A model generated the notes under the pieces. It saw only the letters and a list, made by a program, of their open reading frames with translations, was not told the origin of the DNA and did no database searches. The translations under genes were made by a program, and so were the position numbers. Below, piece by piece: positions 1-38,383 of a DNA stretch of 38,383 bases (positions within the stretch are counted from its first letter, which is position 1; the number at the start of each line of letters is the position of its first letter). Source of the stretch: a virus. The stretch spans positions 1 to 38,383 of IMG/VR virus record IMGVR_UViG_3300030106_007858, one strand, 5' to 3'.

Positions 1-1896
1 GAGCCATTTTACACATCCGACGCATCTTACAGCGATGTGGCGAAAGCTCGAACCAATTTAAGTAGAGGTAATCGCTCGGGTAGCAGAACTAATCGTGCGG
101 CCTATGGTAATCTTCACGATAGATTCTCAAGTATTCGCGTGGGGCTGTTGCCCTACCAGTATGCATCTGATGGGGTAAGCGCGAGGGATGGAATAGAACT
201 TTGCCAAAAAGCTTATGCCAATGTGGCGATTTTTAGAAACGCCATAGACATAATGGCTGAGTTCACAAACACGGACGTATATCTTGAAGGCGGCACACGC
301 AAAAGCCGTGAATTTTTTACAGAGTGGTTCAAGAGGATTAACTTAACAAATGTTAAAGATCAATACTTTAGAGAATACTATCGTAGCGGAAATGTATTTT
401 TTTATCGCGTTGATGGAAAATTCAAAGCCGAAGATTACGCCAAGCTTATGAATCAAGTTGGCTCAATTAACCCATCGGCTAATAAGGTTCCGCTTCGTTA
501 TATTTTACTTAACCCTTACGATATTATAGCCAAGCAAGCTTCCAGTTTTGCTGTGGATGGCTACGAAAAGATTTTGTCCGATTATGAGATGGCGCGACTA
601 CAGAACCCTCAAACGGAGGAAGATTTCGAAATCTTCCAAAGTTTAGAGCCAGAGGTTCAAGATTTAATTCAAAAGGGTGGATATCACAAGGATGGAGTAA
701 AGGTTAAGCTGGACCCTTACAGGCTGTCTTACTCTTTTTATAAAAAGCAAGATTATGAGCCATTTGCGATACCATTTGGGTTTCCAGTCTTAGAGGATAT
801 AAACGCCAAGCTTGAATTGAAAAAAATGGATCAAGCTATAACCCGAACAGTTGAGAATGTAATTTTACTTATCACAATGGGTGCTGACCCCGACAAAGGC
901 GGTATCAATGCCAATAACCTGAAGGCGATGCAGAATCTTTTCAAAAATGAAAGTGTTGGGCGCGTTCTAGTTTCCGATTATACCACAAAAGCTGAATTCA
1001 TTATTCCAGAGCTTAATAGGGTGTTGGGGCCAGAAAAGTATGAAATCCTCAACGAGGACATCAAGCAGGGCTTACAAAACATTGTAATTGGCGAGGAAAA
1101 ATATAGCGCAACGCAAGTTAAGGCTCAGATTTTCATCGACAGACTGAAGGAGGCAAGGCATGGGTTCATTAATGATTTCCTTCAGAGGGAAGTGAAAAGG
1201 ATATCAAGAGAATTAGGCTTAAGGTCATATCCTACGGTTCGTATGAAGGACGTAGACATGAGGGATGAAACACAATTAATGAAAGTTTCGACTCGCTTGA
1301 TGGAATTGGGTATTCTAACGCCGCAGCAAGGAATGGAGATGTTCAATACGGGCCGCTTCCCCGAAGCTAAAGATATTGCTCCAGCGCAAGGACAATTCGT
1401 TAAGCAGAGAGAGGAGGGCTTCTACAACCCACTTGTTGGAGGTGTCCCCATGGTAAGCCCGTCAGGCGGTGGGGCTGCGCCAGTTAAAAACGGCACACCC
1501 CGTCAAGCTGGAAGACCTGAGGGTACTACTGGGATACCTATTGAGGCCACTTATTCGCGGGAAAGCATACAGCAAACTATCTATGAGATAGAGGGTTTTG
1601 TAACTGACGCTAAAGCAAAAATGCTAAAGAAACTGGGCATTTCTAAGGCAAAGAAAGCTTCTGAGGCTCAAATGGAAGCTTTAGATAAATTATGTGAATC
1701 TATCGTTTGTTCCAAAGATAAAGAATCTTGGGTAGAAACTCTGGAATCTTGTGTAAAGGATTTTAACAAAATACAGCACTTGGATGCTCTGGATGAGGTT
1801 TTAGATATATCTAACACTCACAATCTGGAAGTTTATCCTGCTGCAATCCTTTATCACAGTAATGAAAGAAAATCTTCAGAGCAAAGTAGAAGTTAA
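1..1896 (+). CDS. Portal protein (5' end open at window edge)
   Basis: Forms the dodecameric portal ring at one capsid vertex, through which DNA is packaged and ejected. The call rests on overall portal character: an N-terminal region around the YANVAIFRNAIDIMAE segment, a central part rich in alternating helices, and a late segment reading LGILTPQQGMEMFNTGRFPE, which resembles the end of phage portal cores. The C-terminal 150 residues are lower in complexity and then helical. The frame stays open to base 1, and the extra upstream codons read like protein, so the true start is probably outside the window; the first start codon inside is GTG at 37. It overlaps the next gene by 35 bases. Its position before protease, decoration protein and capsid protein supports the call. 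Confidence 0.85.
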   Translation, partial: EPFYTSDASYSDVAKARTNLSRGNRSGSRTNRAAYGNLHDRFSSIRVGLLPYQYASDGVSARDGIELCQKAYANVAIFRNAIDIMAEFTNTDVYLEGGTRKSREFFTEWFKRINLTNVKDQYFREYYRSGNVFFYRVDGKFKAEDYAKLMNQVGSINPSANKVPLRYILLNPYDIIAKQASSFAVDGYEKILSDYEMARLQNPQTEEDFEIFQSLEPEVQDLIQKGGYHKDGVKVKLDPYRLSYSFYKKQDYEPFAIPFGFPVLEDINAKLELKKMDQAITRTVENVILLITMGADPDKGGINANNLKAMQNLFKNESVGRVLVSDYTTKAEFIIPELNRVLGPEKYEILNEDIKQGLQNIVIGEEKYSATQVKAQIFIDRLKEARHGFINDFLQREVKRISRELGLRSYPTVRMKDVDMRDETQLMKVSTRLMELGILTPQQGMEMFNTGRFPEAKDIAPAQGQFVKQREEGFYNPLVGGVPMVSPSGGGAAPVKNGTPRQAGRPEGTTGIPIEATYSRESIQQTIYEIEGFVTDAKAKMLKKLGISKAKKASEAQMEALDKLCESIVCSKDKESWVETLESCVKDFNKIQHLDALDEVLDISNTHNLEVYPAAILYHSNERKSSEQSRS

Positions 1897-2905
1897 GCGC
1901 GGACGCGGGGAAATTGAAATTTCACTCTTTACGAAGGAGAGTGATGCAAATGATTCCCTAGATCAACAAAAGAGGCAGCTAGATGAGCGCCAATACAACA
2001 AGGACTCCCGCGAGTTAGCGGCGGAAGATCTGCGTGAACGACTCAAGCATCATCAGGATGCAGTAAAGAATCTTCAAGCTGAGATTGCCGCTCTTGAAAA
2101 GGATATGAAGGAGGACGAGTCTGATGTTAGCGTCGAGTCTAAAGGGGCAAGCGAAAAGCAAAAAGAGGCTCGAAAAAAGTTCATGGAGATGATTCGGAAG
2201 AAAAAGGATGGCGATAAAAAGGGGGACGACGACAAGGAGGAGAAAGAGGACGACAAGAAGTCCAAGAAAAAAGAAGCATCCAAGGCTGGTTATGAAAAAA
2301 TTGACGAAAAAGAATTAAAGCGCGATACCAAGAAGGAAAAGGTGGAGCATGAGAAGGATGCAATCAGCGATGATAAGAGCAAAATCAAAAAGCTAGAAAA
2401 GGGAAAGCCCTCAGAAAAGAAGGATGCCGAAAAGAAAGCTCTTAAAAGAGATATGAAGTTCGACAAAGATTCGGAGAAAAAGATGGAAGCCGACATGTCA
2501 CCTAAACAAAAGAGCGCTCTTGATAAGAATAAGGATGGCAAAATCACCAAAGAAGACTTTGAGATGATGCGAAAGGGCAAGAAGAAGGCTGACGGGGGCT
2601 ATGGTGGGGGCGACATGAAAAAGAAGGTCAAGCCCAAAAAGAGTTATGCTCAGATGCTGATGGATATTGCCGCAGAAAGATATAACGGCAAAAAGCGTGG
2701 CGAGCTAAAGGATAGTGATTTTCTTGATCCCAAGAGGCGTTCTTTTCCTGTAATGTCCGCTCAAGATGTGAAGGACGCTGTAAGTAGTTGGGGTCGCTAC
2801 AAAGGCTCGATGACATTTGATCAATTTAAAGCCAAGTTAATTAAAAGAGCGAAGAAGATTGGTGCTGAAAGCGCACTGCCCAAGACTTTTACAGAAGACA
2901 AGTAA
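1862..2905 (+). CDS. Lys/Glu/Asp-rich head-module protein with EF-hand-like loop
   Basis: Function is not established. Residues about 30-270 are extremely rich in Lys, Glu and Asp with long predicted helices, as in scaffold or internal core proteins. Residues 221-232 form a perfect 12-residue EF-hand-type loop (Asp at 1, Asn at 3, Asp at 5, Gly at 6, Ile at 8, Asp at 12), preceded by a KQKSALD helix, which suggests calcium binding. The last 50 residues form a separate small domain (RRSFPVMSAQDVKDAV then WGRYKG) of a kind I associate with phage prohead-associated proteins, possibly related to DUF6582. It starts inside the portal gene and its TAA overlaps the next ATG by one base, so it is translationally coupled on both sides. 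A core or scaffold role is inferred from place and composition. Confidence 0.7.
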   Translation: MKENLQSKVEVKRGRGEIEISLFTKESDANDSLDQQKRQLDERQYNKDSRELAAEDLRERLKHHQDAVKNLQAEIAALEKDMKEDESDVSVESKGASEKQKEARKKFMEMIRKKKDGDKKGDDDKEEKEDDKKSKKKEASKAGYEKIDEKELKRDTKKEKVEHEKDAISDDKSKIKKLEKGKPSEKKDAEKKALKRDMKFDKDSEKKMEADMSPKQKSALDKNKDGKITKEDFEMMRKGKKKADGGYGGGDMKKKVKPKKSYAQMLMDIAAERYNGKKRGELKDSDFLDPKRRSFPVMSAQDVKDAVSSWGRYKGSMTFDQFKAKLIKRAKKIGAESALPKTFTEDK

Positions 2906-4395
2906 TGGACTACAAGTATACCACAACTTTTGAGTCCCCACTTTTAGCCTGTGAAATCAACGAATCCTCTTTGATATCTCAAGCCTCGCTGGATAACTTA
3001 GCTCCTCTCGTTCCAACTGATATAGATTACGATAGTAATATTGATCTATTAGGCGTTGCTTTTAATGCTGCCGTTGTTAACAAGTTCAATAAAAATGGGG
3101 ACGGCATGGATACTTCCACTGCCCTCAAGTATACAAAGAATTTTGTTCATAAGCCCACAAACATTGAACACGATAAACAAAAAGTTGTGGGGCATATAGC
3201 GTCGGCTGGTTTCAGCGACTACGCTTCCAGTAAAATATTAAGCGACAATCAGGTCAGGAATGAAAAAAATCCATTTAATATTGCTTTGGGGGCAGTAATT
3301 TACAAATCCGTCAATAAAAATTTTACCGACTTGGTTGAGCGCTCTCTTGACCCCGCCGATTCAGCCTACCAGAAGGTTTCCGCTAGTTGGGAAGTTGGCT
3401 TCAGTGATTATGTTTTGGCGGTTGGAAGCACTGATCTAAAGGATGCAAAAATCATCTCTGATCCTAGTGAAATAGAGGAATTAAAGGGTTATTTGAAAAG
3501 TTACGGAGGGTCGGGTAAGACCGATAAAGGTGAAAGAATTTATAGATTAATTATGGGTGATATATACCCATTGGGTGTTGCTTACACTTTAAATCCCGCC
3601 GCTGATGTTAGGGGTTTGTACTCCGAATCAGAGGATATGCCCATCGCTTTTATAAACGATAAGCGTGATAAAATTTCACAAAACAATAAAATTAATGTAA
3701 ACACCAAAAAGGATATTATCGCTATGGAAATTGAAAACACTATTTCAGAACTTAAAGAGCTTCTAAATGAGAAGAAATTCTCCAAAGAGGCTGTCGCTTC
3801 AATGACCGACACTTTCTCTAAAGCAATTAGAGAAAGAGACGAACAATACCGCAAGGATATTGAAGCGGCTAAGTCGGCCAAAGAATCCGCCATCAAGGAA
3901 CACGATGAATTAAAGTCTTCCCTTGCCGAAATTGAAGAAAAGCTTGGCGCCGCTAATGAGCGCATTTCAGCTTTTGAAAACGAGAAGAAAGCCGAAGAGG
4001 CTGTCGCTCGATTCAATGAGCGCATGGATGACCTTGATACAAAGTTTGAACTTGATGACGAAGATAGGGAATTTCTTGCCAAAGAACTCAAAGAGATTGG
4101 CGAAGAAGAGGCTTACGCTTCTTTTTCTGATAAACTCGAAGTTCTCTGGAAGCACAAGAGCAAAGAAGCTCAGGCCGCTTTCAACGCTGAAATTCAAAGT
4201 CGCATCGACGAAGAGGTTGCAAAAAGAGTTAGCACCGCATCTGCCGAAGAGGTAGAGGTAGAGCAGGCCCTTGATGCCGCTGAAGCTACCGATGCTCCTG
4301 TTGCCAATGCTAATGAAGCAGTGGCTTCCAAAGAGCCTACCTTGAAGGAGAAATTCAAGGCGGCTTTCACCCGTGAAAATATCGAAATCTCTTAA
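2905..4395 (+). CDS. Prohead maturation protease fused to scaffold domain
   Basis: The N-terminal 240 residues look like a phage prohead protease that cleaves scaffold and capsid protein during maturation. A His in the segment NIEHDKQKVVGHI (H89) and a Ser in KVSASWEVGF (S159 or S161) sit where the catalytic His and Ser of S78/U9-type prohead proteases lie. Residues 274-440 are a long charged coiled coil typical of scaffold proteins, and the tail ends in an acidic Ala-rich linker plus a basic helix (LKEKFKAAFTREN) that could bind the capsid shell. Protease-scaffold fusions are known in phages such as lambda (gpC/Nu3). The ATG at 2905 overlaps the previous stop. An internal start at 3724 may give scaffold alone. 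Confidence 0.8.
   Translation: MDYKYTTTFESPLLACEINESSLISQASLDNLAPLVPTDIDYDSNIDLLGVAFNAAVVNKFNKNGDGMDTSTALKYTKNFVHKPTNIEHDKQKVVGHIASAGFSDYASSKILSDNQVRNEKNPFNIALGAVIYKSVNKNFTDLVERSLDPADSAYQKVSASWEVGFSDYVLAVGSTDLKDAKIISDPSEIEELKGYLKSYGGSGKTDKGERIYRLIMGDIYPLGVAYTLNPAADVRGLYSESEDMPIAFINDKRDKISQNNKINVNTKKDIIAMEIENTISELKELLNEKKFSKEAVASMTDTFSKAIRERDEQYRKDIEAAKSAKESAIKEHDELKSSLAEIEEKLGAANERISAFENEKKAEEAVARFNERMDDLDTKFELDDEDREFLAKELKEIGEEEAYASFSDKLEVLWKHKSKEAQAAFNAEIQSRIDEEVAKRVSTASAEEVEVEQALDAAEATDAPVANANEAVASKEPTLKEKFKAAFTRENIEIS
3724..4395 (+). CDS. Possible nested in-frame scaffold protein
   Basis: Met274 of the protease-scaffold gene lies exactly where the unstructured linker ends and the coiled coil begins (MEIENTISELKELL). 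AAGGA at 3709-3713 is a plausible but slightly distant ribosome binding site, with 10 bases between it and the ATG. Initiation here would yield a 223-residue protein consisting only of the scaffold half, as Nu3 is made within lambda gene C. This is inferred from domain boundary and start-site position; no independent promoter is visible. Confidence 0.4.
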   Translation: MEIENTISELKELLNEKKFSKEAVASMTDTFSKAIRERDEQYRKDIEAAKSAKESAIKEHDELKSSLAEIEEKLGAANERISAFENEKKAEEAVARFNERMDDLDTKFELDDEDREFLAKELKEIGEEEAYASFSDKLEVLWKHKSKEAQAAFNAEIQSRIDEEVAKRVSTASAEEVEVEQALDAAEATDAPVANANEAVASKEPTLKEKFKAAFTRENIEIS

Positions 4396-4416
4396 TAAAC
4401 TTTAACACTAAACAAT

Positions 4417-5073
4417 ATGGCTATTCGAATTCTACCTTTTAGGCAATATGATGATGCTGATGTCGTTAACCTCTATGCGTTGGATAACAACTCGGTTCTC
4501 GACGCCACTACCGACGTAGGCTCTGGCGATGCTGGAGTCTTTGTGTCTGTCACAGATGGCAATTGGAACAATGATCCTGTAACTTACCAAACGAACACTT
4601 ATCTGGGTGACACCAGCTTCCCGTTCCTTGGAACAGCGTCAATGTATCCAGAGGTCAATCTTAAGATAAATGCGGCCACTTCAGGTCACCACCCTCTGGG
4701 AATCACTCTGTTCCAAACCGCAAAAAATGATGAGAACGGAGAAAAACTTCTCTATAACCCAACCAAGCAAACTGAGCTTCAAGCCATGCTTCCAGGACAA
4801 GCTGTCCCAGTTGCCACCAAAGGTATCTTTACCTTGTGCAACAGTGGATTCGATGGCGATGCAGTTGATTATCCAATTGGCTCACCTGTGAGAATGTCTC
4901 ACACGAACCCAGGAAAGATTACTGGTGTCTTGCCTACCGCTCCTGCTGGTGGCCATCATCACAATCACAACCAATCTGGACACTTTGGAATGGTTATTGG
5001 AACGGGAACTCGCACAAACCAAGGTCCAACAAGCGACCAGTTCTTGGGCGATTACATCGTAATTAAACTCTAA
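4417..5073 (+). CDS. Capsid decoration or head stabilisation protein
   Basis: A 218-residue, Gly/Thr/Asn-rich, predicted beta-strand protein with no signal peptide or membrane segment. It sits directly before the major capsid protein, the usual place for a head decoration protein, and its composition fits a capsid surface protein. A striking feature is a histidine cluster at about residues 181-190 (GGHHHNHNQSGHFG), which could bind metal ions and stabilise a trimer. The stop at 5073 and the next start are 29 bases apart. No clear Shine-Dalgarno precedes its ATG; the leader is A/T-rich. The role is inferred from place and composition, and no enzyme motif is visible. Confidence 0.6.
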   Translation: MAIRILPFRQYDDADVVNLYALDNNSVLDATTDVGSGDAGVFVSVTDGNWNNDPVTYQTNTYLGDTSFPFLGTASMYPEVNLKINAATSGHHPLGITLFQTAKNDENGEKLLYNPTKQTELQAMLPGQAVPVATKGIFTLCNSGFDGDAVDYPIGSPVRMSHTNPGKITGVLPTAPAGGHHHNHNQSGHFGMVIGTGTRTNQGPTSDQFLGDYIVIKL

Positions 5074-5082
5074 TTAAAACTC

Positions 5083-5097
5083 AGGAGGATCAATAAT
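5083..5097 (+). promoter_or_regulatory. Ribosome binding site with long spacing before the capsid gene
   Basis: AGGAGGA at 5083-5089 is the strongest Shine-Dalgarno match seen at any gene start here, but lies 13 bases from the ATG at 5103, longer than the usual 5-9. AATAAT at 5092-5097 stands exactly five bases before the ATG, the same spacing as the TATAAT-N5-ATG starts elsewhere in the window. Confidence 0.45.
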
Positions 5098-5102
5098 CTA
5101 AA

Positions 5103-6221
5103 ATGAAAATCACTTTAAAAAGAACACCCGAACAAGTCGAGCTTGTAAAAGCTATGGCTTCACGCAACCGTAACGTTGCGTATGAGGCTCAGGTTGCCCT
5201 TGCAGAATTTATTGGACCAGTTTTGGCCGAAGTTCTGAATCAGGCTCCTACTCTGAGCAATCTCTTCCAAACACTTCAATTTGATGCGGATGACAATCCA
5301 AGCATTCCTTTGGATCTTTACTACAACATTTCCGATGAGGACTATGTTCAGATCTGGAGCCAAAGTCATGCTGGCGGTCTTCCATCAAGCCAAGTGTTGC
5401 CAACAGCTTCCGAGTTGAAGCTTGCCACCTACAGCCTTGATAGTGCTGTAGATTTTGACCGTCGCTATGCTGCCAAGAGCCGCATGGATGTGGTCAGCAA
5501 GACTTTCACTCGCGTAGCACAAAACATCCTTATTAAGCAAGAAACAACTTCTGCTACACTGATTACCAGCGCCTTGGCCAATGCTACTACTAACAGCCAA
5601 GATCACGTTATCGGTAGTTCTACAGCAGGACGCTTGATTCTTGATGACCTCAACAGGCTGCTCGTTGCCGCTAAGCGCATCAATACTTCTTGGATTGGTG
5701 GAACGCCAACTGAGCGTAGCAGGGGCGTTACTGACCTCATGGTTTCTCCTGAGGTGGTAGGCGACCTTCGCGCAATGGCCTATAACCCGATTGCGTCAAT
5801 TGACGCAGACGGTTCTGCTCTTGCTGATACCGCTGGCCTTGCTGGCCCTGATGAAATGAGGAATGAGCTTTACCGCAATGCTGGAATTCCAACTTTCTAT
5901 GGCCTCGCCATTATGGAGTTGAATGAGTTGGGCGTGGGCCAGAAGTGGAACACCCTTTATGGAACAGCCGCTGCCAGTGGCTCTACAGAAGCTCAGACCT
6001 TTACTGCCTCTACCGATGAAATTGTTATCGGTGTAGATCGCAGCAGGGATTCCTTGATTCGCGCTGTAGCAACTGATTCCGAAAGTGGAGGTGAGTTTAC
6101 TCTTCTCGCTGATGATCAGTATAGCATTCGTCAGAACAAGATTGGCTACTTCGGCTCCGTCGAGGAAGGCCGCGTAGTTCTTGACAACCGCGTATTGGTT
6201 GGAGTTCAGGTCGAAGCATAA
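5103..6221 (+). CDS. Major capsid protein (HK97 fold)
   Basis: The 372-residue shell subunit. Size, position after protease and decoration genes, and sequence character match HK97-fold capsid proteins: a helical N-terminus (residues 1-45), then an E-loop-like region around the segment NISDEDYVQIWSQS, a long spine helix near DVVSKTFTRVAQNILIKQE, and an Ala-rich P domain. There is no clear cleavable scaffold-like N-terminal delta domain longer than about 30 residues, consistent with scaffold being supplied by the protease fusion gene. Codons are relatively C/G-ending compared with neighbours, as expected for the most expressed gene. A strong terminator follows directly, so capsid message probably ends here. 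Confidence 0.85.
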   Translation: MKITLKRTPEQVELVKAMASRNRNVAYEAQVALAEFIGPVLAEVLNQAPTLSNLFQTLQFDADDNPSIPLDLYYNISDEDYVQIWSQSHAGGLPSSQVLPTASELKLATYSLDSAVDFDRRYAAKSRMDVVSKTFTRVAQNILIKQETTSATLITSALANATTNSQDHVIGSSTAGRLILDDLNRLLVAAKRINTSWIGGTPTERSRGVTDLMVSPEVVGDLRAMAYNPIASIDADGSALADTAGLAGPDEMRNELYRNAGIPTFYGLAIMELNELGVGQKWNTLYGTAAASGSTEAQTFTASTDEIVIGVDRSRDSLIRAVATDSESGGEFTLLADDQYSIRQNKIGYFGSVEEGRVVLDNRVLVGVQVEA

Positions 6222-6245
6222 GCTTCTGCTCCTTCTTAAAAATTG

Positions 6246-6278
6246 GGGTCGCTCCGAAAGGAGCGGCCCTTTTTTTTT
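6246..6278 (+). terminator. Rho-independent terminator after the capsid gene
   Basis: A 10-bp stem pairs 6246-6255 with 6260-6269 (one G-T wobble), closed by a GAAA tetraloop and followed by nine T residues at 6270-6278. It separates the highly expressed head genes from the next unit. Confidence 0.93.
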
Positions 6279-6305
6279 GTAATTTAATCTTTGGGTGTAT
6301 ATAAT
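6277..6305 (+). promoter_or_regulatory. Sigma70-like promoter, TTGTAA-N17-TATAAT
   Basis: TTGTAA at 6277-6282 and a perfect TATAAT at 6300-6305 are separated by 17 bases, directly behind the terminator. Only five bases separate the -10 box from the ATG at 6311, so the transcript would begin at or beside the start codon and be leaderless. Confidence 0.6.
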
Positions 6306-6310
6306 AGTAT

Positions 6311-6745
6311 ATGAGTGAAGAAGAAAAGCCATACAATGAGGTGACCACTGGGCAAGAGCAGCCTAACAAGAAAGGTTTGCTCGAAGAAATCCAAGAGATG
6401 AAGGCTAGTGGAGATACCAAAAGCGAAGAGTTTAAGGCTAAGGTTAAAGAACTGGAAGTGATCTTGGGTGTCTCCACCCTAAGCCCTTTTAAAACAAATG
6501 AATTAGACATCTTTGAAGACGAGCTACAAGCGATGGATGTTACGGATATGATGAGGTTGGCTCAACAACTTGGCCTTAACCCACAAATGGACAAACCAAG
6601 ACTGAAGGCCACTTTAATTAAAGAGTTCAAAGCTTACACGCGCAACAACAGGAGGAACATCGCTCCGACCCCACAACAGCAGATGAAGCTTGATCCAAAT
6701 AATCCACTTCACGCTGAAACTATCAAAATTTTAAGAAATACTTAA
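6311..6745 (+). CDS. Unknown protein with SAP/HeH-like C-terminal segment
   Basis: I do not recognise this family. The first 50 residues are charged and helical (LLEEIQEMKASGD), then a linker, then residues about 74-110 read as a helix-extension-helix segment (DVTDMMRLAQQLGL then KPRLKATLIKEFKAY), the pattern of SAP or Rho-N-type nucleic-acid-binding motifs. A similar pattern occurs in the small protein at 7907-8182. The C-terminus is Pro/Gln-rich. It is the first gene after the capsid terminator, where a head-tail adaptor or head completion protein is often found, but nothing in the sequence shows that role. Its start is set by the TATAAT five bases upstream; no Shine-Dalgarno is visible. 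Confidence 0.65.
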   Translation: MSEEEKPYNEVTTGQEQPNKKGLLEEIQEMKASGDTKSEEFKAKVKELEVILGVSTLSPFKTNELDIFEDELQAMDVTDMMRLAQQLGLNPQMDKPRLKATLIKEFKAYTRNNRRNIAPTPQQQMKLDPNNPLHAETIKILRNT

Positions 6746-6766
6746 GATATCAGTGTAATAAGAGGC

Positions 6767-7261
6767 ATGTCTACAGCACTATGGGAACTAGCTTCAGGTA
6801 TTTTAAAAACCGAGTTCGACAACGATACAGGCGTTGCAACCACTGGAGCAATTAGCGGTTGGCTTTTCGAAAACTTGGGGCGCCTTAATACCCATATATA
6901 CACAGATTTTGCAGGGTATACTGCAACTGGCGCCAACGGCGCCATTGACAAAGAGGCTCAAAATATTCTTAAAGAGCTTTATTTATACAACTACTACACT
7001 AAGGAGGCTAGAAATTCCCTAAGGGGCATAGTCAATTCTAACGTAAGCGGTGACAACATATTGTCTTTAAAGGACGGAGAAAGCTCTGTAACGTTCGTTA
7101 ACAGGAATGAGGTGTCCAAGGTCTACAGGGGGCTTGCAAGCGATTCTATGGCCAATGTCGAGCGCTTATCGGCTCAATATAACATCTATCAAGCTGAACC
7201 GCTTCAGTTGGGTGGGGTTGATGGTAGCGGCGATAATGCAAGCATATACCCGCCATATTAA
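6767..7261 (+). CDS. Putative head-tail adaptor protein
   Basis: A 164-residue soluble protein. The helical N-terminal half contains IDKEAQNILKELYLYNYYTKEARNSL split by short loops, and the C-terminal half is strand-rich. Small proteins of this size placed between the capsid protein and connector genes are commonly head-tail adaptors of the HK97 gp6 or lambda gpW type, and this one directly precedes the strand switch to the connector cluster. AGAGG three bases upstream of ATG is a reasonable ribosome binding site. The function is inferred from position; the sequence itself shows no diagnostic motif. It ends convergently with the minus-strand gene at 7303; the 41-base gap holds a small GCAA-loop hairpin but no good terminator. 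Confidence 0.55.
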   Translation: MSTALWELASGILKTEFDNDTGVATTGAISGWLFENLGRLNTHIYTDFAGYTATGANGAIDKEAQNILKELYLYNYYTKEARNSLRGIVNSNVSGDNILSLKDGESSVTFVNRNEVSKVYRGLASDSMANVERLSAQYNIYQAEPLQLGGVDGSGDNASIYPPY

Positions 7262-7302
7262 ATAGTGCGGCAACGCACTTGATCGGGTGGGTAATTATAC
7301 TC

Positions 7303-7611
7303 CTAAGGAGCGGCTTTGTGGCCGTTGTAGAGTTTTTCCATAATTTTCTCTACGTCGAGTTCCAGCATCGAAATTTTTAAATTCTGTTTTACGTCGTCTG
7401 GGAGACTTCCACTCCCCCATTTGCCCGCAGGCCAATCGCGTACAAAAATTGCGTGTTTCTCTACATCCTTGCCAATCATTTGGATTTGAAAGTCGTTGTG
7501 TTGAACTGAGCTTTGCAAGTTGCTTGCCCACCAAACAATACCCGCCGCTTGGACGGCCAGACCAATTCCAAGAGATATAAAGAACTTACTGTCCACGGCG
7601 CGTTCTTTCAC
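7303..7611 (-). CDS. Small single-pass membrane protein of unknown function
   Basis: One hydrophobic segment lies at residues about 9-28 (FFISLGIGLAVQAAGIVWW), preceded by a short charged N-terminus, with the remaining 70 residues soluble. Such one-TM phage proteins near tail genes can be holin- or spanin-related, but no lysis gene is nearby and I do not assign one. The called start is GTG at 7611. The in-frame sequence upstream (ESIIANHSAV) looks coding and extends to an ATG at 7640-7638 that is out of frame by one base; adding a single base after that ATG would give a continuous start. A genuine one-base deletion, an assembly error, or use of GTG are all possible. Confidence 0.6.
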   Translation of the reverse strand: MKERAVDSKFFISLGIGLAVQAAGIVWWASNLQSSVQHNDFQIQMIGKDVEKHAIFVRDWPAGKWGSGSLPDDVKQNLKISMLELDVEKIMEKLYNGHKAAP

Positions 7612-7650
7612 CGCGCTGTGGTTTGCGATAATGCTTTCATAATTTTACGC

Positions 7651-7899
7651 CTAAAGGCCTGCAATGTCCTTTTTGAACTGCTCCAGCAATTCAATTTTCT
7701 TGGCGGCGGTTGCGCCCCTGCGAGCTTTTTTATAGTTAGCTTTTATCTCGTCAATGCTTAGAGAAGGCTTTTTGGCCTTGGGGGTAACCTTGGGGCTGGC
7801 CTTGGGCTTAGCGGCAGGTTTAGCTTCAGGCTTCTTTACCGCTTTGGGTTTAGGCTCTGCCTTCTTAACTGTTGATTTTTTGTCTTTTTTGTCGCTCAT
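7651..7899 (-). CDS. Lys/Pro/Ala-rich small protein
   Basis: The 82-residue product begins MSDKKDKKS, followed by about 40 residues of Lys-Pro-Ala repeats, then a predicted helical C-terminal domain (LSIDEIKANYKK, ELLEQFKKDIAGL). The ATG at 7899 is chosen over an upstream start at 7965 because the upstream part overlaps the preceding gene and does not look coding. The basic, flexible N-terminus and short helical end resemble small DNA-binding or virion-associated proteins, but the role is unknown. Together with the next gene upstream (7907-8182) it forms a pair with the same layout of a Lys-Pro tether plus a small helical domain. Confidence 0.6.
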   Translation of the reverse strand: MSDKKDKKSTVKKAEPKPKAVKKPEAKPAAKPKASPKVTPKAKKPSLSIDEIKANYKKARRGATAAKKIELLEQFKKDIAGL

Positions 7900-7906
7900 T
7901 TTTAAA

Positions 7907-8182
7907 TTATTGTTGACTGTTGTATTTGTCTGTAGCTGTAAGCCAAAACTTAATGGTATCACCATCGAACGCTATTCCTATTTGCTTGCCATAAGATTTC
8001 AACTCCTCGTCATTCATATCAAGGATTTTTCTCTTTAAGGCGGCGGGTGAATTTGCACCAAAATCCACTTTTGCAGAAGACGCAGGTGTAGGCTTAGGCG
8101 CAGTCTTAGGTGCAGGCTTGGGGCTACTTGCAGCAGGTTCTTTAACTGTCGCTTGCTGTTTCTTTGGTGATTTATCTTTCAT
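7907..8182 (-). CDS. Lys/Pro-rich protein with small helical C-terminal domain
   Basis: Ninety-one residues: a basic Pro/Ala/Ser-rich tether (residues 1-45) and a compact C-terminal domain (residues 46-88) reading ALKRKILDMNDEELKSYG then GIAFDGDTIKFWLTATDKY. The latter resembles the helix-extension-helix segment of the protein at 6311-6745. A role in DNA or chromatin-like binding is possible, but I do not recognise the family. It is separated from the tail tube gene upstream by a strong terminator, and a TAGAAT hexamer lies five bases before its ATG, suggesting its own promoter. It is probably cotranscribed with the two small genes that follow it on the minus strand. Confidence 0.6.
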   Translation of the reverse strand: MKDKSPKKQQATVKEPAASSPKPAPKTAPKPTPASSAKVDFGANSPAALKRKILDMNDEELKSYGKQIGIAFDGDTIKFWLTATDKYNSQQ

Positions 8183-8187
8183 ACTCT

Positions 8188-8193
8188 ATTCTA
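8188..8193 (-). promoter_or_regulatory. Candidate -10 box TAGAAT, five bases before ATG
   Basis: On the minus strand TAGAAT lies five bases before the ATG at 8182, matching the spacing of three perfect TATAAT copies at other genes. No good -35 box is visible; that position falls within the terminator. Confidence 0.3.
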
Positions 8194-8199
8194 TTACAC

Positions 8200-8232
8200 A
8201 AAAAAACCCCACTTCGGAAAGTGGGGTTTTTT
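8200..8232 (-). terminator. Rho-independent terminator after the tail tube gene
   Basis: An 8-bp perfect stem pairs CCCCACTT (8207-8214) with AAGTGGGG (8219-8226) around a CGGA loop. It is flanked by seven A on the left and six T on the right, so it can act in both directions. On the minus strand it ends transcription from the tail tube gene before 8182. Confidence 0.92.
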
Positions 8233-8252
8233 AATTTGTTTTAAATCAACTA

Positions 8253-9482
8253 TTATGCGTAGTTGTCTATCAACGTGGGGCCGTAGATCTGCCCATCTCC
8301 ACTGGGAATACCACTTGAGACATGAACAAAGATACCATGTTCGGCATCGTTTACTCCACCAATTTCAGTAGAGAAGGTCAAGTCTACAGACTTGTTCGCT
8401 CCGATACTTGAAGAGATTGAGGTGTTGTCCAAAGAGGCGCCCTTAAAGGTATAAGCTATCGCCCTGTTATTATTGGTATCATAGTTGAACGCGAGGTCTT
8501 TGCCCGAAGCTTTGGGGTTCTTGACGATGACGCTGATTTCTTTTTGGTCGAACTCATCCAAGCGAGCCGAAAGGTCCAAGGCTTTCTGCTCGTTGACAAT
8601 AGCGTTAATGCTCATTGTGGCTGCAATTGGGAAATCAACAGTTCGTGCATAAGCGAATTTACTTCCCAATCTGTTAAGGGGTGTTCTGGAAAGCGGCAAT
8701 GAGATCGAGCAGCTTTGAATATGGGCTTCGTCAGATCCATCAATAACAACCATACTGTCATCACTTAGAGTGCCAAGGCTTACGGTAACATCCGCAGGAC
8801 GAAGGGCAACTGGAAAGGGTAATCCTGTCAGGGTGCCAATACCTTCCCCCATTATGATTCCACTCTTAGCGAAAGGAATGTCCACGGTGAATCCGAGGGA
8901 CGTTCCAGATTCTTGGTTAACTGCTGGACTTGTAATACCCGAGTAAACCTCAAAGTTTTCGCCAACTACGGTAACATCTGAAGTAACGTTGGAACCCTCC
9001 ATTGTCACGGATACTGTGGGAAGAGCGCCGACAGCCAGATCGACAGTGTAATCAGAAATATAGCAATTGCCTATACCGACGAATTGACCCTGATTGCCAG
9101 CCGCCATGGTTTCGTCATCCGCATCTTCACCTTCAGCAACAGTAAGAATGTAGAGGTTTTGACCACTTCCGCCGACCATGTGACCAGAGGGGAAGTTTCC
9201 AGAGTTGTTGTATCCAGTTTGAACTAAGAAGTTCAGGGCTTTTTCGTTAAAGCCGTTGGTCAGGTAATAAGAAAAGTCTGCACTAACCGTCGGAGGCTCA
9301 ATGATTTCTGTTCCAATACGCGCTAATGTGCCATATTGGTTAACGTCCTGACGGTTAATGTTGAAACTGTAATTGGCGCTTTGCACCCGCTCTAGTTGTG
9401 CGTGGTCGCCCGAATTAACAGAAGATGCGTCTTTACTAACATAAAGAGCTTCGGATTGGTAAATTACTCTATTTCTGGCCAT
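8253..9482 (-). CDS. Major tail tube protein
   Basis: A 409-residue beta-rich protein that would polymerise into the tail tube. Evidence is its place at the end of the connector set, flanked by tail terminator and a strong terminator, and its clear similarity to two distal-tail proteins: the segment SDYTVDLAVGALPTVSVTMEG here matches TNYSLSYSVGQLPVVQTQFIG in the protein at 22623 and TSYSVNAAVGTVPQVNANIVV at 20880. It also shares a second region (IQSCSISLPLSR, then GSKFAYARTVDFPI) with the 22623 protein. It is longer than lambda gpV and probably has two tube-type domains. A weak AATAAT stands five bases before the ATG. High expression is suggested by its own terminator. Confidence 0.75.
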   Translation of the reverse strand: MARNRVIYQSEALYVSKDASSVNSGDHAQLERVQSANYSFNINRQDVNQYGTLARIGTEIIEPPTVSADFSYYLTNGFNEKALNFLVQTGYNNSGNFPSGHMVGGSGQNLYILTVAEGEDADDETMAAGNQGQFVGIGNCYISDYTVDLAVGALPTVSVTMEGSNVTSDVTVVGENFEVYSGITSPAVNQESGTSLGFTVDIPFAKSGIIMGEGIGTLTGLPFPVALRPADVTVSLGTLSDDSMVVIDGSDEAHIQSCSISLPLSRTPLNRLGSKFAYARTVDFPIAATMSINAIVNEQKALDLSARLDEFDQKEISVIVKNPKASGKDLAFNYDTNNNRAIAYTFKGASLDNTSISSSIGANKSVDLTFSTEIGGVNDAEHGIFVHVSSGIPSGDGQIYGPTLIDNYA

Positions 9483-9531
9483 AATAAATTATTCTTTCTT
9501 GTGTTTACAGTTTTATTGTTAAAATATGAAA

Positions 9532-10383
9532 TTAAGAGAAGCGATATCTGTGCTGCTGAATGTCAAAATCTATAAAGCCCACATATAATTCGTTAGCTAA
9601 CGACTTCTTTACTTTGTCGCTTAATTTGGACGTTGTGACCTTATCGACAAAAAAACTGGTATTGTTCTCGTAAGGCTCTTTTACGCCCGAATACGAATAT
9701 GAATTGTTTTTTAAGTCGCCCAACTCTGTAATTGGGTAGCCTGTAAAAGGAATTGAGGTAAAGATTTCGTTCACCGAATCAGCAAAAATCGACAGCACTC
9801 CATCCAATTGATAAGGGTCTTCAGCCATTACCACCGCTTTAGCCTGCACGACCGTATCCATCATTCCACCAAGTGCAAAACCTTTATTTTCGGCCTGTGC
9901 GACAGAAAGAAAAATAGCTGGAACAACGTCGTCGTAAGGCTCAATATAATTGTAATCTGCTGAAGGTAAGCGGGAATTGACCTTATATTTGTTTTCAATA
10001 ATCAAGTCATCCTCAGTATCATTAGTAAAATACACATTAAAATCTTTTACTGCGAAGGAACCAGTAACAGATGATCCGCTTGTAACCGCTGTGGGCGTTA
10101 AGACCCTGCCATTTTCAAAATCAAATACAAATCCGTCAGGTCTTCCCGATTCGCCCCCACCAACAAATATGCCCGTCGGAATTGTAACATCACCAACGGA
10201 AGAGTCCGTAACCCACTGTTTATAGGGGCTTCCAAATACATTGTAATCAGAATCTACTCTTGGATCATCATAGTAGAAAAATTCGCCCGTAGTATTGGTA
10301 TAGGCTTCCCCTTTGGTTAAGAGAAAATTATCAAACCACATAAAGAAGGAGGTGGTTAACTTATGTTGGAATTGCTCGATCAT
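9532..10383 (-). CDS. Putative tail terminator or tail completion protein
   Basis: A 283-residue soluble protein with mixed strand and helix and no recognised catalytic motif. It opens with a helix (MIEQFQHKLTTSFFMWFDNFLL) and ends with a strand pair. It lies between a neck-type protein and the tail tube gene, the usual slot for the tail terminator that caps the tube and joins it to the head. At 283 residues it is larger than lambda gpU (about 130), so an extra domain or different family is possible. Its ATG overlaps the stop of the upstream gene in an ATGA arrangement, showing translational coupling. The function is inferred from gene order. Confidence 0.5.
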   Translation of the reverse strand: MIEQFQHKLTTSFFMWFDNFLLTKGEAYTNTTGEFFYYDDPRVDSDYNVFGSPYKQWVTDSSVGDVTIPTGIFVGGGESGRPDGFVFDFENGRVLTPTAVTSGSSVTGSFAVKDFNVYFTNDTEDDLIIENKYKVNSRLPSADYNYIEPYDDVVPAIFLSVAQAENKGFALGGMMDTVVQAKAVVMAEDPYQLDGVLSIFADSVNEIFTSIPFTGYPITELGDLKNNSYSYSGVKEPYENNTSFFVDKVTTSKLSDKVKKSLANELYVGFIDFDIQQHRYRFS

Positions 10384-10958
10384 CGTAATTCTTCAAACTT
10401 TTTCTTATATTTGCTTATTAAGGCAGATATGTAGGGGGAGTTTTGAAACTTGCCCGCCCTTACTTTTACACGGCTTTGGATTGCTGCGCCTGATCTGCCC
10501 TTATTTTTTCTCAAGAGATAACCCAATCCTGAAAGTCCACGCTCTATTCCCTGCGCCCAACTGCGGCCTGTGGCCCATGGAAGAGGGGTTATTGCAAAGA
10601 TTTCCTCCGCAGTAGGAAGGTCTACTCTGAACCTGTTTCCTATTTTTGGTCTTTTAATTTCTCTTTCAAATTTAATCGTCATTTTCTCAAAAAGCTGCAA
10701 AATTGGGCCGATGGGCTGCTCGCCCCTGTCAAAACCAATAAAGGCAAACAGGTTTGATATACCGCCCAAGGTTCCACTAATATTCCCCGCATCTGGACCC
10801 GCCAAGATTTCTTGGGTAATTGGGTTGCCCAAAAATTCCTTAATCATTTCTTGTTTGATTCTGTCAAATTCTTTTTTAGCCTCCTTCTCCATTCCCCTAC
10901 GCATAGCCTTAGGGGCCTGTTTTCGAAGCGCTGCTGTTACATCTGGTGGAAGCGTCAT
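10380..10958 (-). CDS. Putative tail completion/neck protein (HK97 gp10-like)
   Basis: A 192-residue basic protein with a strongly helical charged N-terminus (APKAMRRGMEKEAKKEFDRI) and a C-terminal basic region ending in KYKKKFEELR. HK97 gp10-type neck proteins are small and basic, often start with a long amphipathic helix, and occupy this place between head closure and tail terminator genes. The middle segment (RVDLPTAEEIFAITPLPWATGRSWAQGIERG) has the strand-turn character seen in that group. There is a five-base gap after the upstream stop and a four-base overlap with the next gene. The identification rests mostly on order and general character, not on a diagnostic motif. Confidence 0.5.
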   Translation of the reverse strand: MTLPPDVTAALRKQAPKAMRRGMEKEAKKEFDRIKQEMIKEFLGNPITQEILAGPDAGNISGTLGGISNLFAFIGFDRGEQPIGPILQLFEKMTIKFEREIKRPKIGNRFRVDLPTAEEIFAITPLPWATGRSWAQGIERGLSGLGYLLRKNKGRSGAAIQSRVKVRAGKFQNSPYISALISKYKKKFEELR

Positions 10959-10963
10959 GGCGA

Positions 10964-11431
10964 TTATTCGTCAATTGGGGTAAGGACAAATGTGAAAAAT
11001 TGATTATCAACCAAGCCTGACGGTTTGCCATCGCTGGAAATTGCAAAGTAGCGCCCATCGAAATACACCCTACGCGCCTCTCGAATGTAATTGTAGCCAG
11101 CCTCCTTGACGACGATCTCTACAGAACCATCTGGTAAAACCACTTTATTTTGGCTTCCAGCCTGCTCAGCGGTGTCCGCCGACATAAACTCCTTGTCCAT
11201 GTCCTTGTAATAGATTCTTGCGGAAAACGTGTCAGAAATAGTCGTGTATTCAACGGAGCTATTTGAACCCGTGTTGGTTCTACCGTATAGAGAGTTCCAT
11301 TTTGGGGTCGAGGCAATAAGAGTTTTCTTTGCATTCTTGTATACAGTTATTGTCTGGGCAAAGGTTGTATGCAAGGTATCTGCTAAACTTTTAATTTTAT
11401 TAATTTGATCTGCTGATAAAAATCCCGCCAT
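10964..11431 (-). CDS. Putative head closure (stopper) protein
   Basis: First gene of the minus-strand connector operon. The 155-residue product has a helical N-terminus (LSADQINKIKSLADTLHTTFAQTITVYKNAKK) and then a strand-rich domain that includes the short runs SARIYYKDMD and REARRVYFDGRYFAI. This resembles beta-barrel head-closure proteins of the SPP1 gp16 or lambda gpFII kind in size and layout. A TATAAATA box lies about 18 bases upstream on the minus strand. The assignment comes from the order: closure, neck, terminator, tube. Confidence 0.5.
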   Translation of the reverse strand: MAGFLSADQINKIKSLADTLHTTFAQTITVYKNAKKTLIASTPKWNSLYGRTNTGSNSSVEYTTISDTFSARIYYKDMDKEFMSADTAEQAGSQNKVVLPDGSVEIVVKEAGYNYIREARRVYFDGRYFAISSDGKPSGLVDNQFFTFVLTPIDE

Positions 11432-11432
11432 A

Positions 11433-11460
11433 TTGATTTTTACACTTTTATTTATATAAT
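11433..11460 (+). promoter_or_regulatory. Sigma70-like promoter, TTGATT-N16-TATAAT
   Basis: TTGATT at 11433-11438 and TATAAT at 11455-11460 are 16 bases apart. Transcription would begin near 11467, about ten bases before the ATG at 11477, and would drive the tail chaperone and tape measure genes. Confidence 0.6.
11449..11456 (-). promoter_or_regulatory. Minus-strand TATAAATA box (late-promoter-like)
   Basis: The minus strand reads TATAAATA, identical to the T4 late promoter consensus, 18 bases before the ATG at 11431. It overlaps the divergent plus-strand -10 box, so the two promoters cannot be open together. No -35 match is visible, as in T4 late promoters. One copy could arise by chance in A/T-rich DNA. 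Confidence 0.4.
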
Positions 11461-11476
11461 AAGATAGGTTTAAGGT

Positions 11477-11764
11477 ATGAACGCCAAAAAAAATTTAGCT
11501 GATAGGTCGGAAAGGGAGATTTCTGCGCTTTTTAAAACAATGCTTTTGCTAGTAGAGGATATGAAAAAAGACCATGATTTTCATTATCAAAAGCTTTATG
11601 ACAACATTCCCGAAAAATATCACCGAATTATTGATACCGCTGACCACTTCACGCCAGACAAGGTAAACTGGATTCGCAAAAGAATTTTAGACTTCGGTAA
11701 CGAATCAATTAGAAATTTAGGATCTGAGCTTGATAATTATAGTGTAAGCTTTGTCTTCAAATAA
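11477..11764 (+). CDS. Small helical protein of unknown function
   Basis: Ninety-five residues, predicted almost all helical and highly charged, with segments SEREISALFKTMLLLVEDM and VNWIRKRILDFGNESIRNL. There is no signal peptide or membrane span. I do not recognise it. It is the first gene of the rightward tail operon, just downstream of a good promoter, and lies 12 bases before the first chaperone-like gene, so a part in tail assembly is possible. TAAGG overlaps the start region as a very close ribosome binding site. Confidence 0.6.
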   Translation: MNAKKNLADRSEREISALFKTMLLLVEDMKKDHDFHYQKLYDNIPEKYHRIIDTADHFTPDKVNWIRKRILDFGNESIRNLGSELDNYSVSFVFK

Positions 11765-11776
11765 AGGAATAAGGAT

Positions 11777-12532
11777 ATGGATTTTAAAGAATTATATAAA
11801 TTTAGCCTCGACCAAGAAAAAGAGGTCGAAAAGAGTCACACTCGTAAAAACAAAAAAACTGGCGAGGAAACAACCGTTACCAAAACGGTTACCGAGAAGG
11901 TGCCTGTGCAGGTAAGGATCAAGCGCCCATCCAGAAGGGAGCTTGAAGATGCAGAATTAGAATACTCTGTTGAAATGAGCCGCTGTGTTAAAAGGGGTAT
12001 TTTGACAAAGGCAATGCTGTATAAAAAATACAGTGATACTGGTGGCGTTTTTAGCGAGCAGGACGCAAAGGATTATGGCAAGCTTTATACCGAGGTATTA
12101 AACCTGCAAAACGAATATGTGCGTTTGGATTCAGCCGATAAGAAAACTGACAAACAAAAGAAGCGTCTTGAAAAGATTAAGCAAGACTTGGGTGCAACTA
12201 AGCAAAAGATGGTGGAGGTTGAATCTACAATGCATACGCTTTTCGATCACACTGCTGACACCAAGGCTCAAAACAGGCTGTTGCTTTGGTATACATTGAT
12301 GCTGACTCATATTCAGCGCGAAGAAGACGAAGAGCCAACGCCCTATTTTACTGGTGAAGATTTTGAACAGCGAGTGGAGGATTACTACAAAAAAGAGGAC
12401 GAATCCGATGATTTTTATCTTCAAGTAGTAAAAAAGGTTACCACAATTCTGGCTTTTTGGTTCTTTAACCAAGCTTCCACTCCCGATGAGTTCAATGAGC
12501 TTATTGAGCAGATGGAGAACGGTGAACTTTGA
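11777..12532 (+). CDS. Tail assembly chaperone-like protein 1
   Basis: A 251-residue charged helical protein placed directly before the tape measure gene pair, the position of tail assembly chaperones (lambda G and GT) that coat the tape measure protein during assembly. It includes a central coiled coil (residues about 90-150) and an acidic C-terminus. The segment from RRELEDAELEY to KGILTKAML, then GGVFSEQDAKDYG, has a counterpart in the following protein, suggesting the two arose by duplication. AAGGA in the leader gives a ribosome binding site. Unlike many chaperone pairs, no slippery heptamer is present at its end. The chaperone role is inferred from position and composition. Confidence 0.55.
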   Translation: MDFKELYKFSLDQEKEVEKSHTRKNKKTGEETTVTKTVTEKVPVQVRIKRPSRRELEDAELEYSVEMSRCVKRGILTKAMLYKKYSDTGGVFSEQDAKDYGKLYTEVLNLQNEYVRLDSADKKTDKQKKRLEKIKQDLGATKQKMVEVESTMHTLFDHTADTKAQNRLLLWYTLMLTHIQREEDEEPTPYFTGEDFEQRVEDYYKKEDESDDFYLQVVKKVTTILAFWFFNQASTPDEFNELIEQMENGEL

Positions 12533-13521
12533 ATGAGGAATTCTACATTTCACTAATTGGTGAGGCGTTTGACGGCTACACCGAAGAGGCCCTAGATGGC
12601 ACACCTGTTTATGTTAGGCACATAAATATCAGGGATCAGAGGTATCTTCAAAAGTATCACGATAAGTATAAAAATGTTGCACTGTCCAAGGGAGTTGAGA
12701 GCAGGGAAGATAGGCAAAGGCGGGTCATAGAAGACGGGATCTGGACTGCCGAAGAAGATCAAAAAATAAGTTCCTTGCAATTTGAGATAGAAAATCTCAA
12801 AAAAACCATTAAGAGTGTTTTTCTGCCATCTCAACAGGAAGAGACAAGAAAGAGCCTAGACCAAAGGCGCAAAGAGCTTAGTGATCTTCTAACAAAAAAG
12901 CAGGAGATAATAGGTAAGACGGCAGACGATTACGCCACCAGTAGGTCAAACGATGAGATGCTTAGGTTTTCTTTGTTTCAAGATCCTGACTTTACCAAAA
13001 ACTTATATACAGAAGACGAATTTGCTGAACTTGAGATATGGCAGATTGCAAAAATTAATGACATACAAAGCAACATTACAGAAAGACTATCAGAGACCTC
13101 TCTGCAAGAGGCGGTTTTGAGACCTTTCTTTGGTATTTATTTATCGTTGTGCGAAAACCCAGCCGAATTCTATGGAAAGCCTGTGGTTGATCTTTCTATC
13201 TATCAGTTAAAAACCGTCCTTTTTGGAAAAATGTTTTTTAACATATTCCAGCAGACGGAAAATATTCCAGATAACATAAGAGATAATCCAGAAAAACTCA
13301 TGGCCTTTGCGGAGAATCAAAGAAATAGGGATTCCAAGACGGGAAGTGGCGGCTTGAAAGATGATGCAAGTGCATCTGCGGTTTTTGGCGCAACAAAAGA
13401 AGACATGCAAACTCTTGATTTGGGTCGCGGGGCAAATGTTTCCTTAAGAGACGAAGCGGCCAAACATGGAGGTAAGCTTAATATGCAACAAATGATGCGA
13501 TTAGCTGGGGAAGATGTGTAA
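12529..13521 (+). CDS. Tail assembly chaperone-like protein 2 (TTG start)
   Basis: A 330-residue charged helical protein that immediately precedes the tape measure gene. Its N-terminal half resembles the previous protein (compare DGIWTAEEDQKISSLQFEIEN with GGVFSEQDAKDYGKLYTEV), and the C-terminal part (residues about 200-330) is its own, with a flexible Gly/Ser linker near residue 275 and a Met/Gln-rich end. The start is TTG at 12529, inside the stop of the previous gene (TTGA overlap). The nearby ATG at 12533 is in another frame that closes after seven codons. The -1 frame is shut by TGA at 12523-12525, so coupled re-initiation is more likely than frameshifting. A role in tape measure folding is inferred. 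Confidence 0.55.
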   Translation: MNEEFYISLIGEAFDGYTEEALDGTPVYVRHINIRDQRYLQKYHDKYKNVALSKGVESREDRQRRVIEDGIWTAEEDQKISSLQFEIENLKKTIKSVFLPSQQEETRKSLDQRRKELSDLLTKKQEIIGKTADDYATSRSNDEMLRFSLFQDPDFTKNLYTEDEFAELEIWQIAKINDIQSNITERLSETSLQEAVLRPFFGIYLSLCENPAEFYGKPVVDLSIYQLKTVLFGKMFFNIFQQTENIPDNIRDNPEKLMAFAENQRNRDSKTGSGGLKDDASASAVFGATKEDMQTLDLGRGANVSLRDEAAKHGGKLNMQQMMRLAGEDV

Positions 13522-13554
13522 ATCTTTGTGTAATTACTACAAAGGTTTACGGTT

Positions 13555-16500
13555 ATGCCCATTCAGATACCTACAGTTCAAACAGGATTAGAAGCAAGTA
13601 TTCAGGCTGCTGCTCAGAAAGCGGGTAGGAATCTTAAGATAAATCTTGGGGCCAACTCCAGAAGTATTGACGCTCTGGCACAGCCCTTAGGACGCATAAC
13701 AGGTAAGGCTGACGAGTTTACTAAGTCCATGGAGGCGGCAAACGCCCGTGTGTTGGCTTTTGGTGCTTCTGTCGGTGTTCTCTCTGCGATCACAAGAGGT
13801 TTCAGGGAATTGGTTAAGACCACAGTGGAGGTCGAGAAAAGTCTGGCCAACATTAATTCAATTTTAAATGTTAGTGCTGCCAATTTAGATAAGTTCAAAA
13901 AACAAATATTTGATGTCGCCAGAAATACAGAGCAAACATTTGAAACTGTTGCTCAAGCGGCTTTGGAATTAAGTCGTCAGGGCCTTAAGGCTGAAGAGGT
14001 AACGAAGCGATTAAATGATTCCATGATCCTCGCTCGACTCTCGGGTCTTGGTGCAGCAGAGGCCGTTTCGGGGCTAACAGCAGCTATTAACTCTTTTAAT
14101 TCACAAGGATTAACTAGCGCCGAGGTATTGAATAAAATTGCCGCAGCGGCTGTAAAGGCTGCTGTATCTGAGAAAGACTTGATTGAGGGTATTAAGCGTT
14201 CTGGTGCGGTTGCTATTGAGGCGGGCGTGACGTTTGACGAATTGGTCGGTGTTATATCCGCACTTCAACAACAGACTGCGCGTGGTGGTTCGGTTATCGG
14301 TAACTCTCTTAAAACTATTTTTACTCGTCTTCAGAGTTTGGAAAAACTGAAGACTATGCAGGATTTGGGCGTGGAAATTACTAATGCCGCAGGGGAGGTT
14401 CTTCCCGCCACGAAACTTATTCAAAATTTAGGGCAGGCTATTCAAAGTTTACCCGATACCCGCAAACTTCAGATTGCGGAAAATTTGGTAGGCAAATTCC
14501 AGATTGCGCCATTCTTGGCTATTTTGAGGGATTACAATTCTGAAACTCAAATCGCGATAGACATCACCCGAGTTGCGGCTAATGCCACAACAGAAGCTTA
14601 TGGGCGTAATGTGACATTGAACAAAACCTTGTCTGCTGCAATTAATGAGGCTACGACAAATTTAAAGGAGTTAGCGAACACTCTTGGTGAAATTGGGGTG
14701 ACCGAAAGCTTACAAAATGTTCTTGGATTTTTCAACAGCTTGGTAAGTAAAATTCAGGAAGTTTTAGAGGGTGAGGGTATAGGTAGTGAGTTTGCTAGAG
14801 GACTCGTAAAAGGTATCGGCAACGTTATTAGTGGCCCAGGTTTAGCGATATTTGGTGCGATTATAGCCAAACTAACAATTGACCTAACGAGGTTTGGCGC
14901 TGCATCCCTACAGACATTTTTTGGTTTAAATAAAACCGCCAAAGATATTGCTGCTACTCAGGGATCAATTGCCTCAACGCTTTTAAAGAATTCTGATATT
15001 CAGAAACAGATTCTGGCAATAGAAAACTCCACATTAAGTGTGGAGCAAAAAAGGGCGGCGCAAACACAATTTTTTACTCAAGCGCTAAATTCTCAATTGG
15101 CGATAATGAAGCAGATGCAGGGTATCGCGGCGAGTATTGCTCCATCTGTGGTTGCGCGAACGGGCGGACGATCTGGTGGTAGAGGAAGAGCCGCTGGTGG
15201 ATTTATTCCAAACTTTGATGCCGTAAGGGGCTATGGGTCAGAGCGGCAGGACATCATGCGTGGTGTAGGTGGTGCGCCATCATCTGCAAGACCTGTTACC
15301 ATTCCGAATTTTAATTTTGGTAGCGGTCAGCGGGGAACCATGATCGCTAATAGTAGTGAGTTCATTGTTCCTAATTATGCTGGTGGAGGTTCTGCTATTT
15401 ACAATCAGGATATGGTGCGAAGCATGGGGATGCCCGCTGGCGCCAGAAGTTTGGCGGCGGGAGGCTATATACCGAATTTTGCGCGTGGTATTCCTCAGGC
15501 GAGAGTGGGTCGCCCCTCGGGGACTGTCTCGGATTACATAAGCGCAAGAGGTAGTGAAGTACACACGCGAGAATCGTTGTTGAAGGCGGGCTTTTCAAAG
15601 CAGCAAGTCGGGCAAGCTGGTTTTCCCGCTGCCCCCGCTGCGGCAGCAGCTTCTTCCAAGACTGCAAAAACTGCCCAGACGGCAGGTCCAAGGATTATTG
15701 ATATTCAAACCGCTTTAGGCAGAAGAAATAAATTACCAACCCTTTTAACACCAGCAGGTTCAGGTATGAAAGGTTTCCTCACAACCGAAACTGATATAAG
15801 TGATTTATTTGCAAAGCCAAAAAACACAGTTAGGGGAATTTTTGCTTGGGAAAAGAGAACGCTGGCTAAAGGTTCACCCTTGAGGGATAGATATCAGAAA
15901 AGATTTAACAAGGAGCGCGTTAAAAAATGGGCCGAGAAGCAGGTAATACCGATGGCCAGACAGATAGCGGAGACGGTGGGGGCGCAACCCGTCGATCCCA
16001 CGACGATAGAGAAGGTTAAAGAGACAAAGGGGTATATAGGTGGAATTCATGCCGCTTTCGGCGCAATTTTTGATGCGGCTGTAGCTACTGGATTGAAGCT
16101 CGAAGCTCAAGATCCAGACAGGGGAGATTTCGATTACAGGGGATCAATAGAAAAAGCGCCAGACCACAAGAAGTTCATGACAAAGCTTTTTGGCAGGGGA
16201 TTTGCGGGGCAGGGCTTTTTTAACGGCTTGGCCGATTTAAAGTTTTCTGGTGGTGCTAGTGCAAAAACAAGCATGGCGGGTAAGACTAAAAAGGAAATTA
16301 GAACGGGTGGCGCTCTGGCGGCATTGAGGCAGAAAATATTTCCCACCAAGAGTGGGGGCGGCAAATCCGCCGCTGGTTACATTCCCAATTTCGATGCGAC
16401 AAGAGGTTACGGCGCTTTGGACGATGCGGTAATGAGAGAACAGGCCGCTGGTTTACCACTGAATCAAATAAGAATAAATCAAGACGCAAGATTGCGAAAT

Positions 16501-19500
16501 GCTGGCAATCCGATGGGTCTTGCTGTTACCAATGTGCGCGATGAGCCTACGGGTTCAATTGCGGCGGCTAGGGGATATGTCCCCAGTTATGCTAAGTCCC
16601 CTGCTGGTGGCGCGGACGCGCTGAATAAGGGTTTTGACAACACTTTAAATAAGTTGTTTATGTTCCAAATAGCCATGGGAGTGCTTACGGGCTTTACAAG
16701 CGAACTCTCCGACCAGAACAAGACTGTAGCGAACAGCATGAAGGCATTGAATCTTGCCATAACGACGCTGATGATATCCAGTATGACTAAGGGTGGTATT
16801 GGGGGTTTAGGTTCATTTTTAATGGGAGGCGGTTCCACGGCGAGAAACTTGATGAGGAGCGGCAGGACACAGATGGCTGGTCCTAATATGTTTCATGGGC
16901 TAGACATTAGAAAGGCTCAAGGGTTACCGCCCGCTCAGGGTCTGGGAGCTAGGGCCGTGGGCGTTGGGAAATTTGGTGCTGGAGCGGCGCTTGCGGCTGT
17001 TGGTCCTGCTATCTTGGCGGTTGCTGCTGGTCAAATTTTCAGGATGTTTCAACAGCCATCGGTAGAGGCTGGTAAAGCTTTGACTGCGTTATCGGTCACG
17101 GCGGGTGAGCTTGGTAGCACCTTGGATACTCTAGAGCAGCAATTAACGAGTAGCCGCGCAGGTGGGGTAAGCGGGGGCATGGGTTCCTCAGTTGGTGATT
17201 TCATAGCTAATGCTGGAACATCTTTGTTTCAGACGGTTATCGGGTCGGGTGTGGGCAGGATGGCACAGGACCTTATGCGTGACCCCAGAGTGCGTGAAGC
17301 GGCGCAGGATAGAGGTTTTGTTACGCGAACCGCTGCGGAGCTTGCTGACCCACGGATACAGACACAACTCACCCGAGAGGCAGACGGAAAGCTTAGGCAA
17401 ACCACACTTAAGGGTCTCACTTCGGAGCAGTTTGCACAAGCCGAGACGGCATTCAAACAATCATTTTTAGCTGCGAATCCTAGATTGCGGGCATTGAATC
17501 TAGAAGAAGGAGAATCCCTCGCTGACACACCACCAGAGCTAAGGACTGGCCCCGTTATAGCCGATCCCGAAGCTAGAGTGGCAGCGGCAGAGAGGGAATT
17601 TGAGGATATGTTCATGACGGACGACCTCTTTACTGATCAAGATGTCCTCCTGCTTAAGACGATGATTAGCGGATTCAAGGAATTAGCTGAGACGAGAAAG
17701 GGCATCAACACTGTAAAGCAGGAGGGAAATCTAATCGACAAGATTACAATGCAAATGTCAAAAGACAGATTGCAAATAGCAGTTGATATAAAAAATGCTC
17801 AGGAAAATCAAGCAACCGCCATTCAAAAACGGATACAACAAGCTAAGATTTTAGGCAACGTCGGGAAGCGAGACTTATCTAGGCTGGAAGACGCCAACAA
17901 GGTAGAACAGAGCCGAATTAAATTTGTTCAACAGCAAAGGAAAGCTATTCTGGGAATAATTAAGTCGTCAGGTAACCTTATATCAGACAGAAAGCAAGAG
18001 GCGGCGGTCATGGAGGTTTTGAATGGCCTGACATTTGAGCAGTTAAACAAACAAGATGCTGTTACTGCCGCCATCAAGGAGGCTTTAAAGATGACCGATG
18101 CGGTTGAGATTGGCGAGGAGAAATTGACCGCGCTCGGAGAAACCAAGGGCAAGCAGCAAAGCCTTTTAATTCAGGGCGCACTAAAGCTACAACAAATAGA
18201 GGAGCAGGGCATCATAAATGACGGAAATCGCACCCGTGGGCTTCAAGACAGGGTGGACAAGGCGGCGCAGCTTGCAGATGAACTGGAACGGGCAGCGAGG
18301 GCAGACGCATTTGAGACTTCTTTTGCATTGTCGCAAGCGGCAGACGCCTCAGGCTTGGCTCGGGCAGCTATCAGCGCAAGAAGGACGGGTGGTAGTCGAA
18401 TAGCGGGACAGCAGAGAGACTTGGATTTGCTTCGGTTTGACAGAAATGACGCCGCCCTTCAAGCAGCGAACGCAAGGGAGGGTCTTAGGGGGGTGGCGCG
18501 AGGAGCGGGGACGACAGCTTTGGAGCCGTTTAGGAACGCAGTGCCTAAAGGACTAATTACCGCTTTTGAAGAACAGATAAAGTTGGCGAAAAGTAGCGAA
18601 GATTTAAATAAAGTGCTAAAGGGTTTAAAGGCTTCTATGGCAGTATTCTTCAAGTTCATCAAGATGGGTGAGAAGGAAATTGCAGCCTTCAATTTAATCA
18701 TAGATGAAACAACAAAGAACATAGACAACCAAAACAGAGACATAGAGCGGGAATTAAAGCTAAGATTGGAACAGTCCAATTTAAGTGAAAAAGAAATTAA
18801 ACAGCAGTTAGAGCTAATAGGCATATATGGGCGTCTTGGGAATGCCATTGAAAACATTCCTCAAAAAATCGAAGACTTACAATTTCGGGCGGCAACTGAC
18901 CCCAATCGCGGTAGTCGCCAACAAGCGAAAGATACGGCGGAAGCGATTCAGAATATATTGGCAAAAACCCGAGGGTTCTCGGGGCAAACGAATATCGGAA
19001 GCAAGGAGTTCAGTGAGAAGTTGGGTAATATGGACCCACTTGCGCGGTCGGAACTGTTACAAAGCATGGCTCGCGCTGAGCAGGGCATTGGCTTCAGTGT
19101 TGAGCAGATGTTAAAGCATAGACCAAACGAGGATCTTGAGCTTATCAACCACGAATTAAGAATGTCCATTGTGGGTCTAACGACAGAAATGGAAAGGGCT
19201 ACCAGTAATGCTGAGAAAGCCAGAATAGCTTTCGATCTGCAAACACAACAAAAGCAGCTTGATGCGGGGAAGGCAATTCTGGACCGAGGTGGCACTGCCG
19301 CAGAAGCAACGGCGGCGATGACTGCAATTCGGGGCCAAAGAGTAAACAGGGGGCTTGGACAAACCTTTGCTGAAAGCTCCATCCTTAATGCAACCGATGA
19401 AGAACGCGCCCAAAGGGTAAACGAACTCCTTAGGGATGGCTCGGTTCAATTTGCTAATAACATAGGAACAGCAATGCACAAAGCCATCAGAGATGGCGAA

Positions 19501-20880
19501 AGCTTTAGTGACGGGTTAAGAAGTGCTGGTTTGGCTTTCTTGGATTATATATCTGAAGCGATGATGCAGATGGCTGCTCAACAGGTTGTTGGCCAGTTTA
19601 CGAGTGGCATGTTTGGCAGTGGTGGCACTAGCCAAACTGGCGGCGCTAGTGCTGGTGGTGGTGGTGGATTTTTCAGTAAATTCAGTGGTGGTGGCGGTGG
19701 CGGTGGTAATGTCACTGGCGCCGCAGTAGTTGGGGGCAACTTCAGTTCGGGAGGTTTGATAATTGGAGGATCAGGAAGAAGAGATGATGTTCCTGCCATG
19801 TTAACGGGTGGCGAGTTTGTTATGAACAGGGCCGCAGTGGCCGACTATGGCATCAACTTTATGAAGCAGCTAAATGAACGTCGTGTTCAAGGCTTTGCTA
19901 ATGGGGGTGCCGTAGGGGGAAGAGATTTATTTGATCCAGCGTTTTCTGGCAGAGCCTTACGGGGCAAGGGTCAATTGATGGGCTTTGCGAGGCAGGGTGT
20001 TACATCTGGGGCTGGTGATTTTATTAGAGGTGGTTCTGGCGGTGGAGGTGCATTTGGCGCTGTTGCACTGCAACCTGGGAGTATTCGTGGGACACAATTC
20101 CAGAGGCGAACTGATCTCATGTCACAGAAGAGAACTGAAGCTAGAAGGAATGCCCTTAATTTATATTTTCAACAGTTAGAAAGCGAGGATCAGCGCCAAA
20201 AAGCGTGGGATGCTGAGCAGGAACGCCTCCTAAAAGAGAGGTTGTTCAGGGCTGAACAGGAAAGAAAGGCGAGGGCGGCAGAAAAAGCCAGAAGAGAGGC
20301 AGAAAAAAAAGCCAAGAAGGCTGCGATTTGGTCCACAGTTGGCATGGTTATCGGCGGTATGTTTGGCGGTCCCATAGGCGCGGCGGCTGGCTCAGCTATT
20401 GGTGGAGCCGTTGGAGGCAGCGCCACGGGAGGATATATTCGAGGTGGCAAATTTAGCTCAGAAATGATTGAGCCGTCAGGCCGAGGCCGATTTGGGGGTC
20501 GCGGTGGCCCAGTTGGTCAGAATGCAGGAGTGGACACAGTTCCTACTATGTTAACTGGTGGGGAGTTCGTAATGAATGCCGCAGCTACAAGACGCATAGG
20601 TAGGGGCAATCTTGCGGACCTAAACAGTGGCGTAGGTGGAGCGGGTGGTGGATCTAGTAGCGCTTTAATCGGAGCGATAGGTCAGCTTGTTGGAGCGCAG
20701 AGTCGGGGAGACTCAGGAAACAACATCAGCATTACCATTAATCAAGACGGCACACAGTCTACCAGCATGGGTGGCAACACTTCACAAAGCGCACAATCAC
20801 TTGCTTCAAGAATACGCGATGCTGTAACAGAAATTATTGCAGAAGAAAAACGACTAGGAGGAGTACTTAGAACAGCGTAA
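13555..20880 (+). CDS. Tape measure protein (TP901-type) with inserted domain and repeats
   Basis: The 2441-residue protein sets tail length and enters the cell envelope at ejection. Residues about 80-330 match the TP901/PhageMin_Tail core (ANINSILNVS, LARLSGLGAAEAVSGL, ARGGSVIGNSLKTIFTRL). Residues 549-1012 hold six G-Y/F-I-P-N-F-type motifs, and between the fourth and fifth lies a globular insert (about 715-930). It contains GDFDY (D858/D860) and ADLKF (D894, K896), spaced as in PD-(D/E)XK nucleases; this reading is tentative. Long coiled coils occupy about 1380-1900. LTGGEFVMN occurs at 2083 and 2333, and a glycine-zipper hydrophobic stretch (about 2256-2285) could span a membrane. At about 0.15 nm per residue the tail could exceed 300 nm. 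No lysozyme or peptidase motif was seen. AAAGG lies upstream of ATG. Confidence 0.93.
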   Translation: MPIQIPTVQTGLEASIQAAAQKAGRNLKINLGANSRSIDALAQPLGRITGKADEFTKSMEAANARVLAFGASVGVLSAITRGFRELVKTTVEVEKSLANINSILNVSAANLDKFKKQIFDVARNTEQTFETVAQAALELSRQGLKAEEVTKRLNDSMILARLSGLGAAEAVSGLTAAINSFNSQGLTSAEVLNKIAAAAVKAAVSEKDLIEGIKRSGAVAIEAGVTFDELVGVISALQQQTARGGSVIGNSLKTIFTRLQSLEKLKTMQDLGVEITNAAGEVLPATKLIQNLGQAIQSLPDTRKLQIAENLVGKFQIAPFLAILRDYNSETQIAIDITRVAANATTEAYGRNVTLNKTLSAAINEATTNLKELANTLGEIGVTESLQNVLGFFNSLVSKIQEVLEGEGIGSEFARGLVKGIGNVISGPGLAIFGAIIAKLTIDLTRFGAASLQTFFGLNKTAKDIAATQGSIASTLLKNSDIQKQILAIENSTLSVEQKRAAQTQFFTQALNSQLAIMKQMQGIAASIAPSVVARTGGRSGGRGRAAGGFIPNFDAVRGYGSERQDIMRGVGGAPSSARPVTIPNFNFGSGQRGTMIANSSEFIVPNYAGGGSAIYNQDMVRSMGMPAGARSLAAGGYIPNFARGIPQARVGRPSGTVSDYISARGSEVHTRESLLKAGFSKQQVGQAGFPAAPAAAAASSKTAKTAQTAGPRIIDIQTALGRRNKLPTLLTPAGSGMKGFLTTETDISDLFAKPKNTVRGIFAWEKRTLAKGSPLRDRYQKRFNKERVKKWAEKQVIPMARQIAETVGAQPVDPTTIEKVKETKGYIGGIHAAFGAIFDAAVATGLKLEAQDPDRGDFDYRGSIEKAPDHKKFMTKLFGRGFAGQGFFNGLADLKFSGGASAKTSMAGKTKKEIRTGGALAALRQKIFPTKSGGGKSAAGYIPNFDATRGYGALDDAVMREQAAGLPLNQIRINQDARLRNAGNPMGLAVTNVRDEPTGSIAAARGYVPSYAKSPAGGADALNKGFDNTLNKLFMFQIAMGVLTGFTSELSDQNKTVANSMKALNLAITTLMISSMTKGGIGGLGSFLMGGGSTARNLMRSGRTQMAGPNMFHGLDIRKAQGLPPAQGLGARAVGVGKFGAGAALAAVGPAILAVAAGQIFRMFQQPSVEAGKALTALSVTAGELGSTLDTLEQQLTSSRAGGVSGGMGSSVGDFIANAGTSLFQTVIGSGVGRMAQDLMRDPRVREAAQDRGFVTRTAAELADPRIQTQLTREADGKLRQTTLKGLTSEQFAQAETAFKQSFLAANPRLRALNLEEGESLADTPPELRTGPVIADPEARVAAAEREFEDMFMTDDLFTDQDVLLLKTMISGFKELAETRKGINTVKQEGNLIDKITMQMSKDRLQIAVDIKNAQENQATAIQKRIQQAKILGNVGKRDLSRLEDANKVEQSRIKFVQQQRKAILGIIKSSGNLISDRKQEAAVMEVLNGLTFEQLNKQDAVTAAIKEALKMTDAVEIGEEKLTALGETKGKQQSLLIQGALKLQQIEEQGIINDGNRTRGLQDRVDKAAQLADELERAARADAFETSFALSQAADASGLARAAISARRTGGSRIAGQQRDLDLLRFDRNDAALQAANAREGLRGVARGAGTTALEPFRNAVPKGLITAFEEQIKLAKSSEDLNKVLKGLKASMAVFFKFIKMGEKEIAAFNLIIDETTKNIDNQNRDIERELKLRLEQSNLSEKEIKQQLELIGIYGRLGNAIENIPQKIEDLQFRAATDPNRGSRQQAKDTAEAIQNILAKTRGFSGQTNIGSKEFSEKLGNMDPLARSELLQSMARAEQGIGFSVEQMLKHRPNEDLELINHELRMSIVGLTTEMERATSNAEKARIAFDLQTQQKQLDAGKAILDRGGTAAEATAAMTAIRGQRVNRGLGQTFAESSILNATDEERAQRVNELLRDGSVQFANNIGTAMHKAIRDGESFSDGLRSAGLAFLDYISEAMMQMAAQQVVGQFTSGMFGSGGTSQTGGASAGGGGGFFSKFSGGGGGGGNVTGAAVVGGNFSSGGLIIGGSGRRDDVPAMLTGGEFVMNRAAVADYGINFMKQLNERRVQGFANGGAVGGRDLFDPAFSGRALRGKGQLMGFARQGVTSGAGDFIRGGSGGGGAFGAVALQPGSIRGTQFQRRTDLMSQKRTEARRNALNLYFQQLESEDQRQKAWDAEQERLLKERLFRAEQERKARAAEKARREAEKKAKKAAIWSTVGMVIGGMFGGPIGAAAGSAIGGAVGGSATGGYIRGGKFSSEMIEPSGRGRFGGRGGPVGQNAGVDTVPTMLTGGEFVMNAAATRRIGRGNLADLNSGVGGAGGGSSSALIGAIGQLVGAQSRGDSGNNISITINQDGTQSTSMGGNTSQSAQSLASRIRDAVTEIIAEEKRLGGVLRTA
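15199..16590 (+). repeat. Six G-[YF]-[IV]-P-[NS]-[FY] motifs within the tape measure gene
   Basis: Motif copies fall at residues 549, 583 (IPNFNF), 604 (IVPNYA), 637, 941 and 1007. The first and fifth are followed by the same extension, D-A-[VT]-R-G-Y-G. Most are preceded by AAGG or AGG, giving short Gly-Pro linkers that flank the inserted domain. Confidence 0.75.
19801..20577 (+). repeat. Two LTGGEFVMN motifs near the tape measure C-terminus
   Basis: VPAMLTGGEFVMN (from residue 2080) and VPTMLTGGEFVMN (from residue 2330) stand 250 residues apart, each after a Gly/Arg-rich stretch. A degenerate third form, SSEFIVPN, lies near residue 600. The motif is familiar from C-terminal parts of other tape measure proteins. 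Confidence 0.75.
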
Positions 20881-21671
20881 TGTTTGGAACAAGATTAAAC
20901 TATGATTGTGATTTCTTTGTTTCTGGCCAGCGACTTTCTGGAATACAGAATCTGGATATAGCATATTCAAATTCTGCTGTCGTAACAAAGCCGTTGGGCT
21001 ACGTTGAGGGTACAACTACAATAGCTGGACCAACGCAACAATCAGTTTCGCTGAATAGATACTTCATCTACGATGATCCAATTTATAACTATACTGGAGA
21101 CACTAATATGTCAGGCAGTATTGAGTATGGCGGAATCTCCTACGGCTTTCAAAGCGGATACTTGACGAGCTATTCCGTAAATGCTGCGGTGGGAACGGTT
21201 CCTCAGGTAAATGCCAATATTGTTGTTTATGATGAAATGAGAAGTGGTTACAGCGCTTCGGGAAATGTTGCTCACCCCACCATCGATGTTCCGACCCAAG
21301 GATCAATGAGTATTACTTCTGATTGGACAAATTCGAACAGAGTGATAGGTATGGATTATTCCGTAAGCTCTAATCGCAAGCCTTACTACAGTGTGGGTTC
21401 GCAAGCTCCGATTGGTGTATCTTTTCTTCCGCCACTGGAAATAACTGCAAGTGTGCAATATGATGTTGATGAAGCCTTCATGGCAAGCGGTTACTCATTT
21501 TTGGGTGATGGTAAAGAGAATAAAACAGCCATTCTGCAAATTAATGGGAGAGATGGGACAAACTTGGCGACCCTTTCCGTACCTAATGCGTCATTGGTTG
21601 GTGAAACGTTGACGACCTCATCTGAAGGTACTTTAATATTAACACAAGAATATGTGGGGCATGGGGTATGA
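20880..21671 (+). CDS. Tail-tube-like distal tail protein
   Basis: A 263-residue beta-rich protein directly after the tape measure gene, the slot of the distal tail protein. It carries one copy of the tube-type signature (TSYSVNAAVGTVPQVNANIV, around residues 98-117) also found in the major tail tube protein and the 22623 protein, so it is a shorter tube paralogue probably forming the hub ring at the tail tip. The ATG overlaps the tape measure stop (TAATG) and its end overlaps the next gene by four bases. No enzyme motif is visible. Codon use resembles its neighbours. Confidence 0.6.
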   Translation: MFGTRLNYDCDFFVSGQRLSGIQNLDIAYSNSAVVTKPLGYVEGTTTIAGPTQQSVSLNRYFIYDDPIYNYTGDTNMSGSIEYGGISYGFQSGYLTSYSVNAAVGTVPQVNANIVVYDEMRSGYSASGNVAHPTIDVPTQGSMSITSDWTNSNRVIGMDYSVSSNRKPYYSVGSQAPIGVSFLPPLEITASVQYDVDEAFMASGYSFLGDGKENKTAILQINGRDGTNLATLSVPNASLVGETLTTSSEGTLILTQEYVGHGV

Positions 21672-22621
21672 GTGAAGATTTATTTTACAATCGGGATAGA
21701 AATATTCAGGGCGTTGTCGCCCCAACCCATCTTTCTGGCTTGGAGCTTACACCCTCCTACGGCTCGCAGGCTTCTTTTGAGGCAAAAAATCACAGCTATG
21801 AGACTGATGATTTTTATTTCAACATGGTTCCACTTTCGTTGAATAGTCTGAGTGCAACTTTTAGTGTGGCATATTCAGTTAGCGAAACAAACGCACAAAA
21901 ACTAGCCAATTTCTTTGAGAGTAAGTCGGGTTCAGTTCCGATGGAATTAAACGTTGATAACTCGGGAATATATCGCGGGGTTTCTGGTGTTTGCCCTTCG
22001 TATTCTGTAGATTTTGTCAATAATCAAAATATGAGCGTTCAGGCTGATTTTGTTTGCAACACTGCACCAACTTTAATGAACTGGTCAGGACAGACATTTA
22101 CTAACGCAACTGGCTCTGATTGGGAAGGCGGAAGAGCTTACCAAGAGTATGATATTGTTTATACAGGGGTGAGCAGTAATAAATTAAACAATTTTTATTA
22201 CTGTGCCACTGGGCATACATCGACTGTGGCAAATGGTCCCACGGGCGCTTCAACGGTGTGGTCGCAAGCGTTTTTCTTTGAGCCTGACATAAGCCAAAAC
22301 GCATCCGTTGATCTAAAAAGCGATCAGTTGGACTATAAAAACTCCTTTATTCAAAGATTCAATACAAACACAAATATTGCCACTTTCCCAATAGAGTATC
22401 AATTCACGAATATAAGCGACCATCAGTTAAAAGCGATGTTGCACTTTTTAGAAAACAAAGCTGGCTATCGTAGGTTTAGGCACCAGATACCAAGCGTTTA
22501 CAACAGGCCAAAGGTTTACTATTGCCCGCAGTGGACGCACACATGGAAATATTATAATTCAAATGACCTGAGCGTTTCTTTTGTGGAAGACCCCTTAGGT
22601 GTAATCCCAACAGGAACATAA
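21668..22621 (+). CDS. Minor tail protein, duplicated gpM-like domain with carbohydrate-binding-like insert
   Basis: A 317-residue protein with two similar halves. Each has a helix-rich segment followed by a strand pair (NAQKLANFFESKSG then SVPMELN; DHQLKAMLHFLENKAG then YRRFRHQIPS), the layout of phage minor tail proteins related to lambda gpM, which joins the tube to the tip. Between them, residues about 150-185 (WEGGRAYQEYDIVYTG then NNFYYCATGHTS) resemble a small ChtBD3/CBM5-12-type carbohydrate-binding module, with the typical Tyr-x-x-x-Asp-x-Val and Tyr-Tyr-x-x-x-x-His pattern. It starts in an ATGA overlap with the previous gene. The domain calls come from sequence pattern only. Confidence 0.55.
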   Translation: MSEDLFYNRDRNIQGVVAPTHLSGLELTPSYGSQASFEAKNHSYETDDFYFNMVPLSLNSLSATFSVAYSVSETNAQKLANFFESKSGSVPMELNVDNSGIYRGVSGVCPSYSVDFVNNQNMSVQADFVCNTAPTLMNWSGQTFTNATGSDWEGGRAYQEYDIVYTGVSSNKLNNFYYCATGHTSTVANGPTGASTVWSQAFFFEPDISQNASVDLKSDQLDYKNSFIQRFNTNTNIATFPIEYQFTNISDHQLKAMLHFLENKAGYRRFRHQIPSVYNRPKVYYCPQWTHTWKYYNSNDLSVSFVEDPLGVIPTGT

Positions 22622-22622
22622 A

Positions 22623-24587
22623 ATGGCCATCAACGCTTTTAGAAGTAATAATTCTTTTATCGCCTGCGAACAGCTTGCGTCCACAGATGCTTTTTACACT
22701 GGTGTGACGACAGGATCAATAATGTCAGTTGTTCAAGGCTCATCCTTTAGCGTTGGGCTTGATCATATTACTTCAAATCAATTAGGGTCTCGCTATTATT
22801 CTGTGAATTCGCTAAACAGGCAACCTGACATAGCTTTGTCTATTAGTTATATACCCAGCTACCCTTTCTTTAATGAGGGCTTGGTAAATTTAGCGGATGT
22901 GAATACTAGTGCCACTGGACAAATTGTTTCCATGGCGGCTCTTTCGGGATTCGAAAGCGCTTCTAGGAATTTTTATATTTTTACTAGACCCGAAGAGGGC
23001 TACAATGCTTTATCTGGATTTTCCGTTACTGATAACCTTAACTTTAGTGGCTATCAGTGCGCTTCAGTGGGCAATTGTTTTTTAACAAACTATTCCCTTT
23101 CATATTCTGTTGGACAGCTTCCAGTGGTGCAGACCCAGTTTATTGGCTCTAATATGCAGTATGAGAACATAACGGGAACAACGGTTGGTTCGCCAGCTAT
23201 TAATCTAGCAAGCGGTAATACAAATCAAGTGGGCGAACTGACCCTATCTGGTATTCAGGAATTTGCCTCTAGTCCACTAATTACTAATCCTACCAGAACT
23301 GGAAGTTCGGTAACCCTGCAAAACTTACAGGTGGGAGGGCAAGCCTTGGGTGAAGGGCATATTTTGCAATCCGTTCAGTTAGATCTTGATATACAACGCC
23401 ACGCAGCCTATGGGATAGGAAGCGATTATGTTTATGGAAGAAAAATGCTGCTCCCTGCCGTCGGCTCTCTCAGCGTTTCATCCTTGGTCTCAGGTTTTGA
23501 ATCGGGGTTTGTAAGCGGAGTTGTTAATTCTGAGTCTGGTTATAATTTAGATTTAACGCTAGGAGCAAGCGGTAAGTCTCTCACATATAAAATTCAAGAC
23601 GCAAAACTTCAGTCTTACGACTATAGTATGGACGTAAATGGTCTAATGCTCATGAATGCCTCGTTTGCGTTTGAAGTGTCGCCAAACCCAGGGGGCTTGC
23701 AGATATCAGGAAACTCCCAGCAGTCTTTGTCGGCCTATACAATGGAACAAATTAACCAGCATTTTGATGCGTCAATGGATATGGCCACAAATGGCTCAAT
23801 GCTAGAGGACTTCACTGATCCCAATGGAGACTTAGAGGGGGGTGGATGGAATGCCAGTCGCAATGACGATTTTTGGGGTAAGGATATTGATTTTACAGCA
23901 GTCTCCGTTTGGAATAACAGAGGGTATGGAGCTTCATCGGATTTTAGAATGAGGGGAGCAACCGCTGTTACTTCAAGACACATAGTGATGGCCAAGCACT
24001 TTGCATTAAGCGTCGATGACGGGATATCGTTTGTAAGAGCAGATGGAACTTGGGTTCATAGCAATGTGATACGAGTAGCTTCTGATGGGTCTACGGATAT
24101 TGCAGTTGCTCTACTGGACGCACCATTACCTTCGACCATAAAACCCGTGAAGGTTGTTCCTTCTGATTTTGAAAGTTATTTTGATAGAGATGCGGTTGGC
24201 AATATAGTTTCCAATGGCAGACCAATATGTGTGGGCTTCGATCATGAAAAAAAGGGCTTATTTTTCTCAGTGACCAAAGCGGGAGCGGGAGCCGCGAAGG
24301 TCATTGCTTATATTGATGGATCTCTAGTCCCCGCTCCATATGATGAGATAGCAGAGGATTTAGCATCGGGAGATTCAGGAAACCCTTTGTTTATCATTGT
24401 GGATGGAGAACCCGTTTTAATTACTTCTTGGTATACCACCTCTACATCCCCAGCATACAATTCATATATTTCTACCATTAATGGGCTTATTGCATCAGTT
24501 GATTCGGCGCAGGGAATCAGCACAGGATATACCCTAACAGAAAAGAGTTTAAAGCATCTTAATCTAAAGAGATATCCTCCTTTTTAA
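22623..24587 (+). CDS. Tail-tube-like protein fused to a trypsin-like serine protease
   Basis: Residues 1 to about 360 are homologous along their length to the major tail tube protein (shared segments CFLTNYSLSYSVGQLPVV and GSDYVYGRKMLLP). After a linker at about 365-425 comes a chymotrypsin-fold (S1-type) protease domain: H459 in SRHIVMAKHFA, aligned with the classic ...TAAHC motif, D492 in STDIAVALLD, and S585 in GDSGNPLF with the usual GDSG context. The D-S spacing of 93 equals that of trypsin. All three catalytic residues are intact, so activity is likely. The protease would sit on the tail tip or its hub. It is the last gene of the rightward tail operon and its stop overlaps the convergent FmdB-like gene by four bases. 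Substrate unknown: outer-membrane or S-layer protein, or virion self-processing. Confidence 0.82.
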   Translation: MAINAFRSNNSFIACEQLASTDAFYTGVTTGSIMSVVQGSSFSVGLDHITSNQLGSRYYSVNSLNRQPDIALSISYIPSYPFFNEGLVNLADVNTSATGQIVSMAALSGFESASRNFYIFTRPEEGYNALSGFSVTDNLNFSGYQCASVGNCFLTNYSLSYSVGQLPVVQTQFIGSNMQYENITGTTVGSPAINLASGNTNQVGELTLSGIQEFASSPLITNPTRTGSSVTLQNLQVGGQALGEGHILQSVQLDLDIQRHAAYGIGSDYVYGRKMLLPAVGSLSVSSLVSGFESGFVSGVVNSESGYNLDLTLGASGKSLTYKIQDAKLQSYDYSMDVNGLMLMNASFAFEVSPNPGGLQISGNSQQSLSAYTMEQINQHFDASMDMATNGSMLEDFTDPNGDLEGGGWNASRNDDFWGKDIDFTAVSVWNNRGYGASSDFRMRGATAVTSRHIVMAKHFALSVDDGISFVRADGTWVHSNVIRVASDGSTDIAVALLDAPLPSTIKPVKVVPSDFESYFDRDAVGNIVSNGRPICVGFDHEKKGLFFSVTKAGAGAAKVIAYIDGSLVPAPYDEIAEDLASGDSGNPLFIIVDGEPVLITSWYTTSTSPAYNSYISTINGLIASVDSAQGISTGYTLTEKSLKHLNLKRYPPF

Positions 24588-24970
24588 TCGTAATCGATTT
24601 TAATGTTCTTACTCTCGTAGCCCTTTTCTCTTATTTCTTTGGGGTGTTTTGCTCCTCCGCGAGCCTTTGAATAGTCGCTGTAATATTTTTGCTTTACTGG
24701 ATCAACGCCGCCCCTTTGAGCGGCCCTTTTTTCGCTCTGCTCTTTTGAGAAATCAAGTATATCCCCGTAAGTGCCTTTTTTGTTTGCGGTTGCATCTACA
24801 AATTGTCGGTTACTGAACGGATCTATATCTTTATCGACAGATGCATTGGGCGCCAAAAATACCCTGTCCCACGTTACACCATCCTTCTCATAAACATGTT
24901 CGTCATTCATGCCCTGAAAAACTTCTTCGTATTCTTCTCTATCTGGGTGCTTGTAAACGTAAATAGGCAT
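24584..24970 (-). CDS. FmdB-like small protein lacking zinc-ribbon cysteines
   Basis: The first 35 residues (MPIYVYKHPDREEYEEVFQG, then DGVTWDRVF) follow the pattern of FmdB-type zinc-ribbon proteins common in marine phages, but the four metal-binding cysteines are absent: the whole protein has none. The rest (residues 40-128) is charged and lower in complexity, with DFSKEQSEKRAAQRGGVDPVKQ forming a likely helix. A regulatory role is often assumed for FmdB-like phage proteins but is not shown here. It lies just after a strong terminator on the minus strand, with TATAAT five bases before its ATG, so it is probably transcribed separately and without a leader. Confidence 0.65.
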   Translation of the reverse strand: MPIYVYKHPDREEYEEVFQGMNDEHVYEKDGVTWDRVFLAPNASVDKDIDPFSNRQFVDATANKKGTYGDILDFSKEQSEKRAAQRGGVDPVKQKYYSDYSKARGGAKHPKEIREKGYESKNIKIDYD

Positions 24971-24975
24971 AATGC

Positions 24976-24981
24976 ATTATA
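24976..24981 (-). promoter_or_regulatory. TATAAT, five bases before ATG (FmdB-like gene)
   Basis: The minus strand reads TATAAT-GCATT-ATG. The -10 box abuts the end of the upstream terminator, and the -35 position falls in the terminator loop with only a weak match. The predicted transcript would be leaderless. Confidence 0.4.
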
Positions 24982-25013
24982 AAAAAAAGAGAGGGTATTT
25001 CTACCCCCTCTTT
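24981..25013 (-). terminator. Rho-independent terminator after the hsp20 3' RNA
   Basis: A 12-bp stem pairs 24986-24997 with 25002-25013 around a TTTC-type loop. The only imperfect pair (24992 with 25007) is a G-U wobble on the minus strand but an A-C mismatch on the plus strand, which sets the orientation. Eight T follow on the minus strand. Confidence 0.9.
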
Positions 25014-25021
25014 TAGTATGT

Positions 25022-25094
25022 CGCTTCTCACACGGGAGACTCACCACAGTAAGCAGTAGTGACAGCGGTTACCTAGACCGCCAATCCCGAAGCG
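25022..25094 (-). ncRNA. Structured three-way-junction RNA behind hsp20
   Basis: The 73 bases between the hsp20 stop and the terminator fold into a compact junction. The closing stem pairs 25022-25026 with 25090-25094 and, after a six-base bulge, 25033-25037 with 25085-25089. One hairpin pairs 25041-25047 with 25056-25062 (8-base loop), and a second pairs 25065-25069 with 25077-25081 (7-base loop). The one non-Watson-Crick pair (25045 with 25058) is G-U only on the minus strand. A four-base loop-loop contact (UACU with GGUA) is possible. It begins one base after the stop codon and ends eight bases before the terminator. It may be a 3'-UTR element or a processed small RNA. No known RNA family was recognised, and it is not a tRNA. 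Confidence 0.6.
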
Positions 25095-25415
25095 TCACTT
25101 GATCTCTATTTCTCTGCCCTCGGAAACCGTTCTCTTGGGCAGTGTCAATTTCAAAAGCCCATACTTTAAGTCGGCTGTGATGTGATCTACAGAAACAAGG
25201 TTATTTAAATAGAGTTTAAATTCTTTTTCTCGGTCCTTGTTTTTTGCCTTCACTGTTAGAATGTCATCAGCGACATTGATCGCCATATCTTTCTTGGAAA
25301 AACCTGGAAGCTCAATCTCTGAGGTGTAGACATCCCCCGATTCTTTAATCCGAGACCGCTTGTTTGGCGTAATCCTATGAATATCATTAAAGAGTGTGTT
25401 AATTAGTGTGTTCAT
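25095..25415 (-). CDS. hsp20: Small heat-shock protein (Hsp20/alpha-crystallin)
   Basis: A 106-residue chaperone of the alpha-crystallin type, which holds unfolding proteins in solution. The signature strands are clear: ELPGFSKKDMAINVADDILTVKA in two adjoining parts and the closing motif GLLKLTLPK (the G-x-L-x-L-x-x-P-K pattern). The N-terminal arm (about 25 residues) is short and the C-terminal extension ends in REIEIK, which contains the I-x-I oligomerisation motif. Hsp20 genes are recurrent in aquatic phages. It has its own promoter within the end of the upstream glycosyltransferase gene, with TATAAT five bases before ATG, so a leaderless message is predicted. A structured RNA and a terminator follow. 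Confidence 0.9.
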   Translation of the reverse strand: MNTLINTLFNDIHRITPNKRSRIKESGDVYTSEIELPGFSKKDMAINVADDILTVKAKNKDREKEFKLYLNNLVSVDHITADLKYGLLKLTLPKRTVSEGREIEIK

Positions 25416-25420
25416 ATTTT

Positions 25421-25448
25421 ATTATAATAAAAATTATATTAAATTCAA
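25421..25448 (-). promoter_or_regulatory. Sigma70-like promoter of hsp20, TTGAAT-N16-TATAAT
   Basis: On the minus strand TTGAAT (25448-25443) and TATAAT (25426-25421) are 16 bases apart, the former within the last codons of the glycosyltransferase gene. The -10 box is five bases from the hsp20 ATG, implying a leaderless transcript. Confidence 0.6.
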
Positions 25449-26524
25449 TTTTCAAAGATTTTGGACAACATTATGTCAACGGTATTGCTGTAGGTAAAGC
25501 GTTCTGAAAGCTTTTGCCCTTCAGTGTTAATCTCGCCAACTTTCGATTCGGCTTTGGCCATAGCTTGCAAAGCCTCTTCCTCGGTCCAAGTGTAAAATGT
25601 CCCCTGATTAAAGTCGGCGCCTTCGTTAAAAAACACTCCATCCACTACAGACATTTCTCCCGAAGGCTCGACAAGTATGGAGTTTTCTGGCGTTGCCCAA
25701 TCCTTATGAGATGTTGCGTTTAGAACGACGCTCCATTTACCTATGCAGGTTGCATTAAATGCTGGTAGATTCCAACCCTCTCCACCCGAAAGGCCAGTCA
25801 GATCAATGTCTATAGCGTTTAAAAGCTCATTGACTTCAGAGTTTTTTTGCAAATGAGGCAGAAAGTTTATGTTTTTGTAATGCTGGCCACCTAAGGTGTT
25901 TGAAATAACACCTTTCATTTGCTCCTCGTTAAAAAATGGATTATTAACGCAGCAAGTAAGCTGGTATTTGTTATCATTGCCATATTTAGCAGCCCAAGTT
26001 TTAATAATTTTTGCCGTATGCTTCCTGTGTTCGAATTTACCCATCAATCCAAAGTGAATTGTGTCACTTAAGTAGGGTTTATTAGTCACACCAAAATCTT
26101 CATCAAAGCCAAGTGGTGCAAAGTCTGCTGTTTCTACACCTACGTCTTCAAAGCGGTTTCTGGCTTCAGATGAACAAAAAAATGTTATATCTTGAGCTTG
26201 CGCCAACTTGGCTTCTATTACTGTTGGCCGATTGCATTCATAAAATGTTAACAAATACTGGCGCTTATTTTTCCGATTTTCACTACCATTTAAATGCCAT
26301 ATCTTTAAACATGGAATCTCTGGGCTGAGAAAATCAAATCGCCTGTTTACGGCGTTTTGAAGGTACGCTTTGAATTCCTCGGGGGGATCATAAGCATCTA
26401 GGTCGGTATTACCGATTGGAAAGATGCCTATTTCAACCCCCCTTTTTTGGAGTTCTCGAATAATGTTGTAACTAACATTACCCAAGCTTAGGCGGTTTAG
26501 TGGAGCTTCAACCAGAAGTTTCAT
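25445..26524 (-). CDS. Glycosyltransferase, GT-B fold (GT4-like)
   Basis: A 359-residue soluble enzyme predicted to transfer a sugar from a nucleotide donor. The N-terminal Rossmann half starts with KLLVEAPLNRLSLGNVSYNI, and the C-terminal half begins with HFGLMGKFEHRKHTAKI, a typical GT-B donor-domain strand with Arg/Lys following. The donor-binding loop GGEGWNLPAFNATCIG resembles the E-G-[FW]-x-[LI]-P motif of GT4 enzymes, with Asn in place of the second Glu of EX7E. It lies between ssb and hsp20 on the minus strand, apart from the main sugar cassette. Its ATG overlaps the ssb stop by one base. Acceptor and sugar are unknown. Confidence 0.8.
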   Translation of the reverse strand: MKLLVEAPLNRLSLGNVSYNIIRELQKRGVEIGIFPIGNTDLDAYDPPEEFKAYLQNAVNRRFDFLSPEIPCLKIWHLNGSENRKNKRQYLLTFYECNRPTVIEAKLAQAQDITFFCSSEARNRFEDVGVETADFAPLGFDEDFGVTNKPYLSDTIHFGLMGKFEHRKHTAKIIKTWAAKYGNDNKYQLTCCVNNPFFNEEQMKGVISNTLGGQHYKNINFLPHLQKNSEVNELLNAIDIDLTGLSGGEGWNLPAFNATCIGKWSVVLNATSHKDWATPENSILVEPSGEMSVVDGVFFNEGADFNQGTFYTWTEEEALQAMAKAESKVGEINTEGQKLSERFTYSNTVDIMLSKIFEN

Positions 26525-26886
26525 TAAAAGGGAACTTCTTCTGCGGTAGCGTTGGAGGTTTGAGCCTCCGCATCATCGGACTTCTTTGAGTTGTTAAGGA
26601 ACTGGAGGTCCTTGCCTCTGATGTGATATTTGCTAAAGTTTTTACCTTCCTTTTCCCAAGAGGACATGCAAAGTTCGCCTTGAACAATAAACTCCCTGCC
26701 TTTGGTCAGGTATTGCTCAGCAATTTCAGCGGTCTTGTCCCAGTATTCAACATCAATAAAACACTTCGTTTTGGCATTGCTTGAAGAAATGCCCACGCGC
26801 AGGTTGGCAACCTTTTTCCCTGTCGGCGTTGTCCTGACCTCAGGGTCTTTAACTAAGTAAGCGGCGGCTGTAATAGAATTATACAT
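26524..26886 (-). CDS. ssb: Single-stranded DNA-binding protein
   Basis: A 120-residue OB-fold protein that coats single-stranded DNA during replication. The first 100 residues have the SSB pattern (YLVKDPEVRTTPTGKKVANLRVG, split by strand turns; CFIDVEYWDKTAEIAEQYLTKG; VQGELCMSSWE). A short acidic linker follows and the protein ends in EEVPF, matching the conserved D-D-I-P-F-type tip through which SSBs recruit partner proteins. Phage SSBs often lack this tip, so its presence suggests contact with host or phage replication proteins. It overlaps the sigma factor gene by eight bases and the glycosyltransferase by one, so all three are probably coexpressed. Confidence 0.9.
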   Translation of the reverse strand: MYNSITAAAYLVKDPEVRTTPTGKKVANLRVGISSSNAKTKCFIDVEYWDKTAEIAEQYLTKGREFIVQGELCMSSWEKEGKNFSKYHIRGKDLQFLNNSKKSDDAEAQTSNATAEEVPF

Positions 26887-27487
26887 ATTTTGTTTGTAAT
26901 TTAATTTTATTTATGAAGCGATTATGGATGTTAATGCAGCCTTGGATGCTCATATTCAGCTTTTCAGCAATTATCCTCCAAGGTGTGAGCTTATTATGGG
27001 GTCCGTTATACCTCATGTCAATAATTTTTTTCACCCTTTCATCTTTTTCTCTTTCCAGATACTTTCCAAACAGAGAAAAAGCTTCTTCCTTGTTGATTTG
27101 GGGAATAAAACTGTCACAGGATGGTTCTAGATAATTATCTGAATCATCAATAAAAAATTCTTTTGTTCTACTCTTCTTGTTCAGGAGGTTGAGGCACTTC
27201 CATTTTGTTTGATTGGCCAGATGCGTTGAAAATTTTGTTTTCCGCATCGGGTCATAGCTCATAGCCGAAGAGTAAATTGTAGAGTCTTTATCTTCGGACA
27301 GATCAACCTTCTCTAGTTGGTTTTGAGGATGAGACATAAATTGATTCACCATGGTATGGTAAATGCCCGAATGACGATTAATTAACTCAAGAAGGCTATC
27401 TTCGTCGTTGTCCTCCTTGATTTTATTGATGAGTGTTAAGTCGCTTTGCACAGACCCCATCTTAAGATCTTTTTGTCCTTTTTCCAT
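26879..27487 (-). CDS. Phage RNA polymerase sigma factor (sigma70 family)
   Basis: A 202-residue protein with the two-domain layout of small sigma factors. Residues about 65-110 look like region 2 (YDPMRKTKFSTHLANQTKWKCLN, the aromatic-rich DNA-melting helix), and residues about 160-198 look like a region 4 helix-turn-helix (TPWRIIAEKLNMSIQGCINI followed by HNRFINKIK). It is predicted to redirect host RNA polymerase to phage promoters, perhaps the TATAAT-N5-ATG or TATAAATA sites seen in this window; that link is inferred. It is divergent from nrdB across a 226-base control region and starts the minus-strand sigma-ssb-glycosyltransferase unit. T4 gp55 is a functional analogue, but similarity to it was not tested. 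Confidence 0.75.
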   Translation of the reverse strand: MEKGQKDLKMGSVQSDLTLINKIKEDNDEDSLLELINRHSGIYHTMVNQFMSHPQNQLEKVDLSEDKDSTIYSSAMSYDPMRKTKFSTHLANQTKWKCLNLLNKKSRTKEFFIDDSDNYLEPSCDSFIPQINKEEAFSLFGKYLEREKDERVKKIIDMRYNGPHNKLTPWRIIAEKLNMSIQGCINIHNRFINKIKLQTKYV

Positions 27488-27532
27488 TAAAAATTTACAA
27501 TACTTTCGATATATATATTATAATATAATTAT

Positions 27533-27580
27533 AATACGTTATCGTAACAGATTAACGTAATACTTTATCTATTACGTTAT
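27533..27580. promoter_or_regulatory. Three ATTACGTTAT-type operator-like sites
   Basis: Copies are AATACGTTAT (27533-27542), an inverted copy with core TAACGTA (27553-27559), and ATTACGTTAT (27571-27580), with cores spaced 18 and 20 bases apart, about two helical turns. They sit in the 226-base gap (27488-27713) between divergent sigma and nrdB genes. The rest of the gap holds two minus-strand TATAAT boxes (27517-27522 and 27528-27533), T-runs, and the nrdB promoter. Confidence 0.45.
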
Positions 27581-27668
27581 AGGTTAAGAAGCGTTTTTTG
27601 AACCGTTTCACGGTATTATATGCTCAAAATCCATTCTGTCAAATTTATTTTTTTTCGGAAATTTTTCG

Positions 27669-27697
27669 TTGACTGCTACCATGATTTTCCCTACAGT
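27669..27697 (+). promoter_or_regulatory. Sigma70-like promoter of nrdB, TTGACT-N17-TACAGT
   Basis: TTGACT at 27669-27674 and TACAGT at 27692-27697 are 17 bases apart. Transcription would start near 27704, ten bases before the ATG at 27714. A small inverted repeat (ACAGT at 27693 with ACTGT at 27703) overlaps the -10 box and start site. Confidence 0.55.
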
Positions 27698-27713
27698 GTA
27701 AAACTGTCTAAGT

Positions 27714-28685
27714 ATGATTTTTGAAGAGCAATTAGCAAGGAAGCCCGATTATTATCCATGGGCGCAGGATTTTATCGAAGCAATGCACAACGGGTTCTGG
27801 ACGGATAAAGAATTTAGTTTTAGCAGTGACATTCAGGACTTTAATGTCAATCTTACCGACGACGAAAGAGAGATGGTAATACGAACTCTTTCAGCGATAG
27901 GACAAATTGAAGTTGCTGTAAAAAAATTCTGGAGCAAGCTTGGCGACAATCTTCCTCACCCCAGCTTGACGGACTTAGGCTATGTAATGGCCAATACCGA
28001 AGTGATTCACAATAACGCTTATGAGCGCCTACTGACGATTCTGGGACTAGAGGATATTTTCGAAGAGAACCTTAAGCTGGACTTCATTGAAGGCCGTGTA
28101 CGCTATCTGAGGAAGTATAACCACAAGTTTTATAAGGACTCCAAGAAGCAGTATGTCTATGCATTGATTTTGTTTACTCTTTTTGTTGAAAACGTCTCTC
28201 TGTTTAGTCAGTTTTATGTAATAAACTGGTTCAATCGATACCGAAATGTTCTGAAGGATACTGGCCAGCAGGTAAAATATACGCGGAACGAAGAAAATAT
28301 TCATGCGTTGGCTGGCATAAAAATCATTAACACTATCCGTGATGAGCATCCAGAGCTTTTCGATGATGAATTGGAGGAAAGGGTTGCTGCGGAATCTCAA
28401 GCCGCGTTTGTTGCAGAAAGTAATATTGTTGATTGGATGGTAAACGGCTTTGATGAAAAAGGACTAAATGCAAAAATCCTAAAAGAGTTCATCAAGAACA
28501 GAATAAATGACTCTCTTGAAAAAATAGGCTTTGCATCTGCGTTTGATGTTGACACTTCTTTGTTGGAAGATACAATGTGGTTCGAGGAGGAATTAATGGG
28601 CAATAATGCCACAGATTTTTTCCATTCTCGCCCAGTGGAATATTCCAAAAATTCTCAAACATTTGACGCGGAAGACCTTTTTTAA
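27714..28685 (+). CDS. nrdB: Class I ribonucleotide reductase, beta (radical) subunit
   Basis: A 323-residue protein that carries the di-metal cofactor and generates the radical used by NrdA to make deoxyribonucleotides. Expected metal ligands are present: E66 (in QIEVAVKKFW, taking the place of the usual first Asp), E96 and H99 (ExxH in NTEVIHNNAY), E159 (VENVSLF) and E194/H197 (ExxH in RNEENIHA). Y103 lies four residues after H99, as Tyr122 does after His118 in E. coli, so a tyrosyl radical is possible. The short N-terminus and the QIEVAVKxFW signature fit the subgroup common in phages and Bacteroidetes. Its stop overlaps the nrdA start (TAATG). It has its own promoter. Confidence 0.95.
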   Translation: MIFEEQLARKPDYYPWAQDFIEAMHNGFWTDKEFSFSSDIQDFNVNLTDDEREMVIRTLSAIGQIEVAVKKFWSKLGDNLPHPSLTDLGYVMANTEVIHNNAYERLLTILGLEDIFEENLKLDFIEGRVRYLRKYNHKFYKDSKKQYVYALILFTLFVENVSLFSQFYVINWFNRYRNVLKDTGQQVKYTRNEENIHALAGIKIINTIRDEHPELFDDELEERVAAESQAAFVAESNIVDWMVNGFDEKGLNAKILKEFIKNRINDSLEKIGFASAFDVDTSLLEDTMWFEEELMGNNATDFFHSRPVEYSKNSQTFDAEDLF

Positions 28686-30328
28686 TGAAGAAATATAAGT
28701 GGCTCAATAAAGATGCTCGGGACTTTTTAAAAAGAGGTTATCTCCAAAAAGGGGAATCTGCCGAGGAGCGCGGTGCTGCTATAGCCAAGGCCGCAGAAGA
28801 ATATCTTGGATTTGAATTTGCTGAGAAGTTTGAAGATTATCTTTCTCGCGGCTTTTATTCCCTAGCCAGCCCAGTTTGGGCTAATTTTGGAAGGGAAAGA
28901 GGTCTTCCTGTTTCTTGTAATGGCGTTTTTATTGAAGATAGAATGGACGCCATTCTAGACAAGCAGGCCGAGGTCGGAATGCAAACAAAGCATGGCGCTG
29001 GAACTTCCGCATACTTCGGGGATTTGCGTGGGCGCGGTTCTGATATTAGTTCTGGCGGCACTTCTAGCGGCTCAGTGCATTTCATGGAGTTGTTTGACAA
29101 AGTTTCATCGGTTGTGTCGCAAAGCAACGTCAGGAGAGGCTCCTTTGCCGCCTACCTTCCGATTGATCACCCCGATATTACAGAATTTCTCAGGATAAAA
29201 AGCGAGGGCAATACAATTCAAGACATGTCTTTCGCCGTGTGTATTAGCGACGAGTGGATGAGGTCGATGATTGATGGGGACAAAAAGAAAAGGTCCACTT
29301 GGGCCGCTGTTATCCGCAAGAGATTCGAGACTGGTTACCCTTATTTATTTTTTACAGACACGGCAAATGAAAATGCCCCTAAGGCATACAAAGACAAAAA
29401 GCTCAAGATAAGCGCGTCGAATTTATGCAGCGAGATTGCGCTTCATTCCTCCGAGGATGAGTCCTTTGTTTGCTGTCTTTCGTCACTTAATCTTTTAAAG
29501 TGGGAGGAAATCAAGGAGACAGACGCAATAGAGACATTAGTTTACTTCTTGGATGCGGTAATGGAGGAGTATATCAAAAAAACCGAAGGTCTACCCTTCA
29601 TGAAAAGCTCGCATGAGTTCGCTAAGCGTCAAAGAGCTTTAGGTGTTGGGGTTTTAGGCTGGCATTCTCTTCTGCAATCTAAAATGATTCCATTCGAAGG
29701 GATGGAGGCTCAGTTCTTAAATGGAGAAATTCATAAAACAATCCGAGAAAAATGTGATAAGGCAACGGAAGAATTAGCTGTTCTTTTTGAACCTCCACAC
29801 CACCTTAAGGGGTATGGGCGACGAAACATGACAACCATGGCCATTGCGCCAACTACTTCTAGCTCGTTTATACTTGGTCAGGTGTCACCATCAATTGAGC
29901 CTTTAAACAGTAACTATTTTACTAAAGATTTAGCTAAGGGTAAATTTACTTACAAGAACCCTTACTTAGAGACTGTTTTGGAGGAGAAGAAAAAAAATAC
30001 TCAAACCACATGGAAGTCTATATTAATGAAGGGCGGCTCTGTGCAGCATCTAGATTTTCTCTCTGAAGAGGAAAAGGCTGTATTTAAGACATTTGGCGAG
30101 ATATCACAAAAGGAGATAGTCATCCAAGCCTCGCAGAGGCAAAAGTATATAGATCAAGCGCAAAGTTTAAATCTAATGATCTCCCCAAAATGTCCACCAA
30201 AGCAGGTCAGTGAGCTACTCATCTTTGGTTGGGAGCAGGGTGTTAAGAGTTTTTATTACCAACGCAGCGCCAACCCCAGTCAAGAGTTAGCCAGATCCAT
30301 ACTTTCTTGTGTTGCCTGTGAGGGGTAG
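28685..30328 (+). CDS. nrdA: Class I ribonucleotide reductase, alpha (catalytic) subunit
   Basis: A 547-residue catalytic subunit that reduces ribonucleotides. Active-site residues are visible: C78 in LPVSCNGV, N246/C248/E250 in NLCSEIALH, a second redox Cys at 263/264 (FVCCLSSLN), the radical-transfer tyrosines Y524/Y525 (SFYYQRSAN) and a C-terminal CVACEG pair that accepts thioredoxin or glutaredoxin electrons. At 547 residues it is much shorter than E. coli NrdA (761), and no N-terminal ATP-cone is present, so the overall activity control by ATP/dATP is probably absent, which would suit a phage that needs unchecked dNTP production. It is cotranscribed with nrdB. Confidence 0.95.
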   Translation: MKKYKWLNKDARDFLKRGYLQKGESAEERGAAIAKAAEEYLGFEFAEKFEDYLSRGFYSLASPVWANFGRERGLPVSCNGVFIEDRMDAILDKQAEVGMQTKHGAGTSAYFGDLRGRGSDISSGGTSSGSVHFMELFDKVSSVVSQSNVRRGSFAAYLPIDHPDITEFLRIKSEGNTIQDMSFAVCISDEWMRSMIDGDKKKRSTWAAVIRKRFETGYPYLFFTDTANENAPKAYKDKKLKISASNLCSEIALHSSEDESFVCCLSSLNLLKWEEIKETDAIETLVYFLDAVMEEYIKKTEGLPFMKSSHEFAKRQRALGVGVLGWHSLLQSKMIPFEGMEAQFLNGEIHKTIREKCDKATEELAVLFEPPHHLKGYGRRNMTTMAIAPTTSSSFILGQVSPSIEPLNSNYFTKDLAKGKFTYKNPYLETVLEEKKKNTQTTWKSILMKGGSVQHLDFLSEEEKAVFKTFGEISQKEIVIQASQRQKYIDQAQSLNLMISPKCPPKQVSELLIFGWEQGVKSFYYQRSANPSQELARSILSCVACEG

Positions 30329-30345
30329 GGTGTAAATATTTTGAT

Positions 30346-30762
30346 ATGAGACTTAGCTTTTCAGAAAAAATCTTCAACTGCCTATTGGCAAAGCTGGAAG
30401 ATCACAACGATAAATACAAGCAAAAGGTAAGTATTCATCAATTAATAAGGGTTTATAAAAGGGGCGAGGAGGCAAGCGAAACAGCTTGGAGGCCAAGCAT
30501 AACCATGGCGCAGGCAGCAATGGCTAGAGTTAATATATTTCTCAAGTTAGCAGCTAAGCGCAAAGTTGACCAAACTTATGTCAGGCAGGACATGGATATA
30601 CTAAAGGCTACACACCGCACTCATAAAGATGAGCGCAACGAACCCTTTGGGTGTTTCGAGGGTCTCGACTATGTTTCCTCCAGATCCGACCTTCTACTTG
30701 CTCATATCACTGATGCTGAAGCGAATGGTGTATTTGTTCCACCAGAAATTGAAGAAGCTTAA
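30346..30762 (+). CDS. Unknown conserved-looking small protein
   Basis: A 138-residue basic helical protein that I do not recognise. The N-terminal half (KIFNCLLAKLEDHNDKY, VSIHQLIRVYKRG) is helical; the middle (SITMAQAAMARVNIFLKLAAK) looks like an amphipathic helix; the C-terminal part is acidic. There is no signal peptide, membrane span or catalytic motif. It follows nrdA by 17 bases without a terminator, so it is probably part of the same message and may relate to nucleotide metabolism or DNA replication; that is context only. The promoter of the next operon lies inside its last codons. Confidence 0.6.
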   Translation: MRLSFSEKIFNCLLAKLEDHNDKYKQKVSIHQLIRVYKRGEEASETAWRPSITMAQAAMARVNIFLKLAAKRKVDQTYVRQDMDILKATHRTHKDERNEPFGCFEGLDYVSSRSDLLLAHITDAEANGVFVPPEIEEA

Positions 30763-30776
30763 GCTTTTTATATAAT
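30749..30776 (+). promoter_or_regulatory. Sigma70-like promoter of the sugar cassette, TTGAAG-N16-TATAAT
   Basis: TTGAAG at 30749-30754 and TATAAT at 30771-30776 are 16 bases apart, overlapping the end of the preceding gene. A perfect five-base inverted repeat (CATGC 30777-30781, GCATG 30787-30791) covers the predicted start near 30783 and could be an operator or an RNA hairpin just before the ATG at 30794. Confidence 0.6.
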
Positions 30777-30793
30777 CATGCTAAAAGCATGAG

Positions 30794-31648
30794 ATGAGGG
30801 TTTTATTTGTATCTGACTTTACTCTAGACCAAACATTGGGGGGCGCACAGGTTAGCAATGACCTTATAATTAAAAAAGGGCGCGATCTAGGCTATGAAAT
30901 AGTAGAGCATGACTACACTTCGTCTATTGTGGATTTCCTCTCCTCATATGATTTACTAGTTAGTTCGAATTTAGAGGTAATAAGCGGGGGGTCTCGCAAT
31001 AAACTGGACTTTATTATTAATCATCCAAAGCACATCAGGCTGGAGCATGACTCATGTTTATACTTAGATAATTCTTTGCGGCAAGAACTTTTTGAATCAT
31101 CTAAACTTAACTTTTTTCTTTCTGATTTTCATATTTCATTTTTTAGGGAGCTTTACGGAGATTATTTCCAAAATGTGCAAATCAACTATGACCCAATAGA
31201 CGTAGAACTTTTCTCGGGAGAAGAGAAAGAAAAGGACTATGACATTGTGTATTGTGGTTACCTTCACCACCTTAAGGGTGTCGGCAATCTTATAGAATAC
31301 GCTATTGAGAACAAGCACAGAACTATCGATGTTTTTGGCTGGTCTGACCCCACAACACCGCCGACGCTTTTCGATAATATTGCCAATATTAATTATCGAG
31401 GCCCTAAAGAATATAGTGAAATGCCTAACATTTTTAAAAAAGCCAAGGCAATTTACCATCACCCAATAGTTAATGAACCATTCTGCCGAATGGTTGCCGA
31501 GGCGCTACTCTGCGGAGTTAAGGAAGTTATTGGCGCGAAGGAAAAAATAGGATCATATTTAGAGTTTGATAGGGTAGGTGCAGAAGAGTTCGCTAAAAGA
31601 TGTTCCACCGCAACAGAAAATTTTTGGAATAAAATAGAAAAATTATGA
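30794..31648 (+). CDS. Glycosyltransferase, GT-B fold (GT4-like)
   Basis: First gene of the sugar operon. The 284-residue protein starts with a Rossmann strand (MRVLFVSDFTLDQTLGGAQ, with a Gly-Gly acceptor loop) and has the donor-domain start YDIVYCGYLHHLKGVGNLI. The EX7E motif of retaining GT4 enzymes is complete: E228 and E236 in NEPFCRMVAE. It is shorter than the usual 350-400 residues, mainly because the N-terminal domain is trimmed. It should transfer a sugar from a nucleotide donor; acceptor unknown. Its ATGA end overlaps the next gene by four bases. The dedicated promoter upstream suggests the cassette is switched on as one unit. Confidence 0.82.
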   Translation: MRVLFVSDFTLDQTLGGAQVSNDLIIKKGRDLGYEIVEHDYTSSIVDFLSSYDLLVSSNLEVISGGSRNKLDFIINHPKHIRLEHDSCLYLDNSLRQELFESSKLNFFLSDFHISFFRELYGDYFQNVQINYDPIDVELFSGEEKEKDYDIVYCGYLHHLKGVGNLIEYAIENKHRTIDVFGWSDPTTPPTLFDNIANINYRGPKEYSEMPNIFKKAKAIYHHPIVNEPFCRMVAEALLCGVKEVIGAKEKIGSYLEFDRVGAEEFAKRCSTATENFWNKIEKL

Positions 31649-32382
31649 GTAAAAAAGTATCAGTTGTTTTAAACACATACAGGAGACCGCAGACACTCAA
31701 GAAGCAATATGAAGCGGTAACGACACAAAGCGTTATTCCTACAGAAGTACTTCTGTGGAAGAATCATCCAGAGGATGAAACAGAGTTTAATTTTGAGGGG
31801 ATAGATGGCGTTGCTATTGCTCAAAACAATGCGAACTATGGCGTGTGGGCTAGGTTTGCTTTCGCCCTAAACACCTGTTCAGACTACATCTGTGTATTTG
31901 ATGATGACACAATACCTGGGAAAAACTGGTTTAAGAACTGCATCGACTGCATAGAAAATGAAAACAATGGCCTCTATGGAACAAATGGCGTATCATTCAA
32001 TGATTTAGATTATGATTCTTATGAGCAGCACGGCTGGGCTAAACCAAACGAAAAGACAGAGCAAGTAGATATCGTTGGTCACTCTTGGTTTTTTCACAGA
32101 GATCTTCTATCGGCGTTTTGGAGAGAAACCGTTCCCCCAATTTCGCACTTGTGCGGAGAAGACATGCACTTTTCTTATTCGATCCAGAAATATATGGATC
32201 TAAATACTTATGTTCCACCACACCCCAAGGATGATCAGTCACTCTGGGGAAGCCATCCTAAGTTAGCGTATGAATTCGGCGTCGATAAAAATGCAATTTC
32301 TGTAAACTGTCACCAAGCAGGTGTCTTTGGTCACGTTTTACGCTACTATCATCACAAGGGATTTAAATTAAAAAATATATGA
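31645..32382 (+). CDS. Glycosyltransferase, GT-A fold (GT2-like)
   Basis: A 245-residue enzyme with the start of a GT2 domain (VSVVLNTYRRPQTL) and an acidic metal-binding DxD-type motif at residues 86-88 (VFDDDTIPG), followed by a likely catalytic-base region (CGEDMHFS). It should use a UDP- or dTDP-sugar donor with a divalent metal. No membrane segment is present, so it acts in the cytoplasm. It overlaps its neighbours by four bases on each side (ATGA both times). The C-terminus is basic and His/Tyr-rich (HHKGFKLKNI). Donor and acceptor cannot be deduced. Confidence 0.82.
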   Translation: MSKKVSVVLNTYRRPQTLKKQYEAVTTQSVIPTEVLLWKNHPEDETEFNFEGIDGVAIAQNNANYGVWARFAFALNTCSDYICVFDDDTIPGKNWFKNCIDCIENENNGLYGTNGVSFNDLDYDSYEQHGWAKPNEKTEQVDIVGHSWFFHRDLLSAFWRETVPPISHLCGEDMHFSYSIQKYMDLNTYVPPHPKDDQSLWGSHPKLAYEFGVDKNAISVNCHQAGVFGHVLRYYHHKGFKLKNI

Positions 32383-33377
32383 AAAAAACCCTAGTAGTTT
32401 ATGGAACGCGCCCTGAGTACCTAAAGGTAAAAACGTTAATTGGCTTAAGTGACTCAATCGATAGCCTTTTTGTCAAACAGCATACCGACATTATCGACTT
32501 TGGAGTCTTTGACCACTCTATTCAGGTAGAGGACAGTTGCCGCAACCGTTTAAATTCAATATTTCAACAGGTTTTCCTTAAAGCAGAGGGCATCATCAGT
32601 AAATACGATAACGTTGTTGTGCAGGGGGATACCGCAACCGTTGCTGCGATAAGCCTTGTGGCTTATCATTTAAAGAAAAAAATATTTTATATTGAGGCGG
32701 GATTGAGAAGTTTTGATTGGGAAAATCCATTTCCCGAGGAGGGTTACAGGCAAATGGTTTCCCGTATAGCAACAGTAAACCTTTGCCCCACAGAGCTATC
32801 AGCACAAAATCTTAGAAATGAGGGTGTTTTGGGAGCGGTTCATATCGTAGGCAACACCATCCTAGACACTTTGAGCGAGTATAAATGCAATACAGGATAT
32901 AGCAACAAGGTTTTAATTACTCTGCATCGGAACGAAAATTTAAAAATTTTGCCACAGTGGTTTGCTGCACTTAACAAGATTGCTTCATCTCACCCCTCGC
33001 TTGAATTTCTATACCCTGTTCACCCCAATCCCATTATCGTCAAGGAGGCCCAAAAATTAGATAAAATCACTCTACTTGAGCCACTAGAGCATGATGCATT
33101 TTTAAAAATACTCAAAGATTGTTGTTTTGTGATAAGTGATTCTGGAGGTATTCAAGAAGAAGGGTCATTTTTAAACAAAAGGGTAATAGTTTGCCGAAAA
33201 ACTACCGAGCGCCCTGAAGCTATAGAAAGCGGCCACTTAATCTTGTGTGGCGCCCCGTCCGATTTGGAAAAAACAGTGGAAATGGTGGTCGATAACTTTA
33301 CTATCAATGCCCGCTGCCCCTATGGGGACGGCAAATCTTCAAAAAAAATAAACAAGATTATTTCGCAGTATGAATAA
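32379..33377 (+). CDS. wecB: UDP-N-acetylglucosamine 2-epimerase
   Basis: A 332-residue GT-B-fold epimerase that converts UDP-GlcNAc to UDP-ManNAc. Family motifs are present: GTRPE at residues 9-13, a VQGDT loop, GLRSFDWENPFPEE, a HRNEN segment, SDSGGIQEE and TTERPE. Bacterial WecB is usually near 375 residues, so this copy is slightly shortened. ManNAc is a building block of several surface polysaccharides. It overlaps the next gene by eight bases. Within this operon it provides an activated amino sugar for the flanking transferases. Non-hydrolysing WecB is preferred over the hydrolysing NeuC type, since no clear NeuC partner is seen; not certain. Confidence 0.88.
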   Translation: MKKTLVVYGTRPEYLKVKTLIGLSDSIDSLFVKQHTDIIDFGVFDHSIQVEDSCRNRLNSIFQQVFLKAEGIISKYDNVVVQGDTATVAAISLVAYHLKKKIFYIEAGLRSFDWENPFPEEGYRQMVSRIATVNLCPTELSAQNLRNEGVLGAVHIVGNTILDTLSEYKCNTGYSNKVLITLHRNENLKILPQWFAALNKIASSHPSLEFLYPVHPNPIIVKEAQKLDKITLLEPLEHDAFLKILKDCCFVISDSGGIQEEGSFLNKRVIVCRKTTERPEAIESGHLILCGAPSDLEKTVEMVVDNFTINARCPYGDGKSSKKINKIISQYE

Positions 33378-34341
33378 AAATACAATAATTATTGTCGCTT
33401 ACAACAAGCCAGACTTATTGTATCTTTACTTGGAGCAGTTGTATTCAGAACCGACGATTGCTGATTACCAAATACAAATCAACACTGAAAAAGGCTACGA
33501 TCCCGAGCAGGATTATGTCATATCTCTATATAAAGAGAAAAACCCCAATGTTGAAATTAAGAGGTTTATTAAGCCAAACCACCCGTCCTGTCCTCTAGCG
33601 GGATACTATAATATTTTATCCTCTTACCTGTATGCGGCAGATCAAGAAGATTGTGGGGATTTTGTCATTGTTGGCGAAGAGGATATTTTGCCTACAAAAG
33701 ATTACATAAGGTATAATAAATATATCTATGACAACTATCTTAAAAAATACCCAAGAATAATGGGCGCGGCCCACAAAAGGCGCCCAGAGGCAGAGTTAGA
33801 CGGAAATCCAGAGGTGTTAATGGGTGACCATCAATGCACTTCATTGTCTGTAATATCCACAGAAACCATTAATAAATACTTGAGGCCGACCTTAGAGAAT
33901 GAAAATCTTTATCATAACCCTTTCTTCTTCTATAACTTACATTTTGGCGCATCTAGAATAGCCCCAAGTGATCACACGCACCACGACGGCCTGATAGAGA
34001 GAATAATGGACAAGCATAAACTATTTGTTTTAAAACCTGACCAAGCTCGATCTATGCATGTGGGTTTATCGGGCGTGTTTTGCAAGGGCGATGCCCCCGA
34101 AGGAACTCTAGATGAAAGGTTGGCCCAGTGGCGAGAATTAATTAAGGATGGAGATCGCCTTAGGTCTCTTTCAAACCTTCCCGAGGATCTGGTTGTTACC
34201 GATCCTGAAGGTCCAGAGTGGAACGAATTAAAACTTGACCTAGATAGAAATCTATGTCAAGCTAGTAGTTGGTGGTATGACAAGAACAACGAATTTAAAA
34301 AATACATAGAAGATGAAAAAAGTAATATTAACGGGAGCTAA
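33370..34341 (+). CDS. Glycosyltransferase-like protein, GT-A fold
   Basis: A 323-residue protein with a GT-A-type start (TIIIVAYNKPDLLYLYLEQL) and an acidic motif VGEEDILPTKD in the place of the DxD signature. The remaining part, with DHQCTSLSVIS and HVGLSGVFCKGD, resembles the acceptor half of GT-A enzymes. The acidic motif is EED rather than DxD, so metal binding is likely but unproven. It overlaps the dehydratase gene by 29 bases, the longest overlap in the operon. Donor and acceptor are not known. Confidence 0.7.
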   Translation: MNKNTIIIVAYNKPDLLYLYLEQLYSEPTIADYQIQINTEKGYDPEQDYVISLYKEKNPNVEIKRFIKPNHPSCPLAGYYNILSSYLYAADQEDCGDFVIVGEEDILPTKDYIRYNKYIYDNYLKKYPRIMGAAHKRRPEAELDGNPEVLMGDHQCTSLSVISTETINKYLRPTLENENLYHNPFFFYNLHFGASRIAPSDHTHHDGLIERIMDKHKLFVLKPDQARSMHVGLSGVFCKGDAPEGTLDERLAQWRELIKDGDRLRSLSNLPEDLVVTDPEGPEWNELKLDLDRNLCQASSWWYDKNNEFKKYIEDEKSNINGS

Positions 34342-35323
34342 CGGGTTTGTTGGTCATCACATTCTAGAGCATTTCATAAAACATACTGATTGGGAGATTT
34401 ACTGCATAGATAAATTGACCTATGCAAGCTCTGGCCACGATAGGATTAGAGACATAAACGTCTTTGATGATAGTAGGGTTAAGATTTTCACTAGTGATTT
34501 AGCTTTAGATTTTCCAGAGGGCCTCGTCAAGGAATTAGGCGATATTAACTATATATTCCATGTTGCAGCAGAGTCCCATGTTGATAACTCTATAGATCAC
34601 CCAATTCCCTTTATACAAAACAACATTGACTCCACGCTATACTTATTAGAATATGCAAAAAAGCTGAAAAACTTAGAAAAGTTTATTTATTTTTCTACGG
34701 ATGAAGTATATGGATCTGCGCCAATTGGTAAAGCCTATAAAGAGGGGGATCGATTTAATTGTGGTAATCCATATTCTGCATCCAAAGCAGCCGCAGAATG
34801 CATTTGTCAAGCCTATAGCAATACTTATAGGATGCCGATAATTACCACAAACACCATGAATGTTATAGGCCAGCGGCAGCATCCTGAAAAATTTGTGCCG
34901 AAGGTCATAAAGAAAGTTTTAAACGATGAAGTTATAACAATACACAGCAATCAAGAAAAAACCAAGGCGGGTAGCCGTTTTTATATCCACGCTCGTAATA
35001 TCGCTGATGCACTTTTGCATATATTAGATAATACTGAGGAAATGCTAGATAACTACGATGCGTCACAGGGTAAATTTAATATCGTCGGAGAAAGGGAGAC
35101 TGATAACTTGGAATTGGCGCAGTTAATTGCCAATATATTAGGAAAAGAGCTTAAATATGAAATGGTGGATTTTCATAGTTCGCGCCCAGGTCACGATTTA
35201 AGATACGCGATGGATGGGCAAAAGATGAGGGACTTGGGTTGGAGTCATCCAATTTTATTTGAAGATTCCCTGAGAGACACGATAGAGTGGACTTTGGAGA
35301 ACCCACAGTGGCTTGAAATTTAA
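34313..35323 (+). CDS. rmlB: NDP-glucose 4,6-dehydratase (RmlB/RffG-like)
   Basis: A 336-residue short-chain dehydrogenase/reductase family enzyme that turns dTDP-glucose (or a related NDP-sugar) into the 4-keto-6-deoxy form. The NAD-binding loop is TGANGFVG (residues 7-14), IDKLTYAS follows at residues 32-39 as in RmlB, the catalytic dyad region is FSTDEVYG (T129, D130, E131) and the Y-x-x-x-K pair is Y154/K158. The TDE triad favours RmlB over other SDR epimerases. The product is the natural substrate of a DegT aminotransferase, also present in this operon. It starts 29 bases inside the previous gene, and its stop overlaps the next ATG (TAATG). Confidence 0.88.
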   Translation: MKKVILTGANGFVGHHILEHFIKHTDWEIYCIDKLTYASSGHDRIRDINVFDDSRVKIFTSDLALDFPEGLVKELGDINYIFHVAAESHVDNSIDHPIPFIQNNIDSTLYLLEYAKKLKNLEKFIYFSTDEVYGSAPIGKAYKEGDRFNCGNPYSASKAAAECICQAYSNTYRMPIITTNTMNVIGQRQHPEKFVPKVIKKVLNDEVITIHSNQEKTKAGSRFYIHARNIADALLHILDNTEEMLDNYDASQGKFNIVGERETDNLELAQLIANILGKELKYEMVDFHSSRPGHDLRYAMDGQKMRDLGWSHPILFEDSLRDTIEWTLENPQWLEI

Positions 35324-36123
35324 TGAAGGACTTCACAAAAGAATTTGACAAAATAAAAAATTTAATTTCGTCGGATACTCCATTTGCGTTTTCTCGCTTT
35401 TCAGACGGCGAGGTAACAGTTTTGCAAAATAACGTTGTAGTCTTATCAGATAATTATTTCATACAAGGAGACCTACACGGAGACGATACAAGGTTTCAAG
35501 GGCAATATTTACCCGAGGAACAAAAAGCCTTTTACCCAGAAAAACATGAATTTTTTCACAAAAGGCTTGTTGAAGCTTTTAAATTTAGAAAGAAAAATTA
35601 TTTTAAGGGAATTCCACCACAAAACGCATCGTATGGCGATGTGTCTTGGAAATTTTGTGTGAATTTATACGGGGAGGGAGATGATGAGCATCTTTCTTTT
35701 TGTAACGTGATGATAAATGGCAACTACCATCGTTTCGTTACAGAAATAATACCAGAATTCCAAAAAAAGAAAATAGTCTTGGTCTGCAATGAAAATGCAG
35801 ACTTAGGAGACTTACCCTTTGAGGTGGTTAAGGATTTTCGGTGTGGCACAAATTCAATGATTAATAATTATAACCTTATTGGAGAAATGTCTAAGTGGAT
35901 CGAAGATCACGATATAACTGGACACACCTTTCTTTTTTCGGCGGCAACACTAAGTAATTATTTGATCTACCAGTTATACAAAATAGCAGACACAAATCAA
36001 TATATTGACATCGGCTCATCTTTGGGCTACCACTTGAGGTTAAACGGCTGTTATCTGAGGGGGTATTTAAATCAATACTGGAATCACGGTCTTCTATCTA
36101 CAGAAATTGACGTATGGAACTAA
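35323..36123 (+). CDS. Glycosyltransferase of GT-D type (DUF1792-like)
   Basis: A 266-residue protein. The N-terminal motif FSRFSDGEV (D28-G29-E30) matches the R-[FY]-x-D-G-E signature of DUF1792/GT-D glycosyltransferases, in which a D-x-E motif binds the metal and nucleotide sugar. The later segment VLVCNENADLGDLPFEVV and the FLFSAATLSNYLIYQL helix fit the Rossmann core of that fold. A short ending, YIDIGSSLGYHLRL, resembles the family end. GT-D enzymes in bacteria act on glycoproteins such as serine-rich adhesins, so a protein acceptor is conceivable. It overlaps the next gene by ten bases. Confidence 0.72.
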   Translation: MKDFTKEFDKIKNLISSDTPFAFSRFSDGEVTVLQNNVVVLSDNYFIQGDLHGDDTRFQGQYLPEEQKAFYPEKHEFFHKRLVEAFKFRKKNYFKGIPPQNASYGDVSWKFCVNLYGEGDDEHLSFCNVMINGNYHRFVTEIIPEFQKKKIVLVCNENADLGDLPFEVVKDFRCGTNSMINNYNLIGEMSKWIEDHDITGHTFLFSAATLSNYLIYQLYKIADTNQYIDIGSSLGYHLRLNGCYLRGYLNQYWNHGLLSTEIDVWN

Positions 36124-36533
36124 CAATTACGCGCTGCACACCAAATGATTGGGATTTCATAAGAAATCTAAGAAACTCCTCATCTATTGGTTTTTTTTCC
36201 CAAGAAGAAATAACCACAAATGAGCATTCCTCTTTTATGGGTAAGTATGGGGAAAATTACTTTATAGCTCGAAATGACGCTGAAGAAAGAGTTGGGTTTA
36301 TTGGCGAGGTAGCAGGCGATATCAGATTTGCTGTGCCAGTTGACTTCAGGGGTAATAATATTGCCGTTTCCATGCTGGATTTTTTTGAGCAAGAGCTTTC
36401 GCACCAAACCTTGTCGGCAAAAGTAAAATCTACAAATTACGCCAGCATTAAAACTTTTCTCAAGGCTGGTTGGAAAGAGGCTTCAGTTGGTAAATGGTCC
36501 AACAATGAAAATTATATCGTATTTGAAAAATGA
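36114..36533 (+). CDS. GNAT-family N-acetyltransferase
   Basis: A 139-residue enzyme with the GNAT layout: N-terminal strand and helix (MELTITRCTPNDWDFIRNLRN), central strands (RVGFIGEVAGDIRFAVPVDF), an acetyl-CoA-binding loop with the reduced form FRGNNIAVSMLDF in place of the usual Q/R-x-x-G-x-G/A, and the closing ASIKTFLKAGWKEAS. It is like PseH, WecD and other sugar N-acetyltransferases that act after an aminotransferase. Beside a DegT gene and a 4,6-dehydratase it most likely acetylates a 4-amino sugar nucleotide. It overlaps the DegT gene by four bases. Confidence 0.78.
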   Translation: MELTITRCTPNDWDFIRNLRNSSSIGFFSQEEITTNEHSSFMGKYGENYFIARNDAEERVGFIGEVAGDIRFAVPVDFRGNNIAVSMLDFFEQELSHQTLSAKVKSTNYASIKTFLKAGWKEASVGKWSNNENYIVFEK

Positions 36534-37141
36534 ATGATCCACAGCAGATAGTCAACATGTTCGAGGAGAACGTAGCCGAGTATACGGGTGCGAAATATGC
36601 AATAGCTTGTGATAATTGCACTAATGCACTCAAAATGTGTTGTGAGTATTTGAAAGTTGACGAGGTTACAATTCCAAAAAGAACTTATATTGCTGTCCCT
36701 CATGCAATCCTTCAGGCAGGCGGAACCGTTAAGTTTGAGGATTTAAAGTGGAAGGGCATTTATCAACTCAAGCCGTACCCAATTTATGATTCCGCCAAAC
36801 GATTTACCTCCAACATGTATATAGATGGGACACTAATGTGTTTATCTTTTGGAATTAAAAAGTCTTTAAAAATAGGAAAAGGAGGAATGATTTTAACCGA
36901 CAGCAAAGAGGCTTACGATCACCTCAAGAGGTCAAAATGGCTAGGCAGAACAGAGGGCGTCCCTTACTTTGAGGATGAGCCTGAGTTTTTGGGGCATAAT
37001 TCTTATATGACACCAGAATGGGCTGCGCGAGGAATGATGCTTCTTAATTTTTATCCTGAACACATGGAGGATCAGGATGAAGTTCCCGATTACAGAGATC
37101 TAACTACTTTTAAACTATTTGCCAAGGAACAAAAGATATAA
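36530..37141 (+). CDS. DegT/DnrJ/EryC1-family aminotransferase, shortened
   Basis: A PLP-dependent sugar aminotransferase by its motifs: the N-terminal region EYTGAKYAIACDNCTNAL, the VTIPKRTYIAVPHAIL segment, the PLP-contacting Asp (IYDSAKRF, D87) and the Schiff-base lysine in CLSFGIKKSLKIGKGG (most likely K111). At 203 residues it lacks most of the C-terminal domain of the usual 370-residue family, ending soon after LNFYPEHMED. The cut is not caused by a visible frameshift; the next gene follows by one base. Either a compact functional form exists, perhaps completed by another subunit, or the gene is decaying. Substrate: a 4-keto-6-deoxy sugar nucleotide, inferred from rmlB upstream. Confidence 0.75.
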   Translation: MNDPQQIVNMFEENVAEYTGAKYAIACDNCTNALKMCCEYLKVDEVTIPKRTYIAVPHAILQAGGTVKFEDLKWKGIYQLKPYPIYDSAKRFTSNMYIDGTLMCLSFGIKKSLKIGKGGMILTDSKEAYDHLKRSKWLGRTEGVPYFEDEPEFLGHNSYMTPEWAARGMMLLNFYPEHMEDQDEVPDYRDLTTFKLFAKEQKI

Positions 37142-37902
37142 TGCTTGATGACTTATCTGTTGTGGTAAACACTCACTCATCAGCTTCAGATGTGTGGCCG
37201 ATATTTTTTAGACAACTTGAAAAACACTTTATAAATCAAGCGGGCAATAAAAGCTTCGGTGGTGAAATTTATGTCTTTACGGACGACAATGAAGAAATTA
37301 ACGGAAGCTACCAAAGCGTGGTCTATGACAAAGCTGACAGTTTCACGAAACAATACCTTCAATGCCTTAATAGTGTAAAAAGTGATTTTATTCTCTATTT
37401 AAACGAGGACTACTTGCTATATGACGACGTAGACTTGCAAAAACTCGATGATTATTTGGGCATATTAAAGAACATTGAGAACTTGGCCTTTGTGAGATTA
37501 ACTAGGGGGCCAAATTTCACAAAAAACAGGATAAATGATGATCTTTTTTATCTGTCCCATGAACAACCATTTTTTTATAGCCAAACGGCTGCTATTTGGA
37601 AAAAAGACGCTTTGGCGCAAATTCATAAAAATGGACCAGATGCAGGGATTGGTGCCAGTGGCGTAATTGATGGCCACTTTGAAGTGGCAGCAAATCAGGT
37701 TTGTAAAGATTTAAAGTTACAGGGTGTTGTCGCGTATAATCAGGAACCCTTGCGCGGAGAGCATCATTACGATTGTCAGAGTTTTCCTTACATAGCTTCA
37801 GCGGTAGTTAAAGGTGCATGGAATCTCAAAGAATATTCAAAGGAACTCTTGCCACTGCTTAGGGACCATAAAATAAATCCTCAGGAAAGGGGTTGGATCT
37901 AA
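37141..37902 (+). CDS. Glycosyltransferase-like protein (GT-A related)
   Basis: A 253-residue protein that begins DDLSVVVNTHSSASDVWP, with a likely donor-site acidic segment FILYLNEDYLLYDDVD. The layout is like short GT2-type or similar GT-A enzymes, and the C-terminal half (GASGVIDGHFEVAA, then CKDLKLQGVVAYNQEPLRG) is compatible with that. No canonical DxD is present; E-D-Y takes its place, so the assignment is by fold character and context. It overlaps both neighbours by a single base (TAATG). Confidence 0.62.
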   Translation: MLDDLSVVVNTHSSASDVWPIFFRQLEKHFINQAGNKSFGGEIYVFTDDNEEINGSYQSVVYDKADSFTKQYLQCLNSVKSDFILYLNEDYLLYDDVDLQKLDDYLGILKNIENLAFVRLTRGPNFTKNRINDDLFYLSHEQPFFYSQTAAIWKKDALAQIHKNGPDAGIGASGVIDGHFEVAANQVCKDLKLQGVVAYNQEPLRGEHHYDCQSFPYIASAVVKGAWNLKEYSKELLPLLRDHKINPQERGWI

Positions 37903-38383
37903 TGAGAATTTACAAAGATCTTTCAATTGAAATTAATGGGACCAACACCCACTATTTCGATTTGGCTGATTTCCAATCTGACGACCATAGCTCTGCTCTT
38001 TACTATGGTTACACTTTTATTTGTAATCAAGCTCATGCCGACCTATTACGCGCTCATGAAAAAAACATATATTTGAATGTAGTTCCACCAACGGAATTTT
38101 GCGGACCATATGATGTTAACGTAGAAGATAGGTTTGATGAGATTTATTCCATTTGCCCGTTTACGGTTGATTGGTTGAATAAAATTAAAGCTACTAGCAA
38201 ATATAAAAAAATCTGGTATCCGTTTCACTCTAAATATATACCTGAAAATTGCGAAAAAAAATACGATGTTTGCTATCACGGTGGAATTCATAGCGATAAA
38301 TATTCTCACATGTTGGAGGTTTTAAGGGGCTTCAATTACAGGTATATGAGCATGAGTCATGACATTAACCCAATGACTCAGGC
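37902..38383 (+). CDS. Glycosyltransferase-like protein, 3' end beyond the window
   Basis: The ATG at 37902 overlaps the previous stop (TAATG), and the frame is open to the right edge, giving the first 160 residues. They include YYGYTFICNQAHADLLRAHE, VPPTEFCGPYDVNVEDRFDE, and KKYDVCYHGGIHSDKYSHML. The strand-Gly-Gly element at YDVCYHGGI resembles the donor-domain start of a GT-B glycosyltransferase, and the operon context supports that. No motif is diagnostic, and the missing C-terminus prevents a firm call. Confidence 0.55.
   Translation, partial: MRIYKDLSIEINGTNTHYFDLADFQSDDHSSALYYGYTFICNQAHADLLRAHEKNIYLNVVPPTEFCGPYDVNVEDRFDEIYSICPFTVDWLNKIKATSKYKKIWYPFHSKYIPENCEKKYDVCYHGGIHSDKYSHMLEVLRGFNYRYMSMSHDINPMTQ

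Follow-up and report, generated by a model that had tools for sequence, protein, structure and literature searches.

A Diverged Tail-Tube Paralogue Fused to a Predicted Chymotrypsin-Fold Protease in a Viral Genome

Results

Organization of the locus

The DNA analysed here, referred to as the window, comprises positions 1 to 38,383 of the IMG/VR virus record IMGVR_UViG_3300030106_007858. Positions 22623–24587 of its plus strand carry a gene for a protein of 654 aa, which reads from ATG to stop without interruption; on the opposite strand, the frame read over the same interval contains many stops. The encoded protein combines a duplicated tail-tube domain (residues 1 to ~362, positions 22623–23708) with a module predicted to be a divergent protease of the chymotrypsin fold (PA clan, S1-like; residues ~369–654, positions 23727–24584), the latter being recognised in alignments A3, A5 and A10, in Foldseek comparisons and by a profile matched against PDB sequences. 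The N-terminal segment of this module is conserved (QINQHF..SMDMATNGSML..FTDPNG..). Further on, H459 (codon 23997–23999) lies in the motif VMAKHF, D492 (24096–24098) in GSTDIAVALL and S585 in SGDSGNP, the last within the tetrad G583-D584-S585-G586 (codons 24369–24380). These three residues, their S1-type motifs and the intact GDSG are exactly where the first-pass annotation of the locus had placed them.

Upstream of the fusion gene, and on the same strand, are found in order a putative tape measure protein of 2441 aa (13555–20880), recognised by its length, its position and the long genes that it matches in sister phages; a tube-like protein of 263 aa (20880–21671), probably belonging to the tail tip, which matches the N-terminal half of a second fusion found in contig L089 (see below) and, weakly, the genome's own tube protein (E 0.002); and a minor tail protein of 317 aa (21668–22621) with a lambda gpM-like domain (PF05939 above the cut-off, E 5e-10; phrog_14, E 4.9e-6). 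The 3′ end of the fusion gene meets a convergent block of minus-strand genes. A capsid protease was ruled out, since the gene sits in the tail module. Elsewhere in the genome, a minus-strand gene at 25095–25415 reads by eye like a small heat-shock (Hsp20) protein. In addition, a long run of genes resembling those for glycosyltransferases, sugar-nucleotide enzymes and an aminotransferase extends over positions 30794–37902 and over about 38000–48000 of contig G000; judged by eye from the translations, this glycan-synthesis-like cluster is large for a phage.

Viral contigs were scanned with progressively larger alignments. The fusion, which the first-pass annotation had proposed to look for in viral metagenomes, was recovered in four further contigs (L001, L002, L006, and L017), where the full-length relatives are intact and show 53–87% identity, while a separate fusion occurs in L089. 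Two genes misread as one are ruled out by the five intact fusions, that of the window included, in separate contigs. The fusion gene is under purifying selection, as computed from substitution rates: in both halves of the window protein dN is lower than dS wherever dS is estimable, dN/dS being ~0.15 in the N-terminal and 0.39 in the C-terminal half against L001, and 0.23 in the C-terminal half against L002. When positions 22623–24587 are compared with positions 1421–3385 of L001, dS is 0.51 in the tube half and 0.12 in the protease half; this far lower value suggests that the protease module was recently exchanged between related phages by recombination.

The N-terminal half is a paralogue of the genome's own tube protein

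A protein of 409 aa, encoded on the minus strand at 8253–9482, is probably the major tail tube protein of this phage. In an all-against-all comparison of the window's proteins, residues 34–290 of the fusion match it with an E value of 4.5e-11. The match was also obtained by an independent look-up and, with relatives included, extends to the end of the tube domain at about residue 362, in agreement with the first-pass annotation, according to which the first 360 residues match this protein. The tube half of the fusion is duplicated, the profiles of residues 1–189 and 190–364 matching each other (P 6.4e-5, probability 64%). In the sister phages L007, L008, L009, and L011, the tube genes are 31–32% identical to 8253–9482, the presumed capsid protein is 52–53% identical and the presumed tape measure 35–37% identical to the window's counterparts; a sister-phage homologue of the tube protein matches the minor tail protein family phrog_290 (E 2.5e-4).

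As for the position of the tube gene, it lies together with three neighbouring tail genes (8253–11431) on the minus strand, inside a morphogenesis region that is otherwise read from the plus strand. The same four genes, in unchanged internal order, are on the plus strand in the sister phages L007–L011, and this block is therefore inverted in the window; no long inverted repeats flanking it were found.

The fusion and the genome's own tube protein have the same duplicated layout, and in phage T5 a duplicated tube protein forms all rings of the tube (PMC5717097). Both facts would suit a fusion that serves as a variant subunit of the whole tube, with the proteases lining the tail shaft and acting broadly on surface or matrix proteins. 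We consider such an arrangement improbable. A separate full-length tube gene is present at 8253–9482, whereas the fusion is strongly diverged from its product (~23% identity) and is encoded among the tip genes, after the tape measure.

Predicted structure of the fusion protein

The structure of the protein was modelled with AlphaFold from a 20-row alignment, without templates. A single-sequence prediction (pLDDT 30) was discarded. An alignment of 47 protease-bearing rows and tube paralogues put the tubes on the protease, and a smaller, checked alignment was used instead. The AlphaFold model has a mean pLDDT of 66. Most 10-residue blocks of the protease half lie at 80–97, and the tube half is moderately confident, with values of about 25–83 per block, mostly 30–80.

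Compared as a single chain with the PDB using Foldseek, the model retrieves two unrelated groups of structures. The first consists of tail tubes, namely a siphophage major tail protein (8xan, E 2.1e-8), the chain 7qg9_G (E 6.1e-8), which belongs to the core of the T5 tail tip and is not equated here with p140, and the T5 tail tube (9iny, E 1.7e-7). The second consists of chymotrypsin-type proteases (chymotrypsin, trypsin, and factor IXa), with E values from about 4e-8 upward and TM-scores, by target, of 0.5–0.6. Against a viral library, the matches comprise many tail proteins and a trypsin-like protein of an archaeal virus. The model thus agrees with the chymotrypsin-like fold that had been proposed for the C-terminus, and one chain with predicted tube-like and chymotrypsin-like halves is well supported.

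The C-terminal half retains the catalytic triad

Neither the window protein nor its nearest relatives gave a useful match in Pfam, PHROGs, NCBIfam, or the sequences of solved structures. The window protein does not reach the curated cut-off of Pfam Trypsin, which matches 6 of 41 family members (best E 8.4e-5), and on the basis of its sequence it falls outside any Pfam or PHROG family. A profile built from the 41 members aligns with chymotrypsin among the PDB sequences (E 0.016–0.019) in one collinear alignment, which puts H459, D492, and S585 on chymotrypsin H57, D102, and S195, respectively. Profile comparison, which the first-pass annotation had advised for both halves, was positive for the protease; the sequence profile of the N-terminal half matched no solved tube protein.

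Conservation of the triad is strict. H459 and D492 are found in all 93 aligned rows and S585 in all 95; G583 is present and the GDSG motif is kept in 91 of the 95. The triad is invariant in all 63 distinct sequences with readable sites, as are D584 and G586, and it is kept in sequences down to ~25% identity with the window protein. Outside the triad, H453 and D540 are likewise invariant across the family, bacterial relatives included. A chance occurrence of the three residues was ruled out by their invariance, the profile match and the fold, and the assignment of the C-terminal half to a divergent chymotrypsin-fold protease with an intact triad is well supported.

Residues 366–654 contain one cysteine, C536, and the disulfides of S1A proteases are consequently absent from the domain. 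Non-enzymatic C-terminal Ig domains are frequent on phage tails, and this half, too, could be a decoration that retains the protease fold while being catalytically dead or serving binding only, a possibility with which the missing disulfides would agree. It is made very improbable by the invariance of the triad down to ~25% identity and by the persistence of GDSG, neither of which would be expected in a domain used for binding only.

The term "trypsin-like," used in the first-pass annotation, is appropriate for the fold and the triad and does not extend to specificity. Indeed, the specificity position (189; six residues before the serine) is D579 in the window protein and N, S, G, D, L, T or other residues in the family, a variability that leaves trypsin-like specificity unsupported. 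Similarly, the trypsin-like spacing between the aspartate and the serine does not hold as a family feature: it is 93 residues here and ranges from 74 to 125.

The protease module is carried by several tail-type proteins

In one scan, 66 viral loci with the protease domain were found, several of them repeats of the same contigs, which rules out that the protease is peculiar to the window phage. In the sister phages, the domain is part of a 418–424-aa protein that has a different N-terminus and is encoded directly after a tube paralogue. In L089, a distant virus, the module is joined through a Pro-Glu linker to a homologue (E 2e-15) of the window's 263-aa tip protein. In the protease tree L089 is represented by L090, a near-identical shorter contig, whose branch falls in a clade supported at 99/92, separate from the window clade (100/99). 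Given this separation, the module was most likely joined to tail proteins of the tube fold on two or more occasions.

Other carriers include the N-terminus of a T4-type long tail fibre (L093) and proteins with Ig domains of the Big_2 type (L018 and L086). Several of the flanking genes at other loci match tail or fibre families, and some match nothing. Computationally, the protease domain is linked recurrently to proteins of tail type. Among annotated phage records the domain was found in one only, that of an uncultured podovirus (MW202510.1), where its gene is located in the virion module, next to those for a rhamnogalacturonan lyase and an FN3 protein. When the complete fusion protein, the capsid protein, and the gpM-like protein were used as queries, no annotated phage was matched.

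Not every member of the family is clearly a virion protein, since those of L053 and L062 have short N-termini and low-complexity tails without a recognisable tail domain. Long low-complexity repeats (ETSAETSAE, GIGSTSA, SPSATP) are seen in many of the viral proteins with the protease, among them those of L053, L062, L055, L091, and their relatives, and the L051/L052 proteins end in an extremely cysteine-rich tail. Finally, relatives from Verrucomicrobiota (L020–L031; 25–32% identity) carry the motifs RHVVMAKHY, DVMVGLL, and GDSGNPSF. They are free-standing, without a tail domain, and their N-termini, read from the sequence, show a signal and a lipobox-like motif.

The distribution of carriers bears on whether the protease acts on the host or on the virion itself. 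Viruses commonly mature their virions by proteolysis, and the enzyme could be an assembly protease whose target, in the maturation of the tail, is the tape measure, another tail protein or the fusion protein itself. The gene's place in the tail operon, not far from that of the tape measure, would agree with such a function, as would the fact that the sister phages keep this place though the carrier differs. On the other hand, unrelated viruses carry the module on the N-termini of T4-type fibres and on proteins with Ig domains, no one phage substrate conserved among them is apparent, and the bacterial relatives look like exported lipoproteins. We regard a role in assembly as unlikely.

Discussion

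The architecture described above has counterparts in well-studied tails. In phage T5, the tube protein pb6 has a duplicated tube domain in one chain, forms a trimeric pseudo-hexameric ring and bears an outward C-terminal Ig domain, and p140, a diverged tube paralogue, forms a ring at the tail tip (PMC10038345, PMC5717097). In lambda gpV and other tail tube proteins, a tube domain is followed by a C-terminal Ig domain (PMC8718954). The fusion protein resembles pb6 and p140 in its duplicated tube domain within one chain, in being a diverged tube paralogue, presumably also used at the tip, and in its structural matches to 9iny and 7qg9_G. Unlike pb6, which ends in an Ig domain, it has a predicted protease at its C-terminus, and the solved tube proteins have no detectable sequence match to it. 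With the gpV type it shares the succession of a tube domain and a C-terminal accessory domain; here, however, the accessory domain is a predicted enzyme, encoded by a second tube gene that has diverged from the first.

As far as the protease is concerned, the fold, the order of the triad, the GDSG motif and the collinear profile alignment are those of the chymotrypsin/trypsin family (MEROPS S1, clan PA), from which the window protein departs by its absence from any curated family, its one cysteine, the variable specificity position and the additional invariant H453 and D540. The lipoprotein-type proteases of Verrucomicrobiota possess the same domain but differ in their N-terminus and in standing alone.

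In the mechanism that we infer, the duplicated tube domain of the N-terminal half would assemble, as in T5, into a trimeric pseudo-hexameric ring; a single such ring would sit close to or at the tip of the tail, as p140 does. A tip ring is the most likely arrangement in view of the divergence from the main tube protein and of the gene order, the position after the tape measure pointing to the tail tip. An active chymotrypsin-fold protease would occupy the C-terminus, where T5 pb6 and lambda gpV have their outward Ig domain, and a trimeric ring built in this way would hold about three protease domains outside the tail near the tip. Their target would be a protein on or around the host surface, belonging to the S-layer, the outer membrane or a matrix, and the cut would be made at adsorption or on penetration. 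We give somewhat better than even chances to this reading, in which a p140-like ring near the tip displays the protease outward to cleave a surface protein as the phage adsorbs.

Enzymes that cut glycans are known on phage tails. By analogy, the protease may be the proteolytic counterpart of the tail-borne polysaccharide depolymerases, that is, a tail hydrolase clearing a surface barrier, although its fold is unrelated to theirs and its proposed substrate is protein, not glycan. A wider proposal, which we advance tentatively and which falls just short of being probable, is that this unclassified family of virion-borne chymotrypsin-fold proteases is, in uncultivated viruses, a portable module of the tail that has been added time and again to tube rings, to fibres, and to tail proteins with Ig domains, and that serves to cleave proteins of the host surface during entry.

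Both halves of the protein belong to known fold families. To our knowledge, an active protease of the chymotrypsin fold has not been described as part of a tail ring, and a limited search of the open-access literature found no description of such a protein, of this combination of halves or of a recurrent tail-linked protease family. If the enzyme is active, its presence would imply that certain phages have to cleave a protein barrier before they can enter their hosts; the module would then hint at receptors or layers made of protein on hosts that are uncultured, and it would provide serine proteases of a new, disulfide-free family. Because the module recurs on proteins of tail type, the question is directly testable with the purified domain.
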